This document shows, piece after piece, positions 1-64,000 of a stretch of 64,000 nt of DNA (within the stretch, counting starts at the first letter, position 1; each line of letters begins with the position of its first letter). The DNA is from Zhaonella formicivorans (lineage in GTDB: Bacteria; Bacillota; DUOV01; Zhaonellaceae). The notes beneath the pieces are model-generated. The model searched no databases, had not been told where the DNA came from, and worked only from the letters and a program-made list of their open reading frames with translations. The stretch covers positions 1 to 64,000 of the forward strand of contig NZ_CP085524.1 in NCBI RefSeq assembly GCF_004353525.1, written 5' to 3'. A program made the position numbers and the translations under genes.

Positions 1-1626
1 ATGAAACAAAGAATACTGTTAATTCTGACGATTGCTGCTGTTTCAGCTGTATCTGTACTGGTTGCCCAAACAGTCGGACTTGCTAACTGGACCGGGATTA
101 CATTGTTAATCCTCCTGGAAACTATTGGGGCTTTGGCTGTTTTTGAGTTTTTTTCACGCGAGGCAAAAGCAATCAGCTGCCTGCAAGACTATATGCAAAA
201 ACTTGCCCAAGGTAACCTACTGCTTAAAATTAATCCCCAAATAGCAGGGCATCCCTTAGGCCAAACAATGCAGGCGATTACCGCCCATATCAGAAATATA
301 TTTAGCGGCGCAATGAAGGATGCAGTTCAAGTAGCTGATACTTGTCAGCAGATAAAAACAGCCATAGAAGAAGCAAGCAAAGCTTCGGAACAGATTTCTC
401 TCAAGACACAGGAGATTGCTGAACAAATCTTTACCCAAACTGAGCATTTGCAGAAAACGGCAGGCTATATTAGGAAGATGGGCGAGAGCATTGATCAAGC
501 ACGGAATTTGGCTGCCGAAACGGTTAAGTCCGCTGTAAGCTCCATGGAGGTTGCTAAAAACGGTAGTGTAGCTGTAGATAAAGCCATGGGAAAAATGCAG
601 CAGATCAAAATTAAAGCCCAGCAAGCAGGAGAAAAAATAAATGAGCTTTTTACCAGATCTAAGAAAATAGGCGATTTCAGCGCGATCATTACCAGCATAG
701 CCGGTCAAACCAACCTTCTTGCTCTAAATGCGGCTATTGAGGCTGCCAGGGCTGGGGAGCACGGTCGCGGATTTGCTGTGGTTTCTGATGAAGTGCGAAA
801 ATTAGCCGAGGAGTCAAATGCTGCGGCATCGGAAATTAATAAGATCATCCAGGAAATCCAGAAAGAGATAGTGGTGGTTAGTGAAGCTTTTAATGAAGTT
901 ACTGCTTTGATTGTTGAAGGTGTTGATATATCAGGAGAATCAAGTCAGGCGCTGGAACATATTCTGGCCTCTTTTCAGGAGTCGGAAATTAAGATTAATG
1001 CCATGAATCAGGCGATAACGGATACAGCAGAAATTACTGGGCAGGTGCTGCAAACTACGGTTGAAACCCAAAGGATTGCCGAACAAACTGCGGAAGCAGC
1101 TCAGCAGGTGGCGGCAGCTACAGAAGAGCAAAATGCCGCTGTTGCCGAAAGCACTATGGCATTGCAGCAATTAAGCGCGGCTGCTGAAAGCTCCAAGCAG
1201 AACATCGCCCGGGAAGTTATGGAACGCAACATGGTGGAGAAAGTATTGGAGTTTAAGAAGTTGACTGAGAATTTGCCTCCTGAGCAGTTAACCCAACAGC
1301 ATTTGCAAAAAATTGCCGATGCTTTGGAGGTTGATCAGGTGTCAATTACAGATACTGCCGGCAATATCAAATATGCCAGCTATCCCCCTTCTTTGGGGCT
1401 TAATATGTATGAAATTACTCCCAGCACCAAAACTCTGTTTACGGAAAACAGACTTTATAATGCTACACCCATTATTCATAATGCTGAAGAAGGAAGGCTA
1501 TTTAAATATGTAACTACGGCCGGGGCCGATAAACGGATTTACCAGGTAGCACAGTCCTTCGATACGTTAATTGCTTTCCTGGAAAATAATACATCACTCT
1601 CACAAGCTTACTCGAACAAAAATTAG
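1..1626 (+). CDS. Methyl-accepting chemotaxis protein with C-terminal cytoplasmic extension
   Basis: A 541-residue chemoreceptor that would signal to CheA/CheW. Two hydrophobic segments (about residues 4-22 and 29-50) form a membrane hairpin with almost no external loop, so sensing is probably cytoplasmic or in the membrane. A HAMP-like stretch follows (about 52-100), then a long coiled coil whose signalling tip (about 225-272) carries the conserved run [20 protein letters not shown]. Unusually, about 130 residues follow the coiled coil (410-541). They resemble a small PAS/GAF-like sensor ([17 protein letters not shown], then [20 protein letters not shown]). The ATG is the first base of the window, so an upstream start cannot be excluded. 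The MCP call is secure; the ligand is unknown. Confidence 0.95.
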
Positions 1627-1668
1627 GCGACAGCTCTGGAGACTGTCGCCTTAAATTTATTGTTTTTT
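1626..1668 (+). terminator. Rho-independent terminator after the chemoreceptor
   Basis: An 8-bp perfect stem (GGCGACAG 1626-1633 with CTGTCGCC 1643-1650) starts at the last base of the stop codon. It is followed by a T-rich run ending in TTTTTT. Confidence 0.75.
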
Positions 1669-1902
1669 GATGCCGTCCGTTTTGACTTCCTTGGAGTTTT
1701 TTGCCACAAATGACTTGCAGCAGGTTTCCATACAGGTACCTACCGGTGTGGCATTCATATTTGCCGCTTGATGAGCGTCAAAGCTATCAGGCATGGTAGA
1801 ACCTATGGAATCCGAAGTGACCAGGATTTCATTGGCATGGCACATATTCCCTGAAGCCCAGTAATGGCAGTTGCTGACACTGCAGTGAATGTGTTGTTGC
1901 AT
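1657..1902 (-). CDS. DUF1540 domain protein, cysteine-rich
   Basis: An 81-residue protein starting MQQHIHCSVSNCHYWASGN. The spacing of Cys (CSVSNCHYWASGNMC, then TPVGTCMETCCKSF) is that of DUF1540, a small family in spore-forming Firmicutes thought to bind metal; its function is not established. The start at 1902 is chosen over upstream in-frame starts because GGAGGTGAT lies at ideal spacing before that ATG. It is convergent with the chemoreceptor and its 3' end overlaps that gene's terminator. Confidence 0.8.
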   Translation of the reverse strand: MQQHIHCSVSNCHYWASGNMCHANEILVTSDSIGSTMPDSFDAHQAANMNATPVGTCMETCCKSFVAKNSKEVKTDGIKKQ

Positions 1903-2050
1903 GTTTATCACCTCCAAGTTTATTATTAACTGTAACAGGTTTGTTAATCCTACAACCAAAGTTCTTTTTTTTCCAAAGGACCAGTTGAACTTAGGATATG
2001 GTTGGATAGTAATCGCAGTTCAGGTAAGAATATTACTGGAGGTGATTATT

Positions 2051-2182
2051 ATGACCGATAAGCATTCCGAAAAAAGGATAGCCAGGCAATTACAGAGCTT
2101 TTACGAAACTAATCAAATATTAACCGAAAAAAAGCACAGAAATAGCAAAATGGAGATTCTGGAGAAATTTCGCAAAAAATAA
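2051..2182 (+). CDS. Small hypothetical protein (43 aa), highly charged
   Basis: The start ATG at 2051 is preceded by GGAGGTGATTATT, a near-perfect Shine-Dalgarno sequence, which is the main reason to call the gene. The product (MTDKHSEKRIARQLQSFYET...) is basic, rich in Lys/Glu, without membrane segments or cysteines, and probably helical. I do not recognise a family. An in-frame extension upstream to 1889 overlaps the divergent DUF1540 gene and lacks a ribosome site, so it is rejected. The 3' neighbour is convergent. Confidence 0.55.
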   Translation: MTDKHSEKRIARQLQSFYETNQILTEKKHRNSKMEILEKFRKK

Positions 2183-2242
2183 TCAGGTGCTCTTGTTTAA
2201 GCCTGTCTTGAAATAGATCAACCAAATTTAACGGCAAATCCG

Positions 2243-3118
2243 TTAATTCTTTTTAATTACCTTATTGATTTCCGGCATCATTTTTCTGGCTTCTTTTTTT
2301 CCCGCTTCAATGAGCTTGGGGATTTTTTGAAAATCATAGAGAGCAGCACTGCCTGTGGTCGGTTTGATTGTTAAGTCTGCGTACTGGCGGGTTACAATAT
2401 CTACAATGCGCTGTCCCATAATGTCATAGGTTTGCAAAAGCACGTCAACCACATGTTTAAATGGAGTACCTTGATAAACACCAAACCCCAGGTCAACGCC
2501 AATGACAACATCGGCCCCCATTGCTCTTACCACATCTGCCGGGACATTGTCCACCAAGCCACCGTCCACCAAGGTTCTTTTGCCGATGGTTTTCGGGGTA
2601 AAAATGCCGGGAATGGCACAACTGGCGGTTACTGCTTCATGCACGTAGGCATCAGTTTCAACGGCAAAATTGCTATTTGCCGGCAGTTGTAAGCGCTGTT
2701 TTTTAGAGCAGTAAATAACTGTTTCACCGTTATAAAGATCAGCTGCCACAATGGCAAGTGGTATCAGGAGCTGATCGAATTTTTTATTGCCTAAAATTTT
2801 GCTGAAGATAGTCTCCAAATACTTGCTGTTGATTATACCCATTGGCAGGGATGGCAGCCACCCGACTGCCTGGACGCTGGCCTGGGGCGGCTCCAGGGCT
2901 TTTTCCAGATCTTTAATCCCTAGCCTAGGCAATATGCTCAATAAATTGATCATCTGTTTAGGCCGTATGCCTACGGCAAAGAAGCTGCCTACAATGCTTC
3001 CAGCGCTTGTACCTGCTATCAGGCCAGGGGCAATGTTATTATCAAGAAGTTCCTGCAGGATACCGATATGGGCTGCGCCGCGCAGCCCTCCGCCTCCGAA
3101 AGCTATACCTACAGTCAT
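2243..3118 (-). CDS. Patatin-like phospholipase family protein (RssA/YchK type)
   Basis: A 291-residue serine hydrolase of the patatin fold. The oxyanion-hole glycine loop is FGGGGLRG (residues 7-14), the nucleophile elbow GTSAG puts Ser at residue 38, and the catalytic Asp is in DGG (residues 185-187), giving a complete Ser-Asp dyad. Length and the absence of other domains match bacterial RssA/YchK-like proteins, which are presumed lipid acyl hydrolases; the true substrate is generally unknown. No signal peptide or membrane segment is seen, so it is probably cytoplasmic. It is transcribed away from the cofactor operon; no operon partner is visible. Confidence 0.92.
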   Translation of the reverse strand: MTVGIAFGGGGLRGAAHIGILQELLDNNIAPGLIAGTSAGSIVGSFFAVGIRPKQMINLLSILPRLGIKDLEKALEPPQASVQAVGWLPSLPMGIINSKYLETIFSKILGNKKFDQLLIPLAIVAADLYNGETVIYCSKKQRLQLPANSNFAVETDAYVHEAVTASCAIPGIFTPKTIGKRTLVDGGLVDNVPADVVRAMGADVVIGVDLGFGVYQGTPFKHVVDVLLQTYDIMGQRIVDIVTRQYADLTIKPTTGSAALYDFQKIPKLIEAGKKEARKMMPEINKVIKKN

Positions 3119-3248
3119 TAAAATTAACCTCCTAAATTCCTCTTATGCTAATCTATGCATATCTTGCTAAAAAGGTGCCGGTAAGGATTGATTGGAAGGA
3201 AATTAGGCGAAAACCGAGAATTATATAATAAAAGTGAGATAAATTTTT

Positions 3249-3277
3249 TTGCTTATCCACAACAAATCAGCTATAAT
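3249..3277 (+). promoter_or_regulatory. SigA-type promoter for the Moco riboswitch operon
   Basis: TTGCTT (3249-3254) and a perfect TATAAT (3272-3277) are separated by 17 bp. Transcription would start about 3284, just before the riboswitch aptamer. Confidence 0.75.
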
Positions 3278-3297
3278 TAACCTAGGAAAAGAGTATA

Positions 3298-3415
3298 TTT
3301 ACCTCCGAGTTAGACAACCTACGGTTAAAACTATGGTTGCTAACCCTTACCACTGCAGTGGTTAAAGGTGTGCGGGGAAACCCTCACTACCTCCCGTTTT
3401 GGAAAGGAGTGCTAT
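3298..3415 (+). promoter_or_regulatory. Moco riboswitch (molybdenum cofactor aptamer)
   Basis: The sequence has the conserved shell of the Moco RNA motif: CCTCCGAG at the 5' side (3302-3309), GGAAAGGAG closing P1 (3401-3409), a GGGGAAACCC hairpin (3374-3383) flanked by GTG/CAC, and AAGGTGTGCGGGG just before it. A long P2 arm pairs GTTAG...CAACC with GGTTG...CTAAC (3309-3343). P3 is present (CCACTGCAGTGG, 3350-3361), a feature linked to the Mo rather than the W subtype. A terminator follows and then cofactor genes, so it probably attenuates transcription when cofactor is plentiful. Confidence 0.88.
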
Positions 3416-3433
3416 TACTTAACGTGAAGTTGT

Positions 3434-3461
3434 AAAAAAGGCACCCTAGGGTGTCTTTTTT
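3434..3461 (+). terminator. Rho-independent terminator, expression platform of the Moco riboswitch
   Basis: A strong stem (GGCACCC with GGGTGTC, extended by A/T pairs) runs directly into TTTTTT. It lies 20 bases after the aptamer and about 70 bases before the first gene, as expected of a riboswitch-controlled attenuator. Confidence 0.85.
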
Positions 3462-3529
3462 ATATAGGTTTTTGGCTAATGTTGACGACTGGCAATTATT
3501 CCCTTTAATTGATAAGGAGGGCTAAGAAA

Positions 3530-3709
3530 ATGGCCGATTTAAATCCTAAATTGGTTCAGGCGTTAAAGGAGACAGCTAAAGAGGGCAAAATTTCCTGTAC
3601 TGCCGCCAGGCAAATAGCAGAAGAACTGCGGGTACCGGTACGGCAGGTAGGGGAAGCGGCTAACGAGTTAAAAATCAAAATTAAAGCCTGTGAGCTGGGG
3701 TGTTTTTAA
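3530..3709 (+). CDS. Small HTH-like protein with C-terminal CELGCF tail
   Basis: A 59-residue protein and the first gene after the Moco riboswitch. The ATG at 3530 has AAGGAGGG nearby. Residues about 15-50 read like a compact helix-turn-helix (ISCTAARQIAEELRVPVRQVGEAANELKIKI), and the chain ends KACELGCF, giving two Cys near the C-terminus plus one at residue 20. I do not know a defined function. Co-transcription with moeA, moaA, moaC and mogA implies a role in making, sensing or inserting molybdenum/tungsten cofactor. The Cys could bind a metal or cofactor; this is inference. Confidence 0.75.
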   Translation: MADLNPKLVQALKETAKEGKISCTAARQIAEELRVPVRQVGEAANELKIKIKACELGCF

Positions 3710-3734
3710 CGCTTAATCCAGAGAGGTGTATGCA

Positions 3735-4961
3735 TTGGAGGAATTATTTAAGCTGACTTCAATTGCACAGGCTAAGGCTAGCATATTGAACCATTGGCAT
3801 GTTACCCGGGCTAAAGAACGGGTTAGTTTGGCTAAGGCTTTGGATAGGGAATTAGCCGAGCATCTTATGGCCCCCGAGGATGTACCTGGCTTTACACGTT
3901 CAACGGTAGACGGTTATGCGGTGAAAGCTTCCGATACTTACGGCGCCACTGAAGCACTGCCGGCATATCTCAGAATTACGGGACAAATAATGATGGGACA
4001 AAAACCTATGGGAGAATTACAGCAAGGACAGGCTATGGCAATTCCCACCGGTGGAATGCTGCCGGATGGCGCTGATGCGGTAGTAATGGTTGAATATACT
4101 GAAGAATTCGGCAGTCACGAGGTGGCGGTAAATAGGCCTGTTTCTCCCGGAGAAAATCTTATTCGGCGGGGCGAAGATGTGCAAGCAGGTACGCTAGTTT
4201 TTGCAGCAAACCACAGGCTGCGCCCTCAGGACCTGGGACTGTTGTCCAGCTTGGGTATTCTGGAGGTTGAAGTATTTAAGCCTTATAGAGTAGGAATAAT
4301 TTCTACAGGGAATGAAGTAGTGCCACCTGGAGAACTGCCGTCTCCGGGCCAGGTGCGGGACATAAATTCCTACACGCTCTTCGGTTTAGTCAAGAAGAGC
4401 GGTGCTGAGCCGGTTCTTTACGGAATTGTACGGGATAATTTGACAGAGCTAGCAGAAAAAATCGACCGGGCTGTGCGGGAAAATGACTTGGTCCTTTTAT
4501 CCGGCGGCAGTTCCGTTGGCACCAGGGATTTTACAGTGGAGGCTTTAAGCCGGTTAGGTGAACCCGGTCTGCTGCTCCACGGCATACCGGTCAAACCTGG
4601 AAAACCGACTGTAGTTGCCGCGGCCGACGGCAAACTTATTTTTGGCTTGCCAGGCCATCCCGTATCGGCTATGGTTGTCTACGGGCTTTTAGTACATCCT
4701 TTATTGTATTACGGTTCTTACGATTCAAGTATAGTGCCTGTGGTTCATGCCCGGCTGGCCCGTAATCTGGCTTCGGCCACCGGCAGGCAAGATCATATTA
4801 GGGTGAAGCTGCTACAGAAAGAAGGAGAGCTGTGGGCCGAGCCGGTACTCGGCAAATCGGGTTTAATTTCTACCCTGGTGCGGGCTGACGGCGAACTTAT
4901 AATTCCTGCGGACCGAGAAGGCCTTGTGACCGGGGAAACAGTAGAGGTAAGGCTGCTGTAG
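3735..4961 (+). CDS. moeA: Molybdopterin molybdotransferase MoeA
   Basis: MoeA inserts molybdate (or tungstate) into adenylylated molybdopterin, the last step of basal cofactor synthesis. About 408 residues gives the classic four-domain length. Family motifs include PGFTRSTVDGYAVKASD near residue 50, IPTGGMLPDGADAVVMVE near 110, the GIISTGNEVV and LLSGGSSVGTRDFT signatures of the MogA-like catalytic domain, and GIPVKPGKPT and GLPGHPVSA. A TTG at 3735 is chosen because AGAGAGGTG sits 6-7 bases upstream; a GTG at 3726 would overlap that ribosome site. It follows the small CELGCF gene by about 25 bp and precedes a second, larger moeA gene. Confidence 0.95.
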   Translation: MEELFKLTSIAQAKASILNHWHVTRAKERVSLAKALDRELAEHLMAPEDVPGFTRSTVDGYAVKASDTYGATEALPAYLRITGQIMMGQKPMGELQQGQAMAIPTGGMLPDGADAVVMVEYTEEFGSHEVAVNRPVSPGENLIRRGEDVQAGTLVFAANHRLRPQDLGLLSSLGILEVEVFKPYRVGIISTGNEVVPPGELPSPGQVRDINSYTLFGLVKKSGAEPVLYGIVRDNLTELAEKIDRAVRENDLVLLSGGSSVGTRDFTVEALSRLGEPGLLLHGIPVKPGKPTVVAAADGKLIFGLPGHPVSAMVVYGLLVHPLLYYGSYDSSIVPVVHARLARNLASATGRQDHIRVKLLQKEGELWAEPVLGKSGLISTLVRADGELIIPADREGLVTGETVEVRLL

Positions 4962-4989
4962 CAAGCCGGTATCGGCTTGCTACAGCAGT

Positions 4990-5153
4990 CCGTCCTTAGT
5001 TGTTGGCCGTTAGCTGCGGCTTACGCCGAGTCATTAGTCGTAGTCATTAGTCCTTAGGGACCAAGAAGTGCAACTTTAAAGCTTATAAGAATAGCTAAAT
5101 CTAACGACTAATGACTAACGACTTAACCTTGGGTATTACTAACGACGAATGAC
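4990..5153 (+). repeat. Heptamer-period inverted repeat between the two moeA genes
   Basis: The left arm (about 4991-5056) is built of seven-base units of the GTCATTA/GTCGTTA type. The right arm (about 5100-5153) is the complement (CGACTAA, TGACTAA). An AT-rich loop of about 45 bp lies between. The same unit type recurs elsewhere in the window. The arms could form a long hairpin in the transcript linking moeA to the second moeA. No gene is seen in this 221-bp gap. Confidence 0.7.
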
Positions 5154-5182
5154 TGCGAAGCTTTGAGTGTGGGAGAGAGCTT

Positions 5183-7117
5183 ATGACTAAACGCAGGTTA
5201 TATTTAAATAACGAGCCTTGGCAAGAGGCGCTGAATAATTTTTTACAAAAGCTGAACGAACGGCAATTACTTGTTCCCGGAGAGCCCCAGTTAGTACCCG
5301 TGGAAGAGGCTCTCGGCAGGGTGACGGCGGAACCTGTTTTTGCAAAGGTATCTTCCCCCCATTACCCGGCTGCAGCCATGGACGGAGTGGCGGTCAAAGC
5401 AGAAAACACATACGGCGCTTCGGATACCGCCCCCCTTAGACTGCTGCTGGGTAGCGAGGCTTTTGAAGTGGATACCGGCGATCCTTTGCCACCGGGGTGC
5501 GATGCCGTGATTATGGCTGAAGACCTTCATTATCCAGGTGATGGGACAGTGGAGATCATCAGTGCCGCTTCACCCTGGCAGCATGTACGTCCTATCGGGG
5601 AAGATCTGGTGGCAACAGAGATGATTTTACCGGCAAATTTTGCTGTACGGCCTTATGACATCGGGGGCTGCCTGGCTGGGGGGGTTACGGAAATTCTGGT
5701 CCACCCCAAACCCAAGGTGGTGCTTATTCCTACAGGAACGGAGTTGGTGCAGCCTGGGACGGCGTTGAAGCCGGGCGACATCGTGGAGTATAACAGCAAA
5801 GTTCTTGGCGCTTTAGTGCAAGAGTGGGGCGGAGAGCCTATTTACTTTCCGGTTATTGCTGATGGATACGACGCTTTAAAGGCTGCACTAAAAAGAGCGG
5901 TTCAGGAAGCGGATCTGGTGATTATCAATGCCGGCTCTTCTGCCGGACGTGAAGATTTTACTCATGCAGTTATCAGTGAACTGGGCGAACTTTTTACCCA
6001 CGGTTTGGCGATTAAACCGGGTAAACCGGCTATGTTAGGAATTGTCCATGAAAAGCCGGTGATCGGAATTCCAGGCTATCCGGTTTCAGCAGTCTTGACT
6101 TTTGAACTGTTGGCCAAGCCACTAATTTACGCTAAGTTGAATCTCGTTCCTCAGGAGCGGGAAAAGGTTTTTGCCACTCTTACCCGCAAAACAACTTCCC
6201 CGTTGGGTGTGGAAGAATTTGTGCGGGTTACACTGGGACAAGTCGGAAACAAATTAATGGTTACGCCGGTTTCCAGGGGAGCGGGAGTAATAACTTCCCT
6301 GATCAAGGCCGATGCCATTTTGCGGATACCGGCCTTATGCGAAGGTTTCCACGCAGGCCAAGAAGTGGAAGTGGAGCTTTTAAGGCCCAGAAAAATAATT
6401 GAGCGCACTGTGGTAGCCATGGGCAGCCATGATCTTGCGCTGGACATCCTGGCCAATGAACTGCAGAAGCTTTCACCGGGTTATCGTTTGGCTTCAGCCA
6501 ATGTGGGCAGTTTAGGCGGGATAATGGCTTTAAAACGGGGTGAAGCCCATCTGGCGGGAATGCACCTTTTGGACGAAATTACCGGCGAATATAACGTCAG
6601 CTACTTAGAGCGTTATTTGCCCCAGGAAGAACTGGTTCTGGTGAACTTGGTCCACCGGGAACAGGGTTTACTGGTCCCCCGGGGCAACCCAAAAGGGATA
6701 AGGGGCTTGGCAGATGTGGCGGAACGGAAATTGCAGTTTATTAATCGCCAACCTGGTTCAGGGACCAGAATTCTTTTGGACTATTTGCTAAAAAAACAGC
6801 ATATCCAGCCAACGCAACTCCTGGGTTATGCTCGGGAGGAATATACCCATTTGGCGGTTGCAGCAGCTGTAGCGGCCGGCAGCGCCGATGCTGGAATGGG
6901 TGTGGCTGCGGCAGCTAAGGCTTTCGATTTAGATTTTATTCCTTTGACTAAAGAGCGGTATGATCTCTGTGTTCCCAGGAAATTCTGGGAGTCGGCCCTT
7001 CTTGACAGCTTAAAGCAGGCACTTTTCTCGGAAGAATTTAGGCGGAGAGTCGCCGGTATGGGCGGATATGATTTAAGCGATTCAGGGAAAATCGTGTGGA
7101 CATCGGCATGCAGGTAG
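5183..7117 (+). CDS. MoeA fused to a periplasmic-binding-protein-like domain
   Basis: A 644-residue two-part protein. Residues about 1-405 are a full MoeA unit (YPAAAMDGVAVKAENTYG, VVLIPTGTELV, INAGSSAGREDFTH, GLAIKPGKPA, GIPGYPVSAVLTFE). Residues about 412-644 are a PBP-like domain of the kind seen at the C-terminus of ModE/LysR-like proteins (VAMGSHDLALDILANEL, INRQPGSGTRILLDYLL, AGSADAGMGV AAAAKAF), which typically binds a small oxyanion or cofactor. MoeA-PBP fusions occur in anaerobic bacteria and archaea. With the shorter MoeA next door, the two copies may favour molybdate and tungstate respectively; that split is inference. The start ATG has GGGAGAGAG upstream. Confidence 0.93.
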   Translation: MTKRRLYLNNEPWQEALNNFLQKLNERQLLVPGEPQLVPVEEALGRVTAEPVFAKVSSPHYPAAAMDGVAVKAENTYGASDTAPLRLLLGSEAFEVDTGDPLPPGCDAVIMAEDLHYPGDGTVEIISAASPWQHVRPIGEDLVATEMILPANFAVRPYDIGGCLAGGVTEILVHPKPKVVLIPTGTELVQPGTALKPGDIVEYNSKVLGALVQEWGGEPIYFPVIADGYDALKAALKRAVQEADLVIINAGSSAGREDFTHAVISELGELFTHGLAIKPGKPAMLGIVHEKPVIGIPGYPVSAVLTFELLAKPLIYAKLNLVPQEREKVFATLTRKTTSPLGVEEFVRVTLGQVGNKLMVTPVSRGAGVITSLIKADAILRIPALCEGFHAGQEVEVELLRPRKIIERTVVAMGSHDLALDILANELQKLSPGYRLASANVGSLGGIMALKRGEAHLAGMHLLDEITGEYNVSYLERYLPQEELVLVNLVHREQGLLVPRGNPKGIRGLADVAERKLQFINRQPGSGTRILLDYLLKKQHIQPTQLLGYAREEYTHLAVAAAVAAGSADAGMGVAAAAKAFDLDFIPLTKERYDLCVPRKFWESALLDSLKQALFSEEFRRRVAGMGGYDLSDSGKIVWTSACR

Positions 7118-7284
7118 CAGATTCTTGGCTGGCAGCCACCAGCCTTTAGCTTTTGGCGAAAGAATAGATTGTTAGTCAATATGCAGTTATGTTGAATCTT
7201 TATTAAAACTTCTTGCTCACAATTCATGACTTGCAAAATCGTTGGAAATGACTGATAGCTGACAGTTGATGGCTGAAGGCTGTC
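7108..7284 (+). repeat. Heptamer-period inverted repeat before moaA
   Basis: A left arm of AGC-containing heptads (about 7108-7150: TGGCTGGCAGCCACCAGCC...) and a right arm (7251-7284: units like GCTGACA, GTTGATG, GCTGAAG) flank about 100 bp of AT-rich DNA. The right arm ends within a few bases of the moaA ribosome site AAGGAGGAG. No gene is seen in this gap. Confidence 0.65.
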
Positions 7285-7299
7285 AAGGAGGAGAGAGCT

Positions 7300-8280
7300 A
7301 TGCAAGACCGTTTCAACCGTCAAATTGAATACCTGCGGATTTCCGTAACTGACCGCTGCAATCTGCGCTGTACTTACTGTATGCCGGAAGAAGGGGTGCA
7401 GCTCAAGTCCCATGAGGAAATGCTTACTTTGGAAGAAATAGCACGACTGGTGGAAGCGGTTGCTCCGTTAGGCATCAGTAAAATCAGGCTGACCGGCGGG
7501 GAACCATTGGTAAGAAAAGGACTGCCTACTTTGGTGAAACGGTTAACGGCTATTCCGGGAATAAGTGATGTTTCCCTTACAACCAACGGCGTTTTGCTGA
7601 CCCGGTACGCCCGTGAACTGAAAGCAGCAGGTCTATGCAGAGTCAACATCAGTCTTGATACCCTGAATGCGAAAACATACAGGCAGATCACCCGCTGGGG
7701 TGATATCAGCCAGGTCCACCAGGGCATCGAGGCTGCTTTAGCCGAAAGGCTTGAGCCTGTAAAACTGAATGTAGTCGTAATTAAAGGCGCCAATGACCAC
7801 GAAGTTCTGGATTTTGTCCAATTGACCTTGGGTTTACCGCTTCACGTCAGGTTCATTGAGCTGATGCCCATTGGGGAAAGCGCAGGACATGCTTTATCAA
7901 CTTACCTGCCGGCTAAAGAAATTAAGAAGCTGGTAGAAGCCAAGTACCGGCTAAGCCCTGTGCTGAATGTCAAAGGCAGCGGTCCTGCTAAGTATTTCCA
8001 GATCCCCGGCGCTAAAGGCACGGTAGGTTTTATCGGCGCCCTCAGCGAACATTTTTGTCATGCTTGCAATCGTTTGAGGTTGACAGCAGACGGCAGACTT
8101 CGTCCTTGCCTGCAAAAAAGCCTGGAATTTGATCTGCGGGAGCCTTTGCGAAGCGGCGCGACAGCGGAGGAAATACGGCAAATTTTCAGGCAGGTAATCT
8201 CTTGCAAACCCAAGGAACACAGCATGCAGTTAGAGGGCTGGGGCAAGCAGGAACGGATTATGTCCCAGATAGGAGGGTAA
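7300..8280 (+). CDS. moaA: GTP 3',8-cyclase MoaA (radical SAM)
   Basis: MoaA, with MoaC, converts GTP to cyclic pyranopterin monophosphate. The radical-SAM cluster motif CNLRCTYC lies at residues 20-27 after the typical DRFNRQIEYLRISVTDR start. The second 4Fe-4S site is formed by HACNRLRLTADGRLRPC near residue 255. The protein ends IGG, preserving the C-terminal Gly-Gly tail needed for activity in this family. At 326 residues it is full length. SAM-binding LTGGEPLVRKG follows the cluster motif. The ATG at 7300 has AAGGAGGAGAG upstream, and the gene is followed after 3 bp by moaC. Confidence 0.97.
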   Translation: MQDRFNRQIEYLRISVTDRCNLRCTYCMPEEGVQLKSHEEMLTLEEIARLVEAVAPLGISKIRLTGGEPLVRKGLPTLVKRLTAIPGISDVSLTTNGVLLTRYARELKAAGLCRVNISLDTLNAKTYRQITRWGDISQVHQGIEAALAERLEPVKLNVVVIKGANDHEVLDFVQLTLGLPLHVRFIELMPIGESAGHALSTYLPAKEIKKLVEAKYRLSPVLNVKGSGPAKYFQIPGAKGTVGFIGALSEHFCHACNRLRLTADGRLRPCLQKSLEFDLREPLRSGATAEEIRQIFRQVISCKPKEHSMQLEGWGKQERIMSQIGG

Positions 8281-8283
8281 AGA

Positions 8284-8781
8284 GTGGCAGAGCTAACGCA
8301 TCTTGATGAGAAAGGCGCAGCCAGGATGGTGGATGTCAGCGCCAAAAATGAAGCAGCCAGGGTTGCGGTGGCCAGAGGAAAAATCTCCATGGCACGGGAA
8401 ACATTGGCTTTAATCACCAGCGGACAAGTACCCAAAGGCGATGTGCTGGCTGTAGCCAGAATAGCCGGAATTATGGCAGCCAAGAAAACTCCGGAGCTGA
8501 TACCAATGTGCCACCCGCTGATGCTCACGGGGGCCGGGGTGGAATTTAGGGTTGACGAAGCAGCAAGCGCTATTGAGATTGAGGCAACTGTCAAAACTAC
8601 CGGTAAAACCGGGGTGGAAATGGAAGCTTTGACGGCGGTTGCTGCTGCGGCATTGGCCATTTACGATATGTGTAAAGCCGTAGATAAAGGGATGGTTATT
8701 GGCGATATCCGTCTAATTAGCAAGGCCGGGGGAAAAAGCGGTGATTTCCGTAGGGAGGGGGAAGTATCATGGGAAAAATAA
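8284..8781 (+). CDS. moaC: Cyclic pyranopterin monophosphate synthase MoaC
   Basis: MoaC acts after MoaA to form cPMP. Its 165 residues include the conserved [19 protein letters not shown] start, the [13 protein letters not shown] active-site segment around residues 70-82, and [19 protein letters not shown] followed by [12 protein letters not shown]. These are the diagnostic motifs of the hexameric enzyme. It starts with GTG at 8284 behind GGAGGGTAAAGA, only 3 bp after moaA. Its 3' end overlaps the MOSC gene by 13 bp, so translation is probably coupled. Confidence 0.97.
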
Positions 8782-9209
8782 TTGCTGTATGTACCAGTGA
8801 AAAAAAAGGCATGCGCAAGAAAAACGTGGGATCGGCGGAACTAAAGGTCAACCATGGCATAGTAGGCGATGCCCATGCAGGAGACTGGCACAGGCAGGTA
8901 AGCCTGTTAGCTATGGAGAGCATTGAGAAAATGCGGCAGAAGGGTTTAAACGTAGGTCCGGGAGATTTTGCGGAAAACCTGACAACTGAGGGAATTGACC
9001 TGGTCAGTCTGCCTGTGGGCACTATACTGCAAATAGGACCCGAGGCCATAGCCGAAGTTACCCAAATCGGCAAGGAATGCCACACCCGCTGCGCTATTTA
9101 CTACCAGGCAGGGGATTGTGTCATGCCCAAGGAGGGCATTTTTGTAGCCATTGTTAAAGGGGGGACTGTCTCCGTAGGAGATACAATTGAGGTGATTCCC
9201 AGTGTTTAA
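8769..9209 (+). CDS. MOSC domain-containing protein
   Basis: A 146-residue stand-alone MOSC (Moco sulfurase C-terminal) domain. The family core is visible: [62 protein letters not shown]. The Cys in KECHTRC is the conserved residue of MOSC proteins, which are thought to carry sulfur or bind the cofactor. Small MOSC proteins are regularly found between moaC and mogA in Clostridia. It overlaps moaC by 13 bp and mogA by 8 bp, indicating one translationally coupled operon. The exact reaction is not known. Confidence 0.92.
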
Positions 9210-9693
9210 AATAGGGATTATCACCGCCAGCGACAAAGGCTCCAGGGGTGAACGGGAGGACTTAAGTGCTCCCGTTATCCGGGAGGAAGTAAGCCACTTA
9301 GGCGAAGTGGTTGAGTACACTATCGTACCTGATGAACAAAATTTGCTGGAAGCAGCAATGATTGAATTCTGTGATGTTAAAGGTGTGGACCTTATCTTTA
9401 CTACCGGAGGGACCGGTTTTTCCCCTAGGGATGTTACTCCCGAAGCTACCATGGCCGTAATTGACCGTCATGTTCCCGGTTTAGGGGAAGTGATGCGTCT
9501 GGAAAGCTTGAAAATTACTCCCAAGGCTATGCTTTCCCGCGCTACTGCCGGGATTAGAAAGCAGACTTTGATTGTTAACTTGCCGGGAAGCCCCAAAGCG
9601 GTGCGGGAATGTCTTCGGGCCATTATGCCGGCGCTATCCCATGGCATGGATATCTTAAAAGGAAGGGCAGGCGAATGTGCAAGGAAGGAATAG
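9202..9693 (+). CDS. mogA: Molybdopterin adenylyltransferase, MogA/MoaB family
   Basis: This enzyme adenylylates molybdopterin so that MoeA can insert the metal. The 163-residue length fits. Conserved motifs are GIITASDKGSRGEREDLS at the start, the molybdopterin-binding TTGGTGFSPRDVTPEAT near residue 73, SRATAGIRKQTLIVNLPGSP near 113, and a terminal ALSHGMDILKG. The GTG start at 9202 overlaps the stop of the MOSC gene. It is the last gene of the riboswitch operon and is followed by two terminator hairpins. MogA and MoaB cannot be told apart with certainty by sequence alone. Confidence 0.93.
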   Translation: MFKIGIITASDKGSRGEREDLSAPVIREEVSHLGEVVEYTIVPDEQNLLEAAMIEFCDVKGVDLIFTTGGTGFSPRDVTPEATMAVIDRHVPGLGEVMRLESLKITPKAMLSRATAGIRKQTLIVNLPGSPKAVRECLRAIMPALSHGMDILKGRAGECARKE

Positions 9694-9733
9694 ATTGGTC
9701 ATGCAAATAGAAACATGTGCTCTTAGGACTTTT

Positions 9734-9765
9734 AAACCTAGCATTGCAGCTGGGTTTTCTTTTTG
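9734..9765 (+). terminator. Terminator 1 after the cofactor operon
   Basis: AAACCTAGC (9734-9742) pairs with GCTGGGTTT (9749-9757) over 9 bp with one G-U pair and a 6-base loop, followed by TCTTTTT. Confidence 0.75.
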
Positions 9766-9798
9766 TCCTTTTCAAACAATGTAATTTGCTACATTGAA

Positions 9799-9847
9799 AC
9801 AAAGCAAGGTCGCTTTTAAAGGGCGCCTTGCTTTGTTGGGGTTTTTG
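9799..9847 (+). terminator. Terminator 2 after the cofactor operon
   Basis: ACAAAGCAAGG (9799-9809) pairs perfectly with CCTTGCTTTGT (9826-9836), with an inner CGC/GCG extension, followed by TGGGGTTTTTG. It backs up the first terminator. Confidence 0.75.
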
Positions 9848-9943
9848 TCGCAAAATTAGCTTGTCTTGTGACACGATTCACGGGATTTTACAGTGAAAAA
9901 ACGTAAAAATAATGTATAAAAATAGTTTGGGACGTGGTAAATA

Positions 9944-10087
9944 ATGCTAAGAAAAAAGTGCCCCTACTGCAAAAGAATATCTTACTCAGCCGCGGAAGGT
10001 GGGCTGTGGCTTTGTCCGTATTGCAAAAAGAATATCTCCAAGATTAAGGCCAGCCTTATACACTCCCATCTTCGAATAATAAAATGA
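9944..10087 (+). CDS. Zinc-ribbon micro-protein (47 aa)
   Basis: A short open frame from ATG 9944 to TGA 10085-10087. The predicted peptide begins MLRKKCPYCKRISYSAAEGG and continues LWLCPYCKKN, then a basic helix-like tail. Two CPYC knuckles 14 residues apart are the pattern of a zinc ribbon, which random DNA rarely gives. The ribosome site is weak (GGGACGTGG about 8 bases upstream). It stands alone between the cofactor operon terminators and the alanine symporter. A nucleic-acid or protein-binding role is typical for zinc ribbons, but nothing specific can be said. It could be a remnant of a larger gene. Confidence 0.55.
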   Translation: MLRKKCPYCKRISYSAAEGGLWLCPYCKKNISKIKASLIHSHLRIIK

Positions 10088-10156
10088 GCGAATATATATG
10101 TTATAGTATGTGGAAGAATATTTGCAATAGAAGCCCATGCTATAACGGTGATAAAA

Positions 10157-10171
10157 GTTACTAGAGGTAAA
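10157..10171 (+). promoter_or_regulatory. Candidate upstream activator site for the symporter promoter
   Basis: GTTACTAGAGGTAAA matches the form GTTAC-N5-GTAA. A closely related perfect palindrome (GTTACCACCGGTAAC) lies at nearly the same distance upstream of the ald sigma-54 promoter: site start to -24 element is 152 bp here and 150 bp there. Confidence 0.5.
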
Positions 10172-10308
10172 AAAAGATAACCACACAAATGGATTGGATC
10201 TGGCTGATTTTTTCTTGGGATGGTTTTTAAAGCGAACAAAATAGCCGTATTTTAGGGAGTTATAATTAATAACCCTTGAGAAAATGGTAAGGTAAACCGG
10301 TAAGGCTG

Positions 10309-10323
10309 TGGTATGATTCTTGC
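10309..10323 (+). promoter_or_regulatory. Candidate sigma-54 promoter for the alanine symporter
   Basis: TGGTAT-N5-TTGC (10309-10323) keeps GG and GC at the exact -24/-12 spacing, with two mismatches to TGGCAC in the upstream box. It is about 115 bp upstream of the symporter start, and the next gene downstream is a sigma-54 activator. Confidence 0.5.
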
Positions 10324-10343
10324 TAATATTCAAATATTAGCAA
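10320..10343 (+). promoter_or_regulatory. 24-bp perfect palindrome overlapping the -12 element
   Basis: TTGCTAATATT (10320-10330) and AATATTAGCAA (10333-10343) are exact inverted arms around CA. The left arm begins with the TTGC of the proposed -12 box, so a dimeric protein bound here would cover the promoter and start site. There is no T-tract, so it is not a terminator. Confidence 0.55.
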
Positions 10344-10439
10344 TGTTTAGACTTATAATAAGTTTTGAAGGGGGGATGGTTTTTGCTTGCTTTTCTCAGA
10401 GGTTAGGTAAAAAAACGAAAAATTTACAGGAGGTTTGCA

Positions 10440-11804
10440 ATGCAAGGTTTAGAAAAATTTTTAGGTGACTTGGCCAACTTTGTTTGGGGAGTGCCACTGA
10501 TTGTTTTGCTTTTTGGGACTCATGTATATTTAACCTTCAAGCTCAGGTTTATCCAGAGATACATTGGTAAAGCTATCAAACTTTCTTTGACCCGCTCCGG
10601 CGAAGGGCAAGGGGACGTAAGCCAATTTGGCGCCCTGACAACTGCCCTCGCTGCCACAATCGGTACCGGTAACATTGTAGGAGTTGCCACAGCTATTGCC
10701 GCTGGGGGCCCCGGCGCAGTGCTTTGGACTTGGTTGACGGGGGTATTCGGTATTGCCACCAAATACGCTGAAGCGCTGCTGGCAGTTAAGTACAGAATTA
10801 AAACATCGGATGGGCAGATGGCCGGGGGGCCGATGTACGTTCTCGATCGTGGCCTGAAAATGAAATGGCTGGGTTACATCTTTGCGGCCCTGACCGCAGT
10901 TGCTGCTTTTGGCATTGGGAACACCGTCCAGGCCAACTCCATCTCTTCCATGCTGGCAGAATACAATATTTCACCCTACATCACAGGGGTTGTAATGGCG
11001 GTTCTAACCGCGATCGTCATTATCGGAGGAATAAAATCCATTTCCAGGGTGACCGAGGCTTTAGTACCTTTTATGGCCATTTTTTATGTGCTCGGGTGTC
11101 TGATTATTTTGGCTATGACTTGGAAGACTATTCCGCAAGCAATTTCCCTTATTTTTTCCAGCGCCTTCACAGGGCAGGCAGCGGTAGGCGGTTTCTTGGG
11201 AGCCGGCATCAGGGAAGCTATGCGCTACGGTATCGCCAGAGGTTTGTTCTCCAATGAATCGGGCTTAGGCAGCGCTCCTATTGTAGCTGCTGCCGCTCAA
11301 ACTAAAAACCCCGTCAGGCAGGCGCTGGTCTCTTCAACCGGAACATTTTGGGATACAGTAGTTGTTTGTGCATTAACAGGTATAGTTCTGGTTAATACTG
11401 GCGTTTGGCAAACCGGACTCTCCGGAGCAGCTTTAACCAGAACTGCCTTCACCAACATTCCGGTAATCGGACCCATCGTGCTTACCGTTGGGCTTTTGAC
11501 TTTTGTGTTTTCCACTATTCTAGGGTGGGCTTACTATGGGGAAAAAGCAGCCGAATATTTATTTGGCAAGCGAATTACCATGCTCTACAGGTGGTTATGG
11601 GTTATCTTCGTGTTTATCGGTTCTGTAGCTACCCTGCCGGTAGTATGGAGCTTTGCCGATATTGCTAACGGCTTAATGGCTGTGCCCAACCTAATTTCAT
11701 TGCTTTTGCTTTCCGGGGTATTGGTTGCTGAAACAAGAGAGTACCTTTGGAACGATAATTTGGAAAAGGATGCTAATGAGAAAGCAGCTGTAGCCAAAAA
11801 TTAA
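10440..11804 (+). CDS. Amino acid carrier protein, AGCS family (sodium:alanine symporter)
   Basis: A 454-residue integral membrane symporter that imports alanine (or glycine) with Na+. It has about 10-11 hydrophobic segments and AGCS signatures: FGALTTALAATIGTGNIVGV near residue 61, GPGAVLWTWLTGVFGIATKY near 89, and GIARGLFSNESGLGSAPI near 263. The ribosome site ACAGGAGG precedes the ATG. The following genes are an ACT-domain sigma-54 activator and alanine dehydrogenase, so alanine is the likely substrate and uptake is probably co-regulated with alanine deamination. A terminator follows directly. Confidence 0.94.
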   Translation: MQGLEKFLGDLANFVWGVPLIVLLFGTHVYLTFKLRFIQRYIGKAIKLSLTRSGEGQGDVSQFGALTTALAATIGTGNIVGVATAIAAGGPGAVLWTWLTGVFGIATKYAEALLAVKYRIKTSDGQMAGGPMYVLDRGLKMKWLGYIFAALTAVAAFGIGNTVQANSISSMLAEYNISPYITGVVMAVLTAIVIIGGIKSISRVTEALVPFMAIFYVLGCLIILAMTWKTIPQAISLIFSSAFTGQAAVGGFLGAGIREAMRYGIARGLFSNESGLGSAPIVAAAAQTKNPVRQALVSSTGTFWDTVVVCALTGIVLVNTGVWQTGLSGAALTRTAFTNIPVIGPIVLTVGLLTFVFSTILGWAYYGEKAAEYLFGKRITMLYRWLWVIFVFIGSVATLPVVWSFADIANGLMAVPNLISLLLLSGVLVAETREYLWNDNLEKDANEKAAVAKN

Positions 11805-11816
11805 GCTAATAGCAAT

Positions 11817-11852
11817 AAATTAAAGGTGCACAAGTTGCACCTTTAATTTTTG
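11817..11852 (+). terminator. Terminator after the alanine symporter
   Basis: A 14-bp perfect stem (AAATTAAAGGTGCA 11817-11830 with TGCACCTTTAATTT 11836-11849) with a 5-base loop, ending in a T-run. Confidence 0.85.
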
Positions 11853-11993
11853 ATTAGCTTGTGACGTTTTTTAGCTAAAAGTGAGTGTTAAACAGCATTT
11901 ACGAAGGTGTATGGTGTTTAACGTCGAATATAAAGTACATAGATTGGCGTTCCATAAAAGAAATAATTGCAAAAACTATAAGGAGCAAAAGAA

Positions 11994-13169
11994 ATGGGTG
12001 CTTTTAGGCTGCGGATAGAATTTGAAGACCGTACCGGCATGGTACTTGATGCCTGTCAGGTAATAGCCAAATACAATTTAAGCATTACAGCCCTTGAAGT
12101 TTTACCAAACCTGATGTATTTCGAACTGGAATGCGATGATGAACGGGTGAAGAAGAACCTGATTTTAGATTTGGCCCCTATTCCTAATATACAAAAAGTA
12201 GAGGAAGTGAAATACTGCCCGTCCTCAAAGGGGGATAACGATCCTTTTCATGCTCTTGTAGGGGAAAGCGAGACGCTAAAAAAGGCGGTTTTTCGTGCCA
12301 AGTTAGTTGCCAACAGCAGTTGTACAGTATTATTAACCGGAGAAAGCGGAACAGGTAAAGAGGTCTTTGCCAGGGCACTGCATTTAGCCAGCAAGAGAGC
12401 GGTTTTTCCTTTTATGCCTTTAAATTGTGCTGCTTTTCCTGAAAATCTTCTGGAAAGTGAATTATTCGGCTATGTGGACGGCGCTTTTACCGGCGCTAAA
12501 AAGGGAGGTAAACCAGGTCTTCTGGAAGCTGCCGATAAGGGAACTGTTTTTCTCGATGAAATCGGCGATCTTTCTTTAAATACCCAGGCTAAGCTCTTGA
12601 GGGCGCTGCAGGATAAGAAAATCAGGCGGGTAGGTGCTTACAGCGAAACTCCTGTAGACGTGCGCATTATTGCCGCCACTAATAGGGACCTGGAAAAAAT
12701 GGTCAAGGCCGGCGAATTTAGAGAGGATTTGTTTTACCGGTTAAATGTGGTACCCATCAAATTGCCCCCTTTGCGGGAGCGCAGAGCCGACATCCCTTTA
12801 TTAGCAGAGCATTTTTTAGCCAAATTTGCAAGGCTCGCGGGGCAAACTCCCAAGACACTTACTCCGGGTGCGTTGGCCCTTCTCGTGAACTATGACTGGC
12901 CCGGCAACGTCAGAGAATTGGAAAATTTAATAGAGAGGGCTGTTAATCTGACCCCCGGGCTCATAATTGATATTGAAAACCTGGATTTTGAAAAAGAGAA
13001 TTTACTGGAGCTGCCTACGGTCGGTAGGCCCTTAAAAGCTATTATAGAAGAATTTGAACTTAAGTTGATTAAAGAGGCGATTAAAAAGCACGGCTCCATC
13101 AGAAAAGCTGCTAAGGCGTTGGGGATTTCTCATTCAGCACTTTTGAAGAAACTGCGCAGACCGGTTTAA
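11994..13169 (+). CDS. Sigma-54-dependent activator with N-terminal ACT domain (TyrR-like)
   Basis: A 391-residue enhancer-binding protein. Residues 1-75 form an ACT domain ([20 protein letters not shown]...), the fold TyrR uses to bind amino acids; unlike TyrR there is no PAS domain before the AAA+ module. Walker A GESGTGKE is at about 117-124, the sigma-54 contact loop GAFTGA at 163-168, Walker [10 protein letters not shown] follows, and a Fis-type helix-turn-helix ([19 protein letters not shown]) ends the protein. It sits between the alanine symporter and ald, both with sigma-54-type promoters and GTTAC/GTAAC sites, so it is likely their activator and alanine (or a related amino acid) its signal. 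An inverted pair GTTAAACA/TGTTTAAC lies in its own upstream region (about 11887-11922). Confidence 0.93.
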
Positions 13170-13172
13170 AAA

Positions 13173-13250
13173 GTTACCACCGGTAACATTAGTAACCAAA
13201 ATGGACTTTGCAGGAATTAATTATTATAGTGTGGTTACTAAAGTTACCAA
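13173..13250 (+). promoter_or_regulatory. Candidate activator sites upstream of ald
   Basis: GTTACCACCGGTAAC (13173-13187) is a perfect palindrome beginning just after the activator stop codon. AGTAACC follows at 13190-13196, and two direct copies of GTTAC lie in GTTACTAAAGTTACC (13234-13248). A further GGTAAC lies near 13349. Such clusters 75-150 bp upstream of a -24/-12 promoter are typical enhancer sites. Confidence 0.55.
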
Positions 13251-13322
13251 GAAAATATTCACTTGCAGCATAAACCGCAAGTAAGCCCCTTTCAAACTAA
13301 AGTTCAAAAGCGATTAGTCTTT

Positions 13323-13337
13323 TGGCACCGTTTTTGC
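13323..13337 (+). promoter_or_regulatory. Sigma-54 promoter of ald
   Basis: TGGCAC-N5-TTGC matches the sigma-54 -24/-12 consensus exactly (TGGCAC 13323-13328, TTGC 13334-13337). It is about 65 bp upstream of the ald start, and a sigma-54 activator gene lies directly upstream. Confidence 0.85.
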
Positions 13338-13401
13338 TATTACTAAATGGTAACGGGGACTGCTTAAAGAGTGTCCCATCTTTGCAAGGAGGTTTAAGCA
13401 A

Positions 13402-14514
13402 ATGATTATTGGTGTGCCAAAAGAAATTAAGGACAATGAAAACAGGGTTGCCCTGACCCCAGCTGGGGCTAAGGCTTTGGTCAGCCGGGGACACCAGGTG
13501 CTGGTGCAGATGGGGGCGGGACAAGGAAGCGGTTTTGCAGACGTCCAGTACAGTGAAGCAGGCGCGGAGCTGGTTGCAGCACCGGAGGAAGTTTTTCGCA
13601 GGGCTGAAATGATCATGAAAGTAAAGGAACCTCTGCCACCGGAATACGATTATTTTAAGCCGGGACAACTGCTTTTTACCTATTTGCATTTAGCTCCGGA
13701 AAAAGAGCTGACCGCTGCTTTGCTGGCGAAAGAGGTCACAGGGATCGCTTATGAGACTATCCAGCTTCCTAACGGTTCTTTGCCTCTCTTAACTCCGATG
13801 AGTGAAGTAGCAGGCAGAATGTCGGTGCAGATCGGGGCGCAATTTTTAGAGAAAGCTTATGGAGGGAAAGGGGTACTATTGGGAGGAGTACCAGGAGTAC
13901 CTGCAGCCGAGGTGGTAATTATCGGCGGGGGTGTAGTTGGTCTGAATGCCGCCAAAATGGCTGTTGGCTTAGGGGCGCAGGTAACTATTGTCGACATCAA
14001 TCCGGAAAGATTGCGCTATTTGGATGATATTTTTGCCGGAAGAGTGAAAACTGTTGTTTCCAATTACTATACTATAGCTGAGGCTGTAGAAAAAGCTGAT
14101 TTGTTGATTGGAGCCGTGCTTTTACCTGGTAAACGGGCACCGCATTTAGTTTCAGAAGAAATGGTGCAAAAAATGCAGCCTGGGTCGGTTATTGTTGATG
14201 TGGCTATTGACCAGGGTGGCTGCATTGAGACCATAGACCGGGTTACAACTCACTCCAACCCCACGTATGTAAAGCATGGGGTGGTACATTATGCTGTTGC
14301 GAATATCCCGGGTATAGTGCCGCGGACATCCACCTTTGCTTTGACCAATTGCACTCTTCCTTACGCTTTGAAATTGGCCGATTATGGTTTGGATGCCATT
14401 CGGGCTGATGCAAGCCTGGCTAAAGGGGTTAATGTTTACAGGGGCAAAGTAACCTACGAGGCAGTGGCAAACTCCCTGGAACTGGAGTATGTGCCTTTGA
14501 ACCAGTTACTTTAA
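13402..14514 (+). CDS. ald: Alanine dehydrogenase
   Basis: NAD-dependent oxidative deamination of L-alanine to pyruvate and ammonia (reversible). At 370 residues it matches the family. The start [20 protein letters not shown] is diagnostic; substrate-binding Lys75 (in KVKEPLP) and His96 (in TYLHLAPE) are at the positions known in other Ald enzymes. The NAD-binding Rossmann motif is [21 protein letters not shown] near residue 170. The ATG at 13402 follows AAGGAGGTTTAAGCAA. With the symporter and the ACT-AAA-Fis protein it forms an alanine uptake and catabolism unit, also used during sporulation in some Firmicutes. Confidence 0.97.
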
Positions 14515-14519
14515 GATAT

Positions 14520-14541
14520 AAGCGGGCGTGAGCCCGCTTTT
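14520..14541 (+). terminator. Terminator after ald
   Basis: AGCGGGC and GCCCGCT form a 7-bp GC-rich stem with loop GTGA, followed by TTTT. Confidence 0.8.
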
Positions 14542-14727
14542 AACTTTGGCTCATTAATACTGTGTATATTTGCTGCTGGTTTTGGAAATATTTGATGCTG
14601 TATGGCTATGGATTCCTCTTTATGGATTTTATGGCAGATGGGTACGCATAATGGAGCAACCCGGAGCTATCTTGCAGATCAGCTATATTATGAGCCGATA
14701 AAGCTAAATTTTGCGCAATTGCGCGTG

Positions 14728-14757
14728 TTGCCTTTTTCCCAGACCTCAAACTATTAT
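14728..14757 (+). promoter_or_regulatory. Promoter of groESL
   Basis: TTGCCT (14728-14733) and TATTAT (14752-14757) are 18 bp apart, placing the transcription start beside the CIRCE operator. Confidence 0.55.
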
Positions 14758-14769
14758 TATAAGTGTGTA

Positions 14770-14796
14770 TTAGCACTCGGTTAAATTGAGTGCTAA
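14770..14796 (+). promoter_or_regulatory. CIRCE operator (HrcA binding site)
   Basis: TTAGCACTC-N9-GAGTGCTAA is an exact match to the CIRCE consensus. It lies between the promoter and groES, so the HrcA repressor should control this heat-shock operon. Confidence 0.97.
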
Positions 14797-14830
14797 CAAT
14801 AAAAAGTTATCTATGTAAGGAGGTTGGCTC

Positions 14831-15118
14831 ATGAACATTAAACCCTTAGGAGACAGAGTTGTCATTAAAGTATTGGCTTCTGAGGAAAAAACCAAGAGCG
14901 GTATTGTGTTGCCTGATACTGCCAAGGAAAAACCCCAGCAAGGCGAGGTTGTGGCAGTTGGTTCAGGAAAAATCCTGGAAAACGGCCAGAAAGTAGTCCC
15001 GGAAGTTGCTGTAGGTGACCGGGTAATCTATTCCAAATATGCCGGAACTGAAGTTAAGTTAGAGGGAGAAGAATATCTGATTTTAAGTGAGCGCGATATT
15101 TTAGCTGTCGTACAATAA
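14831..15118 (+). CDS. groES: Co-chaperonin GroES
   Basis: A 95-residue lid of the GroEL chamber, forming heptamers in the cytoplasm. The sequence begins [21 protein letters not shown] and includes the mobile-loop region [20 protein letters not shown] and the terminal [13 protein letters not shown], all standard. The ATG at 14831 follows GGAGGTTGGCTC. It is 22 bp before groEL and behind the CIRCE element; the two form one heat-shock operon. Confidence 0.98.
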
Positions 15119-15122
15119 ATGA

Positions 15123-16766
<1,644 letters not shown>

Positions 16767-16821
16767 GCACTGGCTTAAGCAACGAATAGCAAAGTTAAAA
16801 AGTTTATTAGAAGATGTTTTT

Positions 16822-16860
16822 AAAGTCCTCATTCAGAACACGAATGAGGACTTTTTTTAA
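16822..16860 (+). terminator. Terminator after groEL
   Basis: AAAGTCCTCATTC (16822-16834) pairs with GAATGAGGACTTT (16842-16854) around a 7-base loop and continues into a T-run. Confidence 0.9.
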
Positions 16861-16870
16861 ATTTAAGGCT

Positions 16871-16902
16871 TTAAGAAAACTAAAAACTGAAAACTGAAAA
16901 CT
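16871..16902 (+). repeat. Short heptamer tandem repeat
   Basis: Units CTAAAAA, CTGAAAA, CTGAAAA, CTAGTGC follow one another with a strict 7-base period, a small member of the heptamer-period repeats found in other gaps of this window. Confidence 0.5.
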
Positions 16903-16982
16903 AGTGCGTCATATTTGCAATTATTGGTTGGTATAACGATTTCAGCATTGTTAATTCTATTAATAAAAAAGGAGGTGAAAAA

Positions 16983-17498
16983 ATGGTTAAATTGCGCCCG
17001 TACACTACTATCCTTTTAGTGATTGCTTTTGTGTCTACAATGTTATTCGCAGGATGTGCACCGGCCAGAAGACCGGCTCCTCCAAACCCGCCTAATACGC
17101 AGGATCAAGTTAATCCAAAAAATAACCCAAGGCCCGAAAGTGTTTTTCCTGCAGACGCCAGGGAAGCGAATAGAATTGCTGAAAAGTTGGCCGATGAGGC
17201 AGCTAAGGTGGAAGGTGTTAATTCCGCAACGGTGGTGCTTTCGCGGAATACGGTTATTGTCGGGTTGGACCTCAAAGCCAATCTGGAGGCTGACAAAACT
17301 AACGCCATTAAACGGGAAGTGATTAACAGGATCAAAAAGGCCGACAAAAGAGCTAAAAAAGTTATCGTTACCACCGATGCTGACACGGTTGCCAGGATTA
17401 AAAAAGTGGCAAAAGGTATTGCTGAAGGCCGGCCGGTTTCCGAATTTGCCAAAGAGCTGGCAGAAATAACCAGGAGGATAACCCCGGCCGTTAAATAG
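16983..17498 (+). CDS. YhcN/YlaJ family sporulation lipoprotein
   Basis: A 171-residue lipoprotein. An N-terminal signal peptide ends in the lipobox LFAGC (Cys at about residue 21), followed by a Pro/Asn-rich linker and a C-terminal domain (about 55-165) with EANRIAEKLADEAAKVEGVNS and TDADTVARIKKVAKGI, the hallmarks of the YhcN/YlaJ family. Members are found in spore-forming Firmicutes, associated with the forespore or inner spore membrane. The ribosome site AAGGAGGTG is strong. It is a single-gene unit with its own terminator, and supports the view that the organism sporulates. Confidence 0.88.
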   Translation: MVKLRPYTTILLVIAFVSTMLFAGCAPARRPAPPNPPNTQDQVNPKNNPRPESVFPADAREANRIAEKLADEAAKVEGVNSATVVLSRNTVIVGLDLKANLEADKTNAIKREVINRIKKADKRAKKVIVTTDADTVARIKKVAKGIAEGRPVSEFAKELAEITRRITPAVK

Positions 17499-17515
17499 AA
17501 TGCACTTTATTTAAG

Positions 17516-17570
17516 AAGCCGCTATATCATCCTTAAAGCAAGGGATGGGAGGCGGCTTTATTTTTTTTAT
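17516..17570 (+). terminator. Terminator after the YhcN-type lipoprotein
   Basis: AAGCCGC (17516-17522) pairs with GCGGCTT (17552-17558), with an inner stem (CATCC with GGATG), followed by TATTTTTTTT. Confidence 0.75.
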
Positions 17571-17669
17571 AAAAAGGCGGTGATATGCTTTTCTACTGTA
17601 AATAAGTCAAGAATACTGCTAAAATAAATGTTGGTGCTTTTGATTTTTAAAGAAAGAAGCGATTTAAAT

Positions 17670-18611
17670 ATGGCCCAGAAAAACTTAAAAACTTATCTCT
17701 CCTTAGTTCTATGTACTACTTTTTGGGGAGGGGCTTTTGTAGCTGCCAAAGTAGTAGTGCAGGAATTATCCCCGGCACTGGCTGCCAGCATACGGTTTAT
17801 TCTGGCAACGATTGTGTTAATCCCGGTCTTACTGTGGAAGGAAGGCAAAAACGCATTGGTCAACGTAAAAGAACTGCCTATTTTAGCAGCGGCCGGTTTC
17901 ACGGGAATTTTCCTTTACAATCTTTTCTTTTTTAAAGGACTTCTTTTAACCTCGGCCATTAATGGCTCTCTGTTGGTGGCAGCTGGGCCTACAATAACCG
18001 CTGTCCTGGCCTGGGTGCTCATCAAAGAGCCATTGCGCAAGAATCAAGTTATAGGTCTTGCAATCTCTTTTGCAGGAGTTTTAACAATTATCAGCAAAGG
18101 TTCGTTAGCTGCCCTGCAAACTTTAACTTTTAACACCGGTGACATCTATATTTTTTTGGGGGTAATTTCCTGGTCCCTTTATACCATCGTAGGCAAAATT
18201 GCTACCAAACGGCGCAGTTCGCTTTTAACTACAACTTATGCCTGTGGTTTAGGAGGCCTTTTTTTAAGCTTTTTTGCCTTGCCTGATTTTAAATCCGGGA
18301 CAATAGGACACTTGCGACCTGTTACCGTTTTCAGTCTGTTGTTTTTGGCTGTTTGTGCCACGGCAATTGCTTTTATTCTCTGGTACGATGGGATCAATAA
18401 AATCGGGGCAAACCGGGTTTCAACTTTCCAAAACATCGTTCCCCTTTCTTCTGCCTTATTGTCTATTGTGTTCTTGGGAGAGAAGCTGCATTTATATCAT
18501 GGTTTTGGGGCCCTGGGTATTTTGCTTGGAGTGTATATAGCAAATAACAAAGCAACTAGTGAGGCTCAAATTTCCAGCTCGGGGCAACCAAAAATCATTA
18601 ATTCCCAATAA
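17670..18611 (+). CDS. EamA (DMT superfamily) transporter
   Basis: An inner-membrane metabolite exporter of about 313 residues with ten predicted membrane segments arranged as two EamA repeats (first about 5-140, second about 155-295). Typical pieces are LCTTFWGGAFVAAKVV at the start, LLVAAGPTITAVLAWVLIKEPL in the first half and LSIVFLGEKLHLYHGFGALGILLGVY in the second. The ATG at 17670 is preferred because it leaves a short N-terminus before the first membrane segment; an upstream in-frame ATG at 17628 has no better ribosome site. The substrate cannot be told from sequence; amino acids or their precursors are common for the family. The downstream regulator starts 13 bp later, so they may be co-transcribed. 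Confidence 0.9.
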   Translation: MAQKNLKTYLSLVLCTTFWGGAFVAAKVVVQELSPALAASIRFILATIVLIPVLLWKEGKNALVNVKELPILAAAGFTGIFLYNLFFFKGLLLTSAINGSLLVAAGPTITAVLAWVLIKEPLRKNQVIGLAISFAGVLTIISKGSLAALQTLTFNTGDIYIFLGVISWSLYTIVGKIATKRRSSLLTTTYACGLGGLFLSFFALPDFKSGTIGHLRPVTVFSLLFLAVCATAIAFILWYDGINKIGANRVSTFQNIVPLSSALLSIVFLGEKLHLYHGFGALGILLGVYIANNKATSEAQISSSGQPKIINSQ

Positions 18612-18624
18612 ATGGGGGATCATC

Positions 18625-20439
18625 ATGTCAAGATTAAAACAGGTGCAGGAAATCGGGCAAAAGGTAGCCGAAGCCATAGCTACGGTGTTACATATCGAGG
18701 TAGAGATTATAGATACTGATTTGGTTAGGGTAGCGGGTACGGGCCGGGTGAAAGGGGATGTGGGCATGAGACTCCCCAGGGGTCTGGTGAATAAACACGT
18801 TTTACAAAGCGGCAGGCCGATTTTTATTCACGATCCTGGTTTTCATCAAATTTGCAAGACTTGCCCCTTAAGCGGCGATTGCTTTTACAAAGCATATATT
18901 GTTTACCCTATTCACGCTGAGGATCAGATTATAGGCACTATGACATTGATCGCTTTTAACGCAGCCCAAAAGAATATTTTGGCCAGCGACTATCACTCCC
19001 ATTTAGAGTTTTTAAGCCAGATGGCTGATTTGATTAGCAGTAAAGTATTGGAGATAGAAATGTTTGCGGAAAAAACGGTTATGGCCAACCAATTGGCTGC
19101 CGTAGTAGATTCAGTGCATGAAGGCGTTTTGGCCGTAAATTCTCTGGGTACCATTACCCATTTTAACACTTCAGCGGAAAAAATGCTTGGTTTATCCCGG
19201 GAGCAAGTGGTTGGTAAACCTTTAAAGCACTATTTAGCTGCGCTGCCGCTTATGGAGGTAATTACTACCGGCAAAGGATACAGCTCTAAAGAAGTGTTCT
19301 TAAATCTAGGTAAAAGGCGCTTGCATCTGGTGGCGACTGCGCAACCTATCAAAGCCGTGGATCAACGAATTGTAGGCGCGGTGGCTTCTTTCCGGGATTA
19401 CAGTGAAACGGAGAAATTTGTTTGGGAAATTGCGCATAAACAACACTCCATTACTTTTGAAGAGCTCATTGGCACCAGCAAAAATTTTACTGAGGTTAAA
19501 CAGGAAGCGCAAAAAATTGCTGCCAGCAATTCAACTGTATTGATTATCGGAGAAAGCGGGACAGGTAAGGAAGTATTTGCCAGGGCTATTCATGCTGCCA
19601 GTTCCCATAGCCACAAGCCGTTTATAGTTTTTAATTGCGGCGCCATTCCGGAGTCCTTGTTGGAAACGGAACTTTTCGGCTACGTTGAAGGGGCTTTTCC
19701 CGGAGCGCGCCGGGGCGGGCGGCCAGGCCAATTTGAGCTGGCCAACGGAGGTACTGTTTTTTTAGACGAAATTGATAAAATTTCCCTTTACATCCAGGCA
19801 CGTTTGCTGGCCGTTTTACAAACAAAACAGGTAGAACGAGTTGGGGGTAGTCAGCCTATTCCGGTAGATGTACGGGTAATTGCCGCTGTGAGCGGTAACC
19901 TTAAAGAAAAAGTGAACAAAGGACAATTCCGGGAGGACTTGTATTACCAGTTGAGTGTCATTCCCTTGCTTATTCCTGCGTTACGCGAGCGTCCTGAGGA
20001 TATTCCCCTGCTTTTAAACCATTATTTACATCGGTATGCCGGGCTTCTGGGTAAAGACATCCGGGGTTTTACCAAAGAATCTTTAAAAGCATGTACCCGG
20101 TACCCATGGCCAGGCAATGTAAGGGAGCTGATTAACTCAGTGGAATACGCCATTAACCTTGAAGAATCTCCATATATTACTTTATCCAGCTTGCCGGCCA
20201 GGATTCGAGAGGATGACGGCAGGAGGACTGTTTTGGAAGCAACAGGCTTAAGCCTGGAGAGGATTCCCACCCTGGAGGAGATAGAAAAAGCCGCTATTGA
20301 ACAGGCTCTGGAAAGATATGGCTGGTCAGAAGAGGGCAAAAAAAAGGCCGCCAAGGCTTTGGGAATCAGCAGGGCTACCATCTACCGTAAACTGCAGAAA
20401 TACGGGCTATGCAATAAAGCAGGCAGATCTAATAGTTAG
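18625..20439 (+). CDS. Sigma-54-type activator: Cys-rich sensor, PAS, AAA+, Fis; GAFPGA loop
   Basis: A 604-residue regulator. Residues 1-150 are an unrecognised sensor region holding CKTCPLSGDC (Cys 77, 80, 86), suited to a metal, Fe-S or redox role. Residues about 155-260 form a PAS domain (VDSVHEGVLAVNSLGTITHFN). The AAA+ module follows with Walker A GESGTGKE near 309 and Walker B TVFLDEIDK. The loop that normally reads GAFTGA and touches sigma-54 reads GAFPGA here (356-361, Pro codon at 19699). A Fis-type helix-turn-helix ([20 protein letters not shown]) closes the chain. ATG 18625 has TGGGGGATC before it. No clear -24/-12 promoter was found near the downstream UroD-fold gene. It may act on sigma-54 weakly, or as a repressor or activator at other promoters. 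Confidence 0.9.
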   Translation: MSRLKQVQEIGQKVAEAIATVLHIEVEIIDTDLVRVAGTGRVKGDVGMRLPRGLVNKHVLQSGRPIFIHDPGFHQICKTCPLSGDCFYKAYIVYPIHAEDQIIGTMTLIAFNAAQKNILASDYHSHLEFLSQMADLISSKVLEIEMFAEKTVMANQLAAVVDSVHEGVLAVNSLGTITHFNTSAEKMLGLSREQVVGKPLKHYLAALPLMEVITTGKGYSSKEVFLNLGKRRLHLVATAQPIKAVDQRIVGAVASFRDYSETEKFVWEIAHKQHSITFEELIGTSKNFTEVKQEAQKIAASNSTVLIIGESGTGKEVFARAIHAASSHSHKPFIVFNCGAIPESLLETELFGYVEGAFPGARRGGRPGQFELANGGTVFLDEIDKISLYIQARLLAVLQTKQVERVGGSQPIPVDVRVIAAVSGNLKEKVNKGQFREDLYYQLSVIPLLIPALRERPEDIPLLLNHYLHRYAGLLGKDIRGFTKESLKACTRYPWPGNVRELINSVEYAINLEESPYITLSSLPARIREDDGRRTVLEATGLSLERIPTLEEIEKAAIEQALERYGWSEEGKKKAAKALGISRATIYRKLQKYGLCNKAGRSNS

Positions 20440-20613
20440 CCTTTAGCCATCAGCTTTCAGCATTTAGCCTTCAGCTTTTCCTGAGGATCCATGTTATTTT
20501 GCATATCAAAGAATGATTCAGTTGGTCAAATTTTGGAATTGATCCATGAGTAGATCTATTCATATTGTAGCTTAGCAATAGCTGGTAGCTGACAGCTGAT
20601 GGCTGATAGCTTA
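20437..20613 (+). repeat. Heptamer-period inverted repeat before the UroD-fold gene
   Basis: The left arm (20437-20480) is TTTAGCC, ATCAGCT, TTCAGCA, TTTAGCC, TTCAGCT in register. The right arm (about 20574-20613) is GCTGGTA, GCTGACA, GCTGATG, GCTGATA, GCTTAAG. The arms are complementary and separated by about 95 bp with no gene. The right arm runs into the AAGGAGGGGG ribosome site of the next gene. Confidence 0.75.
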
Positions 20614-20631
20614 AGAAGGAGGGGGTTCAGC

Positions 20632-21672
20632 ATGAATCACATCGAGCGGGTTTTAGCTGCCATTGCCCACCAAGAGATTGACCGTGTTCCTTGGGGGGAA
20701 TTTTGGCTGGAGAAAGGCTTAGTTAAAAAACTGCTTCCGGGAGCGGAGAAGGTAGGGGTTAAGGAAGAGGCTCAGGTTATGGAAAATTTGGGGATGGACA
20801 TTCGAGCTATCCCTCCCGGGGAACAGATGGAAAAGGAAAGGGAAATCAGAGAAGGTGAAGTTTTCTGCGATGCTTGGGGTTGTACCTACATCTGGCGACG
20901 GGGAAAAAAGATTTTTCAGCGTCCCGCGATAACTGGTCTGGAACATGCTTCTAGTTATGTTTTCCCCAGACCCGGCCAATTTGATTATTCCCGGATCGGG
21001 GAGTGGAGCCAAAGCACCGACTTCTTTTTGTTTGCCCTGCTGGACGGCGTTTTCCAAGGAGTGGCCTCTTTGCTTGATTTTAACGAGTTTTTAATGGCTA
21101 CTGCTTGCAATCCTGCACCCATTAAAGAACTGGCGGAAAAAAGGGCGCAGTTTTTGATTGAACAAGCGGAGCTATGTGTCAAAGCGGGGGCCCACGGTAT
21201 TATGATTGGGGAAGATATGGCATATAATCAAGGAACATTTATTTCCCCCAAAGTTTTGCGTTCCTTATTTTTCCCTGTTCTAAAAGCAGCAGTGGCCAAA
21301 ATCAAAAAGCTGGGCGTACCTGTTTTTTTGCATAGTGACGGCAATTTGAACAGCATTTTGGAGGATTTAGTGGAACTGGGCATAGATGGGCTGCAATCCT
21401 TGGAACCGGAAGCGGGCATGGACTTGGCGCAAATTAAATCCAAGTATGGTACCCGAGTTTGCCTGATGGGCAACTTGGATTTAGGCTTGTTGAATAAAAG
21501 CACGGCGGAGGAGGTAGCGAGGGTAACGGAAGAAGTATTAACAACTGCAGCTCCTGGTAGTGGTTTTATTCTAAGCACCTCCGGAGGTATTTTAGGCCAG
21601 GATATTCCTGCGGAAAATTTAGCTGCCGTTTCCCAAACATTAAAGTCCTGGAACTATACTTGCAGGCCATAA
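20632..21672 (+). CDS. Uroporphyrinogen decarboxylase-fold protein (URO-D/MtaA-like)
   Basis: A 346-residue TIM-barrel protein of the URO-D superfamily. Typical parts are the start HIERVLAAIAHQEIDRVPWG, the HSDGNLNSILEDLVELGIDGLQ segment near residue 235 and FILSTSGGILGQDIPAENLAAV near the end. In anaerobes many such proteins are not heme enzymes but methyltransferases that move methyl groups from methylated substrates or corrinoid proteins to a thiol or tetrahydrofolate. HemE itself usually has no such SDGN-type segment, and no other heme gene is near. The Asp/Glu-rich region and lack of corrinoid partners nearby leave the substrate open. It lies downstream of the PAS-AAA-Fis regulator, which may control it. 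Confidence 0.82.
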   Translation: MNHIERVLAAIAHQEIDRVPWGEFWLEKGLVKKLLPGAEKVGVKEEAQVMENLGMDIRAIPPGEQMEKEREIREGEVFCDAWGCTYIWRRGKKIFQRPAITGLEHASSYVFPRPGQFDYSRIGEWSQSTDFFLFALLDGVFQGVASLLDFNEFLMATACNPAPIKELAEKRAQFLIEQAELCVKAGAHGIMIGEDMAYNQGTFISPKVLRSLFFPVLKAAVAKIKKLGVPVFLHSDGNLNSILEDLVELGIDGLQSLEPEAGMDLAQIKSKYGTRVCLMGNLDLGLLNKSTAEEVARVTEEVLTTAAPGSGFILSTSGGILGQDIPAENLAAVSQTLKSWNYTCRP

Positions 21673-21702
21673 TCTTCCAAAAGCTCAGCAGGCATATTTA
21701 GC

Positions 21703-21753
21703 AAACGACCCTAGTAAATATAGCTCAGGAGATTATGAAGGGCGGGGTCGTTT
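21703..21753 (+). promoter_or_regulatory. Inverted repeat abutting the start codon of the downstream gene
   Basis: AAACGACCC (21703-21711) and GGGTCGTTT (21745-21753) are exact 9-bp complements enclosing 33 bases. The 3' arm ends at the base before ATG 21754 and overlaps the only G-rich ribosome site, so the hairpin could block translation of that gene. Confidence 0.5.
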
Positions 21754-22431
21754 ATGGCGCGTTTCAAATTTGTCTTGCCGGTTATTGTCCTGCTGGTTTT
21801 TATCTTTGGAGGTTATCATTACTATAACGCCAATTTGAAAATAGTTCCCGAAAAGCTTTTGCAGGAGGCTCTGACCAATACTGTTGGAGCAAACAGTTAC
21901 CGGTACCATGTGAAATTGCAAATGCAGGTAGATGGCCGGACTGTGGAATTAAGTGATTTGGACGGGGAAAAGGCCAACGGCAAGGATTTTCATATTGTGG
22001 GGACAATGCAGGAGCAGCAGATTGAGGTCTACCAAATCGGCAATGTTACCTATTTAAAAGACGGCGTATCAGGCAAATGGGTAGTAGTTCCGGAAAATCC
22101 GGTTTTTGAAACCGAGTACTTTATGGCTGAAATTAATCCTATGTCCAGCTTTAATTTCACCGGTATCAAAAACCTGCGGTACCTGGGCATCGAAAAACAT
22201 GACAGGCAAAAGTACTATGTATTGGAATGTACACCGGGAATCAACAATGATTTTTTAACCCGTTTCTGGCAGGATTTTAAATATAAGCTTTGGATTGATA
22301 AGGGAAGTAAGAAGCTTGTAAAAGCGGAAGTACAGGCGAACAATAAGGCAAAGCCCTCCGATAGCTTGAGCATGCTGGTTGAGCTAAAAGATTTCAACGC
22401 TAAGATTAAATTGATAGCCCCCATAAAATAG
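21754..22431 (+). CDS. Membrane-anchored hypothetical protein, outer-facing
   Basis: A 225-residue protein with one N-terminal hydrophobic segment (about 5-22: FVLPVIVLLVFIFGGYHYY) and the rest probably outside the cytoplasmic membrane. The beta-rich body (ANSYRYHVKLQMQVDGRTVELSD..., VYQIGNVTYLKDGVSGKW, KLWIDKGSKKLVKAEVQ) resembles LolA/LppX-like or DUF-type lipoprotein folds that bind a lipid, but there is no lipobox Cys. I cannot name a family. The ATG at 21754 lies at the end of a perfect inverted repeat. It is monocistronic with its own terminator. Confidence 0.7.
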   Translation: MARFKFVLPVIVLLVFIFGGYHYYNANLKIVPEKLLQEALTNTVGANSYRYHVKLQMQVDGRTVELSDLDGEKANGKDFHIVGTMQEQQIEVYQIGNVTYLKDGVSGKWVVVPENPVFETEYFMAEINPMSSFNFTGIKNLRYLGIEKHDRQKYYVLECTPGINNDFLTRFWQDFKYKLWIDKGSKKLVKAEVQANNKAKPSDSLSMLVELKDFNAKIKLIAPIK

Positions 22432-22458
22432 CACGTCCGAAGACGTGCTATGCTTTTC
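22429..22458 (+). terminator. Terminator after the membrane-anchored protein
   Basis: TAGCACGTC (22429-22437) and GACGTGCTA (22442-22450) pair perfectly around a CGAA loop, overlapping the stop codon and followed by TGCTTTTCT. Confidence 0.75.
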
Positions 22459-22486
22459 TAGCACCGGCAGTGCCATGTAAATTAGT

Positions 22487-22584
22487 GTAATGTCTATGTC
22501 CTTGGAAGAGACGTTTGATAGAATCATTAGAGCACCCTGGTGCTCTAAATTCAGACAGTGGGAACGATAGGACATAGACGTTAC
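22487..22584. repeat. 98-bp nested inverted-repeat element between convergent genes
   Basis: Outer arms (22487-22501 and 22570-22584) are 15-bp complements with a single G-U mismatch. Inside lies a tight palindrome (TTAGAGCACC 22527-22536, GGTGCTCTAA 22539-22548). The element lies 9 bp from the serA stop codon and could act as a terminator for serA on the other strand, or be a small mobile remnant. Confidence 0.55.
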
Positions 22585-22592
22585 AGTTATTT

Positions 22593-24173
22593 TTAGAGTT
22601 TTACAATGCGTGCGGCAATGACGCCATCAATACTGCGAATCAACCCTAACACTTCTTTGCTAATTTGTGCGTCAATACTCAAGATCATCATGGCTTGTCT
22701 CGTTTCTAGGTTCCGGCTGTATTGCATGGCGGTAATATTTATCTTGCTGGCACCAAGTAAGGTCCCTATCTGTCCGATAATACCAGGTTTATCCATGTTT
22801 TCTACAACCAGCAGGCATGCGGAGGGGTTAATGTCAAACTCATAGCCGCAGACTTCTACTATTCTTATTTCCTCTTTGCCGAAAAGAGTGCCTGTAAAGG
22901 TATAGAGTTTGTCTTCAGCGGTTACTTTTAACTTAACCAGGCTGGTGTAATTCTTTATTTCGCTTTCTGTGCTTTCCGTGATGCTAATTCCCCGCTGTTC
23001 GGCAATGAAACTGGCATTGACATAGTTTACTCGTTCTTTCAGGATGGGCTCAAAAAGGCCTTTGAGTACTGCCAGAGTTATTACTGACATCTTTAATCCC
23101 GTAACTTCACCGCTATATGTAATCTCAATTTTGCTTACGGGTTCTCTTTCCAATTGATGGTAGAGCTTGCCTAATGTTTCACCCAGACGCAGATAGGGCT
23201 TTAAAACCTCCAACTCATGGTGGCGGAGGGCAGGCAGGTTTACCGCGTTGGGAACCATATCCCCCCGCAGAGCGCTAAGCACTTCCTGGGCAACAGTCAC
23301 ACTTACGTTATCCTGAGCTTCTATAGTATCTGCCCCAAGATGAGGAGTAACTATTACATTGTCAAAATCAAGCAGAGGTGAAGTGGTATTTGGTTCATCT
23401 ACCAAAACATCCAAGGCAGCGCTGGCAACTATTCCTTGTTTTAAGGCCTCCGCCAATGCTACCTCGTCGATGATACCACCCCTGGCGCAGTTTACTACCC
23501 GTACTCCTTTTTTAGCAATGCTAAGCTGCTCTGTGCTGATCATACCAAAAGTTTCTTCTGTTTTTGGGGTATGAACGGTGATAAAATCTGATTCTGTGAT
23601 TAATTCATTCAAGGTTTCCTTTTTCTCTACGCCAAATTTTTTGAACCGGGCATCGGTGATATAGGGATCATAGGCGATAACCCGCATACCGAATGACTGA
23701 AGGCGGGTAGCCACTAAAGAACCAATACGGCCAAGTCCTACAATTCCTACTGTTTTGCCGTTTAACTCCACTCCTTTAAAATTACTGCGGTCCCATTTCC
23801 GGTTTTTCAGGCAGGTGTTGGCCTGAGGAATATTGCGGCAGGAACTGATGAGCAGGCCAACTGTATGCTCTGCCGCCGAAATGATATTGGCTTCGGGAGT
23901 ATTGACCACTATAATTCCTCTTTTGGTGGCGCCGTCCATTTCAATATTGTCCACCCCGTTGCCGGCGCGCCCAACTACTTTCAGATTTTTTGCCCTTTCA
24001 TAAAATTCCTCGTTAATCTTGGTGACGCTGCGCACGATAATGGCATCATAATCTTTAATGATGGCCAGCAGCTCTTCACGGGGAAGCTGCAGGCGCACAT
24101 CAACCTGGGCGCCGCCTTGTTGTAAGATTTCAATTCCTTTTTCTGAAATCTGTTCTGCGACAAGGATCTTCAT
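22593..24173 (-). CDS. serA: D-3-phosphoglycerate dehydrogenase
   Basis: SerA oxidises 3-phosphoglycerate to 3-phosphohydroxypyruvate, the first step of serine synthesis. The 526-residue long form has a substrate/NAD-binding half (GRAGNGVDNIEMDGATKRGI; Rossmann motif VGIVGLGRIGSLVATRL near 145; catalytic-site run VNCARGGIIDE and HLGADTIEAQ), an intervening domain (about 320-450), and a C-terminal ACT domain (VVENMDKPGIIGQIGTLLGA...) that gives serine feedback in many homologues. ATG 24173 has GAGGAGGAAAATCT before it. It is the second gene of a minus-strand unit behind a serine T-box, 33 bp after the aminotransferase. Confidence 0.96.
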   Translation of the reverse strand: MKILVAEQISEKGIEILQQGGAQVDVRLQLPREELLAIIKDYDAIIVRSVTKINEEFYERAKNLKVVGRAGNGVDNIEMDGATKRGIIVVNTPEANIISAAEHTVGLLISSCRNIPQANTCLKNRKWDRSNFKGVELNGKTVGIVGLGRIGSLVATRLQSFGMRVIAYDPYITDARFKKFGVEKKETLNELITESDFITVHTPKTEETFGMISTEQLSIAKKGVRVVNCARGGIIDEVALAEALKQGIVASAALDVLVDEPNTTSPLLDFDNVIVTPHLGADTIEAQDNVSVTVAQEVLSALRGDMVPNAVNLPALRHHELEVLKPYLRLGETLGKLYHQLEREPVSKIEITYSGEVTGLKMSVITLAVLKGLFEPILKERVNYVNASFIAEQRGISITESTESEIKNYTSLVKLKVTAEDKLYTFTGTLFGKEEIRIVEVCGYEFDINPSACLLVVENMDKPGIIGQIGTLLGASKINITAMQYSRNLETRQAMMILSIDAQISKEVLGLIRSIDGVIAARIVKL

Positions 24174-24206
24174 AGATTTTCCTCCTCGTAATTACTGTAT
24201 TTTTAA

Positions 24207-25364
24207 TCAAAGGCCTTGGTTTTGGCCCCAATATTCCAAAGCTGCTGTTATACCGGTTCCCAGCCGTAAAGGATAATTCTCCTCTTTTAATGATTGTTCT
24301 AAAGCTGCAATTACCTGGAGGATATTATGTTCATTGACATACCCCATGTGCCCGATGCGCAGGATTTTTCCCTTTAAGCTTTCCTGACCGCCGGCAACAA
24401 TTACTCCGTAGTGCAGCTCCATTAATTTTGCAATGTTTTCTGCGTTTAGACCCGGTGGCATTGCTATAGAGGTTATGCAATCAGATCTTGCTCCAACCTT
24501 TGCAAAAAGCTCCAGGCCCATGGCCTCTATTGCCCGACGAGTGGCTTCTGCTAAACGGTAGTGACGTGCAAAGACTTGGGGTAATCCCTCTGCAAGGATC
24601 ATCCGCAGCGCTTCATTAGCTCCACGTACCAGGGATATGGCCGGGGTATAAGGGTTTTGAGGGGGACTCTTTTCCATAGCCTTTCTTACGCTGAAAACGT
24701 CCCAATAAAAACGTGGGCAGGTAGCCCGTTCTGCTGCGGCCCAGGCTTTGTCACTGATGCTTAAGAAAGCAAGCCCGGGTGGGGCCATAAGGCCTTTTTG
24801 AGAGGCAGTAATGGCAACATCTACTCTCCAGGCATCAGTCCGTAAGTCAATGCAGCCTAAAGAGCTAACTGCATCCACCACGAATAGCGTATCGGTATCT
24901 GCTAAAATTTTGCCAATGGCAGCAATATTGTTAACAACTCCGGTAGAAGTTTCATTGTGGGTAACAAATACCCCTTTGTATGCCATTCTTTTTAAGCGCG
25001 CTTCTATTGCTTCCGGGTCTGCTGCTTCACCCCAGGGTATAGCCAGTTTATCCACACTTAAACCGAAGGCTTGGGCGATAGCAGCGAAGCGTTCCCCAAA
25101 AACTCCCACACTTATCACCAGAACCTTGTCACCGGGAGAAAAAAAGTTGACGACGGCTGCTTCCAAGCCGCCTGTGCCTGCAGCGGGAAAGGTTAAAACC
25201 AGGTTTTTTGTTTGGAAGACATCCCGGAGGTTTTGGTTAAGCTCAGCGAAAATTTCCCCATACTCCTGTGTCCGGTGGTGGATCATGGCTTGGCTTTGTT
25301 TCGCCAATACTGCGGGAGGCACTACAGTGGGGCCAGGAGTCATCAATAATGGTTCTTTTTGCAT
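24207..25364 (-). CDS. Class V aminotransferase (serine--pyruvate / alanine--glyoxylate / phosphoserine type)
   Basis: A 385-residue PLP enzyme of the alanine-glyoxylate/serine-pyruvate aminotransferase group. The PLP Lys is in ITASQKGLMAPPGLAFLSIS; other marks are LLMTPGPTVVPPAVLAKQ at the start, FPAAGTGGLEAAVVNFFSPGD, and IRIGHMGYVNEHNI near the end. In Firmicutes that lack SerC, homologues next to serA are thought to supply the transamination step of serine synthesis, and the serine T-box upstream supports that here (inference). ATG 25364 is preferred over GTG 25373 because AAAGAGGTG overlaps the GTG and is ideally spaced for the ATG. Confidence 0.9.
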   Translation of the reverse strand: MQKEPLLMTPGPTVVPPAVLAKQSQAMIHHRTQEYGEIFAELNQNLRDVFQTKNLVLTFPAAGTGGLEAAVVNFFSPGDKVLVISVGVFGERFAAIAQAFGLSVDKLAIPWGEAADPEAIEARLKRMAYKGVFVTHNETSTGVVNNIAAIGKILADTDTLFVVDAVSSLGCIDLRTDAWRVDVAITASQKGLMAPPGLAFLSISDKAWAAAERATCPRFYWDVFSVRKAMEKSPPQNPYTPAISLVRGANEALRMILAEGLPQVFARHYRLAEATRRAIEAMGLELFAKVGARSDCITSIAMPPGLNAENIAKLMELHYGVIVAGGQESLKGKILRIGHMGYVNEHNILQVIAALEQSLKEENYPLRLGTGITAALEYWGQNQGL

Positions 25365-25405
25365 GTTTTTCACCTCTTTAAAAATGGTTTTGGAAAGTTT
25401 AAAAT

Positions 25406-25640
25406 AAAAAAGCTCCTGCCCTGACCAATGTCAAGGACGGGAGCTTTGCTCACGTGGTGCCACCTTGTTTTGTCATAAAAACATTATGACCTCTCAGATT
25501 GATAACGGCATCTGCCGGAACGGGTTATTTCCCCGCCTGCTTCAGGGTGGATTCAACAGCTTTGGGCGCCAATTTCCACCAACCATCGGCTCTCTGTAGC
25601 CATCCACTGCCTACTGTTCCCCTGCATCGCATTTGTACAA
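25406..25640 (-). promoter_or_regulatory. T-box leader, serine specifier (UCC)
   Basis: Read on the minus strand, the leader contains the conserved AGAGAG motif (25590-25595), a specifier context GAATCCA whose codon UCC (25549-25551) means serine, and the T-box core AAGGTGGCACCACG (25453-25466) that pairs with the uncharged tRNA end. An intrinsic terminator follows (GCTCC...GGAGC then a U-run, 25406-25446). It lies directly upstream of the aminotransferase-serA unit, so shortage of charged tRNA-Ser should allow read-through. Confidence 0.92.
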
Positions 25641-25691
25641 GTTATACAAATGTATAGCATAAATATTAACTTGAAATTTAAATTTTGTAAA

Positions 25692-25740
25692 GAAGGAAAA
25701 ATTGTAATTTCAGCAGCTCTATCTAAGCAATTTTTCCTTC
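25692..25740. repeat. Perfect 13-bp inverted repeat between T-box and hpt
   Basis: GAAGGAAAAATTG (25692-25704) and CAATTTTTCCTTC (25728-25740) are exact complements with a 23-base loop. There is no T-tract on either strand. It lies in the divergent promoter region of the serine unit and hpt. Confidence 0.55.
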
Positions 25741-25745
25741 GCTGT

Positions 25746-25779
25746 CGAACATTTAATAAAAAAGCAATTAAATTATTCG
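25746..25779 (+). promoter_or_regulatory. Candidate PurR box pair upstream of hpt
   Basis: CGAACATTT (25746-25754) and an inverted partner ending ATTCG (25775-25779) are spaced over 34 bp, nearly the same as the better CGAAC/GTTCG pair before the pur operon (35 bp). The second box is weak. No guanine riboswitch is seen in this 445-bp gap. Confidence 0.35.
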
Positions 25780-25939
25780 AAAATTATTTGGAGTTGCAGG
25801 AATTTAAGTTAAATTAGCGAATTATGTTTTGTTCTATCTAGCTGAATACGTTATTACCAGGGTATAAAGTCCTTGAGTTAACAAAAAATATTTTAAGCTG
25901 CACTACCGCAAGGAAGCATGTTGATAGGAGGAATTTTAG

Positions 25940-26494
25940 TTGACTAATCCGTTAAAAGACAATATTCAGGAAGTGTTGGTGACCAGCGAGCAGATCAAGG
26001 CCAAGGCAAAAGAATTGGGCGCGCAAATAGCTAAGGATTACGAGGGCAAAGACTTATTGATCATCTGTGTATTAAAAGGAGCATTGCCTTTCATGGCTGA
26101 TTTAATCCGGGAGATTGACCATCCTTTAGCCATCGATTTTATGGCTGTATCCAGCTACGGTGACGCTACAACTTCATCGGGGGCCGTCATGATTTTAAAA
26201 GATTTGGAAACAAATATTAATGGGCGCAATGTCCTAATTGTGGAGGATATTATTGATACCGGACTGACCCTGAAATATCTTATCGAAAACCTGCAGGCCC
26301 GAAAGCCCGCCAGCTTAAAAATCTGCACATTGTTAGACAAACCTGAGCGGCGCAAAGTAGATATCAGAGTAGATTATAAAGGCTTTACCATACCCGATGC
26401 TTTCGTGGTAGGTTACGGTTTGGATTTTGCTGAACTGTATCGCAACCTTCCTGATGTCTGCATTTTAAAACCGGAAGCTTACGAAAACAATTGA
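25940..26494 (+). CDS. hpt: Hypoxanthine phosphoribosyltransferase
   Basis: Salvages hypoxanthine (and guanine) to IMP/GMP with PRPP. At 184 residues it is standard length. The PRPP-binding loop [17 protein letters not shown] (about residues 95-111) is diagnostic; [18 protein letters not shown] and [20 protein letters not shown] are also typical. It starts with TTG at 25940 behind TAGGAGGAATTTTAG. It is 13 bp upstream of guaA, so the pair couples purine salvage to GMP synthesis. Confidence 0.96.
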
Positions 26495-26507
26495 AGGAGA
26501 ATCAGGA

Positions 26508-28052
26508 ATGAAGCATGACGCAAAAGAGGAACTGGTGCTGGTTTTAGATTTTGGTGGACAATACAATCAGCTGATTGCCAGGAGGGTGCGGGAGGCTAAT
26601 GTTTACTGTGAAATGCTTCCTTATTTTACCCCACTGGAGACTATTCTGGAGAAAAAACCAAAAGGAATAATCTTTTCCGGAGGTCCCTCCAGTGTTTACG
26701 GGAAAGGAGCCCCACGCATTGACCAAAAGCTTTATACCAGTGGCATTCCTATTCTGGGTATATGTTACGGTATGCAGCTGATGGCCCATGATTTGGGAGG
26801 CCAGGTTGAGCAAGCTCAAGCCAGGGAATATGGGAAAACCCGGTTGGAGGTTGTTGCAGAAGACCCCCTTATGCGGGGTTTGCCAAAAGAACAGCAGTGC
26901 TGGATGAGCCACGGCGATTATATCAAAATTCCCCCTCCCGGTTTCATTGTCACGGCTAAAACAGCCTACAGCCCTGTTTCGGCTATGGCCGATAGTGACC
27001 GTAAATTATACGGAGTACAATTCCATCCTGAAGTGGTGCATACACCCTATGGACAGGATATGCTCAAGCATTTCCTCTACGATGTTTGCAAGTGTACCGG
27101 CGAGTGGAGCATGACTTCTTTTATACAGGAGGAAGTGGAAACAATCAGGGCCCAGGTGGGCGATCGCAAGGTCCTCTGTGCTTTAAGCGGCGGGGTGGAC
27201 TCGGCTGTAGCTGCTCTTCTTGTACATAAAGCCATTGGCGACCAGCTGACTTGTGTTTTCGTCAATCACGGTCTTTTGCGCAAAGGAGAAGCGGAACAGG
27301 TGCAGGAAACTTTCCGGGGACGGTTCGGTTTGAACCTAATCTATGTGGATGCCGTTAAACGCTTCCTGGATAAATTACAAGGTGTTGAGGATCCGGAAAG
27401 AAAAAGAAAAATAATCGGCGAGGAATTTATCCGAGTTTTTGAGGAAGAGGCCAGGAAGCTGGGGCAAATCGACTACCTGGTACAGGGAACTCTTTACTCC
27501 GATGTCATCGAAAGCGGTACCGAGACTGCGGCCACCATTAAGAGCCACCACAACGTAGGCGGATTGCCGGAAGATATGCATTTTGAATTAATTGAGCCTC
27601 TGCGCTCCTTGTTTAAAGATGAGGTAAGGGCAGTTGGAGAGGAACTGGGATTACCCCCTGGGATTGTCTGGCGCCAGCCTTTCCCCGGACCTGGCTTGGG
27701 TATCCGCATTTTGGGCGAAATAACAGAGGAGAAGCTGGAAATCCTACGGGAAGCCGATGCCATTGTGCGGGAAGAGATTCAAGCGGCTGGATTGGGCAAG
27801 GAGGTTTGGCAGTATTTTGCTGTTTTGCCTAACATGAGAAGCGTAGGGGTAATGGGGGATGAAAGGACCTACGCTTATACGGTTGTTATTCGGGCTGTAA
27901 CCAGCCATGACGCCATGACTGCCGATTGGGCCAGGCTCCCCTACGAGCTCCTGGAAAAGATGTCTTCCAGGATCGTCAACGAGGTAAAGCATGTCAACCG
28001 GGTTGCTTACGATATAACCTCCAAACCACCGGCAACGATCGAGTGGGAATAA
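26508..28052 (+). CDS. guaA: GMP synthase (glutamine-hydrolysing)
   Basis: Converts XMP to GMP with glutamine and ATP. The 514-residue chain has an N-terminal class I amidotransferase (nucleophile Cys86 in GICYGMQ, with His173 and Glu175 in FHPEV), then the ATP-pyrophosphatase with P-loop SGGVDSA at 227-233, and a C-terminal dimerisation domain ending KPPATIEWE as in typical GuaA. ATG 26508 follows AAGGAGAATCAGGA. It forms a two-gene unit with hpt. Confidence 0.98.
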
Positions 28053-28083
28053 AAAAATAAATAAAATTTAATTTCCGAACTTT

Positions 28084-28133
28084 TAATTAAATGTTATAAT
28101 AACTACAGTAATTAAATGGTATAATATAACTGT
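28084..28133 (+). promoter_or_regulatory. Tandem 25-bp repeat carrying two -10 boxes
   Basis: Two near-identical copies of TAATTAAATG(T/G)TATAATA... start at 28084 and 28109. Each contains a perfect TATAAT (28095-28100 and 28120-28125). They lie 70-100 bp before the ATPase-like gene and probably give it twin promoters. Confidence 0.6.
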
Positions 28134-28203
28134 AATAAGTCCGATGTTTTGGCCGCTGTTGCGCTAGTGGTGACTAGAGTTAAGCAAAGGAGAAGATACC
28201 ATA

Positions 28204-28722
28204 ATGATTAAGAGTAAGAAGCTGCAAGAACTGGCAAACACTGATTTTATTACACCGGAGCAGGCTGAGTTTTTAGAGCAGTGCATTGAAAACAAGGAAA
28301 ACATCGTGGTCGCCGGACATAAAGGCCATGGTATTTTAATTTTGTTGTCCCATTTAGTCACTTGCATAAACCCTGCGCAAGCAAAACTTAAGCAAGTCAA
28401 GAATATCCCTGCCGATCTCGAAGCAGAAGCCGACTATTATCTGGTGGGCGACCTGAAAGACAAGGATTATGAGGAATTGTTGACTGCATTATTCAGTAAA
28501 AAGGATTCGGCAGTGCTGACCCTGAAGGACCCTGATCACAATTTCTCCTTAATGAAAATAATTCGTGACGTAGCTGCCAAAACTAATGATTACTCCAAAA
28601 AATACATAGTTGTGGAAGCTAAAAAAGTTCAAGATGTAAAGAAGGTTTGCAAAATCACGAGATTAAGCTTTAATGATGCAGGAAAGATCGTCAAGGAAGA
28701 CATTTTTAAAGAGATTGCATAG
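28204..28722 (+). CDS. Stand-alone fragment resembling a type II/IV secretion ATPase, degenerate P-loop
   Basis: A 172-residue protein of uncertain role. Residues about 14-52 (FITPEQAEFLEQCIENKENIVVAGHKGHGILI...) resemble the stretch of CpaF/VirB11-type ATPases leading into Walker A, but the P-loop reads AGHKGHGI rather than GxxGxGKT, so the key Lys is gone and ATP binding is doubtful. Later parts (DLEAEADYYLVGDLKDKDYEELLTAL, SAVLTLKDPDHNFSLMKIIRDVA) match the order of a Walker B region and the following helix. It is short for the family, which usually exceeds 300 residues. AAGGAGAAG precedes the ATG, and it has a tandem promoter and a terminator, so it looks expressed rather than decayed. 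Confidence 0.6.
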   Translation: MIKSKKLQELANTDFITPEQAEFLEQCIENKENIVVAGHKGHGILILLSHLVTCINPAQAKLKQVKNIPADLEAEADYYLVGDLKDKDYEELLTALFSKKDSAVLTLKDPDHNFSLMKIIRDVAAKTNDYSKKYIVVEAKKVQDVKKVCKITRLSFNDAGKIVKEDIFKEIA

Positions 28723-28739
28723 GGAATTCTTGGAGTTAA

Positions 28740-28770
28740 AACCCCGGGCGGTTTGCCCGGGGTTATTTGT
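28740..28770. terminator. Bidirectional terminator between convergent genes
   Basis: AACCCCGGGC (28740-28749) and GCCCGGGGTT (28755-28764) form a 10-bp GC-rich stem with a GGTTT loop. It serves the ATPase-like gene and possibly the converging LysR gene. Confidence 0.8.
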
Positions 28771-29653
28771 GTCCCAGCAGCTCTGCGAACTTTTGTGCCG
28801 CCGCAGGCAGAGGAATAGAGGCGTTGGCTGCTATACCCAAGTATCTCTCAGGTACTTCCTCTTTAAGATTCAGGATAAAAACCTCCTCCTTCTGCAGTTC
28901 CCGCGCAATATATTCCTTGCTTACAAAAGCAATCCCCAGGCCAATTTTCGCCATCTCAATCAGCAAATCAACGCTGCCAAGCTCAATTTCGGGAGTAATG
29001 AAGACGTTATTTTTCCTGAGAAAATTATCAAAGAATGTTCTGGTTACACTGTGTTTTTCCAGCATTAACAAGGGATATTTTTCTAAATCTTTAAGGCTTA
29101 GCGTCTTGTGCTTCAAGTATTCAAACTTTTTTCCGGCAATAAATACGTCATGGATGGCTTTGATTTTTGTAAAACTTATATTTCTGTAAGTTTCTTTTTC
29201 TGGCAAATTAATGATGCTTACATCTACCAGACCCTTTTGCAGCAATTCGAGACAGGCGGGGGAAGTCCTGTTGGTAACACGAATCGTAATGTTGGGGTAG
29301 AGCTCATTGAACTTTTTAAAACTAGGCAGTAAAAAGTATTTGCAGATGGTATCGCTGGCTCCTATTTTTACTTCCCCACGCTGTAAAGAATGGACTTCAC
29401 TTATACTCCGTTCCCCGGCCTTGAGAAAATTAAAGGCCTGCTCCACATGCTTGAACAGTATTTCCCCTTCTTGAGTTAACTTAACTTGCTTGGTATGGCG
29501 CATAAAAAGTTTGCATCCCAAGTTTTCTTCCAGGGATTTAATTGCCTGGCTGACGGCAGACTGGGAGATGTATAGCTGATTTGACGCTTCTGAAAAGCTT
29601 AAATGTTTGGCTACGTAATAAAATACTTTATAAAGCTCAAAGTTTATACTCAT
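28763..29653 (-). CDS. LysR family transcriptional regulator
   Basis: A 296-residue regulator with an N-terminal winged helix-turn-helix (NFELYKVFYYVAKHLSFSEA..., then YISQSAVSQAIKSLEENLG, about residues 4-45) and a C-terminal effector domain from about 90 (VKIGASDTICKYFLLPSF, and INLPEKETYRNISFTKI). Length and layout are standard. It is divergent from purL with 137 bp between, an arrangement in which LysR proteins often control the neighbour, but a link to purine synthesis is not supported by anything else. The effector is unknown. The shared gap is very AT-rich. Confidence 0.93.
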   Translation of the reverse strand: MSINFELYKVFYYVAKHLSFSEASNQLYISQSAVSQAIKSLEENLGCKLFMRHTKQVKLTQEGEILFKHVEQAFNFLKAGERSISEVHSLQRGEVKIGASDTICKYFLLPSFKKFNELYPNITIRVTNRTSPACLELLQKGLVDVSIINLPEKETYRNISFTKIKAIHDVFIAGKKFEYLKHKTLSLKDLEKYPLLMLEKHSVTRTFFDNFLRKNNVFITPEIELGSVDLLIEMAKIGLGIAFVSKEYIARELQKEEVFILNLKEEVPERYLGIAANASIPLPAAAQKFAELLGHK

Positions 29654-29790
29654 ACATAAGCACCCCTAATAAATAATATAAATATTATTAACTATTCTTA
29701 TTAATAATAGCATGCTACAATTTAATTGTTAAGCAGATTGTTTTTCGGTAAACATAACAAACTAGAATATAAAATTGCGGGGGTCCCACA

Positions 29791-32700
29791 ATGACAGCTA
29801 AAGTGAGAAGAATTTACGTAGAAAAGAAAAAAGGCTTCGATAGTGAGGCCCGAAATATTTATTTGGACCTGAAAGAAAACCTTGGAATTAAGGGACTTAC
29901 AGGAGTACGGGTGGTTAACCGTTATGATTTTGTTGGCCTGACTGACGAAGAATACGAAAAAGCCCGTAACACAATTTTTGCCGAACCACCGGTAGACTGC
30001 GTTTACGATGAAAAATTGGAGTTCAATGAAGCTGACAGCGTATTTGCCATGGAATTTTTGCCTGGTCAATACGACCAGAGGGCTGATTCTGCCGCTCAGT
30101 GTGTGCAGATCCTAACCCAAAAGGAGCGGCCCATTGTCCTTTCGGCCAAAGTGATCATCCTGCAAGGTCAAATATCGGATGCTGAATTAACAAAGGTTAA
30201 AGAGTATCTGATCAACCCCTTGGAATCCCGGGAGGCTGCTCTGGAAAAGCCGGAGACTTTGGAAATGGGGGTTGAGCTTCCACAGGAGGTAGAGGTCTTT
30301 GAGGGTTTTATTACTAAGACCCCTGAAGAATTACAAAAATTCTTAGATGACCTAGAACTGGCCATGAGCCTGGAAGACCTGAAGTTTTGCCAAACCTATT
30401 TCAGGGATGTGGAAAAAAGAAATCCCACCATGACCGAAATCAAGGCCATTGATACTTATTGGTCGGACCACTGCCGCCATACAACATTTTTTACCAAAAT
30501 TGACCGTGTATCCATAGAAAAAGGCGTTTTTACTAAGCCCATTGAGCAGGCGTATGAGAAATATCTTGCGTCCAGGGAATTCGTCTATGGAGATAACGAG
30601 AAAGATGTCTGCCTGATGGATATCGCTGTCATAGCAATGAAAGAGCTGAAAAAAAGAGGCCTGCTGCAAGATCTGGATGAGTCGGATGAAGTAAATGCCT
30701 GCAGTATAGTAGTGAACGTAGATGTAGACGGTGTTAATGAGGATTGGCTGGTAATGTTCAAAAACGAAACCCACAACCATCCTACGGAAATAGAACCTTT
30801 TGGCGGTGCTGCTACCTGTTTGGGCGGCGCCATCAGGGACCCGTTGTCGGGGAGAGCTTACGTGTATCAAGCTATGCGGGTGACCGGCAGCGGCGATCCC
30901 AGGGCTAAGGTAGAGGATACACTTCCCGGTAAATTGCCGCAGCGGAAAATAACCACAGGGGCAGCTGCCGGTTTCAGCTCCTACGGGAATCAAGTGGGGC
31001 TTGCTACCGGGCAGGTTGCTGAAATTTACCACGAGGATTATGTGGCCAAGAGAATGGAAGTGGGCGCGGTAATAGCTGCCGCACCCAAAAAAAATGTCAA
31101 AAGGGAAAAGCCAAAGCCAGGTGATGTAATAATCCTTTTGGGAGGCAGGACCGGGCGGGATGGCTGCGGAGGCGCTACCGGTTCTTCCAAAGAACATACG
31201 GAAGAATCTATTTTCACCTGTGGAGCACAGGTGCAAAAAGGAAATCCCCCGGAAGAGAGGAAAATCCAAAGATTGTTTAGAAATCCAAAGGCTAGCGCAA
31301 TGATTAAAAAATGCAATGATTTTGGCGCTGGTGGCGTTGCTGTGGCTATAGGGGAGTTAGCCGACGGACTGGAAATTGATTTAGATGCCATACCTAAAAA
31401 GTACGAAGGCTTGGACGGTACCGAACTGGCCATCTCCGAATCCCAGGAAAGAATGGCGGTGGTGTTGGCCCCTGAAAAGGTGCAAAAGTTCATAGACTTT
31501 GCAAGCAGGGAAAACCTTGAAGCTACTCCTGTTGCCAAAGTAATTGCTGAGCGGAGACTCAGGATGTACTGGAGAGGTAAGCTAATTGTAGATCTGAGCC
31601 GCGATTTTTTAAATACCAACGGTGTAAAACAAAGAGCCCAAGTGGTTGTAACAGAACCTGCCGAAAAGGAAAACTACTTTAAAAATGTGTCTCCGGCTGT
31701 GGAAAAAGAATTGCCAGATTTAAGAAGAGCTTGGCTGGCCAATTTACAAGATTTAAACGTGTGCAGCCAAAAAGGGCTGGTTGAAATTTTTGACAGCACT
31801 GTTGGCGCGGGGACGGTTCTGATGCCTTTTGGGGGAAAATATCAAGCCACACCTGCTGAAGGAATGGTGGCTAAAATTCCGGTACTTTCCGGAGAGACAA
31901 CAACCGGCACAATCATGACTTATGGCTTTAATCCTAAACTTTCCAAATGGAGCCCTTTCCATGGAGCGGTATACGCGGTTGTGGAGGCCGTTGCTAAGGT
32001 TGTTGCTCTGGGCGGGGACTATAAAAATATCCGGCTCACCCTGCAGGAGTATTTTGAAAAGCTGGGCAAAGATGCTGTAAAATGGGGAAAACCTTTCAGC
32101 GCCCTTTTGGGAGCTTATTATGCGCAAGAAAAATTAGGAATCCCGGCCATAGGCGGCAAGGACAGCATGTCCGGGACTTTTAAGGATTTAAATGTACCAC
32201 CGACGTTGGTAGCCTTTGCAGTTAACCCGGTAGATGTCCGTACCGTTGTCTCCCAGGAATTTAAAAAAGCAGGCAGCAAGGTAGTCTTGGTTCCTGCACC
32301 AAGAACTGAAAACGAACTCCCCGATTTTACAGCTTTGGGCAAAAACTATAGTAAAATCCATGAACTGGTTCAGGCCGGCAGAGTTCTGGCCTCCCATACT
32401 GTAAAAATGGGCGGGATTGCTGAAGCTGTAAGTAAAATGAGTTTTGGCAACCGGATTGGCATGGTTTTTGAAAATTTTATGGACCCTAAAGCTCTCTTTA
32501 GACCGGACTACGGCTCCATCATTTTGGAAATCGAGGCAACTGAGGATTTGCCGGAAATATTTGGTGAAGTGGAATATAAAGTGTTAGGTTTCACCCAGGA
32601 GAAAGCGGAGATTGCTATTGATGGAATTGAGATTGCTCTTGATGAAGCTTATGCTGCATGGGAGAAACCGCTGGAAAAAATCTTCCCTACCAAAACTGAA

Positions 32701-33570
32701 GTTATACCAGACAAACCGAAGTTAATTGAATATGGGAAGAAAAATACCCGTAAACCGGCTGTGAAAATCGCAAAGCCCAGAATCTTGCTTCCTGTCTTTC
32801 CAGGGACCAACTGTGAGTATGAATCTGCCCGGGCCTTTGAAAAAGCCGGGGGAATAGTTGAAACTCTTGTCTTCAGGAATTTGACGGTGGCGCAGGTTGA
32901 ACAATCCCTGGAGGAACTGGCAAAATTAATCAAAAATTCTCAGATAATCATGCTGCCCGGAGGGTTTAGTGCCGGGGATGAGCCCGATGGCTCGGGAAAA
33001 TTTATCGCCACCGTCTTTAGAAACCCTAAGGTCAAAGAAGAAGTTATGAGATTCTTAAAAGAGAGAGACGGGCTGATGTTGGGAATTTGTAACGGTTTTC
33101 AGGCTTTGATTAAACTCGGGCTGCTTCCCTATGGAGAGATCCGGGATTTGACAGCAGATAGCCCCACTCTTACTTTTAATAAAATAGGCCGTCATATTTC
33201 CTGCATGGTCAGAACTAAAGTTGTATCCACCCTTTCTCCATGGTTTAACAATGTTAAGCTGGGGGATGTGCATACTGTTGCCGTGTCCCATGGTGAGGGC
33301 CGATTCGTAGCCGGCAAAGAACTAATTGCCGAGCTGATTTATAATGGTCAAATTGCTACCCAGTATGTTGATTTTGACGGCAACCCCAGTTACGACATCC
33401 GGTTTAACCCCAATGGCTCAGTGGAAGCTGTAGAGGGTATCACCAGTCCTGACGGTAGAATTTTAGGAAAAATGGCTCATTCGGAAAGAATTGGTCCCAA
33501 TGTGGCAGTCAATGTTCCGGGTGAAAAAGACCAGAAGATATTTGAAGCAGGGATTAAATATTTCCAGTAG
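29791..33570 (+). CDS. purL: Phosphoribosylformylglycinamidine synthase, single-chain clostridial type
   Basis: Converts FGAR to FGAM with glutamine and ATP in purine synthesis. The 1259-residue polypeptide fuses a PurS-like N-terminus, the two-fold PurL synthetase core (MFKNETHNHPTEIEPFGGAATCLGG near residue 320; a second AIR-synthase half from about 650) and a C-terminal PurQ-type glutaminase (VFPGTNCEYESARAF, MLPGGFSAGDEPDGSG, and the nucleophile Cys in LGICNGFQALI near 1110). This large form is typical of Clostridia and explains why separate purS and purQ are missing. It is monocistronic and 13 kb from the pur operon. ATG 29791 has GCGGGGGTC before it. Confidence 0.96.
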   Translation: MTAKVRRIYVEKKKGFDSEARNIYLDLKENLGIKGLTGVRVVNRYDFVGLTDEEYEKARNTIFAEPPVDCVYDEKLEFNEADSVFAMEFLPGQYDQRADSAAQCVQILTQKERPIVLSAKVIILQGQISDAELTKVKEYLINPLESREAALEKPETLEMGVELPQEVEVFEGFITKTPEELQKFLDDLELAMSLEDLKFCQTYFRDVEKRNPTMTEIKAIDTYWSDHCRHTTFFTKIDRVSIEKGVFTKPIEQAYEKYLASREFVYGDNEKDVCLMDIAVIAMKELKKRGLLQDLDESDEVNACSIVVNVDVDGVNEDWLVMFKNETHNHPTEIEPFGGAATCLGGAIRDPLSGRAYVYQAMRVTGSGDPRAKVEDTLPGKLPQRKITTGAAAGFSSYGNQVGLATGQVAEIYHEDYVAKRMEVGAVIAAAPKKNVKREKPKPGDVIILLGGRTGRDGCGGATGSSKEHTEESIFTCGAQVQKGNPPEERKIQRLFRNPKASAMIKKCNDFGAGGVAVAIGELADGLEIDLDAIPKKYEGLDGTELAISESQERMAVVLAPEKVQKFIDFASRENLEATPVAKVIAERRLRMYWRGKLIVDLSRDFLNTNGVKQRAQVVVTEPAEKENYFKNVSPAVEKELPDLRRAWLANLQDLNVCSQKGLVEIFDSTVGAGTVLMPFGGKYQATPAEGMVAKIPVLSGETTTGTIMTYGFNPKLSKWSPFHGAVYAVVEAVAKVVALGGDYKNIRLTLQEYFEKLGKDAVKWGKPFSALLGAYYAQEKLGIPAIGGKDSMSGTFKDLNVPPTLVAFAVNPVDVRTVVSQEFKKAGSKVVLVPAPRTENELPDFTALGKNYSKIHELVQAGRVLASHTVKMGGIAEAVSKMSFGNRIGMVFENFMDPKALFRPDYGSIILEIEATEDLPEIFGEVEYKVLGFTQEKAEIAIDGIEIALDEAYAAWEKPLEKIFPTKTEVIPDKPKLIEYGKKNTRKPAVKIAKPRILLPVFPGTNCEYESARAFEKAGGIVETLVFRNLTVAQVEQSLEELAKLIKNSQIIMLPGGFSAGDEPDGSGKFIATVFRNPKVKEEVMRFLKERDGLMLGICNGFQALIKLGLLPYGEIRDLTADSPTLTFNKIGRHISCMVRTKVVSTLSPWFNNVKLGDVHTVAVSHGEGRFVAGKELIAELIYNGQIATQYVDFDGNPSYDIRFNPNGSVEAVEGITSPDGRILGKMAHSERIGPNVAVNVPGEKDQKIFEAGIKYFQ

Positions 33571-33601
33571 AACAAGTACTTAATTATGATAAATTCTTTT
33601 A

Positions 33602-33830
33602 TTAGTCACCAGTCCCCAGTCGCCAGCAGGCTACATCGTCGTTAGTCGTAAGTTTTCAGCTTTCAGCTGTCAGCCATCAGCTCTCAGCAATTAGCCGTTG
33701 GCTTTTTTCACAAAAGCCATTCATGCAACTAAGGACTCGGTCGCAGACCGTAACTGGGGACTAGGGAATAACGACGAAGGACGCGGCTTTTTGTCGCTGC
33801 TGAGGACTAGGGACTTAGGATTTGGATTAT
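33602..33830 (+). repeat. Large heptamer-period repeat element in the purL / catabolic-island gap
   Basis: This 410-bp gap (33571-33980) holds no gene. Its first part is AGTCACC, AGTCCCC, AGTCGCC; then TTTCAGC, TTTCAGC, TGTCAGC, CATCAGC, TCTCAGC in perfect 7-base register (about 33650-33690); then partial complements (ACTGGGGACTAGGG, 33751-33764; GAGGACTAGGGACTTAGG, 33802-33819). It is the longest example of this repeat type in the window. Confidence 0.7.
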
Positions 33831-33895
33831 AAAAATCTTAAATTTTCAAACATAAGCAAAAGGATTTTTTGTGGACATGTCGAAATAAGGAAGTA

Positions 33896-33910
33896 AGTCG
33901 ACAATCGACT
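33896..33910 (+). promoter_or_regulatory. Candidate GntR operator upstream of the M24 gene
   Basis: AGTCGACAATCGACT is a palindrome with arms AGTCGA/TCGACT around CAA. The same 14 leading bases recur at 38360 upstream of the SHMT-like gene, and GTCGACAAT is the core of a palindrome upstream of the island's GntR gene (46198-46209). A small hairpin ACGGCG/CGCCGT (33912-33932) follows. Confidence 0.55.
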
Positions 33911-33980
33911 AACGGCGGAGAAACGTCGCCGTAATACTTATAAGTTTTAGAACTAAACAAAAACGAAAGGGTGAGAAACG

Positions 33981-35150
33981 TTGCTGCCATTTGAGTTATC
34001 TGAGTACAAGGCAAGAATCAACAAGGTTAAAGAGAGGATGAATGCCCAGGGAATTGAGGTGCTGCTGGTCACCGATCCGGCAAACATGAACTATCTTACC
34101 GGTTATGACGGATGGTCATTTTATGTGCATCAGCTTGTAATTTTAATGATCGATGAAGAGCAACCCATTTGGGTAGGCCGTGGGCAGGATGCCAACGGAG
34201 CTAAAAGGACTACCTGGTTACATTCAGGTAATATCAGGGCATATACCGATGATTATGTACAATCTTTGATTAAGCATCCCATGGACTTCGTTGCCGACAT
34301 TTTAAAAGAAAAAGGTAAAGCAAATAAAACAGTCGGTGTGGAAATGGATGCTTATTACTTTACTGCCAAGTGCTACGAAAGGTTAAACTTGGGTTTACCC
34401 AATGCTAAGTTAAAAGATGCAACCAACTTGGTGAACTGGGTCAGAATAATTAAATCTGATAACGAAATTGCATACATGAAGAAAGCTGCCAGAATAGTGG
34501 AAAAAACAATGCAGATTGCCATTGACGCTATTGATGCAGGAGTAAGGGAATGTGATGTGGCAGCCAAAATCTATCATGCCCAGGTAAGCGGTACGGAGGA
34601 GTATGGCGGCGACTACCCGGCGATTGTGCCATTGATGCCTTCAGGAGAAAAAACTTCCACACCCCACTTGACCTGGTCGGATGAAAGGTACAAAAAAGGG
34701 GATACGGTGATCCTGGAGCTGGCCGGCTGTTACAAGCGTTATCATTCACCGTTGGCCAGAACTCTTGTCATCGGTGAACCTTCTGAAAAAGTAATGAGAC
34801 TGGCTGACGTAGTGGTGGAAGGAATAAATGCTGCCATAGATTTTATTAAGCCGGGAGTAACCTGTGAAGAGGTTGAGCATGTTTGGAAGAAAACAATAGA
34901 GAAAAGCGGCTTTATCAAAGATTCCCGCATAGGGTACTCCATGGGGCTCAATTATCCTCCTGACTGGGGTGAGCATACTGCAAGCTTGAGACCTGGAGAC
35001 AAGACAGTATTACAGCCAAATATGACTTTCCACATGATCCCTGGCATTTGGCAGGACGATTACGGTGTGGAGATCAGTGAGCCTTTCAGGGTAACTGAAA
35101 AGGGCTGTGAACTGTTTGTGAACTTCCCCAGAAAACTTTTCGTTAAATAA
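33981..35150 (+). CDS. M24-family hydrolase resembling ectoine hydrolase DoeA/EutD
   Basis: A 389-residue creatinase/prolidase-fold protein. It starts LPFELSEYKARINKVKERM and carries TDPANMNYLTGYDGWSFYVH, QDANGAKRTTWL, HPMDFVADIL and NYPPDWGEHTASLRPGD, all segments I recall from DoeA (ectoine ring-opening hydrolase). Metal ligands of true M24 peptidases are lost: the two Asp are replaced (VILELAG and HSPLART), the GHG motif reads GYSMG and the EPG Glu is Ile (MIPGIW), as expected for metal-free DoeA/creatinase-type enzymes rather than aminopeptidases. It starts with TTG 33981 behind AAAGGGTGAG. It opens the catabolic island; the substrate is inferred to be ectoine, hydroxyectoine or a similar amide/amidine. 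Confidence 0.85.
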   Translation: MLPFELSEYKARINKVKERMNAQGIEVLLVTDPANMNYLTGYDGWSFYVHQLVILMIDEEQPIWVGRGQDANGAKRTTWLHSGNIRAYTDDYVQSLIKHPMDFVADILKEKGKANKTVGVEMDAYYFTAKCYERLNLGLPNAKLKDATNLVNWVRIIKSDNEIAYMKKAARIVEKTMQIAIDAIDAGVRECDVAAKIYHAQVSGTEEYGGDYPAIVPLMPSGEKTSTPHLTWSDERYKKGDTVILELAGCYKRYHSPLARTLVIGEPSEKVMRLADVVVEGINAAIDFIKPGVTCEEVEHVWKKTIEKSGFIKDSRIGYSMGLNYPPDWGEHTASLRPGDKTVLQPNMTFHMIPGIWQDDYGVEISEPFRVTEKGCELFVNFPRKLFVK

Positions 35151-35200
35151 ATTGTTAATTGTTTTAAATTGTTAATTGTTTTAAATTGTTAATTGTTTTA
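35151..35200 (+). repeat. Triple 17-bp tandem repeat before the TRAP permease genes
   Basis: Three head-to-tail copies of ATTGTTAATTGTTTTAA (35151, 35168, 35185; the third one base short) lie right after the M24 stop codon and about 45 bp before the small-permease start. No gene is present. Confidence 0.8.
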
Positions 35201-35243
35201 CTGCTGCAGCAGGTTCTAACCAATTTGCGGAGGGGGGAACACG

Positions 35244-35774
35244 ATGAGAAAAATAGATAAGGTTATTGACCAGTTTGAGGAGTTTGTGCTAAGCGCCTCT
35301 ATTATCCTAATGGCAATAATCCTGATTGTTAATGTTTTTTTCAGGACTGTTTTAAACAGCAGCCTGACTTTTGCTGAAGAGGTCGGGCAATTTCTGGTCA
35401 TTGTCAATACTTTCATGGGCATAAGTTACTGTGCTAAAAAGGCAAGACATATCAACATGTCAGCTGTTTTCGATTTGGTGCCTTTGAAGGTCAAAAAGAT
35501 ATTTATGCTTGTTATTTCCAGTTTAACTTCAGTTTCCATGTTTTATTTAGCTTATTTGGCGATGCAGTATGTACAAAAAGTAGCCATGCTAGGCAGGGTA
35601 TCGCCTGCCTTAAGAATTCCAATGGAATATTTCTTCATCTTTGTACCGCTGGGGTTTTTTACTGCCGGAATTCAGTATGCCCGCAACTTCATTAAAAATA
35701 TCAGGGAAAAAGACGTTTACCTTTCTGATCAGAGAAAATTTGAAAGTGCCGGAGGTGAAAGCGGATGGTTTTAA
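35244..35774 (+). CDS. TRAP transporter small permease subunit (DctQ type)
   Basis: A 176-residue membrane protein with four hydrophobic segments (about 14-35, 48-66, 88-108, 130-150) and the DctQ pattern NVFFRTVLNSSLTFAEEVGQFL and YCAKKARHINMSAVFD. DctQ subunits pair with DctM to import organic or amino acids with Na+ after delivery by a DctP binding protein. The ATG has GGAGGGGGGAACACG upstream. It overlaps the DctM gene by 10 bp, so translation is likely coupled. Confidence 0.93.
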   Translation: MRKIDKVIDQFEEFVLSASIILMAIILIVNVFFRTVLNSSLTFAEEVGQFLVIVNTFMGISYCAKKARHINMSAVFDLVPLKVKKIFMLVISSLTSVSMFYLAYLAMQYVQKVAMLGRVSPALRIPMEYFFIFVPLGFFTAGIQYARNFIKNIREKDVYLSDQRKFESAGGESGWF

Positions 35775-37045
35775 CACTGGTTGCAACTATGTTGTTTTTT
35801 CTCATCTTGGGTTTCCCAATGTTCATGTCAATGCTTGTAGCCCCTTTGATAGTCATGCTGCTCTATATACCCCAGCTTGATCCGGCACTTTTAACGCAGC
35901 AGCTGATTGCGGGCGTGCAACCTTTTGTACTCTTGGCAGTGCCCATGTTTATCTTTGCCGCCGATTTAATGTGCGTAGGTCAGACGGCTAACCGGCTACT
36001 GGACTTTGTGGAGGCTTTTGTAGGTCATATCCGCGGAGGTCTTGCTATTACTACCTCTGCCGCCTGTGCCTTTTTCGGCTCCATTTCCGGTTCATGCCAG
36101 GCAACGGTGGTTGCTATTGGCAAACCTATGCGACAAAGGATGCTGCAGGCCGGCTATCATGACAGTAACGTCATGGCATTGATCATCAACGCTGCCGAAC
36201 TGGCGCTGCTTATACCTCCCAGCATCGCTATGTTGATGTATGCCGTGGTAACAGGTTCTTCGGTCAGTGAACTCTTTATAGCAGGAATTGGTCCCGGGTT
36301 GTTAATATTATTATTCCTGGCAGTCTATAACTGGTTCATGGCCAAGAGAGAAAATATTCCTGTAATCCCAAAAGCCAGCTGGCGGGAAAGATTCAGGGTA
36401 ACGAAAAGGGCTTTGTATACCTTTGGCTTCCCTCTAATCATCTTAGGCGGAATCTATACCGGGTTCTTCAGCCCCACTGAGGCGGCAGCGGTATCAGTCC
36501 TTTACGCCCTTATTCTTGAGCTGTTTATCTACAAGTCAATAACAGTCAAAGATATTCCAAGGATTGCCTTGTCAACAGGTTTGGTAACTTCGGCAGTATT
36601 TATTCTGGTAGCGGGCGGAAATGCTTTTTCCTGGGTGATTACATTTGCCCGGATTCCCCAGCTTTTGACCGACAATTTACTTGGTTCAAACCCTAGTGCC
36701 TTAACTGTATTGTTTGCAGTAACAATTTCATATTTTATTGCATGCATGTTCGTCGATTCCATTGTGGCCATACTGGTATTGACCCCTATTTTCTTCCCGC
36801 TGGCAATGCAGGCAGGGATTGACCCGATTCACTTGGGGATAATTATCACTTTGCAGGCAGCTATTGGGGCTTCCACTCCGCCCTTCGGGTGTGATATTTT
36901 CACAGCAGTTGCCGTATTTGAGAGGCCTTATTTTGAGGTCATCAGAAAGGCTCCACCATATATAGCCATATTTGTGCTTGGGAATATTCTTCTGATTTTC
37001 TTCCCGCAAATTGCGTTGTTTTTAAGAGATGTAGTTATGAGGTGA
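35765..37045 (+). CDS. TRAP transporter large permease subunit (DctM type)
   Basis: A 426-residue protein with about 12 membrane segments, the transporting subunit of a TRAP system. Family motifs include QQLIAGVQPFVLLAVPMFIFAADLM near residue 39, SAACAFFGSISGSCQATVVAIG near 96, NAAELALLIPPSIAMLMYAVVTG near 140 and TPPFGCDIF near 372. It follows DctQ with a 10-bp overlap; the DctP partner is encoded at 39875. Ectoine TRAP systems (TeaABC, UehABC) have the same three-part form, but substrate cannot be read from the permease. Confidence 0.95.
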   Translation: MVLTLVATMLFFLILGFPMFMSMLVAPLIVMLLYIPQLDPALLTQQLIAGVQPFVLLAVPMFIFAADLMCVGQTANRLLDFVEAFVGHIRGGLAITTSAACAFFGSISGSCQATVVAIGKPMRQRMLQAGYHDSNVMALIINAAELALLIPPSIAMLMYAVVTGSSVSELFIAGIGPGLLILLFLAVYNWFMAKRENIPVIPKASWRERFRVTKRALYTFGFPLIILGGIYTGFFSPTEAAAVSVLYALILELFIYKSITVKDIPRIALSTGLVTSAVFILVAGGNAFSWVITFARIPQLLTDNLLGSNPSALTVLFAVTISYFIACMFVDSIVAILVLTPIFFPLAMQAGIDPIHLGIIITLQAAIGASTPPFGCDIFTAVAVFERPYFEVIRKAPPYIAIFVLGNILLIFFPQIALFLRDVVMR

Positions 37046-37136
37046 TATTAGCGCGCTGAGATTATTAACCATCAGGTTAATATCTCGTCTAAGAAAAACT
37101 CTAAAGCTTTGGTTACATTGTTTGGAGGCATCCGTA

Positions 37137-38312
37137 ATGGATATAAAAAAGGAAGTTGCCCTTTTAAACGATGAGTTGATTAAGCTGAGACAGGATTTTC
37201 ATATGCATCCCGAACTGGGGTATGAGGAATACAGGACTTCTAAAATTGTAGCAAATTATCTTGAGGAATGCGGGTTGGAGGTTAAGACTGTAGCCAAAAC
37301 AGGCGTGGTGGGCTTACTGCGGGGACGAGAACAGGGCCGGACGGTGCTCCTGCGTGCCGATATGGATGCCCTTGCCCAGACTGAAATGAATGACGTTCCC
37401 TATAAATCAGTTTACGAGGGTAAAATGCACGCCTGCGGCCATGACGGTCACACCGCTATGCTGCTGGTTGCGGCGAAAATCTTGTCCCGCTGCAGGGATC
37501 AGCTAAAAGGAAACATCAAGTTTGTATTTCAGCCCAACGAGGAGACTGCCGGTGCTTTGGACATGATCAACGAGGGTATTCTGGAAAACCCCCGTGTGGA
37601 TGCTGCCTTTGGACTCCATCTATGGACGCCTATTGAAAGCGGGAAAATAGGGTTGGTGGCCGGTCCTACCATGGCAGCTAACGAAGAGTTTGAGCTGGCA
37701 ATTATCGGTAAGGCAGGCCATACCTCTTCACCTCAAACGGCTGTGGACCCGATTATAGTAGCGGCTACTATTGTGCAGAGCTTGCAGACCGTGCAGACCA
37801 GGGAGTCCAGTGTTTTAACCCCCACCTTAATCATGTTCGGGAAAATACAGGGTGGCACGGGTCGCAACATTATAGCCGATAAAGTAGAGCTGGGGGGCAC
37901 CATCAGGTATCTCTACGAAGATGAGGTCAGGAATAAAGAGCTGCTCAAGGAAAAATTTGAAAGAGTGATTAAGGGTATCTGCGCAGCAATGAGAGCGGAG
38001 TATGAGATGAAGTATATCCCCAGCAACCCGTCTGTAATGAATGATCCTAAGATGGTGGAGCTGGTAAGAACAGCTGTTAAAGAGACTCTGGGCAGCGAAA
38101 GTGTAATTGTACCATATCTCTGTATGGCAGGTGACGATTTTGCGGAATTCACCCACCGGGTACCCAGCGCCTACTACTTTGTAGGCACTGGCAATAAGGA
38201 GAAGGGTACCGATTATCCTCACCACCATCCCCGGTTTAACATTGATGAGGATACCCTGGCCACCGGTGTAGAGCTGCATGTGCGTACCGCTTTAGCTTTC
38301 TTAAATGATTAG
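37137..38312 (+). CDS. M20 family metallo-amidohydrolase
   Basis: A 391-residue zinc-type amidohydrolase of the AbgB/IAA-amino-acid hydrolase/N-acyl-amino-acid deacylase group. Catalytic pieces are visible: DFHMHPELGYEEYRTS at 20-35, LLRADMDALAQ near 79, GKMHACGHDGHTAMLL with the metal Cys-His near 100, QPNEETAGALDMI near 132, and HHHPRFNIDEDTL near the end. A typical dimerisation lid (about 180-295) is present. ATG 37137 is chosen because TTGGAGG lies 8 bases before; the in-frame TTG 37122 falls in that ribosome site. In this island it could remove an acetyl group from a ring-opened intermediate; that is inference. Confidence 0.93.
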   Translation: MDIKKEVALLNDELIKLRQDFHMHPELGYEEYRTSKIVANYLEECGLEVKTVAKTGVVGLLRGREQGRTVLLRADMDALAQTEMNDVPYKSVYEGKMHACGHDGHTAMLLVAAKILSRCRDQLKGNIKFVFQPNEETAGALDMINEGILENPRVDAAFGLHLWTPIESGKIGLVAGPTMAANEEFELAIIGKAGHTSSPQTAVDPIIVAATIVQSLQTVQTRESSVLTPTLIMFGKIQGGTGRNIIADKVELGGTIRYLYEDEVRNKELLKEKFERVIKGICAAMRAEYEMKYIPSNPSVMNDPKMVELVRTAVKETLGSESVIVPYLCMAGDDFAEFTHRVPSAYYFVGTGNKEKGTDYPHHHPRFNIDEDTLATGVELHVRTALAFLND

Positions 38313-38359
38313 AAAGACACCGATGTTTCCGGTGTAATGAGAAGTTAGTCATATAAAAA

Positions 38360-38374
38360 AGTCGACAATCGACC
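38360..38374 (+). promoter_or_regulatory. Candidate GntR operator upstream of the SHMT-like gene
   Basis: AGTCGACAATCGACC differs in one base from the site at 33896. A further half site AGTCGATT lies at 38407-38414. It is about 80 bp before the SHMT-like start. Confidence 0.55.
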
Positions 38375-38452
38375 GATATCTATATATTGTATTCTTTTTA
38401 GGTAACAGTCGATTATTAAATGCAATAAAACGTTGTTCTGGGAGAGTGACAA

Positions 38453-39679
38453 ATGATTTGGAGCATAAAAGACATAGACGAATTGTTGCAAAAACACATA
38501 GCCTACAGAGAAAGTTGCTTGAACCTAATAGCATCTGAAAACTACTCCAGCCCCACTGTCCGTAACTATTTGACTTCGGACTTTGGCAACCGCTACGGCT
38601 GCTATGTAACATTAAAGCCTGAAGAAAGAGAGTACCGGGGAAACAAATTTATCCATGAGTTTGAGATTGCCACACAGAAATTAGTTGGCGAAGTGTTTAA
38701 AGCGACATATGTGGACTTGAGACCTATTGGAGGCCATATGGCCGGGGTGGCTACTGTTTTAGGATTGCTTTCTCCTGGCGACCTGGTCTTTGAGATTCAT
38801 TTAAAGGATTGGGGTCACGGTTTGGTTGGCCCTATGCGGACAGTGTCACATTTTAACCAGACCATCAGGGTTGACTCCATACCTTTTGATGAAGACCGCA
38901 TGGTTGACTTAGATAATCTTCTTAAAATGATTCATGAGCAAAAGCCTAAAATGATCATCTTCGGCGGGTCAGGCATGTTATTTCCTGAGCCAATTAAAGA
39001 GGTAAAGGCAATTGCCCAACAAGAAGGGATCATTTTAGCCCACGATTCATCCCATGTGACTGGCCTGATTGCCGGGGGAGTGTTTCCTAATCCTTTAGAC
39101 GAGGGTGTGGATGTAATGTTTGGCAGCACCCATAAATCATTTCCCGGTCCACAGGGTGGATTTATAGCTTCAAGGAACCTTGAATTATTTGAAAAAATTG
39201 GCAATACTTTAGCATCCGCTTTGGTAACCAGCCACCATTTGAACCGTCTCCCTGCTTTAGCTGTAGCCATGTTGGAAATGAAAAAATTCGGCAGGGCTTA
39301 CGGGGAACAGGTTATCAAAAATTCCAAAGCTTTAGGTAAAGCTATGGAAGAATGTGGATTTAAGGTTGTAGGCGCAAGAAAAGGTTACTCTGAAACTCAC
39401 CTTATTCTGGTAGATGTACGCGAGTTTGGCGGTGGCAAGAAAGTATCATTGCAGCTCGAAGAAGCTAATATCCTCTGCTCAGACGACTTTGGTCAACTGG
39501 ACAATGAAATTAGGATTGGGACAGCGGAAGTCACCCGGCGGGGAATGAAAGAGGCGGAAATGAAGCAAATAGCCGAACTTATTAAGCGGGTAATAATTGA
39601 TAAAGAAGACATTGCCGGCGTAGCAAAGGACGTAAGCAATTACGCCCGGATGTATCTTGGTTGTGAATATTCTTTATAA
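38453..39679 (+). CDS. Serine hydroxymethyltransferase-like PLP enzyme
   Basis: A 408-residue PLP enzyme of the SHMT fold. Conserved parts include SCLNLIASENYSSPTVRNYL at 20-40, DLRPIGGHMAGVATVLGLL near 90, DSSHVTGLIAGGVF near 198, and the PLP Lys in GSTHKSFPGPQGGF near 227. These mark the family, but overall it is divergent from housekeeping GlyA, and several folate-contact regions look different. Enzymes of this type cleave or form the bond between glycine and an aldehyde. Its place between an amidohydrolase and a binding protein, with an aldehyde oxidoreductase nearby, suggests aldol cleavage of a beta-hydroxy amino acid rather than one-carbon metabolism. ATG 38453 has GGGAGAGTG upstream. 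Confidence 0.82.
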   Translation: MIWSIKDIDELLQKHIAYRESCLNLIASENYSSPTVRNYLTSDFGNRYGCYVTLKPEEREYRGNKFIHEFEIATQKLVGEVFKATYVDLRPIGGHMAGVATVLGLLSPGDLVFEIHLKDWGHGLVGPMRTVSHFNQTIRVDSIPFDEDRMVDLDNLLKMIHEQKPKMIIFGGSGMLFPEPIKEVKAIAQQEGIILAHDSSHVTGLIAGGVFPNPLDEGVDVMFGSTHKSFPGPQGGFIASRNLELFEKIGNTLASALVTSHHLNRLPALAVAMLEMKKFGRAYGEQVIKNSKALGKAMEECGFKVVGARKGYSETHLILVDVREFGGGKKVSLQLEEANILCSDDFGQLDNEIRIGTAEVTRRGMKEAEMKQIAELIKRVIIDKEDIAGVAKDVSNYARMYLGCEYSL

Positions 39680-39874
39680 GTATGAAGTATGGGTTGCTGT
39701 TTTTCAGCAGGCAAATGTTTCAAAGTACTAATAATAAAAAAGCTGTTAAAATGTTATAGTGTCAATTAAAAAAGGAGGTGGTTTCTCGGCTTTTAGAAGT
39801 ACTATTTCCTCAAAAAGTTGAAACTGGCAATGGGAGTTTTGGGAAGCTGCGTAAAAAATAAGGGGGATTTAAGT

Positions 39875-40951
39875 ATGAAAATGAAAAAAATTTTAGTGGT
39901 GTTGACGTCAATGTTATTAATTGGCACTTTACTCGTAGGTTGTGGCGGTAAGAGCGGGCAATCTTCCGGCGGAAACGGCAGTGCCGACGCGGGTAAAACT
40001 TATGTTTGGAAATTTGCCCATGAAGAGATTGACGGCAGTGTTCAAGACCTCTATGTTAAGAAATTTAAAGAGATCATTGAGAAGAAATCCAACGGAAAAA
40101 TAAAAATTGAAATTTACCCGGTAGGACAGTTGGGTGATGCTACCCAACAAGCTGAACTGCTGCAAAACGGCGGTATTGAGTTTGCGATCGTGTCCCCTGG
40201 TAATACCGGTACATTAGTTCCGGAAAACCAGCTGTTTTCTCTGCATTACCTGTTATCTCCCAACATGGAAGTCAATAAGAAAGTTATGAAAGAAAGCAAG
40301 GCCTTAAATGAGGACCTTTCAAAACTGTATGAGGAAAAGAATATTAAGGTTCTAGCCTACTGGACTGAAGGGTTTATGAACTGGACCAGCAGCAAGCCCC
40401 TGAAGAAGCCTGAAGATTTTAAAGGCTTTAAAATGAGAACAATGCCCTCACCAATGATCGTAGCAGCATACGAAGCTTATGGCGCCAACCCGACCCCTGT
40501 GCCTTATATGGAAGTATACAGTGGCTTGCAGTTGAACATGATCGAAGGTCAGGAAAACCCGCTGTTTGCTATTGAAGAAATGAAGTTTTATGAAGTGCAA
40601 AAGTATCTGACACTTTCAAATCACAGCCTATACGTAACAACAACCGCAACAAATCCCCAGTTCTTTAATTCTCTGCCCAAAGATATTCAGCAAATGGTGT
40701 TAGACACCGTTGAAGAATTAAGAGAATATTCTTTTGATATTCAACAGGAGTTAAATGATAAAGCGCTGGAAAAAATCAAGAGCAAGAGCGATATTCCCAT
40801 TGTTGAGCTCACACCTGAAGAGACTGCTGCTTTCAGGGAGGCAAGCATGAAAGCCAGAGATAAATATGTTGAAATGGTTGGCGAAAAAGGTAAGGCCATT
40901 ATGGAGAAATTAGCTCAAGAAGTTATTGAAGCCGAAAAAGCAATGCAATAG
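39875..40951 (+). CDS. TRAP transporter substrate-binding lipoprotein (DctP type)
   Basis: A 358-residue extracellular binding lipoprotein. The signal peptide ends in LLVGC (Cys at about 23), followed by a Gly/Ser linker and a DctP domain with YVWKFAHEEIDGSVQDLY near 46, KIKIEIYPVGQLGDATQQAE near 78 and KMRTMPSPMIVAAYEAYGANPTP (split across 185-210), the region holding the carboxylate-binding Arg. It works with DctQ and DctM encoded 3-4 kb upstream. ATG 39875 follows AAGGGGGATTTAAGT; upstream in-frame ATG 39818 would spoil the signal peptide. The ligand is unknown. Confidence 0.94.
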   Translation: MKMKKILVVLTSMLLIGTLLVGCGGKSGQSSGGNGSADAGKTYVWKFAHEEIDGSVQDLYVKKFKEIIEKKSNGKIKIEIYPVGQLGDATQQAELLQNGGIEFAIVSPGNTGTLVPENQLFSLHYLLSPNMEVNKKVMKESKALNEDLSKLYEEKNIKVLAYWTEGFMNWTSSKPLKKPEDFKGFKMRTMPSPMIVAAYEAYGANPTPVPYMEVYSGLQLNMIEGQENPLFAIEEMKFYEVQKYLTLSNHSLYVTTTATNPQFFNSLPKDIQQMVLDTVEELREYSFDIQQELNDKALEKIKSKSDIPIVELTPEETAAFREASMKARDKYVEMVGEKGKAIMEKLAQEVIEAEKAMQ

Positions 40952-40973
40952 TTGTACACTGTGTTTAGTTAGC

Positions 40974-41010
40974 CAGGGGTAATTGTAAATTACCCCTGCG
41001 CTTTACTATT
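40974..41010 (+). terminator. Terminator after the binding-protein gene
   Basis: CAGGGGTAATT (40974-40984) and AATTACCCCTG (40988-40998) are exact complements with a 3-base loop, followed by CGCTTTACTATTTT. Confidence 0.65.
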
Positions 41011-41077
41011 TTCCGGTTTTGCAATTCAACCCGTTGTGTCGTAGCTGCTCTTTTTGACGAGCCTTAGAGTGCTCTGT

Positions 41078-41144
41078 GCAGAGTATTAATTGGGGACATT
41101 CCCCGAACAAATATAAATCTTGCATAGGGGTGTGTCCCCTGACC
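41078..41144 (+). repeat. REP-like element (GGGGACATTCCCC type)
   Basis: AGTATTAATTGGGGACATTC and ATAGGGGTGTGTCCCCTGA flank an AT-rich core, giving GGGGACA/TGTCCCC inverted pairs. Similar GGGGAC repeats are common in Firmicute genomes and are thought to be spread by REP-associated Y1 transposases. A second GGGGACGGTTCTC element lies at 54144-54216. Confidence 0.5.
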
Positions 41145-41290
41145 TCTGTCCGACCGAGCAGCATGGACTCACGAAGCGCTGGAACGGTAGGATAAAGCGA
41201 GAGCCGCGTGCCGCTAGAAGTTAAACAATGAATAGTTTAAACGCTGTCGGCGAAGTCATCCCGAGCAGCGGACACAAGGGTTATTTTTTG
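41145..41290 (+). other. Unassigned structured intergenic segment before the AOR gene
   Basis: About 146 bp, GC-richer than its flanks, with no open frame. TGTCCG (41146-41151) can pair with CGGACA (41269-41274), CCGAC (41150-41154) with GTCGG (41246-41250), and TTAAAC (41221-41226) with GTTTAA (41235-41240). It does not match any riboswitch class I know. It could be a leader RNA of the AOR unit or a degraded repeat element. Confidence 0.35.
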
Positions 41291-41336
41291 AGGGAAGTCT
41301 GAAAAATAATTGTGTAATTGAGGGGAGATTTTGCAC

Positions 41337-43226
41337 ATGTTCCCAGATGCGAGAATCCTAGATGTTGACCTTACTAATCAAAGAATTGGCACAAAAATTC
41401 TTCCGGGAGAAATATATCGCCTTTACCCAGGCGGATCAGCATTAGGGGTCTATTTATTGCTGCAGGAAATGGAGCCAGGTGTAGATCCTTTATCTCCGAA
41501 TAATATGCTTGTATTTTCTGTGTCACCGTTAACAGGCCTGCCCATTAGCGGGATAAGCCGGGTTACCGTTACTACAAAGAGCCCCTTAACAGGGACCATT
41601 GGAGACAGCCAAGCCGGTGGTTTTTTCCCGGTCCATCTCAAAGCTAACGGTTGGGATGCTGTGCTATTTAGGGGGAAGGCAGAAAAACCGGTATATCTTT
41701 ATATTGACGGAGAAAAAGCGGAGCTAAGGCCTGCTGAACATCTCTGGGGCAAAGTAACCGGGGAAGCTGAAAAACTAATAAAAGAAGAAATTGGTGACGA
41801 CCGTCTGGAGGTTGCCCAAATAGGGCCGGCTGGAGAGAAATTAGTGAAGTATGCATGTATTATCAACATGTCCAACAGGGCCAACGGGCGGAACGGAACC
41901 GGTGCAGTTATGGGTTCGAAAAATCTAAAAGCGGTAGCGGTTAAAAAAGCAAAGCCAATTGCTCCCTTTGATAAAGAAGGTTTTTCAACTTTAACAAAAA
42001 ATATATTAGAAAGGCTGAAAAATAATCCGACTGTTGACGGCTTAGGTAAATATGGAACAGACGGAGATCTGCTGGGATTCCACGAGGCAGGATTTTTGCC
42101 CACCAAGAACTGGACTACCGGTTGGTTCCCGGAGGGTGCGGAGAAAATCACAGGTACAACTATGTACGATACAATTCTGGTTGAACGCGATACATGTTAC
42201 GGCTGCGCGGTAAGATGCAAACGGGTGGTGGAAGTACCCGGTAAAGTGGATCCTTTCTATGGAGGACCGGAATACGAAACTTGTGCTACTTTTGGTTCCT
42301 ATTGCGGAATTACCAGCCTTGAAACTGTAGCTTTGGCAAACCAATTATGCAATATGTACGGTCTTGATACAATTTCATGTGGTGCAACAATTGCATTTGC
42401 TATGGAGTGTTATGAAAAAGGACTGATTAATAAAAATGATACCGGTGGTTTAGAACTGAACTTCGGCAATAGTGAAGTTGTGCCAAAGCTTGTGGAAATG
42501 ATTGCTAAGCGGAAAGGTTTCGGCGATTTGTTGGCTGAAGGAAGTTATCGGGCAGCCCAAAAAATCGGTGGCGACGCACTGAGCATGACCATGTCTGTAA
42601 AAGGCCAGGAACTGCCGGCCCACATGCCTCAGTTTAAACCGGCAGTTGGTCTAATTTACGCTGTAAATCCGTTCGGAGCTGACCATCAGTCCAGCGAGCA
42701 TGATTCTTTCCTGACTATGCCCCCTGACAGCCAGGAAAGACGCTGGATAGCCCAAATTGGTACCTGGAAAGGATATGAAGACACCTTTGAACTCGATGAT
42801 GAAAAAGTCCGTTTTGCTTTTGACAGCCAGTGCTATTTTTCAATCTTGGATACCCTCTGCCTATGTCAATTTGTCTGGGGCCCATGTTGGGAACTTTACG
42901 GGCCGTCGGATTTAATAGATTTGTGCAAATATGGCATCGGTTGGGAAACTTCGCTCTTTGAATTAATGCGCGTTGGCGAGCGCCGGATTAACATGATGCG
43001 GTATTTTAATGCCAGGGAAGGATTCACCAAAGCGGACGATTATCTGCCTGAGAGAATGTTTACTCCTCTACCTGACGGACCTTCCAAAGGGGTATGCGTA
43101 GATAAGGAAAAATTTGCGACTGCATTAAACACTTATTATCAGTTTGCCGGGTGGGATCCGGAAACCGGCAATCCAACAGAAGCAACGTTAAGAAAGCTCT
43201 CATTAGGCTGGCTCCTTGATAAGTAG
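41337..43226 (+). CDS. Aldehyde ferredoxin oxidoreductase family protein (tungsten type)
   Basis: A 629-residue AOR-family enzyme that oxidises aldehydes to acids with ferredoxin, using a bis-pterin tungsten (rarely molybdenum) cofactor and one 4Fe-4S cluster. Cluster Cys are CYGCAVRC (287, 290, 294) and one in DTLCLCQF (508 or 510). The N-terminal domain has YPGGSALGVYLL and GDSQAGGFFPVHL; cofactor contacts include NRANGRNGTGAVMGSKNLKA. No signal peptide, so it is cytoplasmic. ATG 41337 is preferred because GAGGGGAGA is 8 bases upstream; TTG 41331 is the alternative. A ThiS/MoaD-like gene follows 43 bp later. Substrate unknown; the island suggests an aldehyde from aldol cleavage. Confidence 0.94.
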   Translation: MFPDARILDVDLTNQRIGTKILPGEIYRLYPGGSALGVYLLLQEMEPGVDPLSPNNMLVFSVSPLTGLPISGISRVTVTTKSPLTGTIGDSQAGGFFPVHLKANGWDAVLFRGKAEKPVYLYIDGEKAELRPAEHLWGKVTGEAEKLIKEEIGDDRLEVAQIGPAGEKLVKYACIINMSNRANGRNGTGAVMGSKNLKAVAVKKAKPIAPFDKEGFSTLTKNILERLKNNPTVDGLGKYGTDGDLLGFHEAGFLPTKNWTTGWFPEGAEKITGTTMYDTILVERDTCYGCAVRCKRVVEVPGKVDPFYGGPEYETCATFGSYCGITSLETVALANQLCNMYGLDTISCGATIAFAMECYEKGLINKNDTGGLELNFGNSEVVPKLVEMIAKRKGFGDLLAEGSYRAAQKIGGDALSMTMSVKGQELPAHMPQFKPAVGLIYAVNPFGADHQSSEHDSFLTMPPDSQERRWIAQIGTWKGYEDTFELDDEKVRFAFDSQCYFSILDTLCLCQFVWGPCWELYGPSDLIDLCKYGIGWETSLFELMRVGERRINMMRYFNAREGFTKADDYLPERMFTPLPDGPSKGVCVDKEKFATALNTYYQFAGWDPETGNPTEATLRKLSLGWLLDK

Positions 43227-43269
43227 TGTATAATTTAGCCAAAAAGCCTTTAAAAGTGCGGGTGATAAA

Positions 43270-43467
43270 GTGTTAATCTATGTAAATGAACAGGAGACAA
43301 CGGTGCCCGAAAATTTTTTGCTTGTTGATTTATTGCGGGAACTGGGTTTTAGTAACCGTGTGGCAATTTGGATTAATAACGTCCAAATTTTACAGAGAGA
43401 TTACATTACGCGGCAATTGCAAGAGAATGACCGGGTACGAATTGTCAAACCTTTGGCGGGAGGATAG
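43270..43467 (+). CDS. ThiS/MoaD family sulfur-carrier-like protein
   Basis: A 65-residue beta-grasp protein ending LAGG, the C-terminal Gly-Gly that is adenylylated and thiocarboxylated in MoaD and ThiS. MLIYVNEQETTVPENFLLVDLLRELGF and ENDRVRIVKPLAGG fit the fold. It follows the AOR gene closely. In this setting it more likely serves the tungsten pterin cofactor (MoaD-like) than thiamine, since no thiamine gene is near; small MoaD-like genes beside AOR are common in anaerobes. GTG start at 43270 follows GCGGGTGATAAA. Confidence 0.87.
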   Translation: MLIYVNEQETTVPENFLLVDLLRELGFSNRVAIWINNVQILQRDYITRQLQENDRVRIVKPLAGG

Positions 43468-43471
43468 TTTA

Positions 43472-44116
43472 ATGAGGGTAATTGATTTAACTCATGTTAT
43501 TTCACCAGGGATGCCGGTTTACCCCGGTACGGAACCCCCGCTTTTTGCCAGCGCTTGCACTTTGGAAGAACACGGCTTCAGGGAAATGGCCCTTAGGTTG
43601 TATACTCATACGGGCACCCATCTGGACAGTCCAGCCCACATTTTTCCGGGTGGGCTGACTGTGGATTTGTTCCCCATCGGGCATTTTACAGGTAAGGGCA
43701 TTGTCGTTGATTGTTCCGGTTTAGCCCTGGGACAGAAGATTAATTTGGAACAGATACTCCTATACCGGGAGGAATTGTCCCAGGTGGATTTTGTGCTCTT
43801 TTACACCGGCTGGAGCCATAAATGGGGGCATGCCGGATATTACAAGGATTTTCCCGTGCTGACGGAAAAAGCGGTTCAATTCTTGTTGGAATTCAGGATT
43901 AAAGGAGTGGGGATTGACGCCATCTCAGTAGATTCGGTTGATGCCTCGATGCTTCCTATCCATAAAATGCTTTTGAGCCAAAATATTATCATTGTTGAAA
44001 ATCTAAAAAACCTGGAGCATTTACTTAACCGGAAATTCATCTTCAACTGCTTCCCTTTAAAGATTGAAGGAGCCGACGGCTCTCCCGTCCGGGCAGTGGC
44101 TTTTTTAGAAGAATAG
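43472..44116 (+). CDS. Cyclase family protein (kynurenine formamidase-like)
   Basis: A 214-residue metal-dependent hydrolase of the Cyclase/KynB fold. The start MRVIDLTHVISPGMPVYPGTEPP and the metal motif HTGTHLDSPAHIFPGG (near residues 50-65) are diagnostic. Later parts (FVLFYTGWSHKWGHAGYYKDFP, GVGIDAISVDSVDAS) complete the site. Members hydrolyse N-formyl amides, cyclic ureides or lactones. ATG 43472 with GGGAGGATAG upstream is the start; an earlier frame overlapping the ThiS gene is rejected. It is 4 bp after that gene, so probably in the AOR operon. Substrate unknown. Confidence 0.9.
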   Translation: MRVIDLTHVISPGMPVYPGTEPPLFASACTLEEHGFREMALRLYTHTGTHLDSPAHIFPGGLTVDLFPIGHFTGKGIVVDCSGLALGQKINLEQILLYREELSQVDFVLFYTGWSHKWGHAGYYKDFPVLTEKAVQFLLEFRIKGVGIDAISVDSVDASMLPIHKMLLSQNIIIVENLKNLEHLLNRKFIFNCFPLKIEGADGSPVRAVAFLEE

Positions 44117-44167
44117 AAATTGCGCGGCAAAAAATCGTTTAAAAAATTGTATGGGAAGAACAATAGG

Positions 44168-45382
44168 ATGCTTAAAATGATTAAGGCAAGCACTGGTACA
44201 AATTCAACGCTTCGCCTTTTGGAACTGCTTATTTTTTTGTTGTCCATAGGCGAGGGCTTAACAGCCCCTGCTATTCCACTTTTGGGACAAAAGCTGGGCG
44301 CTTCCTACAGTTATATCGGCTTTTTCATGACCGGTTATGCTTTTGCTTATGCTTTGATGACAATTATTGCCGGCAGATTGTCGGACCACCTGGGGAGGAA
44401 AAGATTATTGCTTTTTAGCACTGCGGTAGCTATGTCAGCAACTGCCGGCTATTACTTTGCTTCAAATGCCTGGCTTTTAATGCTTTTCAGGGCGTTGGAA
44501 GGGATGAGCAGGGGGATTTTCTGGCCTGTAGCAGGGGCCCTCTTAGCTGATAATACTACGTCAGCAGATAGCAATTTAGCTGCTGGCAGGTTTTCTGCCG
44601 CTTACGGCACAGGTGTGGCGTTGGGGAATCTCTGGGGGGGATATTTAATGCAGTATGTAGATTTAAAAGCAGTTTTTCCCTTTTACCCTTTCCTGTCTTT
44701 GGCGGCATTCTTTTTGGTCTCGTGGTTTCTTAATGAAAATAAAGTGGCGCAGCAAGCAGCATACCATAAAAGATTAAAAACGGGAAGCATTGCCTGGCAA
44801 GAAATTAAAAGGATTTGGCCTATTTGTTTTGTGGGATTTGCTTACTCCGGATTTCTTTACTCACTTTCCGGGTTGTTATCGCTGGTTGCTGTCCATTACA
44901 ATGTTTCTTACCTGGGCATCGGGGTGATTTTTGCCCTATTCTGGTGCTGTCGCCTGATTGCATTTGTAGGGGCAGGTTGGTCAGCAGGCAGGATCGGATG
45001 CAAACCGGTGCTGCTGGCTGGGATTGCACTGGCGGCTTTGGCTGCGGCCATGTTTTTAATGGCTAGACAGTTCTGGCTTATTGCTGCTGCCGCTGTATTA
45101 GGGGGTATTGGAACAGGGATCATGTACCCTCTGACAGTTGCACTAATTGCGGATTCCGCTTCGCCAAGCTACCGTGGTTTTGATATGGGTTTTATGGAAC
45201 TGACGGCTGCTTTAGGGATGATCATCCAAACTGCCTTGGCAGGCATATTGGGTCAACTGGGAGGTGTGCAGATAACCTACCTGTTTGCACTGGTGGTTTG
45301 TTTAATTGCCATTGTTATTACTGCTCTGTTTGTGAATGATAATTTTATACAAACTGATGGGGGACAACATTCCCTGGGCTAA
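44168..45382 (+). CDS. MFS transporter
   Basis: A 404-residue major facilitator with about 12 membrane segments. The A-motif between TM2 and TM3 is visible as GRLSDHLGRKRLLL near residue 75, and RALEGMSRGIFWPVAGALLAD near 110 is typical of drug/metabolite exporters. It starts about 50 bp after the cyclase gene, at ATG 44168 (alternatives TTG 44120 or ATG 44177; the ribosome site is weak). It may export an end product of the island, or import a substrate; the sequence does not decide. It converges on the GntR gene. Confidence 0.88.
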   Translation: MLKMIKASTGTNSTLRLLELLIFLLSIGEGLTAPAIPLLGQKLGASYSYIGFFMTGYAFAYALMTIIAGRLSDHLGRKRLLLFSTAVAMSATAGYYFASNAWLLMLFRALEGMSRGIFWPVAGALLADNTTSADSNLAAGRFSAAYGTGVALGNLWGGYLMQYVDLKAVFPFYPFLSLAAFFLVSWFLNENKVAQQAAYHKRLKTGSIAWQEIKRIWPICFVGFAYSGFLYSLSGLLSLVAVHYNVSYLGIGVIFALFWCCRLIAFVGAGWSAGRIGCKPVLLAGIALAALAAAMFLMARQFWLIAAAAVLGGIGTGIMYPLTVALIADSASPSYRGFDMGFMELTAALGMIIQTALAGILGQLGGVQITYLFALVVCLIAIVITALFVNDNFIQTDGGQHSLG

Positions 45383-45407
45383 GTTGCAATATATGCATGT
45401 AGAAATA

Positions 45408-45445
45408 AAAAGAGCAGGTAAACCAGTACCTGCTCTATATTTTGG
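45408..45445. terminator. Bidirectional terminator between MFS and GntR genes
   Basis: AGAGCAGGTA (45411-45420) and TACCTGCTCT (45427-45436) are exact 10-bp complements with A-rich and T-rich flanks on either side, suiting both converging genes. Confidence 0.85.
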
Positions 45446-45448
45446 CAA

Positions 45449-46138
45449 TTACGCCGGCGGGTTTTGTAGCCGTTTCGCCTGCGCTTCATCCTTATAGATT
45501 ACAATATGTTCTTTTAGCGCTTTCTTACAATTTTCTAAATCTTTCTCCCGTAAATACTTAATAATGTTATAATGATCCTTAGCAGTTTTAATTAGGCTCC
45601 CTGTCAATTTGGTATCAATGACCATAGCCATCTGCAGCTGAGAATAGAGATCGGAGAGGATTTTAAAACGCCTGGCGCTGCCCGATTTTTGCCATAGGAA
45701 TTTATGAAACTCCATATCCTTTTTGTTAATGCCCAGGATTTTGTGTATTTCGTCTTTTTCCTCTTGGGAAATGGCGATCATGTCGTCGATGATACGTTCC
45801 AGCTCTTGGAAATCATCTTCGGTTAATTTGTTATCATTTATGAGGATTTCCAGCACGCTGTTTTCCAAGAGCAGCCTGATATCAAAGACTTCCTTTACAT
45901 CATCCATTGTTAATTTGACAACGTAATTACCTTTGCGGGGGATTGTTTTTATTAATCCTTGGTTTTCCAGCTCCTTTATTCCTTCACGGACGGGAGCCCG
46001 GCTGGTACCTAACTCTTTAGCCACTTCGGCTTCCAAGATATGATCCCCTTCTTTATATTCACCTGAAAGTATTTTGCTTCTGATATATTCAACAACAATG
46101 GAGCTTAAACTTTTGTGTTTAAAACTCTCATTATTCAT
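45449..46138 (-). CDS. GntR family regulator, FadR subfamily (FCD domain)
   Basis: A 229-residue regulator. An N-terminal winged helix-turn-helix (SSIVVEYIRSKILSGEYKEGDHI, then LGTSRAPVREGIKELENQGLI, about residues 10-70) is followed by an all-helical FCD ligand domain (VFDIRLLLENSVLEILI; conserved Asp/His in EFHKFLW and KDHYNIIKYL) that usually binds an organic acid through a metal. The start at 46138 is preferred over upstream in-frame starts because it leaves the standard N-terminus with a G-rich ribosome site. A palindrome ATTGTCGACAAT lies about 60 bp upstream. It likely controls the island and itself; its ligand is unknown. Confidence 0.9.
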   Translation of the reverse strand: MNNESFKHKSLSSIVVEYIRSKILSGEYKEGDHILEAEVAKELGTSRAPVREGIKELENQGLIKTIPRKGNYVVKLTMDDVKEVFDIRLLLENSVLEILINDNKLTEDDFQELERIIDDMIAISQEEKDEIHKILGINKKDMEFHKFLWQKSGSARRFKILSDLYSQLQMAMVIDTKLTGSLIKTAKDHYNIIKYLREKDLENCKKALKEHIVIYKDEAQAKRLQNPPA

Positions 46139-46197
46139 CTCTATAGCCCCCCCTGAAATTATAATACTACTCTTTAATTTTACTTCAAACATTGTAT

Positions 46198-46209
46198 ATT
46201 GTCGACAAT
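46198..46209. promoter_or_regulatory. Candidate autoregulatory GntR operator
   Basis: ATTGTCGACAAT is a perfect 12-bp palindrome upstream of the GntR gene. Its core GTCGACAAT matches the sites at 33896 and 38360. Confidence 0.6.
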
Positions 46210-46317
46210 TAAGTTTTAAAAATGCTTGAATAGTTAAGAAATACAAAAGGTGCAAGTGCGGGTACTGCAACCCCGTCTGTCCGGAATCCGGTTGATATGA
46301 CGTTTAAGCTAAAAAGA

Positions 46318-46352
46318 CGAACAAAAGAATGCCAACATTATTTAAATGTTCG
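46318..46352 (+). promoter_or_regulatory. PurR box pair upstream of the pur operon
   Basis: ACGAACA (46317-46323) and TGTTCGT (46347-46353) are inverted CGAAC-core boxes spread over 35 bp, as in PurR control regions of Firmicutes, and lie just upstream of the -35 box. Confidence 0.65.
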
Positions 46353-46361
46353 TGAAATGTG

Positions 46362-46391
46362 TTGACATCTCGGGAATATGTCTGCTAAAAT
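46362..46391 (+). promoter_or_regulatory. SigA promoter of the pur operon
   Basis: TTGACA (46362-46367) and TAAAAT (46386-46391) are 18 bp apart. The transcript would begin about 46398, ahead of the PRPP riboswitch. Confidence 0.75.
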
Positions 46392-46430
46392 TAGGATAAG
46401 CGAGAAGAATATCTGCAAAGTCCCAAAAGC

Positions 46431-46626
46431 CGAAAGTATACCTAGGGCAGACGGAGGCTACGCCTCCGTAGTCATTAGTCCTTGGTCGTTAGTCCTTAGT
46501 AAAATGCTTAAAAACTGACGACTAATGACAAACGACTAACGACTCGTTCAAAGGTCCATGTCCGAGTGGTACAGGCGTGGTTGCCACGTTACACCGGAGG
46601 GATTAAAGCCCAGACGGGTAGGTTTC
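46431..46626 (+). promoter_or_regulatory. PRPP riboswitch (ykkC subtype 2b) with an inserted repeat in P2
   Basis: The 5' part GAAAGTATACCTAGGG (46432-46447) and the 3' part, with TGTCCGAGTGGTACAG (46560-46575), GTTACACCGGAGGGAT (46588-46603) and AGCCCAGACGGGTAGG (46607-46622), are the conserved strands of the PRPP-sensing ykkC class, found upstream of purine genes in Clostridia. P1 closes as GAAA with TTTC. The P2 region is expanded: after hairpin ACGGAGGC/GCCTCCGT (46451-46469) lies a heptamer inverted repeat (46470-46546). The terminator's 5' arm overlaps the aptamer 3' strand, so PRPP binding should favour read-through. Confidence 0.85.
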
Positions 46627-46660
46627 AGCTTATGCTATAACCTGCCCGACTGGGCTTTTC
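46605..46660 (+). terminator. Terminator of the PRPP riboswitch
   Basis: AAAGCCCAG (46605-46613) pairs with CTGGGCTTT (46650-46658), and CGGGTAGGTT (46615-46624) with AACCTGCCCG (46639-46648), with one A/A mismatch between. The left strand is also conserved aptamer sequence, so the two folds exclude each other. Confidence 0.88.
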
Positions 46661-46745
46661 ACTAATTACTGTTAATTCAGAAACTGAAAATTTGTACACA
46701 AAAATAATTTGCAGGAAAAACTATTTTAAAGGTTAATTTTAATAA

Positions 46746-46790
46746 GCTCAAAGCTGATGACTGTTGGCTATTAGCTATTAGCTGAACGAG
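46746..46790 (+). repeat. Heptamer-type repeat before purE
   Basis: GCTCAAA, GCTGATG, then ACTGTTGGCTATTAGCTATTAGCTGA-like units (46757-46786) in near 7-base register, ending beside the ACGAGGAGG ribosome site of purE. The rest of the 46661-46745 gap is AT-rich and shows nothing else. Confidence 0.5.
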
Positions 46791-46803
46791 GAGGAATTTC
46801 ATT

Positions 46804-47328
46804 ATGTCCGCAGATATCCAAGTAGGTATTGTCATGGGCAGTGATTCAGACTTAAAAATTATGAAAGAGGCAGCCGACGTTTTGGAACAATTCGGCATCG
46901 GGTATGAAGTGATTATAGCTTCAGCCCACCGTGTTCCTCATGTTACAGCCCGGTACGCAGAGAGTGCAGCGGAGCGGGGGCTGGAGGTTATTATCGCCGG
47001 AGCGGGCGCTGCCGCCCACTTACCGGGGGTTATTGCCGCACTGACCACTTTACCGGTAATCGGGGTCCCAATTCGCACCGCAGCCTTGGGAGGTATGGAC
47101 TCCTTATATTCCATTGTGCAGATGCCCAAAGGTATTCCAGTGGCTACCATGGCTATTGATGGCGCCAAGAATGCAGGGATTTTTGCGGCTCAGATTCTGG
47201 CCGTAAAATATCCTGAACTGCAAGAGAAACTTCGTGCTTTTAAACAAAAGATGGCTGAGGAAGTACAGCAAAAGGCGGAAAAACTGCAGCGCATAGGGAT
47301 TAAAGCTTATTTGGAGGGCAGGGAATAG
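46804..47328 (+). CDS. purE: N5-carboxyaminoimidazole ribonucleotide mutase
   Basis: Class I PurE, converting N5-CAIR to CAIR. At 174 residues it is standard. [20 protein letters not shown] at the start, ASAHRVPH near residue 40, and the [24 protein letters not shown] stretch (about 62-85, in two halves here) with [21 protein letters not shown] are diagnostic. No purK is found next to it, unlike many operons. It is the first gene after the PRPP riboswitch; the ATG has ACGAGGAGG upstream. Confidence 0.97.
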
Positions 47329-47373
47329 CTTATAATAACTAAGTAAGCATTCAGGTTTGTAGGAGGTAAAGTG

Positions 47374-48669
47374 ATGATTGAGCGTTATACCCTGAAAGAG
47401 ATGGGTCAAGTTTGGAGTGACGAGAGCCGCTTTAGGAAATGGTTAAAAATCGAAGTGCTGGCCTGCGAAGCCCAGGCCAAACTGGGGAAAATCCCCGCTG
47501 ATGCTTTGCGGGACATTCAGGAAAAGTCAGATTTTGAATTATACCGGATTGCGGAAATCGAAGAAGTTACCAGGCACGATGTAATTGCCTTTTTAACGGC
47601 AGTAGCCGAAAAGGTGGGTGATGCTTCCAAATATATTCACATGGGAATGACTTCTTCCGATATTCTGGATACTGCTTTAAGTCTGCAGCTGTGCGAAGCG
47701 GCAGATATCCTGGAAAAGAAACTTTTAAAACTGCGGGAAATTTTGGTAAGGCTAGCTAAAGAACACAAATATACCCTGATGATGGGAAGAACCCATGGAG
47801 TTCATGCCGAACCGGTAACTTTTGGGTTGAAGATGGCTTTGTGGGTAACGGAAGTGGACAGGTCTCTGGAACGTTTAAAAGCGGCCAAAGAGCATGTCCG
47901 GGTTGGACAGATTTCCGGGGCGGTGGGCACCTTCGCCAACATCGATCCGCAGGTCGAAGAATATGTCTGTGAGAAGCTGGGTTTAAAACCGGCGCCGGTC
48001 TCTACCCAAGTCATTCAGCGCGACCGCCACGCTTATTATTTATCTACTTTGGCGGTAATCGGCAGTTCCTTGGAAAAATTTGCTACAGAGATCCGCAACC
48101 TGCAGCGGACCGAAATCCTGGAAGCAGAAGAAGCCTTTGCCAAAGGACAAAAAGGTTCTTCGGCCATGCCTCATAAAAAGAACCCTATTACGGCTGAAAG
48201 GGTGGCGGGATTGGCCCGGGTGCTTCGGGGCAATGCCTTAGCTGGGCTGGAAAATGTGGCCCTCTGGCATGAACGGGACCTCACCCATTCTTCCGTAGAA
48301 CGGGTAATCCTGCCTGATTCCACCATCCTTTTGGACTATATGCTGGCTAAATTTATTGAGATCATGGACAACCTGGTAATCCATAAAGAAAATATGCAGA
48401 CTAACCTGGAAAAGACATTGGGCCTGATTTTCTCACAGCGGGTGCTGCTGGCGCTGGTGGATAAAGGGATTTTACGCGAGACTGCTTACCAGTGGGTCCA
48501 ACGCAATGCCTTAGAAGCTTGGCGCACTAAAACTGAATTTAAAAAACTGGTCCTGGCTGACCAGGATATAATGGCTAGGCTGTCCCCGGAGGAAGTAGAG
48601 GACCTGTTTGACTACAGTTATCACTTAAAGCATATAGATTACATCTTTAACCGGGCCGGTTTAAACTAA
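47374..48669 (+). CDS. purB: Adenylosuccinate lyase
   Basis: Acts twice in purine synthesis (SAICAR to AICAR and adenylosuccinate to AMP). The 431-residue chain has RYTLKEMGQVWSDESRFRKW at the start, the SSDILDTALSLQL motif near 90, RTHGVHAEPVTFGLKMALW near 138, and the fumarase-superfamily signature GSSAMPHKKNPI near 262 that contains the mobile catalytic Ser. ATG 47374 is chosen over GTG 47371 for spacing from AGGAGG. It is 45 bp after purE and 15 bp before purC. Confidence 0.97.
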   Translation: MIERYTLKEMGQVWSDESRFRKWLKIEVLACEAQAKLGKIPADALRDIQEKSDFELYRIAEIEEVTRHDVIAFLTAVAEKVGDASKYIHMGMTSSDILDTALSLQLCEAADILEKKLLKLREILVRLAKEHKYTLMMGRTHGVHAEPVTFGLKMALWVTEVDRSLERLKAAKEHVRVGQISGAVGTFANIDPQVEEYVCEKLGLKPAPVSTQVIQRDRHAYYLSTLAVIGSSLEKFATEIRNLQRTEILEAEEAFAKGQKGSSAMPHKKNPITAERVAGLARVLRGNALAGLENVALWHERDLTHSSVERVILPDSTILLDYMLAKFIEIMDNLVIHKENMQTNLEKTLGLIFSQRVLLALVDKGILRETAYQWVQRNALEAWRTKTEFKKLVLADQDIMARLSPEEVEDLFDYSYHLKHIDYIFNRAGLN

Positions 48670-48684
48670 AAGGAGGAGAAAACG

Positions 48685-49392
48685 GTGGTGCAAAAACTTG
48701 AGCAGTTGTACGAAGGAAAGGCCAAAAAAGTTTTTAAGACAGATAATGGGGGGCTGTACTGGGTGGAGTACAAGGATGATGCCACCGCTTTTGACGGTAA
48801 AAAAAGAGGTACTATCCAGGGAAAAGGTTACTATAACAATCAGATTTCAGCCATCCTTTTCAAGTATCTGGAAAGACAGGGAATTCCCACCCATTTTGTG
48901 GAGCTCTTAGGCGAACGGGAGATGCTGGTTAAAGCCTTGGACATCATTCCGGTGGAGGTAATTGCCAGAAATATTGCTGCCGGAAGTCTGGCGAAGCGTT
49001 TAGGCTTACCGGAAGGGACTGTTTTGGCTAAACCGGTCCTGGAATTCTGCTATAAGTCCGATGAGCTGGGAGACCCCATGGTTAATGATTATCATATTGC
49101 AACTTTAGGTTTAGCTACTGATGAGGAGATGCAGCAAATTAAAAAAATTGCCTGGGAGGTAAATCAACTCCTAAGTCAGTACTTAGCAGGTTACGGGCTT
49201 ACTTTGGTGGATTTTAAACTGGAATTTGGCCGTTATCAGGGACAAGTGCTGTTAGGCGACGAGATTTCACCGGATACCTGCCGTTTTTGGGACACTAAAA
49301 CTCAGGAGAAGCTGGACAAGGACCGTTTCCGCAGGGATTTGGGCCAAGTTGAAGAAGCCTATGCGGAAGTCTTACAGAGATTGCGAAGTTAA
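48685..49392 (+). CDS. purC: SAICAR synthetase
   Basis: Joins aspartate to CAIR with ATP. The 235-residue length is that of the bacterial single-domain enzyme. [17 protein letters not shown] is the typical start, [20 protein letters not shown] and [21 protein letters not shown] are mid-protein signatures, and [20 protein letters not shown] with SPDTCRFWD is diagnostic. GTG 48685 follows AAGGAGGAGAAAACG; a second in-frame GTG follows immediately. Confidence 0.97.
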
Positions 49393-49405
49393 GGGGGCGG
49401 CTTAA

Positions 49406-50824
49406 ATGCCTTGCTTTTTAGAAGACAAGCCCCGCGAGGAGTGCGGAGTGTTTGGCATTTATGGACCTGGCCTGGAGGTAGCCACCTTGACCTACTACGG
49501 TCTTTATGCTTTGCAGCACCGCGGCCAGGAAAGCGCCGGAATCGCCGTATCCGACGGTAAATATATCGACGTCCATAAGAACATGGGCCTGGTGGCTGAG
49601 GTTTTTAATGAAGAGAACCTGGCAAAGCTCAAAGGGCATATAGCCATCGGTCATGTGCGCTATTCTACCACCGGTTCCACTTCTTTGGTCAATGCGCAGC
49701 CCCTGTCTTTCCGCTACCTGCGGGGAATGGTCGCCTTGGCCCATAATGGGAATTTGACTAATGCCAATGATCTCAGGTACTCTTTGGGCGCCACAGGCTC
49801 TGTTTTTCAGTCTACCTCAGATACGGAAGTGATAGTCAATTTAATCGCCCGTTACGGTCAAAACACCATTGAAGAGGCTTTGATGAAATGCATGATCGAC
49901 CTGAAAGGGGCATATTCTCTGGTAATCATGACAGAAGACAAATTGATCGGCATGCGGGACCCTTTTGGAGTACGCCCCCTGTGCTTAGGCCAATTGGGAG
50001 AAGCTTTTGTCATCGCTTCCGAGTCCTGTGCCCTTGATACCATTGGAGCTGTCTTCCTCCGGGACATTGAGCCGGGCGAAATTGTGGTTATCGACCATAA
50101 CGGGCCGCGCTCCGTCCAGACTAAAGCTCACCCTGACAGGGCCTTATGTGTTTTTGAATTGGTTTACCTGGCCCGCCCTGACAGCGTCATTGACGGCGAA
50201 GTAGTGAATGAGGTCCGCAGGGAAATGGGCAGGCAGTTGGCCCGGGAAAAAGCAGTTGAGGCAGACATGGTAGTGGCTGTCCCTGATTCGGGTACGGCTG
50301 CGGCAGTTGGTTATGCTGAAAGTTCAGGGATTCCTTTTAAAGATGGATTGATGAAGAACCGCTACATAGGCAGGACTTTTATCCAGCCTGTGCAGAAAAT
50401 GCGGGATATTGGTGTCCGCTTGAAGCTCAACCCCATTCGCCAGGTTTTGCAGGGACAGCGGGTGGTACTGGTTGATGACTCCATTGTGCGGGGTACTACT
50501 TCCAGGAAAATTGTCCAGATGCTGCGTGAAGCCGGGGTGAAGGAAGTGCACCTCCTGATCAGCTCACCGCCTATTCTTTACCCGTGTTATTACGGTATTG
50601 ATACTTCAGCCCGGGCGGAATTGATTGCTGCCCAACACGATTTAGAAGAAATCAGGAAATTTATTGGAGCAGACAGCCTGTACTACCTAAGCTTGGAAGG
50701 TATGTTAAATGCAGCTCGCGGCTCCAAGGATAATTTCTGTGTGGCTTGTTTTAATGGCCGCTATCCCATTGAGATACCGGAAAATATTGAAGGAAAATTT
50801 GCTTTGGAAAGAGGTCGGGCGTGA
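49406..50824 (+). CDS. purF: Amidophosphoribosyltransferase
   Basis: Commits PRPP to purine synthesis by adding ammonia from glutamine. The 472-residue protein has a short propeptide so that Cys13 (EECGVFGI) becomes the N-terminal nucleophile. The PRPP loop is [18 protein letters not shown] near 350. Cys in [12 protein letters not shown] and the C-terminal [12 protein letters not shown] match the Fe-S cluster type of Bacillus PurF. Its stop overlaps the purM start. Since it consumes PRPP, control by a PRPP riboswitch is logical. Confidence 0.97.
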
Positions 50825-51864
50825 TGGAGAAGAAATCTCTGACATATCAGGATGCCGGAGTGGATATCGCAGCGGGCAATAAGGCTGTGGAGTTAATGAA
50901 GAGCCATGTCAAAAAGACGTGGCGTCCGGAGGTATTGGGTGATTTAGGCAGCTTTGGAGGTTTCTTCGCCTTAAATAAAGGAAAATATCAGGAGCCTGTG
51001 CTGGTAGCGGGGACTGACGGTGTCGGTACAAAGTTAAGGGTAGCCATGCTGATGGACAAACACGACACCATCGGGATCGATGCTGTGGCCATGTGTGTCA
51101 ACGATATTCTGGTCCAAGGGGCGGAGCCCTTATTCTTTCTGGACTACCTGGCGGTAGGAAAACTTGTTCCTGAAAAAGTGGCGGACATTGTGGGCGGCAT
51201 CGCCAGCGGCTGCCGGGAGGCCGGCTGTGCCCTGATCGGGGGAGAAACGGCGGAGATGCCTGGTTTCTACGCGGAAGAAGAGTACGATGTGGCCGGCTTT
51301 GCCGTAGGTATTGTTGAGAAGAGCAAAATAATTGATGGCAGAGATATAATCTGCGGTGACAAAATAATCGGCATAGCTTCCTCAGGCCTCCATTCCAACG
51401 GGTATTCTTTAGCCCGCAAGGTGCTTTTGGAAGCGGGAGGACTGAAACTGGACCAGGTGGTCCGGGGTGTAGGCCGCCCTTTGGGAGATGAACTTTTAAC
51501 CCCTACAAAAATATACGTCCGCCCAGTGCTGAAGTTACTGGAAATGTACCAGATCAAGGGTATGGCCCATATTACAGGGGGAGGGCTGACGGAGAATGTT
51601 CCGCGCATTTTGCCCCGGGGAGTGAATGCCAGAATAAGCCTGGGCAGTTGGCCCATTCCGCCAATTTTTACCTTAATTCAAGAACTAGGCAATGTTAGTA
51701 CGGAAGAAATGTACCGCACCTTTAACATGGGCATCGGAATAGTACTGGTGGTCCCTGAAGAACAGGAACAAGCTGTTATTCATTTTTTGGAGCAGCAAGG
51801 GGAGCAGGCCTTTCCCGTCGGTGAAATTGTTGCCGGAAGCGGGGTTATGGAGTACCGATGCTAA
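50824..51864 (+). CDS. purM: Phosphoribosylformylglycinamidine cyclo-ligase (AIR synthetase)
   Basis: Converts FGAM to AIR with ATP. The 346-residue protein starts [20 protein letters not shown] and includes [17 protein letters not shown] near 60, [25 protein letters not shown] (about 82-106, two conserved halves) and [17 protein letters not shown] near 240. ATG 50824 overlaps the purF stop codon; GTG 50821 is an alternative start. It overlaps purN by 7 bp. Confidence 0.97.
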
Positions 51865-52463
51865 AGGTAGGTGTGCTTGTTTCTGGCAGGGGCTCCAATC
51901 TGCAGGCCCTACTGGAGGCGGCTAGGGACGGAAGTTTAGGAGCTGAGATCGTCCTGGTGCTGAGCGACAGGGCTGAAGCTCAGGCCCTTTTAAGGGCCGG
52001 GGATTTCGGCGTTCCGGCGGAATATGTGGCGCCCGAAAACTTTAATTCCAAAGACGCTTATGATCAGGCCCTGGTAGAAAAGTTGAAAGCCCGGAATGTA
52101 GAGCTGGTGGTGCTGGCCGGATATATGCGCCTTTTGACTTCAACCTTTTTGGCCGCTTTTCCGGAGAGAGTGATCAATATCCACCCTTCGCTCTTGCCGG
52201 CTTTTCCGGGGTTAAATGCCCAGGCCCAGGCAGTGGAATACGGAGTGAAGTATTCTGGCTGTACGGTGCATTTTGTTGACGAACGTATGGACGGTGGTCC
52301 CATAATCGCCCAAACTGTTGTCCCTGTGAAACAGGATGATGATGCCGACAGTTTAGCCCGACGGATTTTGGAAGAAGAGCACCGTCTGCTGCCCCAAGTG
52401 GTGCGGTGGATTGCTCGGGGGAAGGTAAGGGTTATTGGGAGAAGAGTGCTTGTTGAAGAATAG
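51858..52463 (+). CDS. purN: Phosphoribosylglycinamide formyltransferase
   Basis: Transfers a formyl group from 10-formyl-THF to GAR. The 201-residue chain shows [19 protein letters not shown] at the start, [19 protein letters not shown] near 106 with the catalytic Asn-His, and [19 protein letters not shown] near 132 with the catalytic Asp. It overlaps purM by 7 bp. The folate-dependent form is used here; no purT is seen. A heptamer-type repeat separates it from purH. Confidence 0.97.
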
Positions 52464-52615
52464 CTATTAGCTATCAGCCTGCAGCCGTCAGCCTTGAATA
52501 TTTGCTGGTTGTTGGTAGGTAGTTGGTAGTAAAAAGAATTGTGGCTAAATATCTTTTTGAAAAATACTTAAGCTAGAGTAATAGCTGACAGCAGACGGCT
52601 GACAGCTAAGAATGC
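52461..52615 (+). repeat. Heptamer-period inverted repeat between purN and purH
   Basis: The left arm is TAGCTAT, TAGCTAT, CAGCCTG, CAGCCGT, CAGCCTT (about 52462-52496), followed by TTGCTGG, TTGTTGG, TAGGTAG, TTGGTAG. The right arm is GCTGACA, GCAGACG, GCTGACA, GCTAAGA (about 52584-52611), ending at the GCGGAGGTG ribosome site of purH. Confidence 0.7.
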
Positions 52616-52627
52616 GGAGGTGATAAA

Positions 52628-54145
52628 ATGCGCGCGCTTTTAAGTGTATCTGATAAGACCGGAATTGTAGAGTTGGCCAGGGAACTGGTGAGTTTGGGTT
52701 ACCAGGTTCTTTCCACCGGAGGAACAGCAAAAACATTGCAGGAACACAATATACCGGTGACTCCTGTCAGCCAGGCTACAGGTTTTCCTGAAATACTGGA
52801 AGGCAGAGTGAAGACTTTGCATCCCAAAATCCACGGAGGAATCCTGGCCAAGCGCACACCGGACCATTTGAAACAATTGGCTACAAACGAAATTGAGCCT
52901 ATTGATATTGTAGTAGTCAACCTCTATCCTTTTAAGGAGACCATTGCGAGGTCCGATGTTACATTAGAAGAAGCTATTGAAAACATCGACATCGGCGGCC
53001 CTGCCATGGTCAGAGCTGCTGCCAAAAACCACGAATATGTTACTGTCATCGTTAACCCGGCCAGGTATCCCGAAGTTTTATCCCAGCTGCGGGAGCAGGG
53101 AGAAGTATCCCTGGCTTTAAGACGGGAGTTGGCCTATGAGGCTTTCCGGCACACCGCTGAATATGACTTGATGATAAGCCAATATCTGGGAGATTTAATT
53201 GGTTGCGAAAAATTCCCACCCATTTTCAGTTTAACAGGCGAAAAAGTTCAGGACCTGCGCTACGGGGAAAACCCGCATCAAAATGCGGCTTTTTACCGCA
53301 CAGAAAACTCGGGGCTGGCTGCGGCCAAGCAGCTGCAGGGCAAAGAGCTGTCTTTCAACAATATCATGGATTTAGAGGCGGCATGGAATATAGTTAAGGA
53401 GTTTAGCGAACCGGCATGCGCTATCATCAAGCATACCAACCCCTGCGGTGTGGCTATAGCGGCAACATTGGCTGAGGCCTATACAAAAGCTCATGAGGCC
53501 GACCCTGTTTCAGCTTTTGGAGGTATTGTGGGTTTTAACCGGATTGTTGACGGCCCCACTGCCAGTGAGTTAATTAAAACATTTTTAGAAGCTGTTGCCG
53601 CACCGGGTTATACTCCGGAGGCACTGGAGATTTTAGGCGGGAAGCCTAACCTGCGGGTAATGTCTGTACCAGCCGGACAGGGACGAGAGTTACAATTGGA
53701 TATTAAAAAGGTCAGCGGCGGCTTTTTAGTCCAAGATAAAGATATAGAACTTTATTCCGGTGACTGGAAGTGGGTAACTACGAAGAAAGCTTCTCCTGAT
53801 TTAATTAAGGATTTGGAATTTGCCTGGAAAGTGGTGAAACACGTTAAATCCAATGCCATTGTTACGGCTAAAGGTGGAGTTACAACGGGTATCGGACCTG
53901 GCCAAACCAACCGGGTAGGAGCGGCGAAAATTGCGCTGGAGCAGGCCGGGGATAAAGCCAGGGGGGGAGTTTTAGCCTCCGATGCTTTTTTCCCCTTCCG
54001 CGACACGGTGGACCTGGCAGCAAAGTACGGTATCTCTGCTATAGTTCAGCCCGGCGGCTCTGTGAAGGATGAGGAATCAATTGCAGCCTGCAACGAGCAC
54101 GGCATAGCCATGGCCTTTACAGGCATGAGACACTTCAAGCACTAA
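52628..54145 (+). CDS. purH: Bifunctional AICAR transformylase / IMP cyclohydrolase
   Basis: Last two steps to IMP. The 505-residue protein has the N-terminal cyclohydrolase ([50 protein letters not shown], to about 190) and C-terminal transformylase ([15 protein letters not shown] near 215; [11 protein letters not shown] with the catalytic Lys-His near 265; ending [14 protein letters not shown]). The last 12 bases of the coding region take part in an inverted repeat. It starts at ATG 52628 after GGAGGTGATAAA. Confidence 0.98.
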
Positions 54146-54216
54146 TGAGTCAGGGGACGGTTCTCTGACTCATTAGTGCTTGAATAGTGAGTCAGAGAAC
54201 CGTCCCCTGACTCATT
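54134..54216 (+). repeat. Overlapping inverted repeats (alternative hairpins) between purH and purD
   Basis: Hairpin A: TTCAAGCACTAATGAGTCAG (54134-54153) pairs exactly with CTGACTCATTAGTGCTTGAA (54165-54184). Hairpin B: 54144-54172 pairs exactly over 29 bp with 54188-54216 and is followed by TTTTTT. The two share sequence and cannot form together. The core GGGGACGGTTCTCTGACTCA is of the REP type seen in many Firmicutes. Hairpin B would be a strong terminator or attenuator within the operon. Confidence 0.75.
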
Positions 54217-54220
54217 TTTT

Positions 54221-54260
54221 GAGCTGAAAGCCGATGGCTGACGGCCAGTGGCCTATTACA
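54221..54260 (+). repeat. Short heptamer-type repeat before purD
   Basis: GCTGAAA, GCCGATG, GCTGACG, GCCAGTG, GCCTATT follow in exact 7-base register from 54224, ending just before the AAAGGAGG ribosome site of purD. Confidence 0.6.
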
Positions 54261-54276
54261 ACAAAGGAGGTTTAAC

Positions 54277-55539
54277 ATGAAAATACTAGTTGTGGGTGGC
54301 GGTGGCAGGGAGCATGCGCTGGTCTGGAAGTTGGCCCAGAGCCCTAAAGTAACCAATATTTACTGTGCTCCTGGAAACGGAGGGATCTGCCAAACTGCGA
54401 AATGTGTCCCTATTGCTGCCGAAAATATAGAGGGATTGGTCCGCTTTGCTCTGGAGCAGAAGATAGACCTGACCGTGGTGGGACCAGAGGCTCCGTTGGT
54501 TTTAGGGATCGCTGAACTTTTTCAAGCCCATGGCCTGCGTATTTTTGCTCCCACCGGCAGGGCTGCTGCCATCGAAGGAAGTAAAGGTCTGGCAAAAGAT
54601 TTAATGTACAAGTACCATATTCCTACGGCGAGATACGGCGTCTTTGAGGAGCCGGAAATGGCCAAACTCTACATCCGAGATAACGGAGTTCCATGCGTGG
54701 TGAAAGCTGATGGGCTGGCTGCCGGTAAAGGGGTAATTGTAGCTATGACCATGGAGGAAGCCTGTCGGGCAGTTGATTCCTTCATGAATGAGCTAAGTTT
54801 GGGGGTAGCCGGTTCCAAAGTGGTGATTGAAGAGTTTTTGGTCGGAGAAGAAGTCAGCGTCATGGCTTTTACCGATGGAAAAACCGTCAAGCCTATGGTG
54901 TGGGCGCAGGACCATAAAAGGGTTTACGACGGTGACCAGGGGCCTAATACGGGAGGGATGGGGGCCTATTCGCCGCCCAAAATGTACACCCCTGAGTTAG
55001 ACAAACAAATAACAGAAACTATTTTACAGCCTGTAATCGAAGGTTTAACCTGGGAAAACAGATTTTATCAGGGTGTCATCTATGCCGGATTGATGTTGAC
55101 TGCAGGTGGTCCAAAAGTGCTGGAGTTCAATGCCCGCTTCGGCGACCCCGAAACCCAGGCAGTTTTAATGCGGTTAGAGACGGATTTAGTCGACATAATC
55201 GAAGCCATCCTGGAAGGGAGGCTGGCAGAAACCTCCGTTACCTGGCGGGATGAAGCTGCAGCCTGTGTTGTCCTCGCCTCGGGTGGGTATCCCGGCAGCT
55301 ATCGGAAAGGATTGTCCATCACCGGGCTGGAAAGCATTCAGGATCCGGATGTACAAATTTTTCATGCAGGCACTGCCATTAAAGACGGCCAAGTTGTCAC
55401 ATCAGGGGGAAGAGTCCTGGGAGTAACTGCCTTAGGTGCTGATGTACGGGAGGCTTTATCCAAAGCTTACCGGGCTGTAGAAAAAATCAACTTTCCCGAT
55501 ATGCATTACAGAAAGGATATCGGCTACAGGGCTTTATAA
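54277..55539 (+). CDS. purD: Phosphoribosylamine--glycine ligase
   Basis: Second step of purine synthesis (GAR formation). The 420-residue ATP-grasp enzyme has KILVVGGGGREHALVWKLA at the start, VVGPEAPLVLGIAELF near 68, VVKADGLAAGKGVIVA near 140, and the signature LEFNARFGDPETQAVLMRLE near 285. ATG 54277 follows AAAGGAGGTTTAAC. It is the last gene of the pur operon; a strong terminator follows. Order purEBCFMNHD is as in Bacillus-type operons with purK, purS, purQ and purL missing. Confidence 0.98.
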   Translation: MKILVVGGGGREHALVWKLAQSPKVTNIYCAPGNGGICQTAKCVPIAAENIEGLVRFALEQKIDLTVVGPEAPLVLGIAELFQAHGLRIFAPTGRAAAIEGSKGLAKDLMYKYHIPTARYGVFEEPEMAKLYIRDNGVPCVVKADGLAAGKGVIVAMTMEEACRAVDSFMNELSLGVAGSKVVIEEFLVGEEVSVMAFTDGKTVKPMVWAQDHKRVYDGDQGPNTGGMGAYSPPKMYTPELDKQITETILQPVIEGLTWENRFYQGVIYAGLMLTAGGPKVLEFNARFGDPETQAVLMRLETDLVDIIEAILEGRLAETSVTWRDEAAACVVLASGGYPGSYRKGLSITGLESIQDPDVQIFHAGTAIKDGQVVTSGGRVLGVTALGADVREALSKAYRAVEKINFPDMHYRKDIGYRAL

Positions 55540-55549
55540 AGCATATCGC

Positions 55550-55597
55550 AAAAATAAAAGACATCGCCGGAAACCCGCCGATGTCTTTTATTTTTTT
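55550..55597. terminator. Bidirectional terminator between purD and metQ
   Basis: AAAAATAAAAGACATCG (55550-55566) and CGATGTCTTTTATTTTT (55579-55595) pair perfectly over 17 bp, with A- and T-rich ends suiting both convergent operons. Confidence 0.9.
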
Positions 55598-56438
55598 ACT
55601 CTGCAGTAGGCACTACAGCGCCTTGGTATTTTTCTTCGATAAATTGCTTAATTTCAGGGGAAGTCAGTACTTCATTCAAAGCCTTGATTTCTTCCCGGTT
55701 TTCGTCGCCTTTGCGGATAGCAACAACGTTAGCGTAAGTTTTAGCAGCTAAAGAATCTTTGCTTTCAGAGATGATAGCATCTTTAGCAGGGCTTAAGCCT
55801 GCGTCGATTGCATAGTTGCCGTTAATTATGGCAGCGGTTACGTCAGGCAACGCCCTGGTGAGCTGGGCTGCTTCCAACTCCACTATTTCTACTTTCACAG
55901 TGTACTCGGCGATATCATTTTTTGTGGCTTTCAGGTTATTTGCATCCTTTAATTTCAAGATGCCGTTATCCTGTAAAAGCAGCAGCGCTCTGGCTTCGTT
56001 GGTTACATCATTTGGTACGGCGATTTTATCCCCGTCTTTCAGCTCGTCCAGAGATTTAATCTTCTGGGAGTATAGGCCCATTGGTTCATAGTGTACTGCT
56101 ACAGTGTGTGTCAAATCCAATTTGTTTTCTTTGGTGAAATCCTCTAAATAAGGCACGTGCTGGAAAAAGTTGGCATCCAGACTGCCATCGGCTAAGGCTG
56201 TGTTAGGCGTTACGTAATCGGTGAAAACTTTGATCTCCAGTTCAATGCCTTTTGCAGCCAACAGTTCTTTGGCTTTTTCCAGAATTTCAGCATGAGGTAC
56301 AGGAGTGGCTCCTACCACCAATTTAGTTGTTTCTTGCTTTTCTGTTTCCTGGCTAACTGTTTCTTGCTTATCTCCGCAGCCAGCAAGTAAACCCAAAGAC
56401 AAACCCAGGATTAAAATAATGAGCAACGCTTTTTTCAC
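55596..56438 (-). CDS. metQ: Methionine ABC transporter substrate-binding lipoprotein MetQ
   Basis: A 280-residue lipoprotein of the NlpA/MetQ family that binds methionine outside the cell. The signal peptide MKKALLIILILGLSLGLLAGC ends in a lipobox with Cys 21. Domain marks are LVVGATPVPHAEILEKAKE near 44, GIELEIKVFTDYVTPNTALADG (about 69-90), DANFFQHVPYLEDF near 93 and AVHYEPMGLYSQKI near 116. It is last in the metNIQ unit behind a SAM-I riboswitch, which fixes the substrate as methionine or a related compound. Confidence 0.96.
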   Translation of the reverse strand: MKKALLIILILGLSLGLLAGCGDKQETVSQETEKQETTKLVVGATPVPHAEILEKAKELLAAKGIELEIKVFTDYVTPNTALADGSLDANFFQHVPYLEDFTKENKLDLTHTVAVHYEPMGLYSQKIKSLDELKDGDKIAVPNDVTNEARALLLLQDNGILKLKDANNLKATKNDIAEYTVKVEIVELEAAQLTRALPDVTAAIINGNYAIDAGLSPAKDAIISESKDSLAAKTYANVVAIRKGDENREEIKALNEVLTSPEIKQFIEEKYQGAVVPTAE

Positions 56439-56463
56439 TTTGTTTTTCCCCCTTACAATTCTT

Positions 56464-57138
56464 TTATTTTTTATTTACTTTGCCTGAGAGGCTTTCACCC
56501 AACATTTGAATCAGTTGAACCATTACAATTAAGATGATAATTGTGATCAGCAAGATGCCGTCTTCACGCCGGTAATATCCGAAGCGCATGGCTAAATCCC
56601 CTAAACCGCCTCCGCCTACAAAACCGGCCATGGCTGAATAACCGATTAAAGTGATGGTGGTAATTGTAGCTCCTAGAATCAGCGAAGCCATTGCTTCCGG
56701 AAGCAGCACTTTGGTAATGATCTGCCATGGAGTGGCCCCCATGGACAGGGCTGCTTCAATAATACCCCATTCAATTTCTTTCAGGGATGTTTCCACCATT
56801 CTGGCCACAAATGGAATTGCTCCCACCGTCAGTGGAACAGTTGCCCCCATGGTGCCGATAGATGAGCCTACAATTGCCCGCGTAAATGGAATGATTGCTA
56901 CCAGCAAGATGATGAATGGCAGGGAGCGGGCTGCGTTGATGACAGCGCCTAGCACCAGATTGACAAATTTATTTTCCAGAATATGGCCCGGCGAGGTTGT
57001 TACCAGAATGATCCCCAGCGGTATGCCAAGAATATGGGAAAAAATGACTGACAAAATTACCATCTGAAGCGTTTGGACAAAGGCAACCGCTACTTGAGGG
57101 CCGATATCGGCCAGATACTGCATGAGAGATTCAATCAT
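56464..57138 (-). CDS. metI: Methionine ABC transporter permease MetI
   Basis: A 224-residue inner-membrane permease with five to six hydrophobic segments. The binding-protein-dependent transport signature lies near residues 125-160 ([30 protein letters not shown], in two adjoining motifs), and [22 protein letters not shown] near 180 is typical of MetI. It overlaps metN by 8 bp and precedes metQ by 25 bp in one minus-strand operon. Confidence 0.96.
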
Positions 57139-58159
57139 TGGTTAACACCTCTACTTTCAACCCCTGTTGCTTTAAGTAGGAGATAGCCTGAGCGGTATTC
57201 CCCGGTTGGCCGGCAAGCTGCACCGTTAAGGTGCCGAAAATTGTATCCTTAATATGGTCAATATTGCCATAAAGGATGTTAGCTTTGATATTAAAGGTTT
57301 GCACCAGGTTGGATATTACCGGTTCCCCTGCTGAATCGCCAATAAAGGAAATCCGGATTAACTGGCTGTTTGCTTTTTCACCGTTTTGCCGCTTGGTCAC
57401 AACTTCGGGAATTTCTGTGTTAATTATGCTTTTTACGAATTCCCGGGCGGTTGCAGTTCTGGGATTGGTAAACAGCTCCAAAACCGGCCCGGTTTCAGCA
57501 ATTTTACCGTCCGCAATCACTGCTACCGAGTCGCAGATTGACTTGATAACCGACATCTCGTGAGTAATGATTACAATAGTCAGCTTGAGCTGCTGGTTGA
57601 TGCTCCTCAGCAGTTTCAGGATAGACTCGGTGGTTTGCGGATCTAAGGCTGATGTTGCTTCATCGCATAACAGCACTTTCGGGTCATTGGCCAGTGCTCG
57701 GGCAATGCCCACTCGCTGTTTTTGACCGCCGCTGAGCTGTGAGGGGTAAGCATTGGCTTTATCGCTTAAACCTACCAGTTCTAAAAGCTGGGTTACTTTA
57801 GCGTTGATCTTTGCCCTATCCTTAATACCGGCAATTTCTAAGGGGAAGGCCACGTTCTCGGCTACGGTGCGGGACCAGAGCAGATTGAAGTGCTGAAAGA
57901 TCATGCCTATATTGCGTCGGGCCAGGCGCAACTCGCTCGCCGATAGACTTGTCATATCTTGTCCGTCCACAATTACCTTTCCTTCTGTTGGCCTTTCCAG
58001 CATGTTCAGGCACCTGATCAAAGTGCTCTTTCCTGCACCGCTTAAGCCGATAATCCCAAAGATCTCTCCCTGTTTAATTTTCAGGTCTATTCCATCTAAG
58101 GCCAGCACGGAACCTTTACCTTTGCCGTAGATCTTTTTTAAGCCTGCAATTTCAATCAT
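57131..58159 (-). CDS. metN: Methionine ABC transporter ATP-binding protein MetN
   Basis: A 342-residue ATPase of the methionine importer. Walker [19 protein letters not shown] near 38, signature [16 protein letters not shown] near 140, Walker [14 protein letters not shown] near 160. The C-terminal NIL domain (about 265-342: [18 protein letters not shown]...) is the methionine-sensing regulatory part found in MetN. ATG 58159 with AAGAGGAAATGCA upstream is chosen; upstream in-frame codons lie in the leader. A SAM-I riboswitch precedes it. Confidence 0.97.
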
Positions 58160-58201
58160 TGCATTTCCTCTTTTCTTAAGAAAAGTTAGTTTCCAACAAA
58201 T

Positions 58202-58371
58202 AAAAAACCTTTTCCGCACAGGCAGAAAAGGTTTACATTCCTGTAACTCTCATCTGCCAGAACAACGTTCTGCAGGAATTGGCACCGTGCCAATTAAGAG
58301 GTTATCACCCCTGAAGTGGTCGGTTGCCGGGCGTCATCGGGCCAGTCCCTCAACCTACTCTTGATAAGAGC
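58202..58371 (-). promoter_or_regulatory. SAM-I riboswitch (S-box) with terminator
   Basis: On the minus strand the leader begins CTCTTATCAAGAGTAGGTTG, with GAGGGACTGGCCCGATGA, CCCGGCAACCGACC and GGTGATAACCTC in order, then CAGATGAGAG, the conserved S-box elements. The terminator (58202-58233: AACCTTTTC pairing with GAAAAGGTT, then a U-run) lies directly after. High SAM should stop transcription of metNIQ. Confidence 0.97.
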
Positions 58372-58395
58372 GTTACTTTTATTTAACTGAAACCT

Positions 58396-58424
58396 ATAAT
58401 AGCACATTACGGGTATTGGGTCAA
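58396..58424 (-). promoter_or_regulatory. SigA promoter of metNIQ
   Basis: On the minus strand TTGACC (58419-58424) and TATTAT (58396-58401) are 17 bp apart, about 25 bp before the riboswitch start. The IS element inserted only 7 bp further upstream. Confidence 0.75.
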
Positions 58425-58616
58425 TTGCTTTATTTTTACGATAGTGTCAAGTAACTGTAGGATTTTTTACGAGATAAATTCACCTATCCGGTTCAGAGCG
58501 GTAGCCTCGTTGTAAATTTGCCTGATATTTTTTGATTAATTTTTGAATTATATGGTTGTATTGCTAATATTTTACTATGAAGATACATATTATTTCTGGT
58601 TGCCCTTAGCACAGGT

Positions 58617-60017
58617 CTACGCAGTAGCGGCTAGTGCCCTGAGGGCCTTGGTCAATGGACTCTGGGGTCCTTTCAGGATGGGCATATTCCGAATCATTTC
58701 TATTGCCACGTTCCTTTGGATTGTTCTCTTGGCCCTTTTTAGTTTTTCTGCGTCTACCTGTAACGCTTTTACCGGTTGTTTTTGCTGGGCCAGGTATATT
58801 TCCTTTATATTTAACCCGTTGGCTTTGGCTGCCCGAAGGCTGGCCATTTGTTCGGCTCCTGCTTTGCTCCATCCCCCTGGCCGATTGCTTAATCTGGCAG
58901 ATAGTATATGGCTTACGTGTCCTTCTGCGCTGCATCCCTGCACTTCTTCACGGTATCGGTTACGCGCTTCTATCCCATCCCACTGCCCCCGAATGTACCG
59001 CTTCGTTTTTGTAATCGCTTTCTGGCGCTCTGGACGGAGTTTTTGGGCTTTATCCAATACAACCATTACTTTTTCCAAGTCACTGCGCTTTATATGTTCC
59101 CAAAGGGCTGCTTGTAGTTTGGGCTCAGGGCCTACAGCGGCTATTATATATTTGCTCAGGTGGAAGAGGTCAAGTATAAATATGGACTTGGGTATTATTT
59201 CTGTTCCGCTGCGAATCCACGCTGCTCCGTCCCCGTTTATATAAATCCTTTCTATCTGGTCTAGTTCATATTGCTTTTCTATATAGTCAAGGACAGCAAA
59301 CCATAAGTCGTCAATGGTCTTGTACGGTCCGCTGAAATAGCGGGCATTCCGGAGCCGGTTCCTACCCCGGCTTGCTTTTTCTATTCCTTCATGTACATAG
59401 ATCAACGGTATTTGCATCCGTCCCTTTTTTCCCCACTGGGCTACGTGGTCCTCGTCTGCTTCTATGTACAAAATCCTCACCCTTCGCTTTTGCGCAGGTA
59501 TTATATCATCGCTACTCAAGGGCACTTTAATTCTGTCTATGGTATTCTTGACTGTCTGTCCACTCAAACTTTCTCCCCATCCGTACTGCTCCGGCCCTCT
59601 GCCGCTACGACGGTAAGATTGTTCGGTAGCCATGTCAGCCAATACGGACTTAGCTGCTGCATCCACCCGCATGTGTGGTGTATATCCGGCATAGTCGTCA
59701 ACTAAATGAGCGTAGGATTGGGTTTCTTTATGGTAAAAGTAGGTACGATGATAGCTCATTTCTCCAAAGACTGTGACCACATGTTTCTCTTCTTGACGCC
59801 GCTCAACCACCCAACCGGGACGTTCTTCCCGGTGCTCAACCAGATAAGCATCCTGGGTTTCCAGGACCATCTTCAGTATGTCTTTTCCCAATTGGTTAAG
59901 GATCTCTTTAACCTTGATTTCCAACTCCGGATATGTGATTTTTCTCTCTAAAGCCTCAATTACGTTTTCCCCAACCAGCAGGAATTTATCCCATAAGTGT
60001 TGAATTATCTTTTCCAT
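58617..60017 (-). CDS. ISLre2 family transposase (UPF0236)
   Basis: A 466-residue transposase. Marks of the family are VTVFGEMSYHRTYFYHKETQ near 82, SYRRSGRGPEQYGWGESLSGQTV (about 135-157, two parts), YIEADEDHVAQWGKKG near 185, RIYINGDGAAWIRSGTEIIP near 260 and ILDLFHLSKYI near 283; the acidic residues in EADEDH and NGDGAAW are likely catalytic. No frameshift or stop interrupts it. The ATG at 60017 is preceded by GAGGTGAGGTCTT, a ribosome site that lies in a 12-bp inverted repeat. Confidence 0.94.
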   Translation of the reverse strand: MEKIIQHLWDKFLLVGENVIEALERKITYPELEIKVKEILNQLGKDILKMVLETQDAYLVEHREERPGWVVERRQEEKHVVTVFGEMSYHRTYFYHKETQSYAHLVDDYAGYTPHMRVDAAAKSVLADMATEQSYRRSGRGPEQYGWGESLSGQTVKNTIDRIKVPLSSDDIIPAQKRRVRILYIEADEDHVAQWGKKGRMQIPLIYVHEGIEKASRGRNRLRNARYFSGPYKTIDDLWFAVLDYIEKQYELDQIERIYINGDGAAWIRSGTEIIPKSIFILDLFHLSKYIIAAVGPEPKLQAALWEHIKRSDLEKVMVVLDKAQKLRPERQKAITKTKRYIRGQWDGIEARNRYREEVQGCSAEGHVSHILSARLSNRPGGWSKAGAEQMASLRAAKANGLNIKEIYLAQQKQPVKALQVDAEKLKRAKRTIQRNVAIEMIRNMPILKGPQSPLTKALRALAATA

Positions 60018-60088
60018 AAGACCTCACCTCTCGAGTCTTTTTGCCTTAGGGCTTAAGGCTCCGTCTTTCGCCAGACGGTGAGGTCTTA
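60017..60088 (-). promoter_or_regulatory. Inverted repeat covering the transposase ribosome site
   Basis: TAAGACCTCACC (60017-60028) and GGTGAGGTCTTA (60077-60088) are exact 12-bp complements. In the transposase transcript the stem hides the Shine-Dalgarno sequence next to the ATG. A smaller stem CCGTCT/AGACGG (60061-60078) overlaps one arm. IS elements often use such folds to stop translation of read-through RNA. Confidence 0.6.
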
Positions 60089-60268
60089 TTTCTTTCCCCT
60101 GCCCTTTTTTTCCTGCAGGGTATCCTACAGTAATTTTACACTAACATTTTTACTTTTGCCAAATGTTCAAAACAGATTTTGGGATTCACATCTACTAATG
60201 CTTTTGGAAGGAAAACCGATATTTGCAGCGAATTAATGAGTATAACAATATGACGAGGGGGTTGCACC

Positions 60269-60478
60269 GTGTTTGGTTTTTTGCCTAGCATAGGGCCATG
60301 GGAGTTAATACTCATTTTGGCTATTGCTTTAATAATCTTCGGTCCAGGCAAACTGCCTGAAGTTGGAAAGGCTATTGGTAAAGGGCTAAGAGAATTCAAA
60401 AACGCCGCTTCCCAGGTTACTGATCAGCTTAACACTGAAGTTACGGAGGAGCCGAAAAAAGAGGAGAAACAAAGTTAA
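60269..60478 (+). CDS. tatA: Twin-arginine translocase subunit TatA/TatE
   Basis: A 69-residue membrane protein that forms the pore of the Tat export system for folded, often cofactor-bearing proteins. It has one N-terminal membrane helix (about 10-25: [23 protein letters not shown], read in two parts) with the [20 protein letters not shown] hinge and amphipathic helix typical of TatA, then a charged tail. GTG start at 60269 follows GACGAGGGGGTTGCACC. No tatC is adjacent. Monocistronic, with its own terminator. Confidence 0.95.
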
Positions 60479-60489
60479 TTTGACCTTAT

Positions 60490-60520
60490 CCCGTTCTTAA
60501 ACAAAAGAGCGGGTTTTTTT
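60490..60520 (+). terminator. Terminator after tatA
   Basis: CCCGTTCTT (60490-60498) pairs with AAGAGCGGG (60505-60513) over 9 bp including one G-U, followed by TTTTTTT. Confidence 0.85.
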
Positions 60521-60609
60521 ATAAACCCGGCCCAAAACAAGGATTAAACAGAAAATTGTAGAAAATAAAAGGTTAAATTATGGATATAATTTGGTTAGGA
60601 GAGGGTGCC

Positions 60610-60915
60610 ATGGCCTATCACAGCAGACTCAAGGATAAATTTATTGACGAACTGTTTGAGGCAATTCTGCTTTTAGAAGATGAAGAGGAATGCTACCGTT
60701 TTTTTGAGGATATTTGTACAGTTGCTGAGTTAAAATCCCTGGCACAGCGGTTGGCGGTAGCGAAGATGCTCCAAGAGGACTATACGTATACTACCATCGC
60801 TGAGGAAACGGGCGCCAGCACGGCAACTATCAGCAGGGTGAAAAGGTGCCTGAATTACGGCGCAGACGGTTACAAACTGGTGCTAAAAAGACTGAAAAGC
60901 AAAAAAAGTAATTGA
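60610..60915 (+). CDS. YerC/YecD family TrpR-related protein
   Basis: A 101-residue all-helical DNA-binding protein. AELKSLAQRLAVAKMLQED near 43 and YTTIAEETGASTATISRVKRCL near 63 (helix-turn-helix) are the hallmarks of the YerC/TrpR superfamily. ATG 60610 follows AGGAGAGGGTGCC; the in-frame upstream ATG 60580 overlaps the sequence TATAAT (60585-60590), a likely -10 box. It lies directly before the his genes; YerC proteins are predicted regulators of histidine synthesis in some Firmicutes, and the context here agrees. Confidence 0.9.
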   Translation: MAYHSRLKDKFIDELFEAILLLEDEEECYRFFEDICTVAELKSLAQRLAVAKMLQEDYTYTTIAEETGASTATISRVKRCLNYGADGYKLVLKRLKSKKSN

Positions 60916-60940
60916 CAGTGAGTTGAAGCGGTGGTATTAT
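60912..60940 (+). promoter_or_regulatory. SigA promoter of the his operon
   Basis: TTGACA (60912-60917) and TATTAT (60935-60940) are exactly 17 bp apart. The -35 box overlaps the stop codon of the YerC-like gene. Confidence 0.75.
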
Positions 60941-60983
60941 TGCGTTAATACTTTAACTTATTAAAGCGCTAGAGGTGCTGCCA

Positions 60984-62165
60984 ATGAGTAAACTGTCACC
61001 GCTTTTACAAATACCTACCGGTGTGAAGGATGTTTTGCCCGGTGAGGCTTGGAATAAACGCAGCCTGGAAGCAGCCCTGGTTAACCTGTTTCAGCAGTGG
61101 GGATATCTGGAAGTGGCTACCCCTACCTTTGAATTTTATGAGGTTGTGCGCGAGGAGGACAGCCCCGAGGACCAGCTCTTCAAGTTTATTGATCGTGAAG
61201 GCCGCATACTCGCGCTGCGGCCCGATATGACCACTCCCATCGCCCGTCTGGTAACGACCCATTTGCGCAATGGTTCTTTACCGTTACGGTTGTTTTACAC
61301 CGGGAGTGTTTTTCGTTATGAAAGCATTCAGACCGGCCGGCAGCGGGAATTCAGTCAGGCCGGTGTAGAACTCATCGGTGCCCGGGGGGTTGGGGCCGAT
61401 TCTGAAGTCATCGCACTGGCCATAGAGGCACTGCTTGCTTGTTGCCTGGAGCAGTTTAGAATTGGTATCGGACAGGTTGCAGTCACTAAAGGGTTAATTG
61501 AACAGACCGGCCAGGATCCTGCAGCCCTGAAAAAAATCAAACAGGCAATTATCAATAAAGACTTTGTTGGTTTAGAAACTATTTTAGGACAGCAGGGCTG
61601 TAGCGAAGAGCAAAAAGTAAAACTAATGGAAACGGCCACTTTACATGGGTCGAGAGAAGTTTTAGAGAAAGCGCGGCAGCTAAGCTCCGAGCCTGAGATT
61701 GTAAACGCTCTCGATGCGCTGCAGGAAGTGTACGAAATCCTGGATAATTATGGTTTGTCCAAGTATATTTTCTTTGATTTCAGCATCTTAAGGGATTTTG
61801 ATTACTATACCGGTATAGTGTTTGAAGGTTATGCCCCAGGTTTGGGGTATCCTGTCTGCGGAGGAGGCAGGTATGATAATTTATTAGGAAAGTTTGGCTA
61901 TGACTGTCCCGCCATAGGGTTTGCCATGGGCTTGGAGAGGATAATGCTTGCGCAAAATGCCGACCATGGACTGCCGCCGGTTGATTACCTCCTTACAGGT
62001 CATGATTATGCTGCGCTGTTAAAAAAGGCCAAAGAATTGCGCGGCCAAGGGTTTATAGTGGAAATAGATTTGACAGGTGAGGGCTTGTTGGACTCAAATT
62101 ATGTCCGAGGCAGGAAAATCAAACATGTCCTGGAAGTAGACGGGGGGATTACTGATGCTGGATAA
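60984..62165 (+). CDS. hisZ: ATP phosphoribosyltransferase regulatory subunit HisZ
   Basis: A 393-residue histidyl-tRNA-synthetase paralogue that activates the short form of His[23 protein letters not shown] at the start (two parts), [13 protein letters not shown] near 76, [22 protein letters not shown] (about 108-129) and [14 protein letters not shown] near 292 match class II synthetase motifs, but the C-terminus lacks a full anticodon-binding domain, as in HisZ. ATG 60984 is chosen after AGAGGTGCTGCC; GTG 60975 is the alternative. It overlaps hisG by 11 bp. Confidence 0.95.
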
Positions 62166-62838
62166 AATGACCATTGCCTTGCCCAAAGGCAAATTAGGGG
62201 AAACAGCTGTGGAATTAATAGGACGCATCGGATTGCCCACCTCAGGTTTAAAAACTGATTCCAGAACGCTGATGTTTGATTATCCTGAGGCAAATCTACG
62301 TTATATCATTTGCCGGCCAACTGATATACCTACCTATGTGGAGTACGGGGCCGCTGACCTGGGAATCGTGGGCAAGGATACCATTGTGGAAGCTAAAGCC
62401 GATGTATTTGAGCTGGTGGACTTGAAATTCGGGAAATGCAGGTTTGTGGTGGCAGTTCCGGAAAATATGCTGGCAAGTTATGTTAAGGAAAATGGCGGTT
62501 TTGACTTGAGCCGCTTAAATAATAACCGGGTTGCAACCAAGTTCCCCAGAGTTGCCGAGGATTTTTTTGCCGGATTGGGAATGCAAATGGAAGTTATCAA
62601 GCTGCATGGCAATATAGAATTAGCGCCACGGGTGGGGCTGGCTGAAATGATTGTGGACATAGTTTCTACAGGTAAAACATTAAGGGAAAATGGACTGGTA
62701 GCGGTGGAAGACATTTTTGAAGCTACAGCCAGGCTGATTGCTAACCGGGTGAGCTACCGGATGAAAAATGACAGGTTAACGGACATTGTTGCCCGGCTGC
62801 GGCAGGTAATAGACAATGGAGGAACCAGTGATGCTTAG
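62155..62838 (+). CDS. hisG: ATP phosphoribosyltransferase, short form
   Basis: First step of histidine synthesis. At 227 residues it is the short form that lacks the C-terminal regulatory domain and needs HisZ, encoded just upstream. [22 protein letters not shown] at the start (two parts), [23 protein letters not shown] (about 56-78) and [20 protein letters not shown] near 165 are the family motifs, the last being the PRPP site. Start ATG 62155 overlaps hisZ; its 3' end overlaps hisD by 8 bp. Confidence 0.97.
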
Positions 62839-64000
62839 AATAATAAATAGCAAGGAAACGGGAGTACAAGACCTTTTACGCAAAGTGCATGGCGTTGATG
62901 AGTCTTTGATCAATAGCGTGCGGCAGATAGTGGAAGATGTGCGCATAAACGGTGAGGCAGCTGTCTTTCATTATACCAGACGCTTTGACGGTGCCGAACT
63001 CAGTGCAGCAACATGGCAGGTGACAGAAGCTGAACTGGAAGAGGCTTGCCGCCAGGTGGAAGAGGAATTTTTAGCCGCTTTACGGAGGGCTAAAGCCAAT
63101 ATAATTTCCTTTCACCAAAAACAGCTGCAAAAGTCCTGGTGGGAAACGGACTCGAAAGGTAACATTACGGGACAAATTTACCGGCCTGTGGAGCGGGTAG
63201 GCATTTATGTTCCAGGAGGTACGGCTGCCTATCCGTCATCTGTTCTAATGACTGCTCTGCCCGCTGTAGTGGCCGGAGTTAAAGAGATCATTATGACATC
63301 ACCGCCTAATGCAGATGGCACCATGAATCCATATACTCTGGTAGCGGCTAAAGAAGCAGGTGTAACGGCTGTTTATAAGGCTGGAGGTGCCCAGGCTATT
63401 GCTGCACTGGCCTATGGTACGGAAAATCTGCGACCGGTACAGAAAATTGTCGGGCCGGGCAACATTTTTGTTACTCTGGCTAAAAAAATGGTCTACGGCC
63501 AGGTGGATATCGATATGCTGGCCGGACCAAGCGAGATTCTGGTTATTGCCGATGAGACCGCCCGGCCGGAGTTTGTTGCTGCAGATCTGCTTTCCCAGGC
63601 AGAACACGATCCCCTGGCTTCAGCCATACTGCTTACCCCTTCCCAAGAGTTAGCCCAAGCAGTCCGGGGAGAAGTGGAAGTTCAGCTGGAGATGCTCCCC
63701 CGGAAGGAAATTGCCAGGAAGTCTATCGACAGTGCCAGCGGCATTATAGTTACGGAAGATCTGGAGGAAGCGCTTGCTTTGGCCAATGAATTTGCGCCGG
63801 AGCACCTGGAGCTGGCTGTAGAGGACCCTTTCCGCTGGCTGGGTAAAATCAGGAATGCCGGGGCAATTTTCTTGGGGCATTTTAGCCCGGAACCGTTAGG
63901 AGATTATTTTGCCGGTCCCAATCACGTTTTGCCTACCGGTGGAACAGCCAAATTCTACTCCCCGTTAAATGTGGATATTTATATGAAGAAGTCCAGCTTG
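62831..64000 (+). CDS. hisD: Histidinol dehydrogenase, 3' end outside the window
   Basis: Oxidises histidinol to histidine in two NAD-linked steps. The frame from ATG 62831 runs 390 codons to the window edge without a stop. [19 protein letters not shown] near 119, [16 protein letters not shown] near 182, [15 protein letters not shown] near 204, [14 protein letters not shown] near 227 and [15 protein letters not shown] near 253 (zinc Gln and His) are diagnostic. Full-length enzymes are about 430 residues, so roughly 40 are missing. It overlaps hisG by 8 bp and is third in the hisZGD unit. Confidence 0.97.

Follow-up and report, generated by a model that had tools for sequence, protein, structure and literature searches.

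A candidate anaerobic 5-hydroxyectoine cluster pairing an SHMT-like protein with a tungsten-type aldehyde oxidoreductase in Zhaonella formicivorans

In the window, by which we mean the whole 64,000-nucleotide stretch of Zhaonella formicivorans DNA that was analysed, we identified a gene cluster at 33.9–46.2 kb that is probably an anaerobic catabolic unit for 5-hydroxyectoine, with a route through an SHMT-like protein (SHMTL) and an aldehyde:ferredoxin oxidoreductase (AOR) or an aldehyde dehydrogenase (ALDH); the substrate and all of the catalysis are inferred, there being no biochemistry or growth data. The cluster encodes a DoeA-type hydrolase, a TRAP transporter, an M20 amidohydrolase, SHMTL, AOR, a ThiS/MoaD-like protein and a GntR regulator (Table 1). 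A first-pass annotation of this DNA had named most of these genes within 33981–43226, and all of them were found, co-directional and with the coordinates it gave, save that the MoaD-like gene lies just beyond the end of that region. The unit also exceeds those limits on account of the GntR gene, which we count in because of the identity of its product to the GntR proteins of other clusters. Membership of two intervening genes is uncertain: a 48% identical relative of the PF04199 hydrolase occurs near one G043 cluster (L084), and no MFS transporter was seen in the related clusters compared. An Rfam search of the cluster gave no matches.

Table 1. Features of the proposed unit and its surroundings (positions are those of the window)
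Feature	Coordinates	Strand	Basis or remark
Operator-like site AAGTCGACAATCGAC	33895..33909	+	~72-76 bp upstream of M24 gene; exact 15-bp repeat
DoeA/EutD-type ectoine/hydroxyectoine hydrolase (putative; M24 fold, metal ligands replaced)	33981..35150	+	TIGR02993, 6twk match, ligand alignment
TRAP transporter small subunit (DctQ)	35244..35774	+	PF04290
TRAP transporter large subunit (DctM)	35765..37045	+	PF06808, TIGR00786
M20 amidohydrolase, presumably deacetylating ring-opened (hydroxy)ectoine	37137..38312	+	PF01546; start site by homology
Operator-like site, second copy of AAGTCGACAATCGAC	38359..38373	+	~80-84 bp upstream of SHMTL
SHMT-like PLP enzyme (SHMTL), proposed folate-independent hydroxy-DABA aldolase	38453..39679	+	PF00464, 171 bits
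TRAP substrate-binding lipoprotein (DctP), TeaA/UehA-like	39875..40951	+	PF03480, PDB matches, site residues
Tungsten-type aldehyde:ferredoxin oxidoreductase (AOR)	41337..43226	+	PF01314/PF02730
ThiS/MoaD-like protein, 65 aa, C-terminal GG	43270..43467	+	ThiS/MoaD family
Cyclase-family (PF04199) hydrolase	43472..44116	+	PF04199; membership in system uncertain
MFS transporter	44120..45382	+	Domain search; membership uncertain
GntR/FCD regulator of cluster	45449..46138	-	50-63% identical to GntR preceding DoeA in related clusters
Perfect palindrome ATTGTCGACAAT, operator-like	46198..46209	.	~60 bp upstream of GntR gene

The gene set, mostly in the order GntR-M24-Q-M-M20-P-AOR-MoaD-SHMTL, was found in nine further genomes and in variant forms in three others, spread over Tissierellia MAGs, Acidaminobacter and other genomes, with the ThiS/MoaD-like gene adjoining AOR in 10 full clusters. 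This recurrence in many species, together with an exact 15-bp repeat upstream of the M24 and SHMTL genes (chance expectation 0), shows that the grouping exceeds chance. The repeated site, AAGTCGACAATCGAC, matches the palindrome ATTGTCGACAAT, which precedes DoeA in most related clusters, and the GntR protein is inferred to control the unit via ATTGTCGACAAT sites. A further operator match, at 13987 within an unrelated gene, was put down to chance.

The link between these genes also holds at the level of whole genomes: 17 of the 18 genomes with SHMTL also carry DoeA, and among 148 genomes of one order all 10 with SHMTL fall within the 20 with DoeA (nominal P=1.8e-10; such P values overstate the case, because members of one clade are not independent samples). 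Counting as EutB orthologs only matches of at least 505 bits (the group spans 505–578 bits and the next best match scores 300 bits), we found EutB in 0/17 genomes with SHMTL and DoeA versus 7/11 DoeA genomes without SHMTL, and within the order in 0/10 versus 6/10, respectively (Fisher p=0.011). EutB-like matches of ~230–300 bits do occur in SHMTL genomes, and were not accepted as EutB given the clear gap to the higher-scoring group; the window's own genome had no EutB match at E<=1e-50, its best match to TIGR02991 scoring 78 bits. EutB and SHMTL are both absent from four DoeA genomes, which counts against our explanation. The first-pass annotation had proposed co-occurrence as a check of its reading, and the evidence on this point is strong, combining a conserved cluster, the genome-wide tie of SHMTL to DoeA and mutual exclusion with EutB. 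Geosporobacter has close orthologs of the M24, DctQ, DctM, M20, DctP and GntR proteins but has EutB in place of SHMTL and AOR.

The M24 protein has the Pfam M24 and Creatinase_N domains and matches the NCBIfam DoeA model TIGR02993 over its full length with 528 bits, by far its best family score and yet below the curated cut-off of 613. Its best PDB match is likewise to DoeA (6twk/6twj, 413 bits versus 121 bits for the next M24 enzyme), so that by both measures it groups with DoeA/EutD, as the first-pass annotation would have it. That annotation's description of lost metal ligands was also borne out, as five positions that we take to be the metal ligands of prolidase are replaced; since the same positions are replaced in the solved DoeA, we regard the loss as a DoeA trait. 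The region around Glu255, which presumably has a role in DoeA, is kept (ILELAG aligned with FFEIAG of 6twk), and the Glu is conserved in all copies. The protein is thus of DoeA/EutD type by sequence, its hydrolysis of ectoine or hydroxyectoine being inferred.

For the transporter, the top PDB matches of DctP were 4pfi, TeaA (3gyy/2vpn) and UehA (3fxb), making TeaA and UehA its best named relatives. For the ectoine-site residues, whose absence would by the first-pass annotation have refuted its reading, the outcome was mixed: the polar residues E9, R144 and N184 (TeaA numbering) are kept in 20/20 DctP proteins compared, but the aromatic cage is not kept in the window protein (F66->N, W167->Y, F209->Y, W188->A). 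The altered cage, the M24 score below the DoeA cut-off and the presence of SHMTL in other gene contexts leave room for another compound, such as a cyclic amidine or an N-acyl beta-hydroxy amino acid, being handled by a drifted DoeA and TRAP system, in which case SHMTL would be an aldolase for beta-hydroxy amino acids in general. As to gene context, five SHMTL copies do not adjoin DoeA (four of these five genomes have DoeA elsewhere, and the fifth, G796, has none), so SHMTL cannot be called exclusive to DoeA clusters; because of these copies and of one copy with in-frame stops (G1231), SHMTL may act outside the hydroxyectoine pathway. We nevertheless consider a different substrate improbable for the cluster, as the DctP site residues are unchanged in the EutB-type cluster of Geosporobacter, whose M24 and DctP proteins are ~70% identical to those of the window; this suggests that the ligand belongs to the class of a hydroxyectoine cluster.

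We propose that the TRAP system would import 5-hydroxyectoine, that the DoeA-type M24 protein would open its ring to give N-acetyl-hydroxy-DABA, and that the M20 amidohydrolase would strip acetate from this to leave 3-hydroxy-2,4-diaminobutyrate (hydroxy-DABA). The M20 protein is 59–69% identical to those of other SHMTL clusters and scored below cut-off against both the CpsA (395 bits) and DoeB2 (274 bits) profiles. Its closest PDB matches are in the IAA-amino acid/aminoacylase branch (1ysj, 1xmb, 6slf), which would also suit another order of steps, in which SHMTL cleaves the gamma-N-acetyl form, with its free alpha-amine, to glycine and N-acetylaminoacetaldehyde, AOR yields N-acetylglycine, and M20, as an N-acyl amino acid hydrolase, releases acetate and glycine. 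Ectoine hydrolase forms both alpha- and gamma-N-acetyl products according to a review (PMC5924519); EutD, however, was reported to yield the alpha-N-acetyl form, from hydroxyectoine too (PMC8739950), and this form could not make a Schiff base with PLP. As the same M20 type is also present in EutB clusters, which suggests that it acts ahead of the branch point, we think this other order unlikely while not dismissing it.

In the early deacetylation that we prefer, hydroxy-DABA would then undergo retro-aldol cleavage to glycine and aminoacetaldehyde by SHMTL, a PLP enzyme without a folate site. SHMTL scored 309 bits against NF000586 (cut-off 335), and its closest PDB structure is the SHMT of M. 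jannaschii (4bhd), with which it shares the fold family, the PLP lysine and the catalytic Asp, His and Arg. The residues kept are K229, D200, H203, H126, R363, S175, Y55 and Y65 (E. coli numbering), while all 18 copies of SHMTL have E57->T/G, Y64->E/D, L127->G and N347->D, four positions that we take to contact folate. There is also a 3-residue insertion, and the 'QGGPLMH' loop and a C-terminal segment are changed. The genome's own GlyA keeps all four of these residues and archaeal SHMT keeps E57 and N347; with this canonical GlyA encoded separately at 90.6 kb and the folate-site residues missing from SHMTL, we rejected SHMTL as the housekeeping enzyme. An AlphaFold model of SHMTL was of middling confidence (pLDDT 71). 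Were ectoine itself degraded, SHMTL would be a DABA aminotransferase, with AOR or ALDH converting aspartate semialdehyde to aspartate. For ectoine, too, DoeA and the transporter would be suitable, the cluster has no aminotransferase of known type, and the chemistry would parallel that of DoeD and DoeC; we give this little credence, as retro-aldol chemistry is typical of SHMT folds, the catalytic residues are those of SHMT with only the folate side altered, and EutB, which SHMTL seemingly replaces, is tied to hydroxyectoine and not to DABA transamination.

A separate observation concerns stereochemistry. By our own derivation, (4S,5S)-hydroxyectoine leads to an allo-type (2S,3S) product, and E. 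coli SHMT prefers L-allo-Thr (Km 1.5 mM, kcat 30/min) to L-Thr (43 mM, 4.3/min) (PMC3697235); we counted this toward cleavage of hydroxy-DABA by SHMTL.

In the last step of our proposed route, AOR would oxidize aminoacetaldehyde to a second glycine with electrons passing to ferredoxin. The protein has both AFOR_N and AFOR_C domains and its closest solved structure is the P. furiosus AOR 1aor, the tungsten itself being inferred; it differs from the P. furiosus type in its ThiS/MoaD-like neighbor within a catabolic cluster and in its proposed substrate. The AOR family has a broad substrate range, which calls for caution here. In Tissierella praeacuta an ALDH of the BADH/aminobutyraldehyde dehydrogenase type occupies the AOR/MoaD slot, and would pass electrons to NAD(P); this lends support to the idea of aldehyde oxidation made in the first-pass annotation, with the enzyme activity inferred. 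The net reaction would be C6H10N2O3 + 3 H2O -> acetate + 2 glycine + 2[H]. Glycine reductase could turn both glycines into acetate and ammonia, and full-length GRDB (glycine/sarcosine/betaine reductase) was present in 7/7 SHMTL genomes checked, with three copies in the window's genome. The first-pass reading, by which the deacetylated open ring is cleaved by an SHMT-like enzyme and the aldehyde oxidized by AOR, is largely supported by inference and not by proof.

The cluster resembles the known systems of Ruegeria pomeroyi (uehABC-eutABCDE-ssd-atf) and Halomonas elongata (doeABCD) in DoeA/EutD ring opening, a deacetylating amidohydrolase, TRAP import through a binding protein resembling TeaA/UehA and a GntR-superfamily regulator, but this regulator is of the FCD type and not a MocR-type EnuR, and SHMTL with AOR-MoaD or ALDH is present instead of EutABC, EutE, Ssd and Atf. 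In the literature, hydroxyectoine use requires the activities of EutABC, whose nature is unknown, and the pathway is treated as ending in aspartate. A 2026 survey (PMC13188858) described putative DoeA/EutB clusters in Bacillota and Thermodesulfobacteriota, which share DoeA, the M20 amidohydrolase and TRAP genes with the present cluster but have EutB (with EutC/EutA or RidA); that survey focused on matches with EutB, and the portion available to us describes no SHMT or AOR. No anaerobic or aldolase route for ectoine degradation was found in the open-access literature searched.

Ectoines are widespread, nitrogen-rich compatible solutes. On balance we favor, with some reserve, a fermentative C-C-cleavage route by which anaerobic Bacillota would do without EutABC, using instead a folate-free hydroxy-DABA aldolase of SHMT fold and a tungsten AOR; acetate, reduced ferredoxin and two glycines would be formed, and the route would feed glycine reductase. 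If EutB is swapped for an aldolase-type enzyme, the intermediate is probably a free beta-hydroxy amino acid. Culturable strains, among them Tissierella praeacuta DSM 18095 and Acidaminobacter hydrogenoformans DSM 2784, carry the cluster, so this reading can be tested. It would offer a physiological role for an uncharacterized AOR and for an SHMT-fold subfamily currently annotated as SHMT, and would tie salt-stress solutes to Stickland-type glycine fermentation.

The window was searched by ORF check and by domain and family profiles, and these bore out both the ORF positions and the protein families of the first-pass annotation; revised coordinates and further features are collected below. We count the GntR regulator within the unit because relatives with 50-63% identity precede DoeA in other clusters, while the membership of a cyclase-family gene and an MFS gene lying between it and the MoaD/ThiS-like gene is uncertain. 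By eye, the whole cluster is bordered by purine genes, purL before and purE/purB after. The leader ahead of purE matched no Rfam family at gathering score, giving only a weak Guanidine-I/ykkC-type match (46539-46618; 19 bits, gate 63), and is possibly a PRPP-type ykkC variant. The pterin-cofactor-type genes could supply the cofactor of the aldehyde:ferredoxin oxidoreductase (AOR).

Features of the cluster and its surroundings in window coordinates
Feature	Position	Strand	Remark
Apparent pterin-cofactor biosynthesis genes (two MoeA-like; MoaA-, MoaC- and Mog-like)	3726-9693		~25 kb upstream; annotated by eye from translations
17-bp unit (TAAATTGTTAATTGTTT), three perfect tandem copies	35148-35200		M24-dctQ gap
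M20 gene	likely start 37137		homology
DctP gene	likely start 39875		homology
AOR gene	likely start 41337		homology
MoaD/ThiS-like gene	43270-43467		corrected position
GntR regulator	45449-46138	-	
Leader ahead of purE	46362-46660		strong promoter-like match, 25-nt hairpin
466-aa ORF	58617-60017	-	UPF0236/transposase-type likeness, recognised by eye

Scanning genomes with M24 as query gave 78 DoeA loci; tblastn and ORF maps placed the order GntR-M24-Q-M-M20-P-AOR-MoaD-SHMTL (SHMTL being the SHMT-like PLP enzyme) at four of them (L013, L015, L020, L021), two in Tissierellia MAGs and two in Acidaminobacter. The reverse search with SHMTL added further genomes, five with the identical full order (L107, L108, L109, L110, L114); in the window SHMTL lies ahead of DctP, and shortened or shuffled forms occur at L084, L085 and L106. 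The first-pass annotation had inferred that AOR could oxidise an amino-aldehyde, and this step gained support from Tissierella praeacuta (L012), where an aldehyde dehydrogenase (ALDH), with best NCBIfam models including betaine-aldehyde and aminobutyraldehyde types, occupies the position of AOR and MoaD; one aldehyde-oxidising enzyme is thus exchanged for another, as expected if the step is amino-aldehyde oxidation. Separately, a Clostridia MAG (G043) has three DoeA loci with AOR (L084, L085, L127), two of them with SHMTL and one immediately followed by genes for an SSS symporter and for sarcosine-reductase-like GrdG/GrdF.

SHMTL occurred in 18 genomes, beside DoeA in 13 of them and with DoeA somewhere in the genome in 17; the main counter-example is G796, which lacks DoeA. 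Within one order (148 genomes; SHMTL in 10, DoeA in 20) all 10 SHMTL genomes fell in the DoeA set (nominal P 1.8e-10), related genomes not being independent, so that this and the exclusion P values below are guides only. Co-occurrence in other anaerobes, proposed by the first-pass annotation as a check, is strong both as a recurrent cluster and genome-wide. The five copies away from DoeA have varied gene contexts; one (L112, 9139-10326, in G1231) has in-frame stops and is probably a decaying gene. All copies form one clade, 58-67% identical to the window protein and separate from the included M. jannaschii SHMT and bacterial GlyA.

Judged by its sequence, the window M24 protein is a DoeA relative: it scored 528 bits against TIGR02993 (cut-off 613), and a PDB search gave 6twk at 413 bits, the next M24 enzyme reaching only 121. 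The loss of metal ligands described previously is real, and since the same five prolidase positions are replaced in 6twk it is a DoeA family trait that favours, rather than weakens, the assignment; the position aligning with 6twk Glu255 is a glutamate in every copy compared. The top PDB matches of DctP were 4pfi, TeaA and UehA; of the positions that we take to be ligand residues, polar E9, R144 and N184 are kept and aromatic F66, W167, F209 and W188 become N, Y, Y and A. An exact 15-bp element lies upstream of both M24 and SHMTL, and its palindromic core, ATTGTCGACAAT, is perfect at 46198, before GntR. Most related clusters carry this core ahead of GntR and DoeA, and some have it ahead of AOR or DctP as well. 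These shared operator-like sites support, without proving, putative co-control of SHMTL with the hydrolase. In clusters of Virgibacillus and Lentibacillus (L014, L016, L022, L026, L028, L029, L034) the core or a near match also precedes DoeA and a GntR gene of only ~27% identity, which makes it a candidate site for an ectoine regulon in a setting from which EnuR is reported to be missing.

Across the 18 SHMTL copies (E. coli GlyA numbering) K229, D200, H203, H126, R363, S175, Y55 and Y65 are invariably retained, and E57 (to T/G), Y64 (to E/D), S99 (to H), L127 (to G) and N347 (to D) are invariably substituted, with a 3-residue insertion and an altered flap and C-terminal segment. E57, Y64, L127 and N347 are presumably folate contacts; by inference, two of the changes put acidic residues at the folate position, where they would favour a cationic aminomethyl side chain. 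The product of EutD from hydroxyectoine is hydroxy-alpha-ADABA, and hydroxy-DABA has been detected in cells (PMC8739950). Working from configuration, (4S,5S)-hydroxyectoine would give (2S,3S)-3-hydroxy-2,4-diaminobutyrate, with the relative configuration of L-allo-threonine; retro-aldol cleavage would yield glycine and aminoacetaldehyde, and oxidation of the latter a second glycine (C6H10N2O3 + 3 H2O -> acetate + 2 glycine + 2[H]). Each of the 7 SHMTL genomes checked encodes full-length GRDB (glycine/sarcosine/betaine reductase), with three such genes in the window's own genome, and in one SHMTL genome the cluster adjoins sarcosine-reductase-like genes.

Hydroxyectoine use by R. pomeroyi reportedly depends on EutABC, whose precise activities are unknown (PMC8739950). 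Our EutB profile, built from anaerobe sequences, separated an upper group beside DoeA (505-578 bits) from the remainder (300 bits or less). Upper-group EutB occurred in 0/17 genomes with SHMTL and DoeA versus 7/11 with DoeA but no SHMTL (Fisher p 2.8e-4), and within the 148-genome order in 0/10 versus 6/10 (p 0.011), kinship being ignored in both; for Moorella (G306) SHMTL absence was established near DoeA only. The clearest contrast is Geosporobacter, whose M24, QM, M20, P and GntR are closely orthologous to those of the window cluster and which shares its DctP site residues and operator-like site, but has EutB instead of SHMTL and AOR; both versions therefore appear to have a common substrate and to differ in their treatment of the beta-hydroxy intermediate. 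A second DoeA type (L128, L130, L131; 53-58% identical) is accompanied by EutB and an Asp/Glu-racemase-like 243-aa protein, and at L130 a RidA-type deaminase adjoins EutB, an arrangement consistent with dehydratase chemistry as the anaerobic route.

EutD clusters, including those of Bacillota and Clostridia, were surveyed in 2026 with a focus on hits with EutB, and the portions consulted do not mention SHMT or AOR (PMC13188858); we found no description of an aldolase or AOR route in the open-access literature, subscription papers being outside the search. No enzyme activity has been shown, nor the order of deacetylation and cleavage, nor whether ectoine itself serves as a substrate too. The proposal of an anaerobic ectoine or hydroxyectoine route through an SHMT-like enzyme and AOR is largely supported, because the ALDH-for-AOR swap, the mutual exclusion with EutB, the genome-wide co-occurrence, the loss of the folate site and the shared operator-like sites are independent lines of evidence beyond those on which it was first based.
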